In this document: positions 1-64,000 of the stretch, piece by piece
Layout of the letters: each line of letters begins with the position of its first letter
Numbering within the stretch: position 1 is the first letter of the stretch
NCBI GenBank assembly: GCA_020746835.1
Contig: JAGPNK010000006.1
Coordinates: 1,984,001-2,048,000 of the forward strand
Direction: 5' to 3'
Source: Stachybotrys elegans
Taxonomy: Eukaryota > Ascomycota > Sordariomycetes > Hypocreales > Stachybotryaceae
DNA: 64,000 nt
Notes under the pieces: model-generated
The model's database searches: none
The model's input: the letters and a program-made list of their open reading frames with translations, nothing else
What the model was told of the DNA's origin: nothing
Translations under genes and position numbers: made by a program

Positions 1-1961
1 CCTTGCTTAGGCTATCGCTATCAGTTATGGGGGGGTCTGGGGCCGGGCTTGAACGAGCCATGTACACTCCGAGTACAGATGAGGTTGCCTACCTTGTCCA
101 GAGGGCCTTTGGGCCTACGCGCCGGGCATGGCTTGGTGCGCCGCCGGGTTTAGCGCGACTGGGGGAACGGCAATCCGACATTGCATTGTGCGCGTGCGTG
201 TATGCCTGCGGCGCCCGCCAATACGCCGTGTGTGTGTGTGTCTGGGTAACTGGGTGCGGAAGCGTTCAGGCAGCAGGCCAGTGAGTGATAATTCATCTCT
301 GTGGGGGAAGTATTGATGCCACTGCTGACCCTCGCTGCCGCGTGATGTGGGCTGTGCCTCACCGTTGATAAGGAAGTGATTCACCTCAGTGGCCAGCAGG
401 TTGTCCGAGCCGACAAACCGCCAGGGAGCCGACATTGATAGCACCAAGGGAATGGGACACACCATGCCATGCGACGCTACCTGCCAAGGTGCCCGGCATG
501 ATAGCTGTATCTGGACGCGCCTCATAGGCGCTTGTCAATCAGTTGAACCTTATTTGCTTATATTCCCTCCACCAAACCACAGGCGAGCCGTGGATATACC
601 AATGTCCTTCAGTGGCGTTGCGATAGCTTGTTCGTCCCGAGTCGTCGTCATGTCTTGAATCCGAAGCCAAGAGATCTGCGCGTAGAAGCGGTTTAAACGT
701 CATGGCTACCTTGTCTGCCCAGACGGGAGGCGGGACGGGCGCCCATATCAGCTTGGGCAGGTGCTTCCTCGCCTGTTGTCTTGGCTGCAGTCAAGCTTTT
801 TTAAAATTCTCGGCGTGCTTGGTATGATCTCTTGGCCTTAGATCAAGCTTTGCCAGGACTCCCGGCACCACGGCGCATCTCTTGGCCTGTATCACCCTGT
901 CGTTGGCTGTTGTCAAATGCACGAATATCGCCATCATACCGCCATCATCCCGCCATCCTCGGCGTCGATTGTCAACCTCGGTCCCAGACAGGAGTCAACC
1001 AACCTGGAGGCGGTACGTACACAGGCGCTGCGCGCTGCCTGGACACAAGTTCCTCGGCTAGCCCAATTGGTATTCTGGCTGTCCCTCTTCCCCCTGTGGA
1101 TGTGTTCCGCGCGCGCCCTGATCTGGCCCTGAGGCGCATTTATTGGTTCGATTGTGCATGTGGCTGAAATAGCCATTTGAAGCACGTCGAGGCAAGCTGA
1201 GGCGATCTAGGCAAAGGTAGGTAGGTGCTCTGAAAATCTGGCCGCCACAATGACGGTCGCACAATGCACAGTCTCCCCCCCTCTCCTTTGCTGCTCAATC
1301 TTACATCTAGGTGCTGATGCATCCCGCCACGACTGTCGCGTTCGAGTAAGACGTCCGCTGCTAAATAATGGGACATGGTCGCGTGGAGAGAGGCGCTGCG
1401 GGCAATAGCCCATTCTTGTTCAGTGGTCCCTTCTCAAAATAACGAGGGAACGCGGAACGCGCATGACACGGACGTGACTTGGAGAGTACTTGGAGCAGCC
1501 TCAACAACGTCTACGGGGTGCCCGATCCCGAGATATAGAGGAGGGCGATTCCACATAGCCGCGATAGGTACGAGGCTCCTGGTTGGCTGTTGCCAAGCCT
1601 TATCTACGGGTGTCGGGGTATGCGAGGTGCATGGATTCTCTCGGCCCACGGTCCACAGGAATCAGACAAGCAGGGCCCCCCGGTTGCCAAGATGCGGTGG
1701 GCTTGGGTACGATGGTGAGGCAGACTACATTCGACGCATCTTCCAACGAGCTTCTGAGCCATCCACCTTCCGTCCTGGGAAGCTAGCTTGGATTCTTCTG
1801 GCTCTCTGATTTGCATAGCGCTCTTCGGGCAATGTCTAGATTCGTCATAGTGCACACGATGTGCTTACGGCTCCACCGCTGCGAGTCTCTGTACGACGCT
1901 TGACAGTACGGATATTCGATGCTAAGCACTGTGGTTCTGTCTGAGCTGACCATCGCTTCAG

Positions 1962-1982
1962 GTCAGTCAGTCAGTCAGTCAG
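1962..1982. repeat. (GTCA)5 microsatellite
   Basis: Five tandem GTCA units in the intergenic desert. No further structure is visible around it. Confidence 0.9.
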
Positions 1983-4900
1983 GCCAGGCGTGCCAGCCCT
2001 TGGTGGCAAGATGGGGAAACGCCACTGGCATGTTTTTCGACATCTCGAGATATCACAACCTACCCATGAGGCCGAACGACAAGAGACGATTGTGGAGAGA
2101 GCAAGGGTCAAAGCCCATGAGACCTCCGAAGAGGGATGGTTGTCCCCCTCGCTCTTGGCTCTGCAAGCAAGCGTATGGTATGTACAATAATTCACATCCT
2201 GCTTGACCCCTCCCGGCTTGGCTGGAGTTGCACCCTGTACCCTGTTTCGCGCAGCTGGGTGGCACCATCAGACATCTTCAGAGAGGATCGACCTTCAGCT
2301 CAACCAGCGCGCGGCATGCGCTAGAAGCAAGACAAGTCTTCTAGAAACTCAGCATCCAGCGGATTTCCCCCATTCTTTTGCCTGTGGCTCCGCGAGCTTT
2401 CCGCAGCACACTAAACTCTGCTCGTCGGGTAATATGGGAATGCCGCTGCCTTCCGCTGCTTGCCGGCGTCATGGTTCTACCCCGGGCAGCTCTGCATTTT
2501 TCTCTCTCTCTCTCTCACTAGCGTGGCCGGCCACTTACGATTGCGGCTAAGGGTAGTTAGGGCGTTGGTGATAACCTCACGTCGTCAGAGGGAACGATTG
2601 TCTTGCAGCTTGCGCAACGCGATAGATGTGTATCAGGATTTGCCATAAACTTGGAGCAAATAGTGGCAAGCTTCCCCGCAAAGCAGAAGCAGCCGTTGAT
2701 GCCCGGGGCTTGGTAGCGATTCCCCATACAAAACACCACACCGTCTGGCCCATCCTAGCATTTCAACACGTAATGAGAACCTTTGAGAAGGCCTCTGCTC
2801 CGCGACACGGCTCGAGGGACGAACGGGTAGGGATTCTTCCCCAGACTGCCCACTGAAGAAGCTACAAACTTTTACGTGATGAGTGGCGATGGTCTTTGGG
2901 CGTGAAGTAATTAGGTCGAACTTGATCCGACTCAACATACATACATACAGGAACCACAAGCGCTGCCACCCGTATACCCGTGGCTGGACTCGCCATGTTA
3001 CGCCAAATGCGTGCTTCGATCGACGCTGACTGACCTACAAGAGGCTAGCCAGAAGAACAGTCCAGCGACAATAGACTGACTCGTTTGTGCCTGCTCTTTG
3101 GCGCCCAGAAGACACATGGCGTGTGAAGAATTTTCCCCCCTCCCCATCGCACCGAGAGGCATTTCTTTGTGCGCATGTCTCTATTTCCTATGCGACACCA
3201 AAACTATTCAGACTAGACCGGCCTCTGTCAGGGTCGAGATCCTCCTCGAATACCCTACGACCAACGGCGTTATCGACTTGGACCTCGATCCGTACTGTGC
3301 ATCATGGTACTCGAGCGTTTATCCACCTTGCACTCACGCACTGACCAGGCCTCGGGCAACTCATCACACATTCATAACTGTCATGAGAGACGAGACCCGC
3401 TGCCTCGAGCGATATGGGAAATGATCCCAAGGGTTAGTTAGCCCGAGAAAGAACCCGGGGCTATAGAGGGCGTGTGGGGAGAAAGATTTGATGCCCGTCA
3501 TCCATCGGCAGCAATGCGGCTGTGCAGAGCGACAAGTTGACAAGCTTCAAAGGACAATCGCCAGTTCCCGATCCAAAGGATCAAGTCGCCAAGCTGGAAC
3601 TAGGCTAGACAGCCACATATACAACGGAACCTTTGACGTCTGACTGCTAGCCCGGCGAGTAGGAGGGGCGGCATGCAAACCGTAGTGACCGGATCTCGTC
3701 CGCCCGATTGTACATTAGCACAGGCGGGAGGCGTATATTGCCGATGGATTGATACGGCTTGGCATGATGAATCAAACAGGGCTAGACAAGCCATGGATTG
3801 ACACAGACCCCATCTTCACGGCTGAAGGGGGGTAAGTTGGCCATGTGTTCCACGTCGACACATTTCATCATCAGATATTATCAGGTGTTATCAGAGCTTC
3901 TGGAAACCCAGACCCTCCTGTCGCCACCTCACCTATCCTGTGGATATCCGCATATGCGTCCCCCGGTCATCATGATACTGACCTAGTGGTGTCTGTGGCG
4001 ATGGCGCGTTTCCCTCACGCGCTTATTCTAGCACAGCGTGGAGCAAACCAAGATTGGGCAAATACCCAGCATGAGAAGACGCCTCGAGGGCTTCAGACGA
4101 AGGACCCTTAAAAACGCACCTGGTCAAGCAGCTGAGGGGAGATGGGGGGAACCGTTGTACCCCCTGACTCGTCAAGTGCCCGCTCCACTGGCTGCACGTC
4201 CACGCAAGCACGCGAGCAGGGTCTAGCTCCCACAATAGCCTTGCTGTCTCTTATTGTTGGGAACGACGGCCTCTGGTTCACCAGTGAAAGCCACTGGTAA
4301 TGGTAGAAGCCTGGCATGTTTTGTCTGGCCGAGCCGGGTCCGGCAACAATCTCCCGGACCGGAACATGCCGGCGCGGTCGCATGCAGACGCATCGTAGCC
4401 ATTCGGCGATATTCACTAGCTCTTGCGCCGATGGCTAGTGATACAGCCTTGTGCTGTAGCCTCGGATAGCCTGCAACCAGCAGTCGGTATGACCCTTTGG
4501 GTCCTGTATTGGCGGATCGTGCCGTAGCCCTGTTCCCTTCTCCCAGTCAGCTCTTCAGCTCGAGGGGGAAGAAACTCCAGGTCAGTGCGGGCTTTTCCCA
4601 AAAGGAGAAGCCATGTCCTGATAATGGCGCGATTCGCTGCGTGATTGGTCTCTGCGCAGTGTCAGTCTGTCTAAGTATCATTCTCGGCCGGGCACCTATG
4701 AGTGCTAATCTGATGCTCGTACGAATGCAGAATGGATCTCGGCAACTCCGTACGCTATGTGCAGAGTGGGAGCATGCCCACCTTGGAATGCTCAGCTCAA
4801 ACGAGATGGAGGTAGGGAAAGCCGACGATGGTCTTATCTCAAGTTGCGTTGGATGTTGAGGCATGCCGAAGACCCCTCGGCCCAGGGCCGTAAAGAATTC

Positions 4901-4985
4901 AGCAACAGGACATGAAGAGGCAAAGTCACACCTGTCCCATCGACCATCCCTTAATGTCAAGAACAACATGCTAGGGGACTCATTC

Positions 4986-5009
4986 GCGCACGCCGTTGAC
5001 GGCGTGCGC
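4986..5009. other. Perfect palindrome, 11-bp arms
   Basis: The left arm 4986-4996 (GCGCACGCCGT) is exactly complementary to the right arm 4999-5009, with a 2-nt centre (TG). It is GC-rich and would form a strong hairpin or cruciform. It lies inside the gene desert with no gene nearby, so its role is unknown. Confidence 0.85.
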
Positions 5010-8000
5010 ATTGCTCTGCTCCGTCTCTCTTGTCCTTGTTTAGTCGGCGCACCGTTTCTGCCTTGTTACCTTTACAGACGATATTCTGACCAGTCGAGCA
5101 GCAACAGTAGCTCGGGCAGCGGTCACTTTCTTTCATCTGATGGTATTAAGTAGAGGAACTTCTGCAATCCAAGCCCTAGACTAATGGGCGACTATAAACC
5201 ACTTATCACGAGACCTACGTCCCACAAGATTTACCGACCTTCCTTCGCAAGCATCGCCTCGTCTGACGGTGCCTGTCGGGGAGGAACACGGCTTCGACCA
5301 TGGTGTGCGATATCATGATATGTCGACTTCCTACGAGGCATATACAAGTGGTGCTGCAGGCTCATCCGTTACCCCCGAAGCGCGAGGGACAAGAGCCTCA
5401 CACCTGAACTAGCATGAGTTCCGACGGAGGTAGTGTAAATGGTGATTTTATATCAGTTAAAACCGAGGGGTACTCGATACAGCCGCAGATAGCAGCACAA
5501 GTTGGAATTCTGCCACCAACGTCAACAGCTCCGGCCCCAAGCCCAGGTGTCCGATGAGATGGAACCGACCGTATGGCGATGGCAAGGACACGCTGGGATG
5601 CTACGGCTCGCAAGTGGCGGCTGACGGGAAGACGTGCTTCTTCTCCGATGTAAGGGTTGCAGCGCCTCGGTCTCGCATCTTCGCCTCCTCAAAACACACG
5701 CTGACGAGCGGGGTGTACACACATCGCGTCTACTAACCGTAGGTCCCCTGACTGCATACACATGCGTGGATGTGATTGGCGCTGCTGCCGCCGCTACCGC
5801 TGCTGCCTCATTGTTCTCTGGCTCCGGTCAATGTGAGAATCTGATGATCCCTTCATTGAGTCTGTTCTTAGTCCTGTGGGCAACAGGGCGGCAATAATTT
5901 GTTGCCTCCCTCGCTACACGCACCAGCTCTATCACAAGGGATGTTGCTGTTTTACGGCGGGAGGTGTGCTGCGTGCTGTAGCAAGGGGGCTGGCGAAGCA
6001 CAATGACTTGGAGATGCGAGGCCGCTTACTTGAAGCTCGCGCTGAGAAACCCTGGAGGGTGTTTGGATCATGTGCTGGATATTGTGCTTGAACACCAAGG
6101 CCTTCTTGTAAGCTTGGGCGTGAACATATGCCGGTCGCGCAATGAGAGCGGATAATGTAGAAGACTTTGATCTTGATGACCATATGCAAGGCTTCCGATG
6201 AAGATGAGAAGTAGTCTCAGTATGAGTATGAGTCTTGAGCAGTCTGAAGGCTCGCTTCCAGAAGAGCCTCGGGGCTCAGTGCTGGTGGGCTTGTTGTGCC
6301 AGCTCACTCAACTCTCAGTGAATCTAGATCAGCCATCACGGTCAGCAGTAAGGGTAGTACCAAATACTATGGCAACCAGAAAAAGACAGAAAAAATAGAC
6401 AGAGGCAACTGTGAGGCCACCGTCGAGCTACCTTACAGAGTAACCAAAGCGCGGAACAGCAAGGAGCAGAGCTCAGACGATGAGTACAATTCATGGATCC
6501 CTTGCCGGTATTTGATTCGCGTTGGGATATCGCCCTGGGGGACCGAGGCAACTATCTTCAAAGCAGCCGTCTACATAGCATGTGTGTATATTGCAGAATC
6601 AGTTGGGATTCCAACTTCGCCCACGCTCACTTCATTCAATATCTAGCCATTGTTGAAAACATAAGCAAACAGACTGCCTCTACAGTTTCGCCGGTCTGTA
6701 TAGCTTGCCATGTTATAGTAGTCGACAAGATTGGTGGATTTTTTCTTATCCGTTTAGGGTTTGTCAATATCCCTGGTTACAGTCTTGAGCGTCAGATCGA
6801 CTCACAGGATGAAAGCAATCTATAGATCTCTCTTCCTCATGGATCAAAGACAGATATCAGTGCAAGTTGAGATGACAGCCAGTCGTCATTCATTCGGGAC
6901 TAATGGAGTATAGAAGTGACGCAAGTTCTCATATATTGTGATGATGAGAAGAAGTGTGCCGTCCGAGATTGAAGAAGCAGCAGCAACAAGGGCCAATAAA
7001 GCTAATGGACAGCAAGGACGGCCTCACAGATTGCATACCTGTGGATGGGATTAAGCCACATATAAGATGTGCAGAAAAGCGATATGTTAATGGACACCCT
7101 CCGTCTTCCCGGGTCCACCTAGCCCGCGATGGCGTGACGAGAGGTGCGTATCATGCTTGGGATAATGAAAAATGACGGCAATGCCAACGAAGGTGGTTGG
7201 CAATCCAAGAAGCAGAATGCGATCTGATGACTGCTGGTTCGAGCGATGAGCAATCCGACATTCAAAGTCGGGGGGCCCATACCGGAGTCGAATTCACACC
7301 AGACAAAATGACGGTATGCTCTGCTTTGCTCGGTGACTGATTGCCAGACAATATTGGTAGGGCTGGAGAACATTGTTAAGTGGCAGTTTGCATCATCCAT
7401 GCCAGACGTAATAGCACTGGCCCTGTAGACTGGCGATACGAAAGGTTAACATGGAGGTAGACCCAGGACTTCCCTGGGTCCAGGCAGGCTGACGAGGCGA
7501 CAATGGTCAAATGGATGGGCAGCAATCGAGTTCCTTGCCTATAAGGTATATGGTGTGAAGTCCAGTTTATTGCTCGAATGAAGGTATGCTATCTGAAGGG
7601 CCGACGCCCCCTCTGCTGTAAAGCTGCAATCACAGCACTGCTGTGAGTAACATTCGAGGAGGCCGAATACAACGCATGCCCGAGATGAGCGGGCTATCCT
7701 CCCAGCTGTCCCCTTACATGTCCCCTCCACCTCCGTGGATAGATGAATATCTCTTCGGCCACTACCACCACCTTGTCCGCATCTCAAAAGCCATAGACAG
7801 CTGAATAGGTAGCAGACCAATAACTCCGTGTGAATGGGTAGGTAAATCAGGGAATCGGCGTTTTTGTACTCCAGCCATGAGGCAAGCAGCAGGGTCGCTT
7901 TCCATCGTCTCTGCGCTGCCAACTGCGTGTTTTTGCTCCCCGCATCTTTTGTCATCATACACGCTTGCTGGAGGCGTCAAGGCACGCTGGCCCCCAGGCC

Positions 8001-8132
8001 CCCAGACTTTGTTCTCATATTCCTTCATCCTTGGGCAAAATTATCGTAACAGGACGTCGCAAACAGTACACTCCGCCGTCAGCCCACCCGCGCCTCGGAT
8101 TGCCTCGGCAGCGAAGTTCTTTTTTGGATTAT

Positions 8133-8620
8133 TTAGCCGAGGAGAGCGGCACCACCGGACTCGACGGCCTCAATCTCGGCCAGATCAATGCGGGTGCGAC
8201 GGAAACGAGAGGGGAGCTCGGAGACGTCAAAGAAGGTGCCGGCAGGGGCGGTGACGGGGCCGAGGTTGGAGCCAGAGGTGCCGCCAATGCCGCTCTCACC
8301 ACGAATGGTCTTCTGGAGAGGGCCGTGCTGCTGGGCGTGGTCACGGTAGGAGCTGAAGGAGGTGTGTCGGGAGTTTCCGGAGTTGCCGTAGGCAGAGAAG
8401 GACTCGGGAAGCTTGCCGTCGGGAGAGGCAGGGTGAGGCTGAGGAGAGTGGTCGATGTTGGCTGGTGAGAGAGGGCGACAGGTCAGTAAGGGCACGGCAG
8501 CAAAGAGAACCGAGAACCGAGGCTGTACATACCAGGGATGGTTCGGGGACCGAGGAACTTGATGAGAGGCGTGCGCTCGGCGTGAGCAGCAGCCTGGCGG
8601 AGAACTCGAGTGGCGTACAT
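8133..8620 (-). CDS. KGD4: 2-oxoglutarate dehydrogenase subunit Kgd4 / Ymr31 (MRPS36 family)
   Basis: Small mitochondrial subunit that tethers E3 to the E1-E2 core of 2-oxoglutarate dehydrogenase; older annotations call it a mitochondrial 37S ribosomal protein. Two exons: 8533-8620 and 8133-8461, with a 71-nt intron (donor GTATGT, acceptor CAG). The join gives 138 residues, close to the family's usual size. The N-terminus (MYATRVLRQAAAHAERTPLI) is basic and hydroxylated like a mitochondrial presequence and is followed by the conserved KFLGPRTIP segment. The splice restores IPANIDHSPQPHPASP, another family motif. The C-terminal LPSRFRRTRIDLAEIEAVES matches the conserved segment that binds the complex. 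The ATG at 8620 is chosen because the conserved N-terminus begins there. Family assignment is recognition of motifs, not a search. Confidence 0.88.
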
Positions 8621-10818
8621 GGTGGGATGGTTGTGGATGGGATCGCGACGAGGAAGAATTGACGTAGTAGATGGGAAAGTGTGCAAAAAGAGAGAGAGGG
8701 TGTGTCGTGGTTGAAGCTTGGGCAACTTGGATGGAAGCTTGGACGGGCTCGGCTAGCTAGGATCGGGTCAAATCGGGAACGAGGCCAAAGCCAAGCAAGA
8801 AGACGATGGGTGGATGGATGGTGTTGAGTTGGTCCTACGAGGAATAAGAAGAGAAAAGGAAAATTGTATACGGCGAGGCACAGCGGAGAAGAAGGAGCAA
8901 GATGAGAGTTGGATAGAGGGAAGGAGGAGAGGGAGTTGGCCAGAGTTTAATTGTGGGATTGTTATGGTGTGGTTTTTTGGCAGGCTTATGACATGGTGCG
9001 ATGAGTAAATTTATTTAGAATTTTGCGTGTTTTTGCAGGCCAACAGCGCAAGCTTGATAAGGCAGTTTATCCATGGGGAGGCACGTGTGGTTCCCGGCCG
9101 ACGGCACCCACCGATGGGGACTTTGAGGAGGAGCCGCTTGGCCTGTATCGGGTCTAGACCGTGCGGCTCGCAGGAGGGCTGCAGGAGCAGGACAGCAGGA
9201 AGGGTTGGGGGAAGACGATTCGGCTTTTCTTAGTGGTGAGGCGGCGCCGAAGCCCCGTTAGAATGTGACGATTTCAGGCACCAAAACCTAGAGGGGGGGG
9301 GGAGGGGAAGCAACGCCCATCTGCCTCCCCCATGCCACCATTTTCCCCCTCAGCGTTTGTATTCCGAATCTCGGACATGTCCCCCCATCCTTCCCCCACA
9401 CCATCTTTCTGCCATCCTTCTGCTTGCAGGTTCCGGTGTGGCAAGCCATGGCGCCATGGTGGTGCCACACCTGCTCAGTGCCCAAGCTGGATAGACGGCT
9501 CCCACGGACAATCGGCAGGTTTCGAACTTCTATCGCTTGCGACTAGAGGCAGCCCGTCGTCTTTTTTTCCCTGCAGATGACAATACCGTCTTGGGCGGCT
9601 GTCTGTCAGAAGCAACCGAGGCAGGGCCTGTCAACTTGCCCTACGACCACTACATATGTATGCTAACATGTGCAGGTAGCTTTGCTGACCCGAGTTTAAG
9701 ATGTTGGCTATCAAAGAACGAAGAAAAAAACCACCACTAGTTCGACATCCCCAGACCCTGGTTTCCCCCGCAACACCACATCAGCTCCCAAGCAAAAGCA
9801 CCAACAAGGGCGGGCAATCGGACACATTTTGGGGACTCTCCCCTTGTCTCACCCGCCACCGAGTACAAGAAAACAGTCTGCATTCATCCCCTTTCTCTAT
9901 TTCCTGCTCACCTCGCCACCAGCTGTCAACCTTCCAAGATGTCTGCATATCATATAACATCGCGTTCGAGGCCGTCACGGCGTATGGTTGTTGTGCCCGG
10001 CATCTCCACGGAGGGTCCCATGCATGTGGCAAATATTATTCCATCTGGCTTGCAAGGGTTGGCATGTGACCCCCCTCCCCCCTCGGACACAATCGGACCT
10101 GCAGGCGCATGCATGCATGCATGGTGCTGTCTGGGCCGTATTCTTGTTTCGTCTGAACCTTTTATTCGACTTGCGTCGAGACCAGCAGAATTCTGCAGCT
10201 AAAGCTTCCCCAACACATTGCTCACCGCGTCTTCCCTCCTCGTGTCGACTCTGTCGACTCCGGCTTTCCCCGCGTGTGTCTCCCTCTGTGAAAACTCAAT
10301 TGTCTCATCCAAACCCCTCTATGCTATCCTCCGTTTGGCGCCAACACCGGCTTCTTCCCGGTCGGTCGGCTCCTGGCTAGAGGTAGTCCAAGAGTTAGCA
10401 CGGAATCAAGGTGGATGCGACTAAATTCTCGGTTCGGGGACAGGCGCCTTTGCCGCCGTTAACATCCCAGCCGCTTCGTGTTTAAATAATGCTGTCATTG
10501 TTATTGGCGACTGATATATTATATCGCGTTCACATGCAAAGTCTCCTTGCCGGGATCATGAGTCGGCCACAATTCTGCACGACAGCGATCGACGACGACG
10601 AAGACGGTACATCCACGACAGGCGCAAGTAGCAATGACGAATGAAATTAGATAACCATTGTCTATCCAATGTTAAAGGTATGTATGCACACTGAAATGAG
10701 GGTATCTAAAGTCATAAGTAATAAAACCAAATAGTTGTTACACGTTCTGATCGTAGCCCACGCCAGTGCTCAAAAGAATCGCGCGCAAGCAAACAGTAAG
10801 CAACAGGAGCATGCATCA
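8621..10818. other. Intergenic, no gene seen
   Basis: Upstream region of KGD4 and downstream region of the App1-like gene (both minus strand). It contains a G-run around 9290-9307 and a GCAT tetranucleotide tract. No reading frame with protein-like composition was found. Confidence 0.6.
10107..10122. repeat. (GCAT)4 tract
   Basis: Four tandem GCAT units, self-complementary, in the intergenic region. Confidence 0.85.
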
Positions 10819-12152
10819 TCAATCCAGGCCTACCGCGTGCTGGATAATGTCCAGGCACTCGCTAGGCTCCTCAAAGACATGCCATGCTTCCCGTGGGATA
10901 CCTTCGAATGCCTTCTCAAATCTCTCTGGCTCGTTCTTCTCCTTGATGCCCACCGCGGCAATATCCGTCACCTTGCGGATCAAGATCAGCCTGATCCATC
11001 CGGGGTGGGATTGATAACTGTTGCGCAACCCCCGGGTTAGCCTAACTCCACGATCTTTGCAAGGAGAGTGAGCAAGTGCGCTTACATTCGCCCGTATGCC
11101 TCTGGGTCCGACTGCGTTGAGTCGCCAATGGCGATAATCTTGCGCCTCGGCAGCCACGAGTGAATCTTGTCCATCCGGTCGACCTTGTACTCCTCCGTGG
11201 CCGTGGCCAGCGACGCGATCAGCCCCGCTATGGAGTTCCACGCGGGATCCCGCAGGATAAGCGTGCCTCCGGGGAAGTGGGTGTTGCGGAACTGACGGAG
11301 CATCGGGTAGAGCTGGTACGGCGAGGCCGAGAGGTAGAACCACGGCGTGTCGCGGGGGAGCAGCGCCTTGATAGACGCGTACAGCTCGGGCATGCCCTCT
11401 ACCGGCGTGGGCGGGTTTACAAATGTCTCTCGGATGATGCTCGTTGGGTCGCTCGTGAGGGTGATCTTTATGGTGTCGTCGATGTCTGCCGTTGTCAGTG
11501 CAACTGTACCACAATTTTGATGGTGGTGGTGGTGGTGGTGGCTGTGGTTGTCGTTTTACTTACCAGAGATAATGCTCCAGCCCTCTGGGCCGGCATAGAA
11601 GGTGTTCATCTGGAGCATGCCCTTCGTCGTTCGAGGGACCTTTGCTGTTGCCGTCACGACAGAGCCGGCGCGAACGTTGGACACATCGAGCACATCTGTC
11701 GAGAGTCCATTTATGCCTGTTGGACCAAGTTGAAGCTGCTTATCGACATGAGACACGTGCGTCTTTGCCAGCCTATTGACATCTGTTAGGAAAGGCAGAA
11801 GTCGCTCGCGGATTGCCTGGCGCTCCGCATCGTCATCTGCTAGACCCGCCAGTTCGGCAATGTAGGTGACGATGCCCGTCATGTTGTTGTCCGAGTGCTG
11901 CTTGAAGACGGCAGCCACGAACTCGGCTCGCCACTGGCCGTTGTCGGTCTGGAAGGCCGTGTTGTCGAGCAGCCACACGGCATCTTTACCGGTGACGTCC
12001 TTTCCGAAGGGGTTCCATTTGTTGATTCTGTCGACGAGGCTGCTACCAACGCGCTTCTTGGGCTGAGGGAGGGGAGCGTCTGGGTCGAGCACCGAGGATA
12101 CGGACTCGATTTCCGACTGTTCCCTCTTCCGTTCTCTTCTTTGCTGGAACAT
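10819..12152 (-). CDS. App1-type phosphatidate phosphatase (DUF2183)
   Basis: Probable Mg2+-dependent phosphatidate phosphatase of the App1 (actin patch protein) family, which dephosphorylates phosphatidic acid to diacylglycerol and is linked to endocytosis in yeast. Three exons: 11564-12152, 11086-11485, 10819-11017; introns have GTAAGT/CAG and GTAAGC/CAG borders. Product 395 residues. The first splice creates the haloacid-dehalogenase-type catalytic motif DIDDT at residues 197-201 (DxDxT), which neither exon encodes alone. Later family segments visible are WFYLSASPYQLYPMLRQF, HFPGGTLILRDPAW, KIIAIGDSTQSDPEAYGR and HPGWIRLILIRKVTDIA. The N-terminal half (about 195 residues) is the usual non-catalytic App1 region, but the protein is shorter than yeast App1 and lacks its long proline-rich tail. 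The start at 12152 is the first ATG of the open frame; an upstream exon cannot be excluded. Confidence 0.85.
11521..11541. repeat. (TGG)7 tract inside an intron
   Basis: Seven TGG units on the plus strand, CCA on the coding strand, inside intron 1 of the App1-like gene, just ahead of the exon that carries the catalytic DxDxT motif. Confidence 0.9.
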
Positions 12153-14339
12153 GGCTTCGATGGCGACTTGATGTGTACGTGCGTGCGAAGGGCTGGTGGG
12201 AAACGACTGCGCAAACAGGTAGGCGTCCTTTTCTTATGTGTATACGGCAGGCGCACATCGGGTCATGTGAGGCATCGAGAGCGAGATGTGCACTTGTGAT
12301 GGATGGCTCGTGGTCCTGGGGCTAAGGCTGGCAGTTGACTGCCGATAGATTTACGAGAGCACATCCTGCCTGATATGCATGGTAGCGTCAAGCACCCATG
12401 ACCCGAGTGGGTTGGGTTACCCATACTACTAAGTTGATGCATCTGTAGTTTCATCAAAACGCCCAAGTGCAAGTGCAGGGTAGGCAGGCAGCACCTCTGG
12501 GAGTCTGCCTGGTGATTCATACTTGGGGCTGCGCAATACCGAATGTTGAGTAATTGGCTATGTACAGCCTGGTCGCAGTGCCCGTTTTGTGCCTACACAT
12601 ACATTGGTGTCGAAGTGACCAGGCAGAATCGTGAATGCTGCGTGACCAAATCAAATCATGTGCGATCCATGGGACTGGCTGGGGTTGCCTTGCTGACTTG
12701 ACTGTCGACGTCACCTGGACTATTTTTGGCCTGCGACTACCGCCAACTTAGGCGCTATGCAGCACTAGGTCACTTGGACGTCATACTAGAATCGTGCACT
12801 GCTTCTCTACCTATCTACTAGTTATCACGACCACATTGCGGGAAAAGAAGAATAAAGGGCATAGTAAGTTAACAGGACGGGGGAAATAGACAAAACGATA
12901 TGATGTGTATTGACAGCTGTAAGTCGACGGTGCGCATGCTCATTTACGGATACTAGGTGTGAGTTGTCTGTTGGATGAATAATAGTCGCAATACAGATAT
13001 AGACTCATCATGGCCCTCTGTTCTTTCTGCATGCAATAAAAAAAAGTTGCCTATTTGACGTGAATATGCGACATGCATTTTCTTCATACACCAGGCTGTT
13101 TGAATTATGCGACGCATGCGCCTGTCACTCTTGGCGATGGAGTCTGCAAAAAAGAAAAGAAAAAGAAAAGGGAAGACAAAAAAAAGGAACAGGGGCAGTG
13201 GAAGCTCCTGAAAGCGACACAGTTGACGAGATGGGCTACCAACTGACACACAATAGAAAGAAAAGTCTTTGTTTGGCAGCAACTCGCAGGAATGTCGCCA
13301 TCCATTGATCCAGAGGTGACTGACAGACTGCCTCATCTCAGAGACAAAATGGGCCGCTTTCGTCTGTGAATGCAGTGGACATATCCGAGACACAGGATGG
13401 CCTCAATTTGAACCTGCAGGGAGAAGAGGATGGGCAAACATCACAATTTGCCGCCTGCGGCCATGACATGAACGAAGCCAGAGTCCAGCAGACGCCGGTT
13501 TTGGCAGCCTCTTCTCCGAGAATCTGGAACACAAAGCTATTGATGAATCAAAGGGGTTGCCACTTGCGGTCCTTCATCTAGCACAGTACGCAGTCGGTAA
13601 TATTCCCCCTGTGTGTGTCTGGCGACAACGATCGGCACCCCTCGTTACGACAGATCGTTTCAGCCTCTCTCCAACAACTGCGTGATTGACCGAGAGCGCC
13701 TGCTAAGACAAGAGGCAGCTGGAACTCGACGAAACTCGAGCCAAGCCGGCTCCTGAAAGCGGTTCCGTAGGTATACTGCCCACCTCTGCCGAGAAGACTG
13801 CATGTGGCAGGTTGCTGCAGGTTCATCTCATCCGTCATTCAAAAGGTGTGGATGCACGTGCGTTTGCGGCGCCTATGTGTTATAGCGCAGAGATGCAGCT
13901 AAGACCGGGAAATTCTGGGCCATTCGCAGCCAATTACTAAATTGCCCACCACCAGCATGTGTTATTTCCATTTATTTACATGACCTCTCCGGCCAACTGC
14001 CTGCCTACGTCGCCCGCCAACCCACAAAAGGCTCGTGGTATAACAACAGCTGCACCATCAATTACACTTTACCTGCATCTTCAAGCAATCATCTCATCTC
14101 ATCTCATCTCATCTCGCTGGAGGGCTTCCCTGCCATGGCGGTTCCTGGCACAACGGCAACGACAGACGACTCTTGATCGCGCGCCACACTCCCACACTCC
14201 CGCCTCATCACCCCGTCACACGTCTCCTTCGGCCTCGAATTTCTAAGACCGTTGCCCGAACGACACGACACGACACAGCCTCGTCTCGTCTCGCCTCGCC
14301 TCGACCTGCCCACACACTCGTCTCAGCAGCGCGCGCGGC
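12153..14339. other. Intergenic between divergent genes
   Basis: Shared upstream region of the App1-like gene (minus) and the 1201-residue protein gene (plus). The right end is a pyrimidine-rich leader with (ATCTC)5 and a run of cgacacgacacga / cctcgtctcg units, typical of transcribed fungal 5' leaders. No gene was recognised; frames of 60-146 codons here lack protein-like composition. Confidence 0.6.
14091..14115. repeat. (ATCTC)5 repeat
   Basis: Five tandem ATCTC units about 225 bases upstream of the start codon at 14340, probably within the 5' leader of that gene. Confidence 0.9.
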
Positions 14340-17300
14340 ATGCTCTCCCACCTGCGGTTTCACCGGCGAGGGCACTCGAACCCGACCTCCCCGGTGCCTG
14401 AACTGCCCAGCTCGCCCGTCGGCGGACAACCCTCGTCGCCCTTCTTCCCAGATGCCTTGTCACCACCCGACACACGTCCGCAGTCCTCTAGCTCCTCCGC
14501 CCTGCCGCCGAAGCTGCCCCCAATCACCCGCGTCACCTCGGCCGATGGTGATGCGGAGCTCGTCGACCTTCGCGACCTTCGCCTGGATCATCAACAAGAT
14601 GTCGACGTAGCCACCCCGCCACAGCAGCAGCAACCCCAGCCGCACCCGCACCCGCAGCCGATGCCGCGGTCTCCCTACAACGGTGACTCTGGCTTCATCG
14701 GCGGCGTAGCGCTGCGCAATTACCGTCGCGACATGGCCGCCCAGGCAGCCAATCGATCCGACTCTTCTGACTATATCGTCGGAAACTCTGGTGACTCTCA
14801 GGCCGCCGCGTATGGATCCCGACCCCCGCCGAGCACGACAGATACCACCACCACAGCCGCTTCTCGACCACCAGCGCAGCCTCTGCGGCAGAACAAGGGA
14901 ACGACGTCCTTTGTATCGCCTTCCGAGATGCACAGCAACTCAGCGGCCCCTGTTGGTCGTCGCCCAGCGGGAACGCGCCTGACCAGCGAGCAGCAAGTTC
15001 CTTGGACTGGCACGACCGCCGTGGAGGCGCCCAAGGGGAAGAGAGGCCTCCCTTTCCTCAAAAACCCCATGTCCACCCTGCTGCTGAGGAGGAAGAACAA
15101 CCATAACGTACCTGATCTCCTGCCTTTGCCACTGAGCACACCTGCCGAGGAACCAACATATGACCCTCGCATTCGAGGAACGCGTGTCCACGACTTTACC
15201 ACCCCAAGACGCAAAAACATCGCATCTAGCCAGGAGTCCATTGTGTCAAAACCGCCCGCCAAGTCTGATGCTGCTGCTGCTGCGGCGCCATCGTTATCAC
15301 AATCAGTGGATGCAGTCGACGCAGGGCTCCGCGATGCGGGGTTCCAGCGACGCCAGACGAGCAATGCCTCTGACTCTGCTCAGTCTGGCTCTTTGAGCAT
15401 GGCTTCTCAATCCATGATGATGTCGTCCAGCATGTCGTCAGACAGGACAAGGTTCTCCCTTGTAGACGAACCGGCGATGCCCAACCAAGCCGCCCCTCCT
15501 GTTCCCCCCAAGGACGACGTACCGACATCAACCGCTCGACGTAGTAACTCGCAAGCATCCTTCACAAAGGGCGCTGATTCGGTCACATTCTCCAAGGCGC
15601 ATCCTTCTGTTCGTTCCATACGGACAACGCACTCCACGAACCGCTCTCTGCGATCAGTGTCGGGGATGTCCACCAGAGATGCCATGTCTGCATTGCCAAG
15701 ACATATGAAGAGCACCTCGTCAAGATTCAGCTTTGACATGATTGGAGCGGCCAAGCAAGAGAAGCTCTTGGAAGAGAGACATCGACAACGCGAGGCGGAG
15801 AGACAAGTCACTGATCCACCGGGGCCAAGGGATTCCCGCTACGATGAGTTTGACGACGATGGGTTCGACTATGACGCAATGATGGATGACGATGGCCTCG
15901 AGGAGAGGATTCCCGGCGTCAACGCGGACTATGATGACGAGGAGGATGATTACTTTATTGAGGATGACGAAGTTGGTCACGCGGGCAATATTAACAGCAT
16001 GGACGGCATGAACGGTATGGACAACATGAGCAACATGGACAACAGCTATTCAAACTTTGTCTTCCAAAACTCCAACCCGGCGTCTTCCTTGGCAAGCCCC
16101 AACAGCGCGGGCATACTTGTCACCCCTCGAGATGCCCATGGTCAGGTCATTGGATATGCCATGACGCAGGAGACGCCCAGACTTCAGAGCTTCCCCAATT
16201 CGCCATATAATCCCATAACAGGCGAAGCCTCTCCAGGATTAGGCATCCAAGGCATCAACATGCAAGCACCCAAGCCAATAGAGTCATCTGATACCGCAGG
16301 ACCGACACACACAGTGCCAGGAGACGCAGTCCCGACTGGCCCTAAAAGCAAGACAAAGGACGATTTGTACTTTGATGATGGGCTCATCGGCTTTGAGGAT
16401 GAGTTTGCCGAGGAACTCGCAGCTCCACCTGAATGGGATGCGGCGCCATTCGACGAGTCCATCTTTGATCTGAACGACACGGACCAATACGGTAGGCCTC
16501 TGCCGGGTGCCTTTGCACAGGCTCAGAACCTACGTCGCGCAGCAAGCCAGGCACAGCCAAAGCGCGATTCGGATATGACTTCGCGTTTCTCAGCTCAGTC
16601 TGGCGTCACTCAGTCAACCGCCCACACCTCCATGAGCGTTGACCCTGCCCAGCCGCAGGTAGCTTATGAGGAGAAGCTGGACCCTATTGTATCCGATGCT
16701 GTCCCGACTGCCCCCGCTGCCACGGGTACTGTCGATGCTTCGTCAGCAGCAGCTCCTTTGATGGCGGCGTATCAGGCTGCGCTGGCGGCAGCTGCGCATG
16801 AAGCTGCGGCGTCGGGCAAGTTTGAACGTGGGGGATCGCCAATTCAACAAGAGGCAGGCCCCCAGGATGGCGGATCGCCCAAAACGCCCGAGAAGCGCAT
16901 GCCAGTGCAGGATTATGAGTATGAAAATGATGAATACAGCGCTGCCTACGAGGATATGGACGATTTCGAGCTTGACGATGATGCCATCATCGCCGAGGCT
17001 AACGCGAGCGCCCTGGCCAACGATTCGGACGGCTGGTACGGCCAAGAATTCGGGTTCTACGCCAACCCGATGAACCAGCATCATAATCTCAGTGGCTCAA
17101 GCCCATCGCAGTCGGGTAACTATGGGTATGCCAACGGAGGCTTCTTTGGTCCCAAGGGGGTCGATAGCCTAGGCAGGAGCACCAGCGGACGTATAGTATG
17201 CCGCGAGCCCAATCTTACGCCCATCACGGAGCGATCCGAGTATTCTAACCGCAACTCGGTCATGAGCAACCTGGGATTGCCTCCCTGGAGCCCCGCCACC

Positions 17301-17945
17301 CAGATCCAGAGCCCGGGACTTGCCCAGCTGGCCATGATGGCAGAACGCGGCGACGACCAGATGTCGCTGTCTGCTCTCTTGCGGCTGCGGTCGAGAGCCT
17401 GGGGCGGGTCGCAGCCCAGCATCAGCTCGAGCAGAGAAGGGTCGCCAAAGTCAGAGCACGCGCCATGGGGACCCAACGTGGGCCATGGACGCAAGAACTC
17501 GATGTTCTCCAACATGAGCCGGGATTCTGATAACGCGAGCCTCTCGGGAAGTCCGACTCTGACAATGGGCATGAGCTTTCTGTCGTCGCCCCCTCTGCCA
17601 ATGGGGGCACCGGCAGATAATGGGAACATGATGGGAATGCCCAAGCATGGTGGACGTCCAGACGTTGGGCCACAGCAGATTGATACGACCTTCTCGTCTA
17701 AGCCGGATCACAGTGCGCCGCTGTCAGCAGTCTCCGAGGTCAGCACATCTGAGACGGTCAGCCCCACGATTCCAGAGAAACGACCAGGCATCGGCCACCG
17801 GCACAAGGGATCGGCAGACAGCATATCTTATACCCAGGAGGGAGACAAAGGGGAGAAGCGCTGGGTGATGGAGCGGCGTAGGACGGACGAGTGGGGGGAG
17901 GTTGAGATTCTCGGACGAGAAGTGGTCGAGGGAGGCCGGATCTAA
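14340..17945 (+). CDS. Large, mostly disordered fungal protein of unknown function
   Basis: A single uninterrupted 1201-codon frame; I do not recognise a named gene. Most of it has disorder-type composition (Ser, Pro, Ala, Gln, Asp). Visible landmarks: Ser/Pro-rich N-terminus; Gln/Pro/His tract near residues 94-105; two RRKN-type basic patches (about 250 and 290); Ser-rich region with SMASQSMMMSSSMSSD (about 350-370); a strongly acidic stretch of Asp/Glu/Tyr near 500-545; a Met/Asn/Asp run near 550-570; repeated acidic short motifs of the form DDxxxFDDGLIGFEDEF near 680; an Ala-rich segment near 805-826; Ser/Gly-rich C-terminal third. It ends in a basic tail with EKRWVMERRRTDEWGEVEIL, which looks like the most conserved part. 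No membrane segments or signal peptide. Unbroken length and codon use support a real gene; function is unknown. Confidence 0.85.
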   Translation: MLSHLRFHRRGHSNPTSPVPELPSSPVGGQPSSPFFPDALSPPDTRPQSSSSSALPPKLPPITRVTSADGDAELVDLRDLRLDHQQDVDVATPPQQQQPQPHPHPQPMPRSPYNGDSGFIGGVALRNYRRDMAAQAANRSDSSDYIVGNSGDSQAAAYGSRPPPSTTDTTTTAASRPPAQPLRQNKGTTSFVSPSEMHSNSAAPVGRRPAGTRLTSEQQVPWTGTTAVEAPKGKRGLPFLKNPMSTLLLRRKNNHNVPDLLPLPLSTPAEEPTYDPRIRGTRVHDFTTPRRKNIASSQESIVSKPPAKSDAAAAAAPSLSQSVDAVDAGLRDAGFQRRQTSNASDSAQSGSLSMASQSMMMSSSMSSDRTRFSLVDEPAMPNQAAPPVPPKDDVPTSTARRSNSQASFTKGADSVTFSKAHPSVRSIRTTHSTNRSLRSVSGMSTRDAMSALPRHMKSTSSRFSFDMIGAAKQEKLLEERHRQREAERQVTDPPGPRDSRYDEFDDDGFDYDAMMDDDGLEERIPGVNADYDDEEDDYFIEDDEVGHAGNINSMDGMNGMDNMSNMDNSYSNFVFQNSNPASSLASPNSAGILVTPRDAHGQVIGYAMTQETPRLQSFPNSPYNPITGEASPGLGIQGINMQAPKPIESSDTAGPTHTVPGDAVPTGPKSKTKDDLYFDDGLIGFEDEFAEELAAPPEWDAAPFDESIFDLNDTDQYGRPLPGAFAQAQNLRRAASQAQPKRDSDMTSRFSAQSGVTQSTAHTSMSVDPAQPQVAYEEKLDPIVSDAVPTAPAATGTVDASSAAAPLMAAYQAALAAAAHEAAASGKFERGGSPIQQEAGPQDGGSPKTPEKRMPVQDYEYENDEYSAAYEDMDDFELDDDAIIAEANASALANDSDGWYGQEFGFYANPMNQHHNLSGSSPSQSGNYGYANGGFFGPKGVDSLGRSTSGRIVCREPNLTPITERSEYSNRNSVMSNLGLPPWSPATQIQSPGLAQLAMMAERGDDQMSLSALLRLRSRAWGGSQPSISSSREGSPKSEHAPWGPNVGHGRKNSMFSNMSRDSDNASLSGSPTLTMGMSFLSSPPLPMGAPADNGNMMGMPKHGGRPDVGPQQIDTTFSSKPDHSAPLSAVSEVSTSETVSPTIPEKRPGIGHRHKGSADSISYTQEGDKGEKRWVMERRRTDEWGEVEILGREVVEGGRI

Positions 17946-18919
17946 GCCAAGGCTTCCGTTGTCTGTTATGAGAGGAGAAGTGACGTGGTTACGTGGCCGA
18001 CGGGGGGGCAGCGAAGCGAATGTGTGCTTGTACAACTCAACTTGGATTGGCGGGGGCAAACAAGGGATCAAAAGCGAATGATTTGACTGGATAGATCGTG
18101 GGCTTGGAGTTTAGGGGCATCCAGTTGGAAATGATATCAACATGTTTACTGTTTTGCAAGCATTGACAGTCTTGTATGAGTCCATTATTTATGAGATCGA
18201 GCTCGAGCTCGAAGCCTGTAGAACGAAAATACGCGCCGGACCTTCATGGGCCGCGCTGTCATTAATGAGATGGGTCCAAATCATCAGCTCTGCAGTGGCC
18301 TGCCTGTTTGCACTCAGTTGAATGTGCTGGCAGTAAATGAATCGGTCCTCAAGGCCTTTGGAGTTAGGATGGGCGGGGCTTGAGGTTGGGCTGTGTCACG
18401 TGTGATGCAATCCCTCATTCAGCTCTTCCTGTGCATGTACCTGGTGGTATTGGGCTTGTTGGTTAGCGCCAATATTATCAGTTCGCAGATACTATAGCGA
18501 TACCTGGTACTCCGTACTCTCGGCAATTCAACCTACAGGCGGGCGGCTCTCGACGTCAACATCATAGCGCTCTCCCTTGGCTTGTCACGCAAGAGAATGA
18601 GTCGCACCCCTTTGCAACGCCGAACCGCTCCACGCTCCTCGTCATCGTCGCCGCCCATTGCATTGTCCACGTCAACGCTGCCCTCGCTGCTCGTCCCCTG
18701 AGTCCGGACCTGGGACCCAACGGCCACCCACCCCTGCGAAGCGGTGACAGCCCACCACCCTATACTGCACCCTACCTCTTAGGTAGTATCCTAGGCATTG
18801 CCTCGCGACAAGGACGGGCCTTCGCAACGACTGAAATAAAAACCCTTGGCGGGCAGCCACCAAGACCGCTTCCGACTGTTTGCACGAACGAACCCACGAC
18901 CAGCTGTGCGGACACGGCC
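17946..18919. other. Intergenic between two plus-strand genes
   Basis: 3' region of the 1201-residue protein gene and promoter/leader of nudF. A short GAGCTC-type repeat occurs near 18196-18212. No gene recognised. Confidence 0.6.
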
Positions 18920-20506
18920 ATGAGTCGGATATTGACCGCCCGACAAGCTGAAGAGCTGTGCGTCCCACCCTTCCTCTCTCTCTCTCTCTCCCCGCGTCTT
19001 CAACTTTGCACTCTGCTCTGCCTCCCCCTCACCCCTTCCAGCCTCATACCCGCCGAGGGGCGTTATGCAGAAACCCGACTGACGTCCTTGGTTGCCCAGG
19101 CACAAATCCATCATAGCCTACCTCGCCGCCAATGGCCTGCCCAGCACCGCCGCCGCTCTCCGAGCAGAGCTGAACTTGGGGGAGGAGACGTTCGATGCCG
19201 AGACGGCCAAGAAGTATGAGACGCTGCTGGAGAAGAAGTGGACGAGTGTCGTCAGGCTACAGAAGAAGGCACGGCTATTCCCACCTCTTCCTCTACCCCC
19301 CCTCCCCCCTTCCTTCTCTGACCGGCATCTAACCCGGGAGTGTTCTCCTTGCTGCAGATTATGGAACTAGAAACCAGGAGTGCAACGCTTCAGTCCGAGC
19401 TCGAGAACGTATCTCCCGCGTTCCTCTCCAAACGCAACCAGGACCCCGCTTCGTGGCTGCCCCGATCACCGCCCCGACATTCGCTCGAATCACACCGTGA
19501 TACGGTCAACTGCGTCGCGTTCCATCCGGTCTTCTCCTCGATCGCCTCCGGCTCCGACGACTGCACCATCAAGATCTGGGACTGGGAGTTTGGCGAGCTG
19601 GAGAGGACCATCAAGGCGCACACGCAGGCGGTGCGGGACGTCGACTTTGGCGGCCCCAAAGGCGGCGTTCTCATGGCGTCGTGCAGCACCGACCTCACCA
19701 TTAAGCTCTGGGACCCGGCAGACGGCTACAAGAACATACGCACGCTGCAGGGCCACGACCATAGCATCAGCACGGTCCGCTTCGTACCCTCGGGAAACCT
19801 GCTGGTCAGCGCGAGCGGAGATCAGACTCTGAGGCTATGGGATACGGCTACGGGATACTGCGTCAAGACGCTGTCGGGCCACGCTGGCTGGGTGCGTGAC
19901 GTTTATCCGTCCATCGATGGGCGCTTCCTGCTATCTACGGGCAACGACCGAACGATCCGTCTATGGGACATCTCCCTGTCAAACCCCGAGAATATAGCAA
20001 CGCTGGCTGGCCACGAAAACGTCATCAAATGCTGTGCTCTCGCGCCTCCAACGTCGTATCAGTACCTCGCCGCCTGGGCGGGCATGAAGACGCCGCCTCC
20101 GGCGACAAGCACGGCAGAATTCATGGCGAGCGGCTCTCGTGACAAGACGATCAAGATCTGGGATGCTCGCGGGACGTGTCTCGGCACGCTGGTTGGCCAC
20201 GACAACTGGGTGAGCGCTATTGCGTTCCACCCGGGCGGAAAGTACTTGCTCTCCGTAGCCGACGACAAGACGTTGCGATGCTGGGACCTGAGCCAAGAGG
20301 GCAAGTGCGTCAAGGTCCTGGGAGACGCTCACGAGCAGTTTATCACCTGTCTGCGATGGGCGACGGCGGCGTCGGGCGATGCACCAGCCTCCAACGGGGC
20401 GGCTGCCGATGGACAGCGCGGCCAGTCCAACGCACCCAACCCACAGATTCGTTGCGTCATTGCGACGGGAAGCATGGATACGACGGTCAGGGTGTTTGCG
20501 AACTAA
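18920..20506 (+). CDS. nudF: Nuclear distribution protein NudF / LIS1 (Pac1), dynein regulator
   Basis: LIS1 binds the dynein motor together with NudE and is needed for nuclear migration and transport along microtubules. Three exons: 18920-18957, 19100-19268, 19358-20506; product 451 residues, the normal family length. Exon 1 encodes [13 protein letters not shown]; the splice restores ...[14 protein letters not shown], the LisH dimerisation motif. A short coiled coil follows (about 55-85). From about residue 105 to the end there are seven WD40 repeats, seen as successive GH...(I/L)W(D/N) units such as [20 protein letters not shown] and [14 protein letters not shown]. Intron 1 (142 nt) has GTGCGT/CAG borders. 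Intron 2 (19269-19357) has a GC donor (AAG|GCACGG) and CAG acceptor: no GT is available that keeps the conserved RLQKK-IMELETR junction. The repeat before the last contains a low-complexity insertion ([15 protein letters not shown]), common in fungal orthologues. Confidence 0.95.
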
Positions 20507-23036
20507 AGGAGAAGGATATCTTTAGCGTGGATAGGACGAGAATCTCGCCGCCCGCCACGTGCCTGTGCCAATATCAACGATAGGAGACGAAGGGGGGCAG
20601 GCCAGGCATGAAGTTTTGTTGTCAACTGGCCGTATAAGTCCCGCTTCTGGTTGCCTCCTTGGCCGGCCGGTTTGGGGATCTGTTATCGGCCACGGCGTTC
20701 TAGAAGAACGTCGTGTAAACAACCCATGGCGCTCTGGCGTACATAGTAGGAGAGAAACGGTCGAGACCTAGTCTGCACCGTGTGGGCGAGGCTTCTTCTC
20801 ATTTGCCTGGCGATTGGGGGCACGGTCTTGGACTTGGAGGGCACATGTGGGATGTATGGCCTCTGGAATATTTTTGTTTTCTGGGAGGGAGACTCATTAG
20901 ACTGACTGCATGGGAAGGGCGGTGGGAAAAGAAGAAGCCAATAAAGGGGAGAAAGAGGGAGGGAGGGAGGGGGAAAAAAAATCCAAAGGCCCCGACTGCC
21001 TCTAGGTGTAGGCAGGGCGGGATTATCTACATGGAGCAGATCGATTTAGATATTTGAAGCAAAGGCAGTGAGCTGCCAGGAGTGGTTTTGCGTCTCTTTG
21101 TTTACCTCTGTTTTTTTATTTTTCTGAAGCGAGGGAAAGCATCTGAGAGCAGGCAGAAGTTGGAGAATTGATAAGTGAAGCAAGAAGATGGAGAAGTCCA
21201 GAAGTGAGATTTCTGCCCACCTGTCTGATTGTGGGGTGTCTTGGTAGAGATGTCGAGACAGGGTCCAACAACGAGTCGTGTTTCTCGTCGTGGCTGATTC
21301 AGGCGGTGAAACGTTTCATCTTGTAGGAGAGGAACCAAGAGAGAGACAGTTGGTTTGGTGTGGGCTGGCACAGATACCTCTGCAACTGAGTACGTTATGT
21401 ACCAGCGAATAAGTGCCAGGCAATCTACAGGACCATGGAGGGATTTTTTTTCTCTTTCAGCTTGTCTATTGTTTTCGCAGTTGGAGGTGTTCCGTAGTGG
21501 TATGTTATTGGCAGCAGGCACGTTCAATCGCCTGGGATGGGTGGGAAGCGTTGGAGGTGGTGTAGATAGCAAAGGGTGCTGGCAATCTCTGCGGGCTTCG
21601 TCATTGGTCCCCCACGCCGCTGACTGCAGGAAGAGGTTGCGTGCATATGAGATGCATGGGGTCCCATGGTCATGGCCATGGCATGGTTTCTTATCAAGTC
21701 CAGATAAGGACGGCAAGGGAGGGTATGACGAGATGGATCTGGGATGAGCTGGTCGCTTGAGCTGTTTGCCTGCTTCCAGCACCGGCATTTCTAGCAAAGT
21801 CTATCAACTATTTCATGAAAGCTTTAAAGGGGCACATAGCAGTAGACAGTGTTCCCATCGATCAGCTGTGAGATCTGAGATAATTCGATGCCACCCTCGT
21901 GGCACGCCAGCGAGATGATGTGGCCGGGGTGACCTCGTGTGCCCAGATGCCCAGATTGTCGGCTGGGACCAGGTGCTCGACGACGCCATCGACCTATCAC
22001 GGCGCGGGACCGGGAGCACGAGGCCATGGCGTTCAGCAAGCAGGCGCTTCTTGGCCTGGTTCCTAGGTAATTGCCTAGCGTTTAGAGCTTGCCTTGAAGC
22101 AGTAGGAAAAAAAAGCAGAGGGAAAAAAGCCCCGACAAGGACGCTCCACTAATAACGCTGACTTGCTTCAACTTCGAAGCCAAACTGAATTTTTCTACAG
22201 ACGAACTGGTCGGACGGAAGTGGCTTCGGGCCCTTGGCTGAAGATTCAAGGTTTCCGTCTAGTGCCCCATTCTTCTAGCCCATAAACGGCATAGCGCTGG
22301 CACCGCAAGCGTCTACTAACCTAGGCAGTCGGTATCCACGAACAGGGAAGGAAGGGGCCATGGCCACTTTCCCGGCTTGCAAATGCAACCAACCAACCCA
22401 CCACGGCGAGCAGAACCCCCCAGCCTTGCCAGCTCTCCCTCGCAAGCACAAGTATGGATGCGCTCTGGCTTGCTGATATCGAGCCAGACGTGCTCTGCCC
22501 TTGAATGCCCACTTCTTTTTCGTCCTTGACCCAGGGCCCTGGTCCCACCGCCCTCCCCTCTATACCGCGTACGGCCCTCCCGATGGGGCTTGGCGCAGCC
22601 TCTTGGCCTGGCTACTGCCGGAGTTGAACGCTGAATGGCGAGGTCCACGGCCTTGGTGGGACGGGACGGTGCCTCGGAGGCGATCGACAAGACCCCAAGG
22701 AGCTCCCGATGCTCAGAGGCTACGGAGTCTCTGTAGCTATCTATGCGTGTACAAGCCTTCTCGGCCAAACTTTCTCTTGGTATAAATCCCCTGGTGGCCC
22801 AGGCGTACAATTCTCACCCTTTCCCACCGTCAACGTCAACCCCCCCTCGCCCCCCTCCCCCTCCTCGTGAAGCTTTCGTCTTTGCGCGCACTTGCCCGGC
22901 CTGGTATTTGCTTTCCTCCGGCTCATTTGAACCTCTGGCGACAACGGGATAGACATTATTGCGCGCCGTGGTCGAACACGTACCGAGCGACAACAAGTTT
23001 ACAGCGATTCGACCCCCCCGTCCAACTTTTGCGACA
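20507..23036. other. Intergenic, 2.5 kb
   Basis: Downstream region of nudF and upstream region of an MFS transporter gene. It holds an AATAAA followed by a G-quadruplex-type tract (20940-20973). A 231-codon minus-strand frame at 21102-21797 was examined and judged chance. The last 250 bases before 23037 are CT-rich, like a transcribed leader. Confidence 0.6.
20940..20973 (+). terminator. Candidate 3'-end element: AATAAA plus G4 tract
   Basis: AATAAA (20940-20945) lies 434 bases after the nudF stop codon and is followed after 11 bases by GGG A GGG A GGG A GGGGG (20957-20973), the classic four-run quadruplex pattern, and then by an A-run. A polyadenylation signal followed by a G-rich element is a known 3'-processing arrangement in animals; its use here is inference. 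Confidence 0.35.
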
Positions 23037-24898
23037 ATGGCCGACAAGGTGGTGCCGAGCGTGGAGGAGCCCATTGGCAAGGAGAAGAGGCTCGATGTTG
23101 AGACTGGCGTGGTGGCGGGCGACAGCTCTTCGCTGGCTGCCTCGGATATCCTGTCGCTCCAGGATCTTGATCCTGCCCTCAACATGAAGATGCACCTCGT
23201 CAACAATGTACGTTGGCCCACATCTAAGAAAGAAAGAAAAGAAGAAGAGGAAAATGAGCCAAAAGAGCTAGGCCTTCTGCGCATTTTGGCCGAAGTCGCT
23301 GACGATTTGCGCAAACGATAGGCCATCGACGAGATTGGATGGACACCCTACCATCTGAAGCTCTTCTTCCTCAATGGCTTCGGGTAAGACAACCCCCTCC
23401 GAAATGCGCCAGCTCACTGGTTTGATTTGTCGCGAGACGCTGACCCTTTTCGCCACCATAGCTACGCTGTCGACTCTCTCATCCTTCTCTTCCAATCCGT
23501 CATCGCTGTCCCGGCCTACCGTGAGATTGGCGGCAACGGCTACTCTTCCGGCCTCAACATCGCCATCTATGTCGGCATGCTCGTCGGCGCCCTCTTTTGG
23601 GGCATGTCGGCCGACATCATCGGTCGCAAGTGGGCCTTCAACCTCTCCCTCATCATCTGCTCCATCAGCTGCATTGTCGCTGGTGCCATGCCCAACTGGC
23701 CCAGCCTGGGTCTCTTCATCGCACTCCTGGGTTTCGGTGCCGGCGGCAACCTTGTCATGGACACTACCGTCTTCCTCGAATACCTGCCCGGCGACAAGCA
23801 GTGGCTGTTGACCCTCCTCGCCGCTTGGTGGGGTTTCGGACAGGCCATCACTGGCTTCATTGCCTGGGGTTTCCTGGCTCCTGAGAGATGGAATTGCTCC
23901 GATGCCGAGACCTGCACTTACGAGAACAACATGGGATGGCGCTACTGCTTGTACACCGGCGGTGCCCTTGTCTTTGTCATGTCCGTCCTGCGTGTTACCG
24001 TCATTCGCCTCCGTGAGACGCCCAAGTATCTCCTCGGTCTGGGCAAGGACGTCGAAGTCATGGAGACCATCAACTACCTGTCCACCAGGTACAACCGTCC
24101 CTGCTCCCTCACTCTCGAGCAGCTCGAAGCCTGCGGCACCATCAAGTCTGCCCACAGCACGAAGCGTTTCTCCTTCGAAGAGACAATGATCCACATCCGA
24201 GGCTTGTTCTGCACCAAGAAGATTGCCATTTCCACCTCCATGGTCTGGCTGTCGTGGACCATGATAGGTCTCGCTTACCCCCTCTTTTATGTTTTCTTGC
24301 CGTAAGTCGTGATACCTCCCCTAGTTGTGTCTTTTCTGGCCTCTTGTGCCGTGAGAATACCTCGTCTACGACAAAGTACCATAGTCTTAACACAACCAAT
24401 AGTCAATACCTGCTGAACAACGGTGCCGAGTTCAACCGTTCGACTTATGAGACGTGGCGCAACTACGCCCTGACCAATGTCAGCGGCATTCCTGGCCCGA
24501 TCATCGCCGGCTTCATGTGCAATACGAAGCTGCTGGGACGCCGATACACCATGGCTATCGGTGCCATCATCACCATGGGTCTCTTCTTCGGCTACACTGG
24601 CATCCAGACCTCGGCCCAGGATGTCGCCATCTCGTGCCTGATTGGCTGCTTCCTCAATATCTACTACGGCACGCTGTACGCTTACACCCCCGAGGTTCTC
24701 CCCAGTGCCCACCGTGGAACCGGCAACGGTGTGGCCGTCGCCTGCAACCGTATCATGGGTATTATCTCTGCCGTTGTTGCTACGACAGCCGACACCAGCA
24801 CTCCGGCTCCTCTTTACATTTGTGCTGCGCTTTTCCTCGCTCTCACCATCGTCTCGTGCCTCTTCCCATTCGAGCCCTATGGTCGTAGAAGTTCTTAG
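23037..24898 (+). CDS. MFS transporter, SV2/SVOP-like
   Basis: Twelve-helix major facilitator of the SV2-related group found in many ascomycetes; substrate unknown. Four exons: 23037-23207, 23322-23383, 23462-24301, 24403-24898; donors GTACGT, GTAAGA, GTAAGT, GTAAGT and acceptors TAG; product 522 residues. The splices give AIDEIGWTPYHLKLFFLNGF, then GYAVDSLILLFQSV, a typical first helix for this group. The loop 2-3 signature reads GMSADIIGRKWAF (G-x3-D-x2-GR-[KR]), and VFLEYLPGDKQW and PEVLPSAHRGTGNGVA (helix 4-5 and helix 10-11 regions) match sugar-porter-like signatures. A cytosolic N-terminus of about 55 residues precedes the first helix. The start at 23037 (ACAATGG context) is preferred over an in-frame extension 26 codons longer because the translated extension lacks an ATG and similarity to the family. 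Confidence 0.88.
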
Positions 24899-25434
24899 GC
24901 GAGGGATTATGGCTTATGAGAGACGGAGGGCAGGGTCACGTACGAATTTGGAGGCGGCTGTAATATGGCTAGGAACAAAATGATACCCAGTTTCGCAAGG
25001 TTGGAAGAGATGTGCAAGAGAATGAAGGAGAAGAGAAGGATGTGGGATCACCATCCCATTGAGATGTTTGGGTCGGCAGTAGGCTTCCGTGGACCATCTT
25101 ATAAACGATGCAAATCGACCCATGAGTAAGATATACGAGCCATGGGAAATGCTACGAATGATTCGAATGCTACATCATTTCACTCAATAGCACGGCATGA
25201 CGTGCAGTTTGAGGCTGACTGATGTGTTTGATGGTCCATCTAGTACTGTTAGCTAGAGTGGTTGTGATTGGACGATAGCACCCTTGAAATGATTATTCAG
25301 CGAATTGCCACTCTCGACATCTCCGTCACATAGATTTGGATTTTGATCTCTCGCAAGCACGGCAGCATGCCGGCCAGTCTATTATTTTTCTTCTCATATC
25401 TTCGCCTCTACTAATATTTCTCATAAATCTGACA
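24899..25434. other. Intergenic
   Basis: 3' region of the transporter and promoter of the DUF1992 gene. Nothing recognised. Confidence 0.6.
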
Positions 25435-27012
25435 ATGAATCTGAGCCGGCAGCCCTACTTTGTCTGTAGGCGCTGCTGTCAAAACTCGAGCCGGCGTTCG
25501 CCACGAGCTGCCTTTTACTCCTCCATTTCTAAACCAACCCCGAGCGATGAAGCTCGAAGAGATGATTCACCAATCCCAGCGCAGGCAAGCACTGGGAATG
25601 CTACAGAGAAAGGCCCATTGGCTCGTCGGCTAGAAGAAGCCACCGAGGAGGCTCTGCTGACTGGCGGGCGAGCCGGACAACGCGCTGTCGAGGAGGCGGG
25701 CTTCTCGGACGAGATAAAGGAGAAGCTCCTCGACAAGATTGCCGATGCCAAGTTTCGAAAGGACTTTTCTCATGCCTTTGCCCAGGCGGGGCTGCCTGAA
25801 TCCGCGGGTGAAGGAACTAGACTCATGGCCAACACGGCGCCGTGGACGGGCGAGGAACAGACGCAGGACACTGTGCTGAGGATGCTCGACGACGCAAAGA
25901 AGCCGCTCAAGCCGGAGCTCCGGGGCAAATTCGAGCTGCCGCCCGTCGATACGCGCATCAAGCGGCAGCCATACGTGAGCCCGGGCCAGCGGGCCGCCAC
26001 GGCGCGCGACAGGGCGTCCACGTACTCGGGCATGGGGATGAAGGAGAAGAAGGGCCTCAGCGACGAGGAGCGCGAGGCCATGCGCAAGGAGTTTCGCGAG
26101 AGGTTCCAGCCGGCGGCGCGCGCCCTGCCAAACACGCTCTCGGGCCTGACGGCCCTGGCCAACGAGCGCATTGAAGACGCGATTGCGAGGGGCCAGTTCA
26201 AGAACATACCGCGCGGCAAGGGCGTCGAGCGCGACCCCAGAGCGGACAACCCCTTTGTCGACACCACCGAGTACATCATGAACAAGATGATCAAGCGCCA
26301 GGACATGGTGCCGCCCTGGATCGAGAAGCAGCAGGAGCTCACCAAGGCGGCCTTTGTGTTCCGGGCGCGGCTGCGCAACGACTGGAAGCGCCACGCGGCG
26401 AGGATGATTGCCGCGACGGGCGGGTCCCTGGAGGACCAGATGAACAGGGCCGAGCGGTACGCCGCGGCGGAGCGCGTGCACAACCCGCGGCTCAGGAGCA
26501 GCGACCAGATTTCCGTGCCGGCGAATGCCACGGACGACGTCGTCATGGTGAGGATACGGCAGAAGGCCCCGGACGTCAGCAAAGAAGCAGAGGCGCCGGG
26601 AAGCGCGAGCGAGTCACAGGAGGCGGAGGCGGCTGCGCCCCTGGGCCAGCCGTTCCGCGACCCGGAGTGGGAAAGGACGGAGATGGCATACATGAAGTTG
26701 TCGGTGGACAACCTCAACACCATCGCGCGGAGCTACAACCTCATGGCGCCGGACCTGGCCAAGAAGCCGTACTTTTCGCTGGAGCGCGAGCTCAACGCGT
26801 GCTTCGCCGACGTGGCGCCGCTGGTGGCCAACGAGATCAAGGAGAGGGCCACGACGCCGAGGTCGACGGGCCTGGGGGGGCCGGCGCCCGAGAGGCCCGC
26901 CGGTGGCGGCATACTGGAGCGCTTCGGGGCCAAGGACAATGTGAGGATCCACGTCGAGGCGCAGGAGAAGGCGTATGGGTTGAAGGAGTGGTGGAGGGAT
27001 CTGTGGAAGTGA
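25435..27012 (+). CDS. Mitochondrial DUF1992 protein (DNAJC28-like conserved domain)
   Basis: Intronless, 525 residues from the ATG at 25435. The open frame extends 33 codons further up, but that extension is hydrophobic and low in Kozak quality, while the downstream ATG (ACAATGA) opens a basic, Arg/Ser-rich sequence (NLSRQPYFVCRRCC...SSRRSPRAAF) like a mitochondrial presequence. Residues about 240-340 carry the DUF1992 core: LANERIEDAIARGQFKNIPR, then ADNPFVDTTEYIMNKMIKRQ and PPWIEKQQEL. This domain is shared with human DNAJC28; no J domain (HPD) is present here. The C-terminal part contains ERTEMAYMKLSVDNLNTIAR and YNLMAPDLAKKPYFSLEREL, which are typical of the fungal members. Role in mitochondria is not established. 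Confidence 0.85.
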   Translation: MNLSRQPYFVCRRCCQNSSRRSPRAAFYSSISKPTPSDEARRDDSPIPAQASTGNATEKGPLARRLEEATEEALLTGGRAGQRAVEEAGFSDEIKEKLLDKIADAKFRKDFSHAFAQAGLPESAGEGTRLMANTAPWTGEEQTQDTVLRMLDDAKKPLKPELRGKFELPPVDTRIKRQPYVSPGQRAATARDRASTYSGMGMKEKKGLSDEEREAMRKEFRERFQPAARALPNTLSGLTALANERIEDAIARGQFKNIPRGKGVERDPRADNPFVDTTEYIMNKMIKRQDMVPPWIEKQQELTKAAFVFRARLRNDWKRHAARMIAATGGSLEDQMNRAERYAAAERVHNPRLRSSDQISVPANATDDVVMVRIRQKAPDVSKEAEAPGSASESQEAEAAAPLGQPFRDPEWERTEMAYMKLSVDNLNTIARSYNLMAPDLAKKPYFSLERELNACFADVAPLVANEIKERATTPRSTGLGGPAPERPAGGGILERFGAKDNVRIHVEAQEKAYGLKEWWRDLWK

Positions 27013-27382
27013 TGGAAAGAGTGGGCGTGTGTATGGGTGCCATGACCAGTGTACAGATGTGTATCGTATGTATTATAGCTGAGCATATATGTAGGTAATT
27101 TACCGCTACTACTTTGGGCACTGTCAACCTCTGAGTTGCTCACTCACTCAATTGTTCTACTTCTCTTGCCAAAGCACGATCTTAACGCGACACACTCTAC
27201 TCTGCTCTCGTGAGTTATAACATTATAAACCCAGTGGTATTTTATGTTGAGCTGAATGTCAGCCATGGTGCGTGCGCCTCATTCTCTATGATGGCGCTCT
27301 TGTCATTTATGAGGGTGGCAATGCTTCGGGGTCGACTGAAAGCTTGCTCACTTCCGCCAGAACTGTTGGCCAGAAATCGGAT
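27013..27382. other. Convergent intergenic gap
   Basis: Lies between the 3' ends of a plus-strand and a minus-strand gene. No feature recognised. Confidence 0.6.
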
Positions 27383-28420
27383 TCAATAAGAGTCAGAACA
27401 ATATGCCACATCGCTTGCATCGTCGTAGTCGCCATTTGAATAGTCGGAGTAGCCTCCATAATCAGACGTATAGTCGGAATACTCCCCAGAGTCGCATGTA
27501 TAGTCATCGTTGTTGGAGGCATATCCGCAATGCTCTCTATAGTCATATGCATCGCCTTCAACATTCAAAATAGCCTCACAGTGACCTATATGAACATATT
27601 GGCCACAGTAGCCTGCATCATTGTCGCTGTCAGGTATATATCTGATGCAGGGTGCGTCGTGGCATTCTACCTGCTCACCGTCGATGCTGGAAGACCCAAC
27701 TTCGAAGCAAGGCGTACTGGAATCTTCTGTGGAGCCATTTGTGTTATGAGTGCGGCCAGACACATCTTGAGACATGTGAGGGGTCGGATAGCCAAATCTG
27801 CCACCATTGTCTCTATCATTGGTACCGTCGAATGAATAGCCAGATCGGTTACAATTGTTTTCATCGCTGATGCTGCCAGCTGCATAGCGCGACAGACCGG
27901 AAGAGGAGCGACCAGATGTGCAAAGGTCGTTTGTATGGCCGGTGCTGCTAGACGCAGATCGAGATGAGCTGAGGGACGTGTAGCCAGCTTCGATGTTCGT
28001 GTTGTAAGCACTGTCGGGCTCAGAATAGGTACAAGGCCCGGCAAATGCTCCTGCAGAGCTGTACGTATCAGGGGCTTTGTAATACGTGTACCGATCGCCG
28101 CCAGGAAACGTGTAGATGGCTCTTCCATGGTCGTTGTTATAGTAGGTGCTGCCGTCTGGATTGCGGTAGTAGTAAGACCCGTCCCTAAGTATGATCAGCC
28201 ACTACTTGTTCTGGTGCTGTGGATGTTTCGACGATTGTACCATACCTGTTGGAGTAGTGGTAAGAGTTGCGGTTTGGGAAATTTGGGCCGTAGTCGCGAG
28301 AGCAGTAGTGATTGCCCTGCCGCACATCATGTCAGCCATGTAAGGAGGCCTAGGGCTATGGACTATCCGTAATACCTGTCCATTGATGCCGGAGCTCTTG
28401 TAAATGAAGTTGCGAGACAT
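27383..28420 (-). CDS. Tyrosine-, serine- and asparagine-rich protein of unknown function
   Basis: Three exons: 28376-28420, 28246-28316, 27383-28184 (introns 59 and 61 nt, GTATTA/CAG and GTATGG/TAG); product 305 residues. The first exons give MSRNFIYKSSGINGQ and GNHYCSRDYGPNFPNRNSYH, followed by RDGSYYYRNPDGSTYYNNDH, i.e. tandem DGSYYY / DGSTYY units. This N-terminal part resembles small conserved fungal proteins of unknown function. The rest is Ser/Thr/Cys-rich and the last 60 residues are a tyrosine-aspartate array (for example YSDYTSDYGGYSDYSNGDYD). No signal peptide, no membrane segment. The continuity across two canonical introns and the biased but ordered repeats support a real gene; no function is assigned. 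Confidence 0.72.
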
Positions 28421-28871
28421 GATGGACAGTGGTCTGGCGTAGCGGCGATATGCCTGGCGTGATTCGTGATGGAGAGGGTGGCTCAAGGTGAAGTGAAGAA
28501 GGAGAACAGAAAACAGAGGTTGATATAAATAAAGAGCTCTGGAGGAAAGAATTGAGGAAAGCATCGAGGTAGGAGGCAAGTGAAACGGAAGGCGCCATGG
28601 GCAGGCGCTGTCGTCGATCGGCTCACTCTATTCCCCAGACAAGGGGACAAAGATGTAAACGACCCAGAATTTCTTCTGCTTTGGGAGCCTCATAGTGGAC
28701 ATGTCGCAAGATTAAGGAGATAAACAGACAGGGCAGCCTTTTGGCTTGAGAATTTGCCAGCCTGGCGGAATCGCAAGTTGCAAGGGATGACGTGAATACT
28801 CATTACTATGGTAGATGGGTGTCAATTCCAAACGCAATGGCAAAGACAAGTTACAAGGCAGCGACAGGTGA
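28421..28871. other. Intergenic
   Basis: Upstream region of the tyrosine-rich gene and 3' region of the Pth11-like gene, both on the minus strand. Nothing recognised. Confidence 0.6.
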
Positions 28872-30145
28872 TCAAACCATGCTCTTCTCCTGGTGGCTTG
28901 CAACCTCTACATCTCGGCTGACATGGATAACCCCCATGGGGATATTCTCCCAGTCGTGATGTTCCGCCCGGTTCGGCTCGTGGATGGCGGTGGTGCTGGA
29001 CGCATCAACCGCCTGCCACGTCTTCGCGTCAGAACTTTCTGCCCTGGAGCTTTTGGCTCTCGATCCAGACTTGACTCCCTGGTCCCCAGAGCTGCCGGTG
29101 CCATCTGAGGGTGTGAAGTACGCGTTGGAGGTGAAGAGGGAGGATAGGCTGCGGAACTTGATGGCGCGGGCGGCGAGCTGGTTGATGGCAGGGGCGCACA
29201 GAGCCAGGATCGCCAGAGGGGCTTCAAGCATGGAGAGATAGAGCAGAGGAACGAGGTTCCCTGAGAGAGTGGATGTGTTAGTAGATGGTCAAGAGAGGTG
29301 GGAGAGCGTATTTCCAGCAGATGGCTACTTACAGGAAGGATCCGCTCCAGGACCAGCCTCGAGCATGCTGGGATCACGGACTATGATGATGAATCTCGCA
29401 AAGGAGAGGAATGCCGAACTACATCTCGTGTCAGTCGCTACGTGTTAAGCAGGTCTCGCATCGGCACTTACACGTATCCCAAAAGAAAGACACCCAGGAC
29501 GGCGACTCTCTTGCGAGCGCTCATCTTCAAACGCCACGTCGCAGGGACCGGCAAGACCAAGATTACCAGATCCAAAAAGGCATTCGTAAAGGCCGACCCA
29601 ATGTACCAGCCCATCGAGTCCCTGCAGACGCCCGGGATCAAGGGGTTGACGTTCATCTCTATCGGGTCACAGAAGGTCCAGGGCACGATGCAAGTGACGA
29701 TCCACCAAGCCGTGCAGATGCCGCCGACGGCCCAGAGGACCTTGACAAAAGTCTTTGAGAGCCGAAAGATTCTGGCGTAAAAGGTGAGGGCGCTCGTCTT
29801 GATCATCCATATCGTTGACGAGTAGAGCACGAGGGCGACGCAATTGGTGACGGTGTTGCGAGGTACCAGCTCGAGCGGCGTCATCCACGTATGCTGGCCA
29901 AGACCAATCGTCGTCCAGTATATATTGACAGAGAGGAAAGCATTGGAGAAGAGCAGCGTGGCAATGATGGCCCAGTCATCCCACCAGATGTATAAGGACG
30001 ATGCAATGCGGCGGGACCAGAACCGCAGAAGCACGGCGAGCGTCGCAACGACAATGCCAACGACTGCGCAAGCAACCACCCCAGGACCACGATCACTGTA
30101 ATCTGGCGGTGGAAGAGCCGGGGGGCCGCCTGCGGGAGAGTCCAT
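28872..30145 (-). CDS. Pth11-like seven-helix membrane protein (fungal rhodopsin domain)
   Basis: Member of the large fungal Pth11-like family of putative G-protein-coupled receptors. Three exons: 29472-30145, 29333-29418, 28872-29260; donors GTAAGT, acceptors TAG and CAG, a CTAAC branch point visible in intron 2; product 382 residues. Short N-terminus, then seven hydrophobic segments; hallmark pieces are WWDDWAIIATLLFSNAF (helix 2 region), GLGQHTW, TNCVALVLYSSTIWMIKTSA, FYARIF and the conserved extracellular Cys pair. After splicing the sixth/seventh helices read VSAFLSFARFIIIVRDPSM and WNLVPLLYLSMLEAPLAILA. The cytosolic tail of about 100 residues is Ser/Lys-rich. The extracellular CFEM domain of classical Pth11 is absent. 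Ligand unknown. It lies about 2.2 kb from the end of the PKS gene; a link with the cluster is possible but unsupported. Confidence 0.88.
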
Positions 30146-31134
30146 GGTGAAGGGAGAAGTTGCACTTTCCTCGCACGATGCTGCACAATGGTGCGTATAT
30201 GCGTACCGTGGGGGCTTGCTTGGCGAGGTAGAGGGTGTAAGGTGTAGATATGGAAGCAGATAGGCAGATAGACGAGCGGACTAGGCGCGTGCAAGGGAGC
30301 AGAGAGACACGGACGGAACCAAGACACAACGAGCAACAAACAAGGAAGTGGATAGGTAGTCAGCTGGATGAAGAATGGCGCTGACACAATGTGTTCGTCA
30401 GAGACAGGACAAAGGAACACATGCTTGCCGCTCGATCCCAGGAGGCCGGAAGGAAAGACCCTTGTGTATATGAGGCTGACCATTCCTCACGATAATAGCC
30501 GCCCCGGCAAGGGTTTAATCCACACAGTCGGAGGATTCTTTGCTAGCTTGGCCTCTCCCCCCATCAGACCTAGTAGATATTGATTGCACAGCATCTCCGT
30601 GGTCAGGATTGCGTAGTAATCGGGCCTTCGTGTCTAGACCCCGAGGCTGGTTTGATTCCCTCGGCAAGGCACCCTTTCCAGCTCCTCCCTTCGCCCGGCA
30701 TGGGGACCGGAATGCACAGTCGGAGGGATGCATCATGTCGCAGTGGCGACATTCATGGTTTGTAATGACAGTCATTGCCAGAGACACACACAGAGAGAGA
30801 AAGAGGGGAATAAGTTCCGGGACGGCTGAAAGCCTGATGAGGGCGGGTGCATAATCTATGCGCTCCGTGTGCGGGAAGGGCCGGGTGCCCGACACGGCGT
30901 CGAGCTGAGCCAGGCGCCTTTTGCGTTCCCGTATCACCGGTTGTCGTCACCAATTCAGCCAGCTCATTCTCCACCCTCTGCAGAAGCAATCAGGCATGAG
31001 AGGGTGGGAATTGCTGTGTGGTGGCAGCTTACGAGCAAGACGGCGTTCGATTGTATCCGAATCCCGCGTGACAGGGGGTGGTCAAAAGCCCGCCCAGCTG
31101 GCCGCCTGTGCCAGGTGCATGGTAGAGACGAAAA

Positions 31135-31156
31135 GGGAGGGAGGGAGGGGGAGGGG
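31135..31156 (+). other. G-quadruplex-type tract
   Basis: Five G-runs of 3, 3, 3, 5 and 4 separated by single A bases. It lies about 1 kb upstream of the Pth11-like gene and about 1.2 kb past the end of the PKS gene. Confidence 0.6.
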
Positions 31157-31493
31157 TTCTGGGCTGCGTGAGATGGAGAGGAGTGTCGGCTGTTTGTCAT
31201 GGTGGATGCTTGAAGGATGGATGGGAAAACGAGGGGGACGGCAGATTGGCGAGTGGCGCTGTATAAGGCTGAGAGCGCTAGTTGGACGGGGGGCGGGACA
31301 CAGCGGGACGGGCAATCGATAGCAGTACCCCAGGGGGCGTGGGTAGGAGGGCGTGGTCTAAGCGAGGAAGGAAGGAGCAACTACTACACTCCTACTCCGT
31401 AGAGTGCATCGAATGCACAACGAAATGGGACGCTGACTTTTTTTTTTCTTTTTCTTCTCCCTCACCATATTCTGAGCTGAATCCTGATGGCAT

Positions 31494-31507
31494 CACACAC
31501 ACACACC
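31494..31507. repeat. (CA)7 microsatellite
   Basis: Seven CA units in the intergenic region beside the PKS gene. Confidence 0.85.
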
Positions 31508-32324
31508 CGTATTCGATGTGATATACAGGCAGCCATTTCCACCAAGCCACCCACTATTAGACCTAGCAGGGAATCACAGCTAGCCGCCGACGTCCCATCG
31601 AGAACACGAGCTACTGCAACCTCACCACATCTCTCTAGAGTCGGTGTGCGCCCACCTGCAGGCATAATCCCTACTACCTGTCTTACTCATACATCTCTAG
31701 CGGATCGTATCGGCAGAAAGAGCCCAGGCCCTTTCACCCGGGTTTGGCTCGGAGCTATGGCCTCCCAAAGCAATATCGGGTTCGCTCGATGGCTAGCGTG
31801 GGGGATGGTCTTACGATCTGGGCCGATAGCAGGAGCATGGCCGTCATATTGGGCATTTTTGGTATGTCGTCGTGATTGGAGGAACCCCCCCCCTCCGAAG
31901 CGGTGGAGTCTTGTGGGATTCGCGCATTTGGTGTCGAGAGCCTCGACCTGGTGGTCTGTCTATATCTGCCAAATGCAGCATATAGTGTCAAATTTCCTCA
32001 CTTGTCAGCACATACGACCATACCTACCAGAAAATACGGGGTCCCGTCCGCTCCCCCCTAGTCAAACTGGTAAGGGGCAGATTAGTAGTTGGGTCGGTGA
32101 CGACCAGCGAACACCGGCTGTTGTATGTTTTTTGCTGTTCTTGGATCTATTTTTGCTTCTCGCTCCATTGCTCACCCTATAGGTGCAGGACTGGGATGAT
32201 ATCCGTACCCCTTGAAGACTCTCGATCGTGACGCATCGTCCATACGGATACCCCTTGGTATGCAGATTGGATCACAAACCCACCAATGGTTCAACACAAA
32301 GATCATTCTACATAAGGGTGTAGA

Positions 32325-35300
32325 CTACCTCTTAGTAATTAAATCGAAAAGAAATTGATATCCCGGTCCAACTTGGCTGTCCCAAAGAGCATCACCAGGC
32401 TTCAACTCTACGTCGTGAATATGACCAACGCCCTCCAGGGGCAAGAATCCATGCCTGATGCCACTCCCTGAAAGCTCCCTCACAAACCTCTCTGCACCCT
32501 CGAAAGGTGCTATCTGGTCTGCTGTCCCGTGTATAACATATGTAGGGACCCTGTACTCCCCATCTCGCAGCCTGGCCAACGGGCTTATCGATGCAATCTG
32601 TGCAGGGCTGGGCAGCCTGCGCCAAACTGCATCTCCTCGAGACCCAGGTTCTGGGAGTCCATGAAGGAGAAGAGGAAGTCCGATTCCCTCTTTGAAAAGG
32701 GCCAAGACCAACTCGGAGCGAGGGTCTCCCGGTCGGACCCAACCGAGCTTGCTATCGTCTCCCATTGCACTCTGGGTGTAGCCGGTAATCTTCTCCAAGT
32801 CAGCATTCGCTCAAACAGCATCATCATATGGCCAGGTCTCACTGGGCTTCTTGGAAGAGCTTCCATGATTTGTTCCAGCCTCATCGAGCGACCAGGAACC
32901 TGTGGTAAACGAGCCTTGTCAAGTTCTGCAAAGCATCAGCACCCTCGCCGCACTTTGTTGTTGAGAACTGATCACTCACCTCCCGACTCAAAGTCAATAG
33001 GCGCGTAGAAGCTGAGCACCGCTGACGGAGCAGGCATACCCGCCACCTCTGCTGTCCAACCCAAGGTCATTGCCAAATGCCCACCACTTGACCACCCGAT
33101 AACAACAATCTTAGTCCCATCTACCTCTACGCCACGCCCAGCTGCAAGTCCTGGAAGCTCGAGCCGAGCCCAACGGTAGGCGTCGCATGTATCCGCGATA
33201 GGCCCGCACTCAAGAGTGACCTCAGGACACAGCCGATAATCGATACTGACAGGAAGGAAACCATTCTTGAGGAGATGCTCTGTTTGCGCAGGCCGAATGG
33301 CCTTTCGCGATAGCGTCATGTGGCCTCCACCATGTATCATCAGAGCTATAAAACTGTGTTAGAAGATAGGCTTGGGTACCATGTAGGTATAGGTGTAGTA
33401 GCTCTCCTACCAATAGGCATAGCCTGTCCTGGATTCACCACTGGGAAATAGACATCTGCTTGGATCGGAATGCCGCTCACCTCCTTGTAAATCATCGTCT
33501 CCAGCTTGTAATCAGCGCCGAAAGCCGATTCGGCTCTCTGCTCCGGCTTGGACGTTTTGGGAACATCCCACTTCTGGTTACAGGCCACCAGAAGCTGCTG
33601 ACTGTTCGATTCAGGCGTGGTTCCTCGAGAATAGCTGAAGGAGGCATAGCCGGCTTCCTGAAACGTCTTCATCCAAGCCTCTGCAGGCTGCAGTGGATAT
33701 GCCGTGCGATTCTCGGCGAGCCACCACCCATCAAGCAGGCCAAAACATATGTCGTACCAGTCGATCAAGCAAGTGACTTCTGATAGAACAATGAACCCGC
33801 CTGGAGCCAATAGTTCTCCCAAACGACGACAGGATGCGGTGCGATTGGTTGTTGCGTGAACACAGTTGGCACTGACGACGATATCGAACTTTGCCCGTAA
33901 TTCGGAAGGAACTTCCTTCTCCAGGTTGAAGGTGGCGTACTGCATCCAAGGATACTGCTTGAACTTGTTCTTTGCCTTGGCCACGAGACTACTTGAGATG
34001 TCGGTAAAGGTATACTCGACAGCGATGCCCGAGGAACGGAGAACCTCAATCAGCCTCCCAGTCGTTCCGCCTGTCCCAGCTCCGACTTCAAGGATCCGAG
34101 CTGGTCTGTCTTTGTGAGACTCTAGCATCAACTCGAGATAGATGCAAAGTTGCTCCGTCAGAGTAGCCATCATAGGAGACTGACTGTAAAAGCCCTCCAT
34201 GATTTTCAACGATTCCAGCGTACCAAACATGACGGCAACTGCGTCGACCTTGCCGCTCAAGCAGTCGGCAAGCTTCGGCCCAGTAAGGCCGATGAGGTTT
34301 GCTTCGGGTTGGTAATCTGGAAATCTTGCCTCGAAGTCTGCTTGGAGGGACTCGGCTGACTCGCCACCAATGATGCCATCAGTGCGAATTACATCGTCAG
34401 TTCTCTCATCAATGGCTACGAGATCATGGCTGCAAAGAATGCCCCAAAGCCTCGAGATGAGCTTGTTGTACTTTTGAACCTGATGAGAAACCTGAGGGAC
34501 TACTTCCCCTGATCCCAACTGTCGAAGATCGACCCCGAGGGCAGCGAACGCCTCCACAATATATGCAATGAGAAGTTTGTCTTGAAATGGTGCAACCTCG
34601 GACCAATACCCAAGGAATCCCTTGCATGTTGCTGACGTGTCAAAGAACGAGTCGGAGGCTGCCAATGTGTGAAAGGGGTTGGGACCCCCAAGATCTCTTG
34701 TCCTGTCCGGTATTATACTGGCTGGCGATGCCTGCTTGGGGGGAATGGCATCGGCCGTACCTCGACCAGGCTGCTGGATAGAGATCATAGACATCAGCTC
34801 TGCTACTGTTAAATCGGTTAATTGCGCGTCTAGTTTGACGGAAAACTGCTCTTCAAGTTCATGCTTCAAGTCTACCACAGACAAGGAGTCAACGCCGAGG
34901 TCTGCCAGCACCACTCCAGGCTGAATGTCTGTGGCCCTGACGCAAGAGATGTCGGCCAATATATTTAAAAACTTGGAACCCTTGTCAGAATAGTCGGCAT
35001 TGCCATTATGCAAATCGGCAGGGGATTGAATGCGGCCATTGGGATTCAGGGGTGTTACTTGGGAATGTTGACGTGGTCTTGTCCCTTGGATGGTGGGCTT
35101 GGAAGCGCCTAGTCTTTGGTAGAGATGTTTCAGGGTACAGTTGACCAACTCAGTCGAGTCGATGATAAGACCAAACTTGGAAGAGAGTTCTCCAACCATC
35201 TCGACTGCCGCCAACGAGTCAAGCCCCAAGTCAGAGAGAACCGCGTCTTCGAGAATCTCAGCATAGGAGACACCCGTGTACTCCGAAACCATGTCTCTGA

Positions 35301-38300
35301 GTCTGGAGCAAGAGTCGAGAGCTGTCCTTTCGTTGTGTTCAGAGGAGGGCGTGGCGATCATCTCGCTCGGTGCATTGGACACAACATCTTCCTCTGCCCT
35401 GAGCATCCACTCTGATCCAATGCGGCGCTCCAAACCACCATTAGCCGAGTCGAGTGCTTTCTCAAGCTTCGATATGAGAATCGTGTTGAACCGACAGCCG
35501 CCTAGCATTGCTACAACCCCCCCGTCGGGAGCGGTTACGAAGACATCGCCAACCGGCTGTTGCGTGTTATCAAACTTGGCATACACCTTCCATTGCGTCG
35601 CCTCATCCATCTTGCAAGCAGAAGATATCACGCCATAATCAAGTCCAACCATGACCATAACTTCGTCTTCCGAGACAAAATCGCTGCTGTTCATAAGCAA
35701 CCCTATCACTTGGATGAAAGCGTCCAATGTCACAGCATCAAGAACCCTCCATGCTGTGCTTTCTTGGCGGCTTGGCTGTACTGACGGTATACTTATTGTG
35801 CCCGCGGCCTCACTCTCGTCCAAAATCACTGACTGAATGCCCTGAAAGAACACAGCATAGTCCACCACACGAGAAAAGAGTTTGTATGCCTTCTTGCTCG
35901 TCATTCGCGTCACTTCCACTCTTGATTCGATCTGCTGGGAGAAGTGAGAGACAAGTCGATGAAAGGGGTCGAGAAGAGATTTCCCTGTGACTGAGATGAT
36001 ACCGCTTCCATGAAGCGTCTCTCTTGAGCGCGATGCGCCTGGGACCGTCGTGCGCAGGGTGAACTCCCATGAGTCTTGGTCGGGACTTTGCTTGACTTGC
36101 AGGAGTACCTCGCCCTGAGGTTTGACCCCGAGTGCGGCATGGAAGTGGAGCTTCTCAAAGACGAGGCTGCTACTACTTGTCCCAAGATCACCACGGAGAT
36201 GTTGCAGGGCCATAACGACACACTCCATGTACATTGAAGCCGGACATAGCGGTCTTGATCGTACCTTGTGCCCGCTGACGATCTCAACGAACCGTCGGCT
36301 TTCTGTGTTGATAGCAAATTCTGCACATCTCGTGTGCTCGTCGAATTCTGTCTTGATGGAAACGAGCTGGGGCGGCGAGACTGGCTGCTGTTGGCAAGCT
36401 TCTGCTGTAAGCTCCCTAGAAAGCTTCTGCTTCATTTCAGCAGCTCGGTCAATGTTAGGCAACCAATGCCGTATTTTCTCAAACTGATAAGGCGGTAGCC
36501 ATATAGGTTTGGCAAGACGGTGCTCATGAGACATGAACCCCCATTGAGTCAGTGATATGCCCTCTTTCCACAAGGCACAGATTGCATCCCCGATGCAGTC
36601 GGAAGGATGAGTCTTTCCTTTTGTCCTCAAAGATTGAAACACATGCAAGGCGGGATCGCGGCAAGCATTCTTTATCATGGCTGTGATAGGCGTGTCGATT
36701 CCCGCTTCCAACCAGATACAAGAACCCAGAGAATCCTCGAGTCTTCGCACGGCCTCAAAGAAATAGACTGGTTGCCTCGCATGCGCCGAGACACTGTACT
36801 GTTTGATTGACCAAATCTTTTGCTCCATGCAAGACTCCAGCGGAATAGTCGGTTCATTCCATTGTAGGGTCCCACAGATGTCAGCCAACTCCTCGAGAAT
36901 AGGCTCGGCGAGTACGGAGTGAAATCCGTGTGTAGTGTCAAGCCTCTGAGATCGAATCTTTCGAAGATCTGGTTCAACACCCAGGAGCCCTTCAACTGCT
37001 GCAATTGCATCTTCTGTCCCCACAATGACTTGTGAATTGGTTGCATTATGGCATGCCACCTCGAAGTTGGGTTGCATTAGATCTGAAGGCCCCCGGTTGT
37101 GCAATGTAGACGTGATGAGATCAAGTTCTTTTAGCGTGCAATTCAAGGCGAGCATCGAGCCCTTCTCAGCACCCCATTTTGTCTCAATGAGACTTCCACG
37201 TGTGGCAACCAGTTTGATAGCATCGGGGAGAGATAGAACACCAGAAACCGCAAGCGCAGTCAGTTCGCCAAGGCTATGTCCGATAACAACATTGGGTTTC
37301 AGACCAGCATCTATCCAAGTTCGTGCGCAGGCATATTGTACCGCAAACTGACTGCACTGGAGAGTGGTAACGCTGGTAGAAGGATCGCTATGGATGAGTG
37401 ATGGAAGAATTGAAGGAAACCCCAGGTTCCTGAGCTCCTGGTCACAGCTATCGAGGTGATGCCGAAAGACAGGGAAACCATCGTACATAGATTTGTCCAA
37501 GGAAACCCTTTTAGAGTGTTGTCCACTGAATGTGAGTATTATGGGCTTCCGCGATGGACTGGTCTTGAAGAAATCCGATGCTCCCAGAGAATCGAGCTGT
37601 TTCTTAGCATCCCCAATCCCCTTTGCCATTATGCTGACCGCATACTCGTGTTTCCGTCTTCGCCCATTCAACGTATAAGCCAGATCCCGAAGGTCGATGT
37701 TGTCGCCGTTTCTACCCAAATGAGCAGAGACAGCTCTGATATTATCAGCTAAGCTCCCCTCTGAGGAAGCACTGATACAAATAGGAAACGCAGTATTCCT
37801 AGGCAAGCCTGCATCAGACTCCTCCCTGACCGGCGGGTCACAGCACAGCAATGCGCAGTTCGAGCCCGCAGCTCCATAGCTATTCACAAGAGCGGCTTTC
37901 AACTGAGAGTTCCAAGGCTGGGTCTTCTTCGGTATAGCAAGACCATCGCTGGCTAGGGGCGCAATCTTGGGGTTGAGAGAGTAATGGTTTGCTTGCTGAG
38001 GAATCGCGCCAAACTTGATCATGGCAAGAATCTTCATCAAGCCCATCACACCAGCTGCTGTCTCACAATGCCCGATGTTCCCTTTGATAGAGCCGACATG
38101 AAGAATCTCATCTCTTGAGCGATTGCCGAATACGGCTCGGATGCTGTCCATCTCCAAAGGATCTCCTGCTTGAGTTCCAGTCCCATGGGCCTCGACATAG
38201 GTAACTTGTCTCGGTTCTATACCAGCTTGCTTGAGAACCTTGCTATAGAGCTTCTTCTGTGCTGCGGACTCAGGAACAGTGATAGAAGTAGAAAGACCAC

Positions 38301-40263
38301 CCTGGTTGGTTGCTGCACCCGCAATCACGCCCAGTATTGCGTCACCGTCTGCGACAGCTTGCTTCAGTGGCTTCAAAACAACCAATCCTCCGCCTTCAGA
38401 GCGGCAATATCCATCTGCTGAGGCATCAAAAGGCTTGCATTGGCCAGTGGGACTCAAGAAACCGGCCTTGCCTAGATCAAAGTAGTTGTTCATGCCCGCT
38501 ATCACATTAACGCCTCCAGCCAAGGCCATCCGACACTCTCCAGCTTGGATCGCTTTGCAAGCCCGGTTTATGGCGACCAATGATGACGAGCAGGCTGTAT
38601 CGAGTACTTCTGCGGGGCCTGTCCATCCATAGAAGTGGCTAAGACGACCACACAGGAACGCTCGAATGGTGCCAGTGGCTGTATATGCCGTGGGCGTATG
38701 CGCATTGGTGTTGTCCAGGTATTCGACAAGGCTGGCTCCAATAAAACAGCCAACATCATCTCCATCTTGCCTTTTATGTGTTGCCAGATACCCAGCATCG
38801 TCCAAGGCTTCAACAGAGAGTTCGAGGAGGAGGCGTTGCTGGGGGTCCATGTTCATGGCCTCGCGAGCATTGATGCCGAAGTAAGAGTTGTCAAAGCAGC
38901 GGACATCATCAAGAAAATTGCCATAGAATTTGCGCTGGCTGATGAAGCTGCTAGACTGAGACGCCCTGAAGCTACCATAGATATCAAAGCGGTCAGATGG
39001 GATCTCTGAGTGAAGGTCCATTCCATTCTTGAGCAGATCCCACAATTGCTCGATGCTCCCTGCTCCCGGCAGGCGACACGATGCTCCAACAACCGCAATG
39101 GCATCGGCGGGGAATTGGTATTGGGTAATTGGTGAGGACATCTGCCTATTAACATTGCTTATAAGCTGGTGTGCCTCGGTTTTGAACGCCTTGTACGTGG
39201 TAGAGCGGAACGGTGACATGGGAACGCAGTCGTTGAGACCAAATATGACAAATTCGTTGACACTTCGTTTGGATTGTTGGATATCCTCAGATACCCGGGT
39301 GAGGAGGGTGTACCAGTCGCATCTCGATGCTAGAATGGTCGTGATTATCTCGTCGGTCAACGGGCAGTCCAGGATATGACCGTTCTTGTTCGACCTCACG
39401 GGTACCCTGAGCTGCGTGTATTCTGGTAGCTGCAGCAAGGCATTGTCCCGACACAGACCGCAGAGTTCTGCCGCAAGCCGCGTATTCTCTGGATTGTGGA
39501 CCTTGCCACGTATGTCCATCTTTTGGACCTGAAGACCCTCTTCTCGAGCATGATGGAACAATTTATCAAGCTGATTCGCAGGCCCGACGATACTGATGGA
39601 TCTTGGATCGGTGATTGCTGAGATGTATGTACCCGGGAAGCGAAGAGTCAGCTCTTGACCTTGGCCCTCGCGCTTGAGTCGAAGGGCCAGCGTCGTCGAG
39701 CCAGACCCATTTGTATCGTCGGCGAATTCGCCATAAGCACCAATGCCGACGAGAAGACGCAGACATATGGCGGCATTTTCAACGACCTGCTCAACGCTGT
39801 GGGCACAGCCGATGGCAATAGCTGAAGGCAGGCCACCGCAGTATCCCTGCAAGCCACCAGCACCTCCCACAGCGGATAGGAAGTCGTCATGGGAAAGCTG
39901 GTGAAAGTCGAGGTAGCGCAGGTACTGGCCAATCTGCAGTATGACCAATAGAGGCAAGGCCACAATGCCGGAGCGCACCGCTGCAAGTGGCCCAGAAATG
40001 CCATACAGAGCCCAGTCCCGAAGTACGCGGATGTATTCCGGTCCCTGGGCAAGGGCTTGGATCTCTGGCCGGGCGGAAGCGAAGATGGACCATACTTGAT
40101 TTGTCTCGAGATCGGCCACCTTGGCGAGAAGAAGCCTTCCGAGTGGATTGGCAGCGAGGAAGGCGTGCAGCGCAGCAAGATATTCCTCGTCTGGTGCTCG
40201 GCTCTGCGGGCAGAAGAAGGCCGCTGAGAGACGGCTCTCGTCGGTCTTCTTGTCCAGCTCCAT
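32325..40263 (-). CDS. Non-reducing polyketide synthase, SAT-KS-AT-PT-ACP-ACP-CMeT-esterase
   Basis: Iterative type I PKS expected to build a C-methylated, orsellinate-type aromatic acid. Four exons: 33411-40263, 32980-33345, 32843-32925, 32325-32792; 2589 residues. Domains by rough residue: SAT 15-370 (GYCGGL, Cys142); KS 386-810 (DTACSSSL Cys558; EAHGTGT His693; NIGHC His732); malonyl-CoA AT about 907-1210 (GHSLGE, Ser997); product template about 1305-1610 ([14 protein letters not shown], His1332; Asp1514); ACP1 (GLDSL, Ser1683); ACP2 (GVDSL, Ser1793); C-methyltransferase about 1860-2235 ([19 protein letters not shown] His2136; SEVT Glu2162); C-terminal alpha/beta-hydrolase release domain about 2258-2589 (HGGGH oxyanion hole, GWSSG Ser2370, Asp2526, His2558/2560). 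No ketoreductase, dehydratase or reductase domain. The 3' splicing is inferred: donors GTAGGA, GTGAGT, GTGAGA; the last acceptor is GAG at 32793, and a CAG 21 nt downstream is also in frame. Same order as AusA/MpaC-type synthases. Shares a promoter with the P450 gene. Confidence 0.95.
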
Positions 40264-41154
40264 GGCAGAAAAGGTGGATGCTGACCTGCTTTGACGATGC
40301 TTGCTCTGCTGCCGAAGGACGGATACTCTGGTATTGTAGTTGCTTCATCCAACGGTCAAGTTCCGACTGAGGATGTGGTATTATCGCCTCGGACTTTTGG
40401 CCCTTTCCTCAGCCGAGGCACACCGGAGGGAATTGGGCACCCGCAATCACGTCGCCTCGCCTAACAAGCCGCGGGCACTCATCGAGACCAACACTGCTAT
40501 CATTGTAAGACACCGACAAGCAGGTAGGCAGGGCGTTGGTTGGTTGGTGTTATCTCCAAGGATGCACTTTCTGACTAGATGGATGTTGTTGGTGAAGAAG
40601 GCAGTACAAGACCCCTGCTCCTTCCTGGCTAATCCCACACTCCCATGGGGTGCAGCTCATAGTACCACTCCATGGAGTGGCTCACATAATATTCTCACCT
40701 CGACCGTCTGCCTCGTTTAGTCAAACCATCAACTTGACCTAGTATGTATGTACCTAAATCGGGATGAGCTGGTCTAGGCGTATGAATCCCGAACGTTGCT
40801 GCCTTGCTCCACCATGATTGTAACACACACACATGGTTACATCCAACATCCATTCCGATAGCGTCTCCGAGCTTACGAAGAGCTTCAGAGACATGCATTG
40901 CATGACGAAGACAGGGCCTTGTTGGTTGTTCCTCACAGGCAGTATCCGTCCTCCAATCATGTCGCTTCGGTCATGCGTTTGATGGTCTAGAACGTCGCGG
41001 GGTTCGTTCATCGTGGCAATGCCCAGACATTCCGGCCTCCAACTGGCGAGACTGTTCGTCGTATGCATCGAGGTGTACCTTCTCTTCCATATACTACTCT
41101 GATTTGGCTTCTTAGGACGGGAAGATCAAGATAGAGCTTCCGGTGGCCGTGACA
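40264..41154. promoter_or_regulatory. Bidirectional promoter between PKS and P450 genes
   Basis: The 891-base gap separates the divergent start codons of the PKS (minus) and the P450 (plus), so it must hold both promoters. It contains an inverted repeat GCCTCGG (40386-40392) / CCGAGGC (40413-40419) with a 20-base spacer, about 125 bases from the PKS start; CGG half-sites in inverted orientation are the usual target type of Zn2Cys6 regulators. That use is inference. Confidence 0.55.
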
Positions 41155-42868
41155 ATGACCACAAGATATCCCCTTCTGCCAAGCCTGCGCTTAGCGACCG
41201 GTATCACTATTGGAGCTCTTTTCTCGGTAAGGGACACCCATAGCCTCGGATGCAATTGCTAACAATTTTGCAGTATCGCGTGATATCGGCAGTCTACCGC
41301 CTCTACTTTCATCCTCTGGCCAAGTACCCAGGGCCAAAGCTCTGGGCCATCTCGCGTATCCCCTGGGCATGGCATCTCATTCGTGGCGACCTGTGGCAAG
41401 TCCTTGGACGCTTTCACGAGAAGTACGGCACCACAGTACGGATTGCCCCCGATGAACTCACCACCATCTCGCCCACAGCTTGGACAGACATCTATGTCAC
41501 CAAGCCACTGCTCCCCAAGGACCCTCACAGCCAGACCCCGCCTCTCAATGGCGCTCATTCTCTCTTCACTGCGCCAGATAATACTCACAAGCGCATCCGC
41601 ACGACTCTGGTGAATGGCTTCTCGGACAAAGCGTTGAGAGAGCAGGCACCCATCATCGAGGCACACGCAAATAACCTTGTGTCTCGGCTACATCGTGAGG
41701 CTGCACGAGCAGCTCCCGGGGGCTCCATCGATATACAAAAGTTGTTCGGCTATGCTACGTTTGACATTGTAACTGACCTTAGCTTCGGCGAGTCCGTCCG
41801 TGGCCTAGAAGACGACAATGAGCATGCCGAAATTACAGCCTTCTTCTTCCATGCCAAGTTTGGGACCATCCGTAATTGTCTCAGTCGCTTCTCTCCGCTC
41901 GATATTCTTCTTGGGCTGTTTCTTCTGAGCATATCGCGCAAAGCACGCGAGAGAAACTGGCGTCTAACCACGGAAAAGATCGACCGTCGCCTATCCAAAG
42001 GCGACATGACGGGTGTGCGCTCTGACTTCATGACGCCCGTCATCGGAAGAATCGATGAGAGCGGTACAAAGGGCATCACCAAAAAAGAGGTGGTGACCAA
42101 TGGCCTGGCATTTGTCATTGCCGACTGTCAACTCACTACAGTCGCTTTAGCCACGAGCACCTACCTGCTGCTGCGGGATCGGCCGAAGTGGGAGCAGCTC
42201 ACAAAAGAAATTCGCGGTAGGTTTAGCAGCCATGAAGAGATTACTGTACACTCTTCCCAGGGACTGCCGTATCTTGAGGCTGTCATAAACGAAACGCTCC
42301 GTCTTCATCACCCGACCCCTATCAGCCTACCGCGATCCGTACCCCCGGAGGGGAGAGTCATTGACGGAGAGCACATACCCGGAAACGTGAATATATCCCG
42401 TCATCGCCACCCAAGGCATAGCTGACAGCTAGTGAAGACTGTGATCGGTATCAATCTCCAGAATATACAAAACGACCCAAGCCTTTGGGAGGAGCCACGA
42501 GTCTTCCACCCAGAACGCTTTCTCCCGGCTACAGATGAGCGCTACGATGGGCGTTTCGACAAGGACGTCAGGGCTGCATATGTGCCGTTCTCAACAGGGC
42601 CACGCAACTGCCTAGGCGCAAGGTAAGAAGACTCTCCTTCGACCCCTCCCCCTGTGGTTTTCCGGCTTCAGTATGCTGACGCACTGCTATCGAACGCCAC
42701 AGGGTCTTTCTTGCACAAGCAAGAGTGATCCTCGCGAAACTCGTTTGGAGCTTTGACTTGAAGATGGGGAGTGTGGGTGATGATTGGTTAGATCAAAAGG
42801 CGTATCTCGTCTTTGAGCCCAAGCCGCTTCCTGTAAAGATTCTCCCACGGCAAGATACAGTAGCATAG
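41155..42868 (+). CDS. Cytochrome P450 monooxygenase
   Basis: Membrane-bound class II-type fungal P450, likely oxidising the PKS product. Four exons: 41155-41226, 41274-42386, 42429-42622, 42703-42868; product 514 residues. The first exon gives the N-terminal anchor (RYPLLPSLRLATGITIGALF), followed by YRLYFHPLAKYPGPK, the usual start of the catalytic part. K-helix ETLR at 364-367 (ExxR); PERF motif as HPERFLP; haem loop FSTGPRNCLG with Cys456. The I-helix reads ADCQLTT (residues 307-313), so the positions of the usual acid and Thr are Gln310 and Leu311, which is atypical. Donor/acceptor pairs are GTAAGG/CAG, GTGAAT/CAG and GTAAGA/CAG; the short second intron (42 nt) is the least certain. It is divergently transcribed from the PKS, supporting a shared pathway. 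Confidence 0.92.
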
Positions 42869-42990
42869 GACACGTTCAATTCAATTTAATGGACCAAACC
42901 TCTAATTCTGAGGCCTGCTTTTAGATTCACTCTGGCTATACTCTATTCGGGTGCACCTCCCAAGTAATATAAGATAATCTACGCTATATT

Positions 42991-44659
42991 TTACAAGATG
43001 GGGTTATAGAAGGAAAATGAAGAATTTGGGTCGTATCTTCTCTTCAACTCCCTTAGCTTCGGGAGCTTCCGAGACGAGTACCACGCTTTGGCTGGCTCAT
43101 CTCCGTGCGCAAAGTTGACGTAGACAGATAGGTCTCTTCGTCCACTGCCTCGCTGGAACCTGTCGCGTATCTCCTTGCCAAACTCGTTTACGGAAGAAAC
43201 TTGGGATGGATCCATAGCGAACCCATCTATCTGCCTGTTTGATGAATAGCACTCATCAGTAATTTTTCCTGCGGATGTGAAAACAGCAGCACCTACACAA
43301 AAGCGACAGCATCGCGATGAGGAAAAGCGGAGGAATCATCCGAGAATTTTGCGAAGCCGTATTGTGAATACTGCGCCCAGGCCACAAAGAGCGACTGCAA
43401 GCTGGGCTCGGCCGCCATCCTCCTCTTCATGTAGTTGACCACGCTCGCAATGTTGGCAACATCGATTCGGTACAGGTTGAGTGACTGAGGAACATAGAGC
43501 GAGCCACCTCGGCAACCCGCGTACGGCAGACCATACACAGCTACCCGTGGAAGATCAGACCAAGTGACAGTCGTGATACTTAGATTGATTGGTCCGAGGT
43601 CCAGGAAGGGCTTGATCAACCGTCTGCCTCTTGCCTGGGGGCCAGCGTAGATGAAGTTGGCGATGAGAACAATATCCCCAATGGTGGCATTGTAGCTGAT
43701 GGAGAACGTGATGCTCAATTCCTTGGGCTGGTTTCCTGCAAAGGATCTGGCCAGCTCCCACACCGAGCCGTTGAGCGCCCCGGGAAACATCATATCAGCG
43801 TTCATAGCCATGCCACCATTCGTAGCAGGATACACTCGATAGGTCAGGGAGGTTACGACGCCAAAGTTGGCACCGGCTCCCTTTATGCCGTAGAACAGGT
43901 CGCGGTTCTGGTTCTTGGAGACGGTGACAATGTCGCCTCGGCCATTCACCATCTGCACGGAGAGTAGGGAATCGGATTGAGTGCCGTGGAGCCCAGAGTA
44001 AGGTCCGATGCCACCTCCGAGTGTTGCACCAGAGTATCCAATGCAGATGCATTGTCCCACGGCTATCAGCAGTGTAAGCAAACGAGAAATAGATGGAAAT
44101 ATAGGGCTTTTGACGTACGGATCTCCCTTCCGACAGCGTGCAAGGCGTCGACTATGTCTGCAGTCTTAACAGCGCCGCCCGTTGTCATGGTATTAGAGGC
44201 AGTATTCACGGTTATCTCGTCAAAATATCCCATGTCTATCGAGATGCCCTCTTCCAACCCACCTAGGGTACTCGAATATCCATGGCCTCCGCCTGTTGCG
44301 AGGAACGGGACGTCGTTGGTTGAAGCATATCTGATCTATAGCGCCGTAGTTAGAAGCTGCTTCATGTACCCGGGAAATTATTGTCTGCGATGACTGTATG
44401 AGTACATTGAACTTACAATTGCCTGGACATCCGTGACTAGACGCGGCTTGATTACCATGATATACTTTGGGGGCGCTGTAATTGCCCATCGCGGAGTGAA
44501 GCCACTAGGCCATGTCTGATTGCTGCCCACAACCTCAATATCGGAGTCAGGAGAAATTAGACTCTGCAGATCGTGAGCCATTTGCTCGGGTAATAATGAA
44601 GCCCAGACCAGGGCGGACAGGTTGGCTAGCACCCAGAGCACCGGGATTTGAAACCCCAT
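42991..44659 (-). CDS. Secreted FAD-linked oxidase, BBE / PCMH type
   Basis: Flavoprotein of the berberine-bridge-like family, which oxidises alcohols, amines or phenols with transfer of electrons to O2. Four exons: 44417-44659, 44119-44335, 43297-44062, 42991-43234; product 489 residues. Signal peptide MGFQIPVLWVLANLSALVWA. PCMH-type FAD domain from about 60: WAITAPPKYIMVIKP, then ATGGGHGYSSTLGG with His99, and VGQCICIGYSGATLGGGIG with Cys158. The His-Cys spacing of 59 fits bicovalent FAD attachment as in glucooligosaccharide oxidase. Further: GAGANFGVVTSLTYRVYP. The last splice uses GTAGGT/CAG and restores FVQIDGFAMDPSQV, followed by the BBE C-terminus KLRELKRRYDPNSSFSFYNP. The conserved start ATG is at 44659; a GTG nine bases upstream is not used. 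Its 3' end lies 122 bases from the P450 3' end (convergent), and its promoter is shared with the decarboxylase gene. Confidence 0.92.
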
Positions 44660-45289
44660 GATAGGCACACGATGCTTGAGAAGACGGAGGTATATTCAAG
44701 ATGCTAGAGACGGGGAGTATGAGAAGCAGTGAGTGATGAGCAAGCCGATGTATCCGTGTCCATGATGGTCCAATCCTTTGCAACATGCCAATCTTCGTCC
44801 TCACATATTTAAACACAACGGATTGGCTGATCTGGGTCTCAAGCCAAGCGAAAAATCAAATCCATAATGCTTACAGGCACCAACGATCTGTATAGGAGCC
44901 TGTTGGTCATACTAGGTTGGCCAGCGGGAGCACGTTGGGTGTCGCGCCGGCAAGGCTGACTGAAGGCCAGAATTGGCCGAACGTGAGTGCTTATCCCATG
45001 TTGCCGTGCTAGGATCTATCCATAGCACGAGTGCGGGTCATGGAATCTCCCATCTCGTATTCGCACGTGGTGGAAGATAGACTCCTTCACTGCTACCCAC
45101 ACAGGTATTATGCGAGAGTGAGGTTTCATCGCCGAGGTGGAGCCACATCACGGGATACCGGATGAGCTCGAACCCGTTTCTGACGTGCCAGCCGTCCGGT
45201 ATGCTCTCGAGGATGAATAAGAGGGGTGGGCAGGTCGCCCGGCTAAGAGCGCGTAGTGCTCGCTCCTCAAGCAGCTGGACGTAGACAAT
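44660..45289. promoter_or_regulatory. Bidirectional promoter between FAD-oxidase and decarboxylase genes
   Basis: The 630-base gap between divergent start codons. It contains GCCGAGG at 45131-45137, close to one arm (CCGAGGC) of the inverted repeat in the PKS/P450 promoter, but here as a single copy. No other strong element was recognised. Confidence 0.5.
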
Positions 45290-46409
45290 ATGGCGCCTTG
45301 CAAGATTGATGTCCACCACCACATTATCCCCCCAGCCTTTGCCAAGGGTAAGTGACATTGTTTCTGTATTTTGGCTGCAAGAATGACCCGCCCGTATCTC
45401 TGGCTTCTTTTATCTGACTGGGCATAGCATGGAGCGAGGACCCCAAGCAAAGCCAAGGCATGAAGCTGCCGCCGTGGACGCCTGAGCATAGCCTGGAGTT
45501 CATGAAGCGCCACGACATTGGCTTCTCCATTGTGTCTCTGGGAGCGCCAGCCACCAGTATCGGCAGTGGCGAGTCAACTACCAGCTTCTGCCGCCAAATG
45601 AACGAATACTCTGCCGAGCTGTGCAAGCAGTACCCGGACAAGTTTGGCTTCTTCGCCACGCTCCCGTCGCTGGAAGACACCGAGGGCTGTATTGGCGAGA
45701 TCCGGTATGCTGTGGAGGAGCTGGGAGCCAACGGCGTAAATATCCTCACCAGCTATGGAGACAAGTACCTAGGTTTGTTTCATGGCCTGGCAGCACGCCT
45801 AATGGATGTGAGGCAGCTGACCAACTATAACGGCTAGGCCATGCGGACTTCCAACCAATATGGGACGAGCTGAACCGGCTAAAGACGGTAGTGTTTATCC
45901 ACCCTGGTATCGAGAGTCCCATCGATGCCATTACAGAGCCAGGCATGCTACCCAAGCCCATCTTCGACTGGACGCATGAGACGACGCGCGCCGCCATCCA
46001 TCTCATCTCGACCAACACGCTCAAACCCCGCCCGGGCGTCAAGGTGATCCTGCCGCACGGAGGTGGGACGTTGCCGTACATTGCCAACCGCGTTGCGCAG
46101 CTCGGCAGTGCGTTCAAGCTCTTTGCAGACGGGAAGACGGCAGAGGAGTTCCTGGAGGAGGTTCGTGGCTTCTACTACGATGTGGCGTTTGCCGGGTACG
46201 AGGAGCCGCTGGGGCTGCTGCTCGGGTTTGTGAAGCCGGGCCATCTCCTCTACGGCACCGACTACCCGTTTGGAAGGGAGGACATGGTGAAGCAGCAGCT
46301 GGACGCGCTGGGCAAGGTGCTGGAGGTGCAGAGCGAGGGCGTGGCCCAGAGTGTGTACCGTGACGCGGCAGCACAGCTGTGGCCTGGTTTGGCGAAGCTA
46401 GAGCGGTAG
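45290..46409 (+). CDS. Amidohydrolase-2 family decarboxylase (ACMSD / OrsB-like)
   Basis: Metal-dependent TIM-barrel enzyme of the family that includes ACMSD, gamma-resorcylate decarboxylase and the orsellinate-cluster protein OrsB; expected to decarboxylate an aromatic acid. Three exons: 45290-45347, 45428-45772, 45838-46409; product 324 residues. The first exon supplies the metal ligands (KIDVHHHIIPPAF), the second GFSIVSLGAPA and YSAELCKQYPDKFGFFATLP, the third VVFIHPG, VILPHGGGTLPYIANR and GTDYPFGRED (metal-binding Asp), i.e. all expected active-site strands in order. Borders: GTAAGT/TAG and GTTTGT/TAG; the second donor is weak but the join YLG-HADFQPIWDEL is a family motif. The placement beside a PKS that makes an aromatic carboxylic acid fits a decarboxylating step. 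Confidence 0.9.
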
Positions 46410-47860
46410 GGTGCGTGTCAGCAGTAATCATGCATTAATTATGAGACATATTGAATCGTACCGTGTCAGACGGGCATGGGATGCACCACCATTGGCTAGT
46501 GAGAGGGTGTTGGCGATAACACAAGCATCCATCCGTCCATGGCCCAGTCCAGAAGAGAGGGGTTGGCAAACTGCCATGCAATTGCCTGCCTGCCAGTGCA
46601 GAGGAGAGGAAGGGCAAGGAAGGCAGTGGGGCGATCTGCACCTTCTCAGCCGCTAAGCCGGGGGTGAGATCCTTCCCCGCCCTAACCGAGTTGAGTCTAC
46701 GTACACCCCTCCATGATACGGTTCACACCCTTCTCCTCCTCACCTCGCCTGCCACCCATCACCAACACTGTTTCCTCCGCCACCAAGGTCTGGATTCTCA
46801 GCTCGCCAGTCTACGTTGGCCCGAACTCCGTCCAGCGGCTGTGTCAACTTATTCACCGTATTAATGCGCCGAAGTTACATCGTTGCACTCATCTTCCCGG
46901 TCCTGGTGGACGTAAGTCGGCACAGCCCATCTCGTCCAACTGCAACCGCAAAGGATATGCCGGCCATGTTACTTGGCTTTCCTAGTAATACTCACGTAAT
47001 AGTCTTCAGCTCTCGCTCTCGCTCTCTTGCACCATCGGGTTCGTCTGTGGGTAGTCTTACTCTTCCCTCGGGCAGCTACTGTGCCGTGTCCCGCTGCTAT
47101 CCCCAAGGCTATCTGAGTTAACCCAACCCAACATCGACTGTGATACTGAGCTAGTTAGCTAATAATGAGCGTCTTCTCCTGGTGATGGTCTCATGTGATG
47201 GCCTCCAGCACAGATTTCTGTGAGCATCCTGTCCAATGTGTGAGGCTGTATGTATAAGAGCTCAACAGTTGTTCAAATGGCAGGGCTTTCATCGTTCCTC
47301 GGCTAATGGAATCCTTCCTTCATCGGCGAGCGCTATCCTGCTTAGGAACGTCGCCTGTATCCAAAAGGCCCTTACTCGGCGCCTTCACCCAGCACCCTCC
47401 CTCAACAATGAGTCCGTAAAAGTATGCTTCGCCAAGGCTTCTCTGCATATGTTCCCCTTCCCCTGATTCATAGTTCGCTTTCCACGCATGGTGGCGTTTG
47501 CCACGTGCGGAATCCTGCTCCCATGTGGTTGTGATGGTGCCTTGCTTCGAGGTGAGATTGAGATTCAGATCTCTGCAGCCATCCCTACAATTACCGTATC
47601 CGGAGTCCTGGTACCAATAGATCTGATGCCAAAGAGTATATCTGGTGACCCAGTGCGTATGCTTCATCATCTGAGCTTCTGTATAAAATAGCGCACAGCT
47701 AAGGGAAGAGGCGAGGAAGGAGTCACGGAGTGCATGGTACTTGTCTGCTATACGGATGTGTGTATTTGGTGGTGATTCAGTCCATCGCCTTCCCTTCAGC
47801 TGCTTCCATATATTCTCATGGTCCCAGACTCTCAACCAACTGTCGCCACGAGACATCATC
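46410..47860. other. Intergenic, 1.45 kb
   Basis: Between the decarboxylase and the SMP-30-like gene, both on the plus strand. One copy of CCTCGGC at about 47297. A 180-codon antisense frame (47320-47862) was rejected. No regulator gene was found here. Confidence 0.55.
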
Positions 47861-48907
47861 ATGAAGCTCGTACCCTATTCCAGCTTTCACCATCTCTTTG
47901 CCAGGTTGCTGGTCGTTGCACTGGCGGTGCTCCCAGCGTCCAGCCTCGGCATCCCTCCTCATCATCAACTTGATCCACGCGACAAGTGCATAGGCTCGGC
48001 GTCTCTCATCTTCAACTTCACCGATAGCACTTTTATCGAGAACCTCCAGGTCCTGCCGGATGGCAGAATCCTCTTCACAACGCTCGACACGGGCATTCTC
48101 CGAGTCATAGACCCGAGAGGCCGAGATCCCTCTCCCAGGCCTCTCGTCTCTCTGCCGTCTACCACAGGACTTAGCGGTATCGCGCGCCTGTCTGAGGACA
48201 TTTACGCAGTCACTGGCGGTGTACACACGCTGTTTGCGTTTGAGCCCGGCTCGATGAGGGTGTTTATCGTGGATGTCTCCTCTGGGCGCATCCGCGACAT
48301 CATTGGCGTGCCCAAGACTGCCATGATGAACGGACTTGTCGCCCTTCCAAACTGCCGCACGACCCTTCTCAGCGCCGACTCCTTGACGGGCAGCATACTG
48401 CGCATCGACCTGTCGACCCGCAGAGTCGACGTGGCCTTCTCTGACCCGCTGCTAAATTCCACCAGCGCCGAGGTCCCCCTGGGTGTCAACGGCTTGCGCA
48501 TCCGCGGCCAGTACCTCTACTTCACCAACTCAGGAGCCGGTACCTTCGGTCGCGTGCCCATTGATGACAGAGGCAACATGGCAGGCAAGGTCGAGATCGT
48601 AGCCCAGCTCTCGGGCAGAGTCAGCTTTACGAATGCCTATGACGACTTTGACTTTGATCGACAAGGCAACGCCTATTTGGCTCTTCACTCGACGACTGTA
48701 TCCCAGGTCAGCCCATCTGGAAAGCAAGTGACATTTGCTGGATGTGCTGGTGATGATGTCTGTGATCCAGCCTTCATCTTTCGGGAACCGACGTCGGTGG
48801 CCTTGGATAATGACGGCAAATCGCTCTACGTTTCGACGGGCGGCAACACCGGGATGGGGTGCTCTCAAAACTTGGGCGGTCAATTGATCAGGGTGCCTCT
48901 AAGCTGA
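47861..48907 (+). CDS. Secreted SMP-30 / gluconolactonase-like beta-propeller protein
   Basis: Intronless, 348 residues from the ATG at 47861; the frame is open 40 codons further up, but the signal peptide (MKLVPYSSFHHLFARLLVVA...PASSLG) begins at this ATG. The mature part has repeated propeller blades of the SMP-30/lactonase type: ENLQVLPDGRILFTTLDTG, GLSGIARLSEDIYAVTGG, MNGLVALPNCRTTLLSADS, GVNGLRIRGQYLYFTNSG, AYDDFDFDRQGNAYLALH and EPTSVALDNDGKSLYVSTG. The alternating N/D ligands (Asn in MNG and VNG, Asp in YDDFD) fit the Ca2+-binding centre of this family. Four Cys residues late in the chain suggest disulphides, in keeping with secretion. Such proteins recur in fungal metabolite clusters; possible roles are lactone opening or substrate binding. 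The exact reaction is not known. Confidence 0.85.
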   Translation: MKLVPYSSFHHLFARLLVVALAVLPASSLGIPPHHQLDPRDKCIGSASLIFNFTDSTFIENLQVLPDGRILFTTLDTGILRVIDPRGRDPSPRPLVSLPSTTGLSGIARLSEDIYAVTGGVHTLFAFEPGSMRVFIVDVSSGRIRDIIGVPKTAMMNGLVALPNCRTTLLSADSLTGSILRIDLSTRRVDVAFSDPLLNSTSAEVPLGVNGLRIRGQYLYFTNSGAGTFGRVPIDDRGNMAGKVEIVAQLSGRVSFTNAYDDFDFDRQGNAYLALHSTTVSQVSPSGKQVTFAGCAGDDVCDPAFIFREPTSVALDNDGKSLYVSTGGNTGMGCSQNLGGQLIRVPLS

Positions 48908-49538
48908 GGATTTTTATTTCATTTTATTTTTATTGCTTTTTATTATTATTGTACATACATAATGGTCTCAGACCATCCATGTGTTGTTTCGCATTTCAGC
49001 GTGCATGTGCTAAACTCGGCTCGTCGCCTCTTCTCTCCTCTCCCATCGTGTCAGCAAACTTGCTTCCTGTGTGACGGGGCTCATTTTCGCTTCTGCCACG
49101 CCCGTCCGTGTCGCATGTCTTTCTTTCTTGGGCGTGACCAAAGTAATGCAAACTCTCGGAAAACTGCCGTGATGCAAGGCAGACTGGGGTTCGGAGCCTG
49201 ATCTGCGTCCGAAATCCGCAGATGCACTGTCACTGTCAGAGTAACCTTATTGTCCAGGTCAGAGGAGAGGGGTGTCTTTTTATTTCGTTTGATCGTATTA
49301 CTCGAGTTGATGCTTTTATTGGTAGAAAAAATAGGCAGAAGTTATGCAGCTATCTCGATTTTGACTTTACAGGGAGTGGTATGTGAACAGTGCAAGTGCA
49401 ATCTGACGTTCCGGAATAAGGCAACGCCATGTGACAAGCTTGTTTCCGTCATCACAGCCGCCCTCCAACGTCCGCATAGCTGCCGCATCACATCATCAGT
49501 AGTCTCGATCCATCACCCGAGCATAGGTTCAGGTCGCC
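48908..49538. other. Intergenic
   Basis: 3' region of the SMP-30-like gene and promoter of the NAD(P)-binding protein gene. The first 60 bases are T/A-rich, as expected of a 3' untranslated region. Nothing else seen. Confidence 0.6.
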
Positions 49539-50394
49539 ATGAAGCTCATTATCGCCGGCTCTACCGGCCTCGTCGCCACCGAAATCCTTCGCCAGGCCTT
49601 GTCCATTCCCGCCATCACGTCCATCGTAGGCCTCGCCCGCCGCGAGACCAGCGTCCCCGACAACCTCAGGCCCAATGCCGACCCGTCCAAGCTCAAGTCC
49701 GTCGTCGTGTCCGACTTTGAGAATTACCCCGACACGGTGAAGCAGCAGCTGGCTGGTGCCGATGCATGCATATGGTGAGTCGGAGATAAAGCTGCGCGCC
49801 CATTTGAGGTCAGAGAGCGCCCTCGCTAACATTGCTGGTAGGACCATTGCTACAACGCCCGATCAGCTCCGTTCTATGACGTCTGAGCAGTCCAGAAATA
49901 TTTCGCTGGATTACATGGTCTATGGCCTAGAGACCATGGCCAAGGTCGCCAACTCGCCCTTCCGCTTCGCATACATCAGCGGCGCCAAGTCGGAGCGGGA
50001 TCAGACCAAGCGACCCATGGTACTCCCGGAATTCTGCTTGATGCGTGTACGCAGACCCCCCTCTATCCATACTGTTTCATTCGTCGCTAACCCAAGATAA
50101 CAGGGCGAGTGCGAGAATCGTGTGCTGGACTTTGCCAAGCAGTCCAACGGCCGTGTCGTGGGCGGCATCGTACGTCCAGGTGTCATTGATGCGCCGGGCC
50201 GATCGAACTTCATGTTGACCTTTGCTGGCGGCCTCGTTCGCGCCGTCATCGGCCTTCCAAAATGCCATGTAACCGAGATCTCTGCAACGCTCTTGGAGTC
50301 GTGCATCACAGGTTTCGAAAAGGAGACACTACTAAACGAGGACCTAATCCGTATCGGCCAGAAGTCCATGGCGGAGCGCAAAACAGGTCCATAG
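49539..50394 (+). CDS. NAD(P)-binding Rossmann-fold protein (atypical SDR / NmrA-like)
   Basis: Three exons: 49539-49774, 49842-50046, 50104-50394 (GTGAGT/TAG and GTACGC/CAG); product 243 residues. The N-terminus MKLIIAGSTGLVATEILRQA holds the GxTGxxA dinucleotide motif. Spliced segments give ADACIWTIATTPDQL, FRFAYISGAKSERDQ and PEFCLMRGECENRVLDFAKQ, followed by VVGGIVRPGVIDAPGR, which together match the short atypical SDR / nucleoside-diphosphate-sugar epimerase-like proteins of fungi. No Tyr-x3-Lys active site is evident, so it could be a reductase with an altered centre or a redox sensor. Whether it belongs to the cluster or to its right flank is undecided. Confidence 0.85.
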
Positions 50395-50793
50395 GACACT
50401 GTCGTCATTCTGGAGAGGGCTTGCATTTTAAAACCTGGCCTTTGGGCCTCAGGTTCCTTTCATTTTCGCGGCGCCTCAGTATGTAATAAGATATACGATT
50501 GTTATTCAGATGATATGCCCAGTTCCAACTGTCAGAGATGCACGGCTATCCATTTCAACGTGCGTATGTCGGTATGTTCTTTGTCAAGTACTCTTATTCA
50601 TAGTTTGTTATCCTGTCCTGCTTCTTTCTGATCATCTTTCTCTCCTCTCTATCACTTTTCTGAGCATCGGCCTGCATCGATCCCACGAACCCCGTTTCCA
50701 CATCATCGGCACAGTCTTATCTTCGTATCCCTGGGTCGATTCCTGGCATGCGAGAAGCCTCACATCTTGGGTTACCGTTATATGGAGGTGCAT
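50395..50793. other. Convergent intergenic gap
   Basis: Between the 3' ends of the NAD(P)-binding protein gene and the CorA-like gene. No feature recognised. Confidence 0.6.
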
Positions 50794-52920
50794 TTAGGGC
50801 TCAGGATGCTGGTGCTCTTGTTTTCGTGGCTGTCTTGTCCGCAGCCGCGTGGTCATCCAATTTTCGGGTCGAAAGGGCGAGCCCTTGTACAGAAGAGATA
50901 GTCCAACAACTACCAACGTGAAACAGAGCCAACAAAAAACGAACCAGTACCATTTGTAGGCAGCCGGTGGCAGTATTCCTTCTTGTATGCTGAACAATGC
51001 TGTCGTGCACGTGAATGGCAAGAAGAGCTATCAATACGTGGCGTGTGAGCATACAACCTCTCACCACTCTACATGTAGAGGTTGATCGTTAATTCGCAGT
51101 AGGGCGACTTACCAGACCTATTAGTGTTAATATCTTTACCATTTCTCCACTCTCATGTTGCTGGTTTGTAATGTTATTGCTCTCCATCATGAGATGCATC
51201 TCAAGCTGTACGTTTTCGTCAGCGTGCACATGGCATCAGGTATTTCGAATCCGACAATACCTGGCGCGCAGCTCCTGTACAGAGGTCCTGTTGCTCCTCC
51301 GTCCTAGCCTTGAGCTGTCGGAAACTCTTGATATGCTCTCCGATGATCTCTGCAACGCGGAAGGGACTTGTTTCTTCCTCTGGTGGGCCACATGTGGGAG
51401 GCTTTGGTAGGACACTCTGGTGGTGCATAATATCCCGTAAATATGCGGCGTCCTGGCTGCTGAAGTGATCCCACACTTCGATGATTCGGCTGATGGAGTG
51501 TATTGTTTGTCGCAATAGTCGACTGGCTTCGTTCAGCATCTCTTGCAGCTTGATCTTCCGATCATACGACATGCTTGTCTCGACGTCAGCAAGCGGCGAC
51601 AGATCAAAATGATCATGCAGCTATTGCTCTCGTGTGAGTCATTGATCAGAATATGTTGAACTGATGTACTTACATAGGGTTCCAGTCTTAACCCCAAGCA
51701 CGATAAAAGATTATCCATTGCATGTTTTACTTGAGCCAGCCGGCATTCATAGATGGTGAGAAAGTACACCCTGGGGTCCCACTCGGGAAAATGGGCGTTC
51801 AAACCGAGAGTCAGAGGATCAGGCCGATACAGGTGACAGTCTTCTAGTTCGTAAGAGTCGACAGCCTCCGTAGACTCTATGCCTTGGTAGAAAGTGTCGA
51901 CCAAAAAGTATGCGCACCAGAATTTATTGTCTATGCCAGTCACAAGGCATGATATCTGGGCTTCGTGGACGACAGCTTCCAGGGGTTCGTCAATGCCAAG
52001 ATGCTGGAGTTTGTGGGACCTTCGAAACGGCTTTCCATTCCGCTTTCTTCTGAAATCCTGATGTATTGGACCATTCTCCCTCCACACATAAAACTGAAAG
52101 TGAAATTCGAGAGCGAAAAGGCGTGGCCCCTTTCGCTATCTAATAGTAAGTGAATGTCGGGGGCAAGTATGCTTTCAGCACTGACCGGAACATTTATTCC
52201 CAGTGACGTCTTGTTACTGATATACTTGTGGAAGAAGTCAGGTAAGAACAGTGCTTGAAGCATAGGCGTGGTGAGTGCCAAAGCAGCCATCACCCAGCCA
52301 TCGGGGTCGGTGATGTATCTAAATGCGTGACGGCTCAGTTAACCATGCTTAAGGGATTTGCGTGTCTACCCCTCGAGTTCAAACTCACAATAGTCGTCGT
52401 TCAGCATCTGGTTCCCCTTCACAATTGTATCGCTAAAGAGTGAGCGGTTAGCAGACCGGGAAATTGGTAAATGGGTGTTACGTCTGACCTTCTTCTGGAG
52501 CTGTTGTAGTAGTCCCGCTGTTGTCAGACAAAATGGGTTACTTCTGACCTCCCCACGCCCAGCTTCAGCGCGAGATCGGTCATCGAGTAACGCGAGAGGC
52601 CTGTTTACGCGCTTATCTGATTCTTCGCTCAAGATGGCAAGGGCTCCCGGATGACAGACCGACTGAAGCTCTGGTTTGAGATAGATGCTGGAGCTGTGGG
52701 GTGTTTTGATATCCATAAGCACAGTCAAGAACACATCGATAAGATCATCAACGGTGACAGGATATCGACGAAGAATATATGCACCCTTGAGACTCTGCGT
52801 CACCTGATTTATGTATGAAACATTTAATCTTTCGTATAGCCGAGGTTGTCGATCGGTAAATTCTTGACTCCATCTATATGCTGCCAGGACAGCTTCAGTG
52901 AAGCCTTGGTGGGCCTCCAT
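50794..52920 (-). CDS. CorA-like membrane protein (fungal expanded family, no GMN motif)
   Basis: Six exons: 52370-52920, 52186-52318, 51674-52135, 51261-51620, 51113-51205, 50794-51027; 610 residues. A long soluble part contains RLFALEFHFQFYVWRENG, VVHEAQISCLVTGIDNKFWC and FPEWDPRVYFLTIYECRLAQ, segments typical of a family of fungal CorA-related proteins. A helical stretch (YDRKIKLQEMLNEASRLLRQ) leads to two C-terminal membrane helices at about 524-547 (MVKILTLIGLLFLPFTCTTA) and 559-580 (WYWFVFCWLCFTLVVVGLSL). True CorA/Mrs2 Mg2+ channels have GMN after the first helix; it is missing, so transport function is doubtful. Exon borders are GTAGAC/TAG, GTCAGT/TAG, GTAAGT/TAG, GTATTG/CAG and GTAAGT/TAG; the first two donors are the least sure. 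Its frequent lineage-specific expansion makes a cluster role unlikely. Confidence 0.8.
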
Positions 52921-54508
52921 AGTTCAGACCAAGAATGACCCTGTCACTTTTCCGCAGGCCAAAGGACTGTGCGACATGTGTATTAGCAAATGGCCTAGCA
53001 ATTGGGAATCATCAGCCATCCCGGCGCCCTGGCGGGGGGGGGCTTATCCGGCAGTTATTGTAACGAGAAATGGTCACTACTCACACAATTCCAGACGATA
53101 TTTCCTGGACCGTCGGGTATGGCCAATATGAATGAGACGTGTTGAGGAGGTTTAAGGTGGACTTCAAGGTCTATTAGGTTGGCTTGGCTCTCCTATTTAA
53201 GTGAACATGTTATGGTCCTGCACGCCCTTGCCGCCCAAATGGCAGCATCCTTGTGTTGGTGAGAGTCGCTGTCCAAGGTGCGCAGGGAGGTCTTGGAAAG
53301 GGGCATCCAGCTGGCTAGAGCAAATAGAAAGTCGTTTAGAGCCGCTGCCGCGATGCGACCCCCAAGGTTGCATGTTAAGCGCCCAACGAGGGTGAAGTGG
53401 AGCGAATGGAGGGTCAAGATAAGACGGGACGAAGTCAGCTCCAACGAGGAAAATAACTAGAGAAGTTGGTAAGATGGAGTGGTAAGATGGGGGATGTTTG
53501 GTTCATCGGATGAAACATCCGTGATTCTACAGTTTGTGTTCTAATTGAAGCCATGTGCCAAGCCGTACCTCCTATCCATAATGCTGGTAGAAGGATGGAA
53601 AGAGAAGACGGGTTCTTCCCAGCCACGTCTGGTGACACTTTTGATGGCCTGGCATACAGAACCTCTGACCTCTGAGATACTGCCTGCCATATGCATTGGC
53701 TTGATGAACCGTTTAAGCAGAAACTTCCACGTCGGTTGCCAGCACTGCCCAGAAGTTTCCTGAAGCTCCGGTAGTTGAGACGAACCGGGTACAAGGGCCC
53801 TGAAGACGGCCAAGATTGAACATTCCTTGTTCGTACAGGGGACCCAATGGCGCTTCAACACCGCTCAGGAGACGCACGAATTTACAAGAATTCATCGCGT
53901 ACCATGTGTGCCTTTCTTCTCTTTGGTTCCATCAATTCTGCGACTAGCCCATCGCTACACCAACCTCGTGACAAACAGCGTGGGATCGTGGACGGGAAAT
54001 TCCTTGCCTACCCCGTCTGTCTACCCCGCATTGTTTGGGGTGCATGTTTGATGGAGGAGGAGAAGGAGGAAACACCATCGAGGTCAGAGGATCTGCCCCT
54101 CTTGATCGGGCAGGTGTGCGCCCGATCGCAGCGCAATTTGGCCTTCTCACGAGACTTGGAAGGGTCGAGAAGGGGCAAGGACCAAGCAAGTAGGAGAAAT
54201 CCTCGCTCTTCCCCACATCGTCGAACTTCCACTTCTCGGCAAGCGGGGCCAATTCATGGCCAGAAGGTGGCTGCCGTGGTCCGCTCACCGAGCTTAGAAG
54301 TGGGCAATTTTATTCTTTATTCCACTCCTTCGCCTCTGCCTCGGCCTTTGTGTTCCTCGACACGCTCTCTCTCCCTCTCTCTCTCTCGTGTCTGAGTCGT
54401 GACTTGCTGGTTCCATTGCTGGTGTCTCTTCGGCCTCGTCTTTCCTTCATATCTGCCCATCGCAATTGTCATTCCGCATCAATCGCCTTGCATCTTCTGC
54501 CTTTCGCC
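52921..54508. other. Intergenic, 1.6 kb, between divergent genes
   Basis: Promoter region shared by the CorA-like gene (minus) and the sugar-type transporter (plus). The last 170 bases before 54509 are CT-rich, like a 5' leader. Overlapping short frames at 53435-53895 showed no recognised family. Confidence 0.55.
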
Positions 54509-56421
54509 ATGGCTACCGGTGCTACGGCCGGCGATGAAAAGGGCGACATCCAGCATCTGTCGGATGATGCGGCTCCCGCCACTGCTCCCGCACATTTCGC
54601 CGACCCAACACAGACTCATGATTCTGTCGTTCAGCAAGCCAGGGCTGCCGCCGCCACGGAGCAGGGCATGTCTCTGCTCCAGGGAATCAAGTTGTATCCC
54701 AAGGCCATTGCCTGGAGCCTCCTCATCTCCACATGTATTGTAATGGAAGGCTACGATATCACCCTGGTAAACAACTTTTGTACGTGAACCAATCCCAAAA
54801 CAAAACAAAAACAGCCAGTCTACGCCACACAAGAGAACAAGTGTAACTGACAAATGTGGACGCCAATAAGACGCTTTCCCAGAGTTCAACCGCAAATACG
54901 GTGTCCTGGGAGAGGATGGAGAATATGAAGTCCCAGCTGCCTGGCAGGCCGGACTCTCCAATGGAGTGTATGTGGGTGAGATCATTGGTCTCTACCTCAA
55001 CGGTATCCTCTCGGAGAGATTTGGCTACCGGTACACTATTCTGGGCTGCCTTGTGTGGCTCACTGGAATCATTGCCATCTTCTTCACAGCCCAGACTGTC
55101 CAGGTACTGCTTGTAGCAGAGATCCTCGCAGGCATTCCTTGGGGTGTCTTCCAGACCATTACTGTCACGTATGCCTCCGAAGTATGCCCCGTCGCCTTGC
55201 GAGGCTACCTCACCACCTACGTCAACATGGCGTGGGGAATTGGACAGCTTATCGGCATCGGCGTTCTGCGCTCCATGCTAGGGAGAACTGATGAATGGGC
55301 ATATCGAATTCCTTATGCGCTTCAGGTAAGTGATGGCTCGTGCCTTCTGCTTGAGCGGGAACCGATAGCTGACACAAGAGACAAGTGGATGTGGCCTCTG
55401 CCCATTGCGATTGGCATCTACCTTGCCCCGGAGTCACCTTGGTGGCTGGTGCGTAGAGGCAGGACTCGGGAAGCCAAGGATGCGCTGCTGCGCTTGACCA
55501 GCTTGAACCGTGAGACAAATTTTGACGCTGACGAGACCATCGCCATGATGGTCCACACCACGGCTCTCGAAGAGAAGATCACGGCCGGCTCCTCCTACTT
55601 GGACTGCTTCCGGGGCACCGACTTGCGAAGGACAGAGATTGTGTGCATGGCTTGGGCCATCCAGAACCTCAGCGGCAATTCCTTTTCCAACTACTCGACC
55701 TACTTCCTTAGACAGGCCGGTCTTTCCACCGAGGATTCGTATTCCTTTGCTCTCGGCCAATATGCCATCAACTGTGTCGGAACCATTGGTGCGTGGGGAC
55801 TGATGACATTGGGCGCTGGCCGTCGAAACCTATATGTGTACGGGTTGTGCGGACTGTGCACCATGCTCTTCATCATGGGCTTCCTGGGGCTTGTGCCATC
55901 TTCGAGCGAGCATGAAGCGGCCATTGCTACCGGCGCTATGATGGTGTGCTGGAGTTTGATCTACCAGCTGACAGTAGGCACAGTGTGCTACTCTCTTGTC
56001 GCGGAGATGTCGTCTCGTCGACTCCAGATCAAGACGGTGGCTCTGGGTCGCAACGCCTATAACATTATTGGCATCATCAACGGCGTGCTGACTCCCTACA
56101 TGCTGAACCCGACGGCTTGGAACTGGCGTCAGTACGCTGGCTTCTTCTGGGTAAGTGTCTTTGCACTTTGGCATGAAGCAACTTGTGCCAGTTAGCTAAC
56201 AGTTTCAGGCCGGCGCTTGCTTCCTATGCGTCATCTACGCATACTTCCGTATCCCTGAGCCCAAGGGCCGCACATTTGCTGAGCTCGACGTTCTTTTCGA
56301 GAAGGGCATCAGCGCGAGAAAATTTGCATCTACCCACGTTGACGTGTTCCATGAGTCAGTGGAGACCAAGGTCATGAACCAATACGAGCAGATTACAGAG
56401 AAACACGAGGGCAAGGCGTGA
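54509..56421 (+). CDS. MFS sugar transporter, maltose/alpha-glucoside permease-like
   Basis: Twelve-helix proton symporter of the sugar-porter family, close to fungal maltose/alpha-glucoside permeases. Four exons: 54509-54779, 54871-55325, 55386-56150, 56209-56421; product 567 residues. N-terminal cytosolic tail of about 70 residues; then YPKAIAWSLLISTCIVMEGY and, after the splice, NNFYAFPEFNRKYG. Sugar-porter signatures: NGILSERFGYRYT (loop 2-3), PESPWWLVRRGRTREA (end of helix 6), EMSSRRLQIKTVALGRNAYN and PEPKGRTFAELD (end of helix 12). The second intron (55326-55385, GTAAGT/AAG) is exactly 60 nt with no stop, so a model without it would be open too; the junction ALQ-WMWPLPI is conserved in the family and supports splicing. 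It may serve the cluster or simple carbon uptake. Confidence 0.9.
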
Positions 56422-57792
56422 GGGTCAGTATCTCAGCGGCAGTCAGCTACCTAGGAGGGGTACACGTGGGGAGGGGTGACACATCTGGTCTATCTCGTCT
56501 CGGGCGGCCACGATGGCCATACCCTGCACAACGAGCCAGCATCCCAATGGCACGAAGGGTTAGGATAACCTTCGCCCGAGGTCGGAGCCGGACTGGTGGA
56601 TGCCGAGCTAAGTCCGTTGATGAAACAAGCCAGTCAAGAAATAGGTCAGGCGGTCAAGCGCATACACGGTATGATTGATATGCCCTTGCGTTGGCTCGAT
56701 TCAATGGGGATTGATGAATGAGGAAGCCTTGGTCGCTATTGCCCGCCAATTAGCAGAGGGAATACAGGCGCGACGTATGAAATTCTGGATATAATAATGT
56801 TTATGCTTCAATGGCCATCTTTGCCCATGACAATTGCATAATTCTGTTCTTTGGGAATTAGGTGACTCACTTTAGTATATAGGTAGTCAATGCATATCAA
56901 GTCTTTAGTTAAGCGCCTTTTTTACTTCAGATTATGACATTGTTAAAGAAATGACTGTTCAGCTGTCTCCTCCGACCCAGAATCTCCATCCAGGGCAATG
57001 CAGAATGGCGGAGGAGGCCGAAAATGCCGCCATGCATTTTTCACAAGGATGTTGACGTACCTGCCTACTACGTATAGAAACACGAACGGGAAAGGGTATT
57101 GCTGTTTGTTTATTGTTTACTGGGTTAGTAGTCTCCTCTTAATTACCCATTGGCAGAAGTAAGGTGAAACATGATTTCACCATGTACTGTGGGCAATTCT
57201 AGCTGAACTGTGCCTCCGCAAAGGCTTCCTCCTGGAAACTCATCGTCACATGTCTCGGTCGCAACGACCCGATAATCGTCTTGTGCGTGTTAGGGATACC
57301 GATGAGCTATTAGCGACCGAGTAAGGAGAGCTCATGACAGTGGGGGTCTTTGTAGATCGAGTGGCTGCAGAGGTACCGGGGTGGTATTTTAGCCTATTCT
57401 CCAAATGTACCTTGCCGCCCTCGCTGCCGGCAACAGTGACAAGCCGCCGTGAGGATACGTTGCGACAGGTGTACATGCCCGATACAGCAGCGTCTGGGGT
57501 AGGAACCCGGCAGAACCCCACAGCGCCATCATGCCCTGTGACTGCATTTTCCAACATAGAGGTGGTGACTGTGCAGCCCAGGGCAATCAACCAGTGCTCG
57601 TCCCATTCTCCATGGCCTGACCAGGCATGGGTAGCAGCTTTGCTAGGCTATGACTCCGCCCATAGGCCGATTTATCCATCCTGTAAATATTCTGCCGTTC
57701 CTTTTGACGACATACCGATCCCTCTCTCTTCCTTCCTCCCGTCCCTCCATCCCATCCGCCCCGTCTACCAACACCCACAGACTTCCGCCATC
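56422..57792. other. Intergenic, 1.37 kb
   Basis: 3' region of the sugar transporter and promoter of the aspartate aminotransferase gene. The last 100 bases before 57793 are CT-rich. No gene recognised; a 114-codon antisense frame at 57246-57590 is not protein-like. Confidence 0.6.
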
Positions 57793-59385
57793 ATGATGCT
57801 GTCGACCCTTCGCATCGCCGCCAGGCCGGCCACTGCCGCAGTGCGCCCTGCTTTCCGCAGCCTGGCTGGCTACCGTGCCATTTCCACCTGGAACTCGGTG
57901 CCTCAAGGCCCTCCTGTACGTCTGCTCTGACTTGACCCTGGCCTCGATGCGAACCTCTGGACTAACATGAAACCAGGATGTGAGTTCAATTGCATGCGTG
58001 CGGGTTGGCGCAAGCTGACGACAGTCTGTTTGCCCTGCGGATAGGCCATTCTTGGTATGCTCCCCGCCCTCCCGTCCCCCTCGCCCACGTTAGTCTGCAA
58101 GTTCCAACTCTAACCGCGCCACAGGTATCACCGAAGCTTTCAAGGCCGACTCGTTTGAGAAGAAGATCAACCTCGGTACGACCCCAATCCCTCTAGCATC
58201 GCCGTTCCAAGGCTCATCGAGATACTCCCAGGTGTTGGCGCTTACCGAGATGACGCTGGCAAGCCCTACGTCCTGCCTTCGGTCCGCGCCGCTGAGCAAA
58301 AGGTCATTGACGCCAAGATGAACAAGGAGTACGCCGGCATCACTGGTGTCCCCGAGTTCCCTGCCCTCGCCGCCAAGCTCGCCTACGGCGCTGATTCCTC
58401 CGTCCTCGACCGCCTCGCCGTCTCCCAGACCATCTCCGGTACCGGTGCCCTGCGTCTGGGTGCTGCTTTCCTCGAGCGCTTCTTCCCCGGCGACAAGAAG
58501 ATCTACATCCCCACGCCCTCTTGGGCCAACCACAAGGCCGTCTTCAACGATGCTGGCCTCAAGGTTGAGCAGTACCGCTACTACAACAAGGAGACGATCG
58601 GCCTCGACTTCGAGGGTCTCATCGCTGACCTGAAGGCCGCCCCCAAGGGCAGCATCTTCCTGCTCCACGCCTGCGCCCACAACCCTACTGGTGTCGACCC
58701 TACCCCCGAGCAGTGGAAGGAGATCTCCCGCGTCGTCAAGGAGCAGAACCACTTTGCCTTCTTCGACATGGCCTACCAGGGCTTCGCCAGCGGCGACACC
58801 AACAAGGATGCCTTCGCCGTCCGCTACTTTGTCGAGCAGGGTCACGATATTGCCCTCTGCCAGTCTTTCGCCAAGAACATGGTACTACGATGCCTTGGGA
58901 ACGTTGCTTGGAATGAACGCTAATGGTGTGTACAGGGTCTCTACGGTGAGCGTGTTGGCGCCTTCTCCATCACCTGCGCCGATGCCGCCGAGGCCAAGCG
59001 CGTCGACTCCCAGCTCAAGATCCTCATCCGACCTCTGTACTCCAACCCTCCCGTCCACGGTGCCCGCATCGCCACCGAGATCCTCAAGGACCCCAAGCTC
59101 AACGCCCAGTGGCTGGAAGAGGTCAAGGGCATGGCTGACCGCATCATCACCATGCGCGCTCTGCTCAAGGAGAACCTCGAGAAGCTCGGCTCCAAGCACG
59201 ACTGGTCCCACATCACCAGCCAGATCGGCATGTTCGCCTACACCGGCCTCAATGCTGAGGAGATGGACAAGCTCGCCAAGGAGTACTCGGTCTATGCCAC
59301 CAAGGACGGCCGCATCTCCGTTGCCGGCATCACCACCGACAACGTCGGTCGTCTGGCCGAGGCCATCTACAAGGTCAAGGGTTAG
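57793..59385 (+). CDS. AAT1: Aspartate aminotransferase, mitochondrial
   Basis: PLP enzyme exchanging amino groups between aspartate and 2-oxoglutarate; part of the malate-aspartate shuttle. Six exons: 57793-57915, 57977-57979, 58045-58054, 58125-58175, 58232-58881, 58936-59385; product 428 residues. Exon 1 codes the presequence ([20 protein letters not shown]) and QGPP. Exon 2 is a 3-nt micro-exon, GAT, flanked by CAG and GTGAGT; exon 3 has 10 nt. Together they give [18 protein letters not shown], matching the conserved GPPDPILGVTEAF of animal enzymes. Then [20 protein letters not shown], the [10 protein letters not shown] phosphate-binding part, [30 protein letters not shown] and [16 protein letters not shown] with the PLP lysine at 277. 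The Met at 57793 is the first of two adjacent ones. Confidence 0.95.
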
Positions 59386-59600
59386 AGGGCGTTGGGTTTC
59401 TGGCATAGTTGCCGTGTACGAGGGGTAGAATTGGAAAACGGTAATGGTTCATGGATACCCTCTCCGCATGAACTGTGGTCCGGCTTTGGTCAAGCTTGTA
59501 GCAACAGAATACTTCCTCAAAAATAGACGCGCCTATAATCAGAGCCAGCTGGTAGCGTTCGTTTCTACCACACATCCTGCTCTCCTTTTTTAGACGGTGC

Positions 59601-60656
59601 TCATCTCTTTTGCAAGCGTTCGATGTCAACTTTGGCATCCCCCAGCTGCTTTGCCATTTCCTGGCGCACCCTGGCCATCTCTCTCATTGTCTTCTCCTTT
59701 GCCTCTCCTCCTGGTACGCCAACCCCATATTCGGCAAGTTCATCATGCAGACCCTTGATCCTCTCTTCCCCTCTAATCTTGGCGTCCTTGAGGTGAGACG
59801 CGTAGTTGTTGAGCGCATACGTCACATCCGGCGGGTATACCTCCTTTGTCAGATTCAACCTCGTCTGCTCCGCGTCCACCTCGGCGAGCTGCGCCTCGTG
59901 CAGCACATGCGCAGCACGAAGCTCTAAGCTGCGGGCGATGACGCCATGTTTAGCCTCGAGGGCGCGGATCAGGTGCGTGACGGCCTGTCCGTAGGATTGG
60001 AGCAGGTCGGTCAGGGAGGAAACCGTGCCGAGACGGGCGGCGGCAAGGGCTCGGCGTGCTTCATCTGCTTGGGTCGTGAGATTGCTCAGGTCCTGTGGGA
60101 GGGAAGCAATGTGCCGGTGCAGGTAAGATGGGTTGGTAGAAGGGTGCGTGATGCGAGCCAGATTCAGTGCCCACGACCGCAGACTAGCCGATACGAGAGC
60201 CGCCAGGTCGGGCATCAAGCTCTCTAGGTCGGATAGAGGCGGGCTTGACAGCAAGAGTGCGAGCGAGTCAGGGGCCAGAGAGTTACCCGCTTCGAGAAGC
60301 GGCGGCAGCAGAAGAAGGAGCTCTAGGAGCGGCTCGGGAAGGCTGGCCGCCTTTGCGGAGGGCCTGCTGGAGGAGACATCGGGCGGTGAGGCCGAGGCAA
60401 TGGCACGGGTGATGAGATGTCTCTTTGCGGCGGTGAGACGATGTTGCTCAAGGTCCTGGCCATCAATATTGAGTATTTGTTTTTTGAGAACAGGGGGTTT
60501 TAGAGGGTGTACCTTTTGAACTGCGGCACGCTCTCTAGACGCTGAGGTGGTTTTGGATGATCCATCGGGGTTCAGGACGACGTTGGTGAGCTTGTTGTAC
60601 AGAATGGCAAAGTCGGGATTGTTCCGCAGGACGGCCTCATCTACAGGGGGAAACAT
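59601..60656 (-). CDS. Coiled-coil protein, possibly augmin subunit HAUS4-like
   Basis: Intronless, 351 residues from the ATG at 60656. The frame is open for 13 more codons with only a GTG at 60695, so the ATG preceding FPPVDEAVLRNNPDFAILYN is preferred; an upstream exon is possible. After an N-terminal region with LTNVVLNPDGSSK come Leu-rich helices (LPEPLLELLLLLPPLLEAGN), then long heptad-type helices to the C-terminus (for example AKHGVIARSLELRAAHVLHE and AEVDAEQTRLNLTKEVYPPD). The N-terminal pattern and helical make-up recall fungal HAUS4-type proteins of the augmin complex, which recruits gamma-tubulin to spindle microtubules; that is an impression only. No membrane segments or signal peptide. 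Confidence 0.72.
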   Translation of the reverse strand: MFPPVDEAVLRNNPDFAILYNKLTNVVLNPDGSSKTTSASRERAAVQKVHPLKPPVLKKQILNIDGQDLEQHRLTAAKRHLITRAIASASPPDVSSSRPSAKAASLPEPLLELLLLLPPLLEAGNSLAPDSLALLLSSPPLSDLESLMPDLAALVSASLRSWALNLARITHPSTNPSYLHRHIASLPQDLSNLTTQADEARRALAAARLGTVSSLTDLLQSYGQAVTHLIRALEAKHGVIARSLELRAAHVLHEAQLAEVDAEQTRLNLTKEVYPPDVTYALNNYASHLKDAKIRGEERIKGLHDELAEYGVGVPGGEAKEKTMREMARVRQEMAKQLGDAKVDIERLQKR

Positions 60657-61129
60657 CACGCGCCACGGAATTCTGTCGACGCGGGAAGCATCCACGGCAG
60701 ACTTCCCAGAGTGATGTTTGAGAATAAAATGAAATGAAATTCAAGAACATACATCTATCCTACGTTGCAGCGGTAACCAAGAGCCATCATTTCATGGTCT
60801 GGTGTCGCACGAAGCAGACGCGCGCAGTCACATGATTGGCCAGGACCCTTTTTTCCCACAAACAACGGGGCGGATCAACCCACCCGGCCGACATCCTTTT
60901 CCCAAGCCCAGAATTTCTTGGATATAGCTTCACGAGGCCGGTCCAGAGATTGCTCAATTGATCGACCACCCGACAAGGCGAGCTGGGACCCTCGCGGAAT
61001 CGAAGACAAGAAAAAAAGCCCGCCGCCGGCCGACCGCCCTCGCCAGCAAACGAGCCCTCTACTCCAACCCCAAAACACCCTCGCCTCGCATCACCAATTG
61101 GCTCCTAGAACAGACGACCCGACGAATTC
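60657..61129. other. Bidirectional promoter region
   Basis: Between the divergent starts of the coiled-coil protein gene (minus) and the bL28m gene (plus). No specific element recognised. Confidence 0.6.
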
Positions 61130-61957
61130 ATGAAAGCCATGGTGCCCTGGATGCCCCGGCCCTTTGCGGCCAGCCGCCTCTGCCGAGCCGCCCTTCCTCA
61201 GCAGCAGCAGTGCCTCGCCCTCGCGCGCTGCTTCTCCACGACCATCCTCCAGGCCTCCAAGACGGTCAAGCCGCACCGGCTGCCAATGGAGCTGATCCCG
61301 CCGTACCCCTACGGCGAGCGCCGCGTGTACAAGCAGTCGAACCGCGGGCTGTACGCCCAGGCGCGCATCCGCTTCGGCCACAACGTCGCTGAGAAGCACA
61401 ATAACAAGACGCGGCGCTTCTGGCGGCCCAACATCCACGTCAAGGTCTTCTACCTGCCCTCGCTCGGCGCCAAGATCAAGACGCGCCTGACGCTGCGCGT
61501 CCTCAAGACGATCCGCAAGGAGGGCGGCCTCGAGGAATACGTCCTCAAGAGCAAGCCCGCGCGCATCAAGGACCTCGGCCCCGGAGGGTGGAACCTGCGA
61601 TGGATCCTCATGCAGACGCGCACCGTCCAGGAGCGCTTCAACGAGGAGCGCAAGGCCCTCGGTCTCGAGCCCAAGCCCATCGTCAACAACGAGGACGTCA
61701 TCGAGTACGCGCTGGACCGCGCCACGCCGGGCCCGCTGAGCCTCCGCAGCCGCCGGACGCTGCTGGGTCTTCAGGACGAGGCTGTCCAGCGTATGCTGCA
61801 AGATGCGTTTGTCCTTGGCAACGACGAGGAGCTGTTCGACGCCGAAGGCGTGGAGGAGCTGTCAGATGAGGCGGAGGCAAGGCTGCTCAAGGAGCTCGAC
61901 GAGGTGGACATAGCTACGCTAAAGTCAGAGCACAAGGGCAAGCAGCCGGTGGTATGA
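61130..61957 (+). CDS. mrpl24: Mitochondrial large-subunit ribosomal protein bL28m (MRPL24)
   Basis: Intronless, 275 residues. The first about 45 residues are Arg/Ala/Gln-rich with ARCFSTTILQ, a typical mitochondrial presequence with cleavage region. The conserved L28 core runs from about 65 to 140: RGLYAQARIRFGHNVAEKHN, NKTRRFWRPNIHVKVFYLPS and KTRLTLRVLKTIRKEGGLEE; bacterial L28 has the same KT(R)R-W-PN ... K-RVT-(R/A)-LRTI-K-GGL pattern. The C-terminal extension of about 130 residues, ending in an acidic region, is usual for fungal members. A second ATG at 61139 is also possible as start. Confidence 0.92.
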   Translation: MKAMVPWMPRPFAASRLCRAALPQQQQCLALARCFSTTILQASKTVKPHRLPMELIPPYPYGERRVYKQSNRGLYAQARIRFGHNVAEKHNNKTRRFWRPNIHVKVFYLPSLGAKIKTRLTLRVLKTIRKEGGLEEYVLKSKPARIKDLGPGGWNLRWILMQTRTVQERFNEERKALGLEPKPIVNNEDVIEYALDRATPGPLSLRSRRTLLGLQDEAVQRMLQDAFVLGNDEELFDAEGVEELSDEAEARLLKELDEVDIATLKSEHKGKQPVV

Positions 61958-62220
61958 GGGACATTGGTTTAATCAATGTCCTTTGTGTCTCTAGATTTTT
62001 TTTGTACCAATACTCTGTAGCATGTATGTATAATTTTGATAAGAGAACATGGAAGGAAAAGGCACAGGCATTTTCAAAACCCCTAGAAGCACAAATTTTC
62101 ATCCCGCTGTCAAAAGAACGCCACGAACGACCATCCCTTCCCAACTTCATTTCATATGCATATCAGCTACTGCAGGTTCAAAAAGCCCCCAGTTGGCACC
62201 CGTGAGATACCGGGAGGGTC

Positions 62221-63989
62221 TTAGAACCGCAAGTCCCAGCCGATCTGAGGGCCTAGCTTGGGCAGCTCCTCAGCCACGCTCTGGACGTCCTTGTCGCCTC
62301 TGCCGCTGAGGCAGATGACAATGTCCTCGTCCTTCTTCATCGTCTTGGCTAGCTCGATGGCGCCGTAGATGCCGTGGGCGGACTCGAGAGCCGGAATGAT
62401 ACCCTCAAGCTGACTCATGAGCCTGAATCCCTGGAAAGCCTGGGCGTCGGTGGCGGCGACGAACTTGGCCCGCTCGTTGTCCTTCCAGGAGCTGAGCTCT
62501 GGGCCGACACCGGGGTAGTCAAGGCCGGCGGACACGGAATGCGTCTCGTGGACTTGGCCATGCTTGTCCTGCAGGATGTACGTCTTGACGCCGTGGAGGA
62601 CACCCTTGCTGCCGCCCGTCAGGGTTGCGCTGTGCCTCGAGGTTTCGACTCCGTCACCACCGGCCTCGACACCGAGCAGCTTGACGCTCGGATCGTTCTC
62701 AAAGGGGTAGAACATGCCGACGGCATTGCTACCACCACCAACGCACGCCACGACGGCATCGGGCAGCTTGCCTCGCTTCTCCATCATCTGCTGCTTCGTC
62801 TCGTTGCCAATGACAGACTGGAACGTCCGTACAATGGTAGGGAAGGGGTGAGGACCAATAGCCGAGCCGATGATGTAGTGCGTGGTGTCAAGCTCAACGA
62901 CCCAAGCTCGCATGGCTTCGTTGACGGCGTCACGCAGCGTCTTGCTACCGGCCTCGACGGCAACGACCTTGGCGCCAAGGAGTCTCATGCGGAATACGTT
63001 GAGGGCCTGTCGGCGGACATCCTCCTAAGCCGGTGTTAGCAGTGTAACGTAACAGACTGGCGGTAGTACTTACAGCTCCCATGTACACGGTGCACTCCAT
63101 GCCAAACTTGGCGCAGACCGTGGCCGTCGCGACACCGTGCTGACCAGCTCCCGTCTCGGCAATGATCTTGGTCTTGCCAAGCTTTCTTGCCAGGAGCAGC
63201 TGTCCGAGGGCGTTGTTGATCTTGTGGCTGCCGGTGTGGTTCAGGTCCTCACGCTTCAGCCAGATGTTGGCACCTCCCGCATGCTCAGTCAGACGCTCAG
63301 CGAGGTGGAGGTGACCAGGACGGCCCATGTACTCGTAGTAGCTTCTGTACTCCTCCCAGAATGCAGGGTCGTCCTTGATCTTGTTGAATCCTTCCTCGAG
63401 CTCCGACAAGCAGTCCATCAAGGACTCGGGAACGTACTGGCCGCCATACTCACCGAAGCGCTCGGGGATCTTGCCGTGCAGGGCAGCGAGCTGGGCAACT
63501 AGGGCGCTATCCTCCTCGGCCGTGATGCGATCAGATTCAGTAATCGTATCACTCACAGTAACATTCTCGCCGTTGGGCTCCCTGGCGGCGGCAATGGCCT
63601 CGATGACGCCAACCTCGTGTGTGTTACTGCTGATATCGTTGCGTCCGCAAAGATAGGCGCAGTATTTCTCGACATTTTCCATGACCTCATTAGGCGCCGA
63701 GTTCTTGATGGTGGTAATGATTTGGCTTCCCACCACCACGCCATCGCTGATGCCACCGACACTCTTGAAGTGCTCGTTGGTGCTGACGCCGAAGCCAACC
63801 GCCGCAGGCTTGTTGCCACTGTATTTCTTAACTCGGTCGAGAAGCGCTGGTAGGTTGGCGTTGAGAGAACCAAGAGCGCCAGTGACGCCCTGTCTTGATA
63901 CGACATAGATGAAGGAATCGGCGAGCTGGCAGAGAATCTTCATGCGGGTATCTGACGTAGCGGGGGCAATGAGGGGCACATAGGAAAGA
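62221..63989 (-). CDS. trp-3: Tryptophan synthase, bifunctional (partial, 5' end outside window)
   Basis: Last step of tryptophan synthesis: the alpha part cleaves indole-3-glycerol phosphate and the beta part joins indole to serine. Fungi carry alpha and beta in one chain; the window holds the end of alpha, the linker and all of beta. Exons seen: 63074-63989 and 62221-63024, with a 49-nt intron (GTAAGT/TAG). Alpha end: [20 protein letters not shown] and [30 protein letters not shown]. Linker of about 60 residues. Beta: [23 protein letters not shown] lysine in [48 protein letters not shown] (phosphate loop); and the C-terminal [20 protein letters not shown]. On the minus strand the bases just upstream read TTTCTAG, so 63990-64000 is probably the end of an intron and the exon starts at 63989, completing the usual GLSYVPL codon. 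Confidence 0.95.
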
Positions 63990-64000
63990 CTAGAAATAGT

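Follow-up and report, generated by a model that had tools for sequence, protein, structure and literature searches.

A duplicated polyketide gene set in Stachybotrys elegans that resembles the Tals depside cluster in gene content

The locus raises the question of whether a non-reducing polyketide synthase (PKS) gene of Stachybotrys elegans and its neighbors form a biosynthetic gene cluster, where such a cluster begins and ends, and what kind of product it may make. A sequence-only reading of the window, i.e., the whole 64,000-nucleotide stretch analyzed, had reported six genes lying between blocks of conserved housekeeping genes. All six are present and intact near the positions first given, as spliced models that stay in frame, with Pfam domains in further support, and all 13 introns of these models have GT-AG borders and lengths of 47-81 nt. 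A chance arrangement is ruled out by an open frame of 2332 codons together with active-site motifs. The flanks do carry conserved genes, namely those for a DnaJ-C28-like protein, a WD40 protein, ribosomal L28, and tryptophan synthase.

The PKS gene (32325..40263, minus strand; exons 33411-40263, 32980-33345, 32843-32925, and 32325-32789) encodes a 2588 aa protein with the order SAT-KS-AT-PT-ACP-ACP-MT-esterase. Pfam detects SAT, KS, AT, and PT (DH-like) domains, two PP-binding stretches, and HTH_51 with a methyltransferase; the C-terminus aligns with 5mpt, the methyltransferase of the citrinin PKS (E 3.8e-73), and also with alpha/beta-hydrolase-fold-3 esterases, which bears out the original description of a non-reducing PKS with methyltransferase and esterase domains. 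The SAT, KS, ACP, MT, and esterase motifs are intact, and the protein thus has what a C-methylating non-reducing PKS is expected to have. Its two carrier-protein domains (34783..35304) carry the motifs LGLDSL and LGVDSL. In the alignment to 5mpt, the C-methyltransferase part (33643..34644) has Tyr at the position of CitS Val2101, which is Phe in DMOA synthases and Leu in 5-MOA synthases, although this residue alone does not determine the outcome (PMC11579551). Because of this Tyr the DMOA route is disfavored, in line with the earlier argument against it, and no prenyltransferase was found among the subset of window ORFs scanned, as had also been claimed. The domain layout is compatible with a depside of methylated orsellinic acids. 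A similar layout (SAT-KS-AT-PT-ACP-MT-TE) is found in the atranorin PKS Atr1, which makes a 3-methylorsellinic depside on its own; unlike the window PKS, Atr1 is listed with one ACP, and its lichen cluster contains a P450, an O-methyltransferase, and a transporter (PMC8262933).

Next to the PKS gene lies a cytochrome P450 gene (41155..42868, plus strand; exons 41155-41226, 41274-42386, 42438-42622, and 42703-42868) whose 511 aa product matches PF00067 (E 5.4e-59) and contains ExxR, PERF, and the haem loop. Canonical P450 monooxygenases carry an acid-alcohol pair in the I-helix. The window P450 reads ADCQLT there and its paralog on contig C21 of the same genome reads AGSYLP (ungapped alignment), and neither has the usual pair. 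The FAD oxidase gene (42991..44659, minus strand, four exons; 489 aa) encodes FAD_binding_4 and BBE domains per Pfam, with His99 and Cys158 at the positions expected for bicovalent FAD and an N-terminus that by eye resembles a signal peptide. Its C-terminal FYN fits, by sequence, the Y/FxN motif of BBE-type oxidases, and ortho-quinone methides are known products of BBE-like oxidases, per the available part of PMC11375781. The decarboxylase gene (45290..46409, plus strand; exons 45290-45347, 45428-45772, and 45838-46409) encodes a 324 aa Amidohydrolase-2 protein (PF04909, E 1.6e-30) that has no NCBIfam match and counts gamma-resorcylate decarboxylase 2dvt (E 7.8e-19) among its relatives. A single-exon propeller gene (47861..48907, plus strand; 348 aa) follows.

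This combination had been put forward as unrecognised, which could not be upheld. The Tals cluster of Talaromyces sp. HDN1820200, described in 2025 as the source of talaronic acids, has a five-gene core of non-reducing PKS, P450, FAD enzyme, decarboxylase, and Diels-Alderase-like protein, and is stated to be conserved in other fungi (PMC11944171, in the part available to us, as for all statements on Tals here). The same five kinds of gene stand side by side in the window, and in both cases the cluster lacks a transcription factor. Among the literature examined, only PMC11944171 describes this gene core. By gene content, then, the window set appears to be of a kind already described and no longer an undescribed gene combination. 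There are differences, in that two further proteins (TalsC and TalsD) stand beside the Tals core and one rhodopsin-like protein beside that of the window, and the folds of TalsE and TalsG could differ from those of the window BBE oxidase and propeller. The available portion of the Tals account mentions neither a rhodopsin-like gene nor a sister cluster, both of which we found in this genome. Starting from gene content, domain architecture, borders, and a paralogous copy that were all observed directly, we consider it moderately probable that the locus, of which this genome has a second copy, is a Tals-type depside cluster, with membership judged by gene content.

The paralogous, diverged cluster on contig C21 (loci L025-L030) comprises genes for a rhodopsin-like protein, a non-reducing PKS (SAT-KS-AT-PT-ACP-MT-esterase), a P450, a BBE oxidase, a decarboxylase, and a propeller. 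The run PKS(-)-P450(+)-BBE(-)-decarboxylase(+) has the same order and orientation at both loci, and the best genome-wide paralogs of the rhodopsin-like, P450, BBE, and propeller genes all lie on C21. The P450 is 52% identical to its C21 paralog with identical intron positions and phases, the propeller is 47% identical, and the BBE oxidase matches at 258 bits, the next match in the genome scoring 194. The idea of a gene cluster around the PKS is thereby supported as a co-inherited set of rhodopsin, PKS, P450, BBE, decarboxylase, and propeller genes, which also speaks for the depside reading. Counting against that reading, the nearest paralog of the decarboxylase is on contig C5 (64%, versus 43% for the C21 copy, with a further paralog on C14), and the window PKS matches intron-free PKSs of C34 and C9 (1442 and 1281 bits) in alignments longer than any single C21 piece. 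The sister cluster differs from the window in that one ACP was detected instead of two and in that it adjoins a highly reducing PKS, an SDR, a tannase-like gene, an AflR-type regulator, and MFS genes, the rhodopsin and propeller genes lying beyond the highly reducing PKS.

This copy also moves the borders of the set. Similarity between the window and C21 is confined to 29.2-48.9 kb and ends at 48904. The set extends left to a gene that had been missed, encoding a membrane protein with a fungal rhodopsin domain (28872..30145, minus strand; exons 29472-30145, 29333-29418, and 28872-29260; PF20684, E 4.4e-37), whose best paralog in this genome is on C21 at 270.6 bits versus 97.9 for the next, among the 83 matches listed, itself included. 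At the other end, a small NAD(P)-binding-like protein (49539..50394, plus strand, three exons; 243 aa) had been counted as a member. It reaches NAD_binding_10 at 20.6 bits only, below the cut-off of 27.2, and has no NCBIfam match; because it has no match on C21 and the similarity stops before it begins, it probably lies outside the cluster.

The propeller had been called SMP-30-like, and this label proved weak. Even with the threshold relaxed to E<=10, the protein has no Pfam match, SMP-30/gluconolactonase (PF08450) included; its C21 paralog scores 18.1 bits against SGL, below the cut-off of 26.3, and neither of the two matches any NCBIfam entry. In a search with a profile built from the window propeller and its five relatives in this genome, the best solved relatives were the hetero-Diels-Alderases EupfF and PycR1 (7x36 and 7x2n; E 2.5e-48 and 7.8e-48), with lactonases far behind at 1.7e-5, and SMP-30 lactonase was dropped as a family name. 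The relation extends across the whole propeller at low identity, and both the propeller (by eye) and the PycR1 construct open with a signal-peptide-like stretch. EupF/EupfF catalyze hetero [4+2] additions and PycR1, judging from the name of its pathway, presumably does as well. The profile thus places the window propeller in the EupfF/PycR1 clan, and it may share the cycloaddition activity. That it is instead a hydrolase of the lactonase kind, or has some unrelated function, seems to us somewhat unlikely. In favor of this alternative, the closest structure to the propeller as a single sequence is 2p4o, a hypothetical protein, which scores better than PycR1 (E 1.5e-11), and this result and the low identity to PycR1 and EupfF also weigh against the depside reading, as does a structure prediction from the single sequence, whose mean pLDDT was 37.5. 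Residues E60, N210, and D261, which we take to be the SMP-30 metal-site columns, are invariant in all six copies in this genome. However, the PycR1 alignment shows the same three residues, so they do not decide between lactonase and pericyclase, and the profile scores argue against a lactonase.

In a Tals-type depside pathway, the PKS would make a C-methylated orsellinic acid and join two units into an ester-linked depside, which would then lose its free carboxyl to the amidohydrolase. Oxidation of the resulting methylphenol would fall to the P450, bound to the ER, and to the secreted BBE oxidase, with a quinone or ortho-quinone methide as the probable BBE product, and the secreted propeller would steer a (hetero-)[4+2] addition or dehydration. 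The rhodopsin-like protein would be a fixed member, with a conjectured role in trafficking or transport. When expressed in A. nidulans, the Tals cluster gave 3-methylorsellinic acid and depsides built from methylated orsellinic acids, mostly the latter, and TalsF decarboxylates a depside (PMC11944171, available part). Protein families and this precedent support the methylated orsellinic-type chemistry proposed from the outset, its decarboxylation step included. That step was originally placed on a monomer, whereas TalsF acts on a depside. A route through the monomer, with hydrolytic release of methylorsellinic acid, decarboxylation to dimethylresorcinol, and oxidation by P450 and BBE to quinones or coupled phenols without any depside, would suit a PKS whose esterase-type terminal domain could simply hydrolyze, and free 3-methylorsellinic acid did accumulate in the Tals host, but the predominance of depsides there and the substrate of TalsF make this route unlikely. 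A gliorosein/aurantiogliocladin-type quinone, another candidate, was set aside as weak, there being no O-methyltransferase in the set.

We hold it similarly improbable that the P450 forms an ether bridge, as DpeB, DepG, and MollD do, to give a depsidone or diphenyl ether on which the BBE oxidase and propeller act later or which they hydrolyze. A depside-forming PKS, a P450, and a decarboxylase are the core of the dpe/dep clusters (DpeA/B/D, DepH/G/F; PMC11320064), and a P450 without the acid-alcohol pair would suit phenol coupling. However, the dpe genes as listed there include a tyrosinase and methyltransferases in place of a BBE oxidase or Diels-Alderase-like propeller, and the Tals products in the available part of PMC11944171 lack an ether bridge although TalsB is present. 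Also against the depside reading, TalsE is called a flavin-dependent monooxygenase in one place of that source and an FAD-dependent oxidoreductase in another, and a cycloaddition partner, terpene or otherwise, was not found. It is very improbable indeed that the set is a meroterpenoid cluster of the tropolone sesquiterpenoid type, despite the propeller belonging to the clan of the tropolone hetero-Diels-Alderases. Such clusters have an aldehyde-releasing 3-methylorcinaldehyde synthase, an FAD hydroxylase, a non-haem iron oxygenase, and a humulene synthase; in contrast, the window PKS ends in an esterase, the latter three were not seen in a domain scan of a subset of the ORFs, and the tropolone quinone methide and humulene genes that accompany EupfF and PycR1 were not seen at the window.

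A Tals-type assignment places a cryptic cluster in a named category whose product class can be tested, and sharpens the focus onto the action of the P450, FAD enzyme, and Diels-Alderase-like protein on a decarboxylated depside. The duplicate within the genome reveals which genes travel together and so is a better guide to the borders than gene prediction, adding the rhodopsin-like protein and arguing against the NAD(P) protein. Further points of interest are that the C21 copy adjoins a highly reducing PKS and that both P450s are without the usual acid-alcohol pair. As a doubtful but wider reading, the set might be a transferable cassette leading from phenol to ortho-quinone methide to cycloadduct, with a secreted BBE oxidase and EupfF/PycR1-clan propeller working without a terpene partner, and duplicated in this fungus. 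One copy, in the window and with two ACPs, would be a stand-alone depside version, and the other, on C21 and with one ACP, would take its primer from a highly reducing PKS. The P450s of both would belong to a clade from which the oxygen-activating acid-alcohol pair has disappeared and which may perform coupling or dehydrogenation, not hydroxylation. If the propeller is a pericyclase, the EupfF/PycR1 clan would extend beyond tropolone-terpene chemistry.

The genome of Stachybotrys elegans from which the window comes (43.4 Mb in 61 contigs; the window is C56:1984001-2048000) is rich in polyketide synthases, with 99 ketoacyl-synthase (KS) matches, a figure that counts pieces rather than genes, many being split exons. 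We rebuilt the six genes of the sequence-only reading, namely a non-reducing PKS at 32325-40263 (-), a P450 at 41155-42868 (+), a berberine-bridge-type (BBE) FAD oxidase at 42991-44659 (-), an amidohydrolase-2 decarboxylase at 45290-46409 (+), a propeller at 47861-48907 (+), and an NAD(P) protein at 49539-50394 (+). With introns placed by hand, each of the six models reads in frame from its ATG to its stop codon, and the 13 introns (47-81 nt) are all GT-AG. Pfam matches are clear for the P450 (PF00067), the oxidase (FAD_binding_4 and BBE), and the amidohydrolase (PF04909); the score of the NAD(P) protein, 20.6 bits, falls short of the 27.2-bit cut-off. The proposed position between housekeeping genes holds, with DnaJ-C28-like, ribosomal L28, WD40, and tryptophan synthase genes among the flanking ORFs, several of which have no Pfam match.

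The borders of the set can be read from a second copy within the genome. The propeller has five other own-genome matches, the best of which lies on contig C21 (47%, 249 bits; next, 131). The best other matches of the P450 (52%, 477 bits; next, 203; among 95 matches listed, own exons included), the BBE-type oxidase (258 bits; next, 194; among 90 listed, own exons included), and a fungal-rhodopsin-domain membrane protein gene at 28872-30145 (-) (270.6 bits; next, 97.9; among 83 listed, itself included) are also on C21. Under a crude assumption of independence, the chance of three further best paralogs falling in one given 60 kb is about 3e-9. The order and strand of the PKS (-), P450 (+), oxidase (-), and decarboxylase (+) are kept between the two copies, as are the aligned places and phases of all three P450 introns. 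When window ORFs of at least 40 aa were compared with 60 kb of C21, 41 of 966 matched at E<=1e-4 (antisense ORFs of the same genes included), all between 29,242 and 48,904; the NAD(P) protein has no match on C21. The paralogs and this C21-similar stretch thus define a set of six genes at 28.9-48.9 kb that includes the rhodopsin-like gene. The decarboxylase departs from this pattern: its closest own-genome paralog is on contig C5 (C5:1053781-1054662, 64%), and the C21 and C14 copies reach 43%, which suggests a mosaic origin. To the right of the cluster lie two ORFs without a Pfam match, 51536-52923 (-) and 54870-56192 (+), and a sugar-transporter gene, none with a counterpart in the 60 kb of C21.

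The C21 cluster (C21:95001-155000, loci L025-L030) differs in carrying an AflR-type Zn-cluster regulator, a tannase-like gene, a highly reducing PKS, an SDR, and two MFS ORFs, per a domain scan of 20 ORFs and one BBE piece out of 62 listed at >=90 aa. Its NR-PKS has one detected ACP and a SAT that keeps the Cys motif GYCAG; given the added highly reducing PKS, it should take its starter from that enzyme. We regard the C21 cluster as a candidate two-PKS version of this pathway.

The window PKS reads SAT-KS-AT-PT-ACP-ACP-MT-esterase with motifs intact. Its KS part (residues 212-701) has its highest own-genome identity, 57%, to C21, and longer single alignments are found with PKSs on C34 (1442 bits, 46%) and C9 (1281 bits, 40%). 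The C21 match continues into the C-methyltransferase (MT) and esterase (31% over residues 1742-2063, 40% over 2065-2285, 43% over 2284-2582); in the MT region, a PKS on C61 also matches, at 34%. At the position of CitS Val2101, reported to be Phe in DMOA synthases and Leu in 5-MOA synthases (PMC11579551), the window MT has Tyr and the C21 MT, read by position, His, so neither mode is predicted; the same source also shows that this single residue does not fix the methylation outcome. Atr1, listed as SAT-KS-AT-PT-ACP-MT-TE, is described as making a 3-MOA depside alone (PMC8262933), so tandem ACPs are not required for such a product.

In the P450 sequence, the ExxR, PERF, and haem-loop motifs are present. 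The canonical I-helix motif is AGx(D/E)TT, and neither copy has the usual acid-alcohol pair, the window P450 reading ADCQLT and the C21 P450 (C21:131283-133001) AGSYLP in an alignment of these two copies that is ungapped there. Substrate-assisted or non-hydroxylating chemistry may follow.

The propeller, previously called SMP-30-like, cannot be recognised as an SMP-30. Even with the threshold relaxed to E 10 it has no Pfam match, and the paralog on C21 scores only 18.1 bits against the SGL cut-off of 26.3. Searched on its own, the window propeller has 2p4o (E 4.3e-18; annotated "hypothetical protein"), PycR1 (1.5e-11), and EupfF (5.5e-9) as its best solved relatives. When the six copies found in the genome are combined into a profile, EupfF (2.5e-48) and PycR1 (7.8e-48) move to the top, followed by 2p4o (8e-40); the best lactonase reaches 1.7e-5. 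Residues E60, N210, and D261, which we take to be the SMP-30 metal-site residues, are invariant in all six copies; the printed PycR1 alignment shows them as well, and they therefore favour neither function over the other. In the biosynthesis of tropolone sesquiterpenoids, EupF/EupfF are reported to catalyse hetero [4+2] additions (PMC8902786, PMC9503010). The N-termini of the window propeller and oxidase both look signal-peptide-like by eye. Four of the six propellers (window, C21, C2, C60) have PKS sequence no more than 8 kb away. At C2:996448-1004389 (loci L032 and L033), the C2 copy, a propeller of the same clan, is about 1.1 kb from a KS-AT-DH-KR-ACP synthase. At C60:1433925-1449933 (loci L039 and L040), the C60 copy adjoins two SDRs, one P450, and an ER-KR-ACP piece; the surrounding 70 kb on either side hold no KS match, so this PKS is perhaps broken or rich in introns. 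Around the C9 and C20 copies, KS matches are absent for 100 kb (three and two neighbouring ORFs scanned, respectively).

The gene combination had not been recognised as a known one, a view that does not survive comparison with the Tals cluster, which is described as comprising the nrPKS TalsA, P450 TalsB, hypothetical TalsC and TalsD, TalsE (named a flavin-dependent monooxygenase in that paper's introduction and an FAD-dependent oxidoreductase under its results), the decarboxylase TalsF, and the Diels-Alderase-like TalsG (PMC11944171). That source limits conservation in other fungi to TalsA, B, E, F, and G and describes a structure of this kind as previously unreported; the window shares this five-gene core, membership being judged by gene content. 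Expression of all seven genes in A. nidulans yielded talaronic acids A and B, 3-methylorsellinic acid, 4-O-demethylbarbatic acid, and CJ-20557; per the abstract, talaronic acid B is converted to A when TalsA and TalsF are co-expressed (PMC11944171). P450s DpeB, DepG, and MollD are reported to turn depsides into depsidones, and DpeD and DepF to be decarboxylases (PMC11320064).

Going by protein families and these precedents, the window PKS would make methylated orsellinic units that couple into a depside, followed by decarboxylation and P450 oxidation; the BBE-type enzyme would oxidise the product to a quinone methide or quinone, and the propeller may guide a cycloaddition or dehydration. We think it reasonably probable that the set is a Tals-type depside cluster. 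Oxidation to a quinone methide is a reported BBE-type reaction (PMC11375781). A bolder reading takes the set as a quinone-methide cassette, which we regard as rather doubtful. The cluster, whose gene content, architecture, borders, and duplication are directly observed, is real, well-bounded, and duplicated, and is of a kind described in 2025 and known as a gene set; its moderately interesting points are the propeller, the P450, and the in-genome variant.
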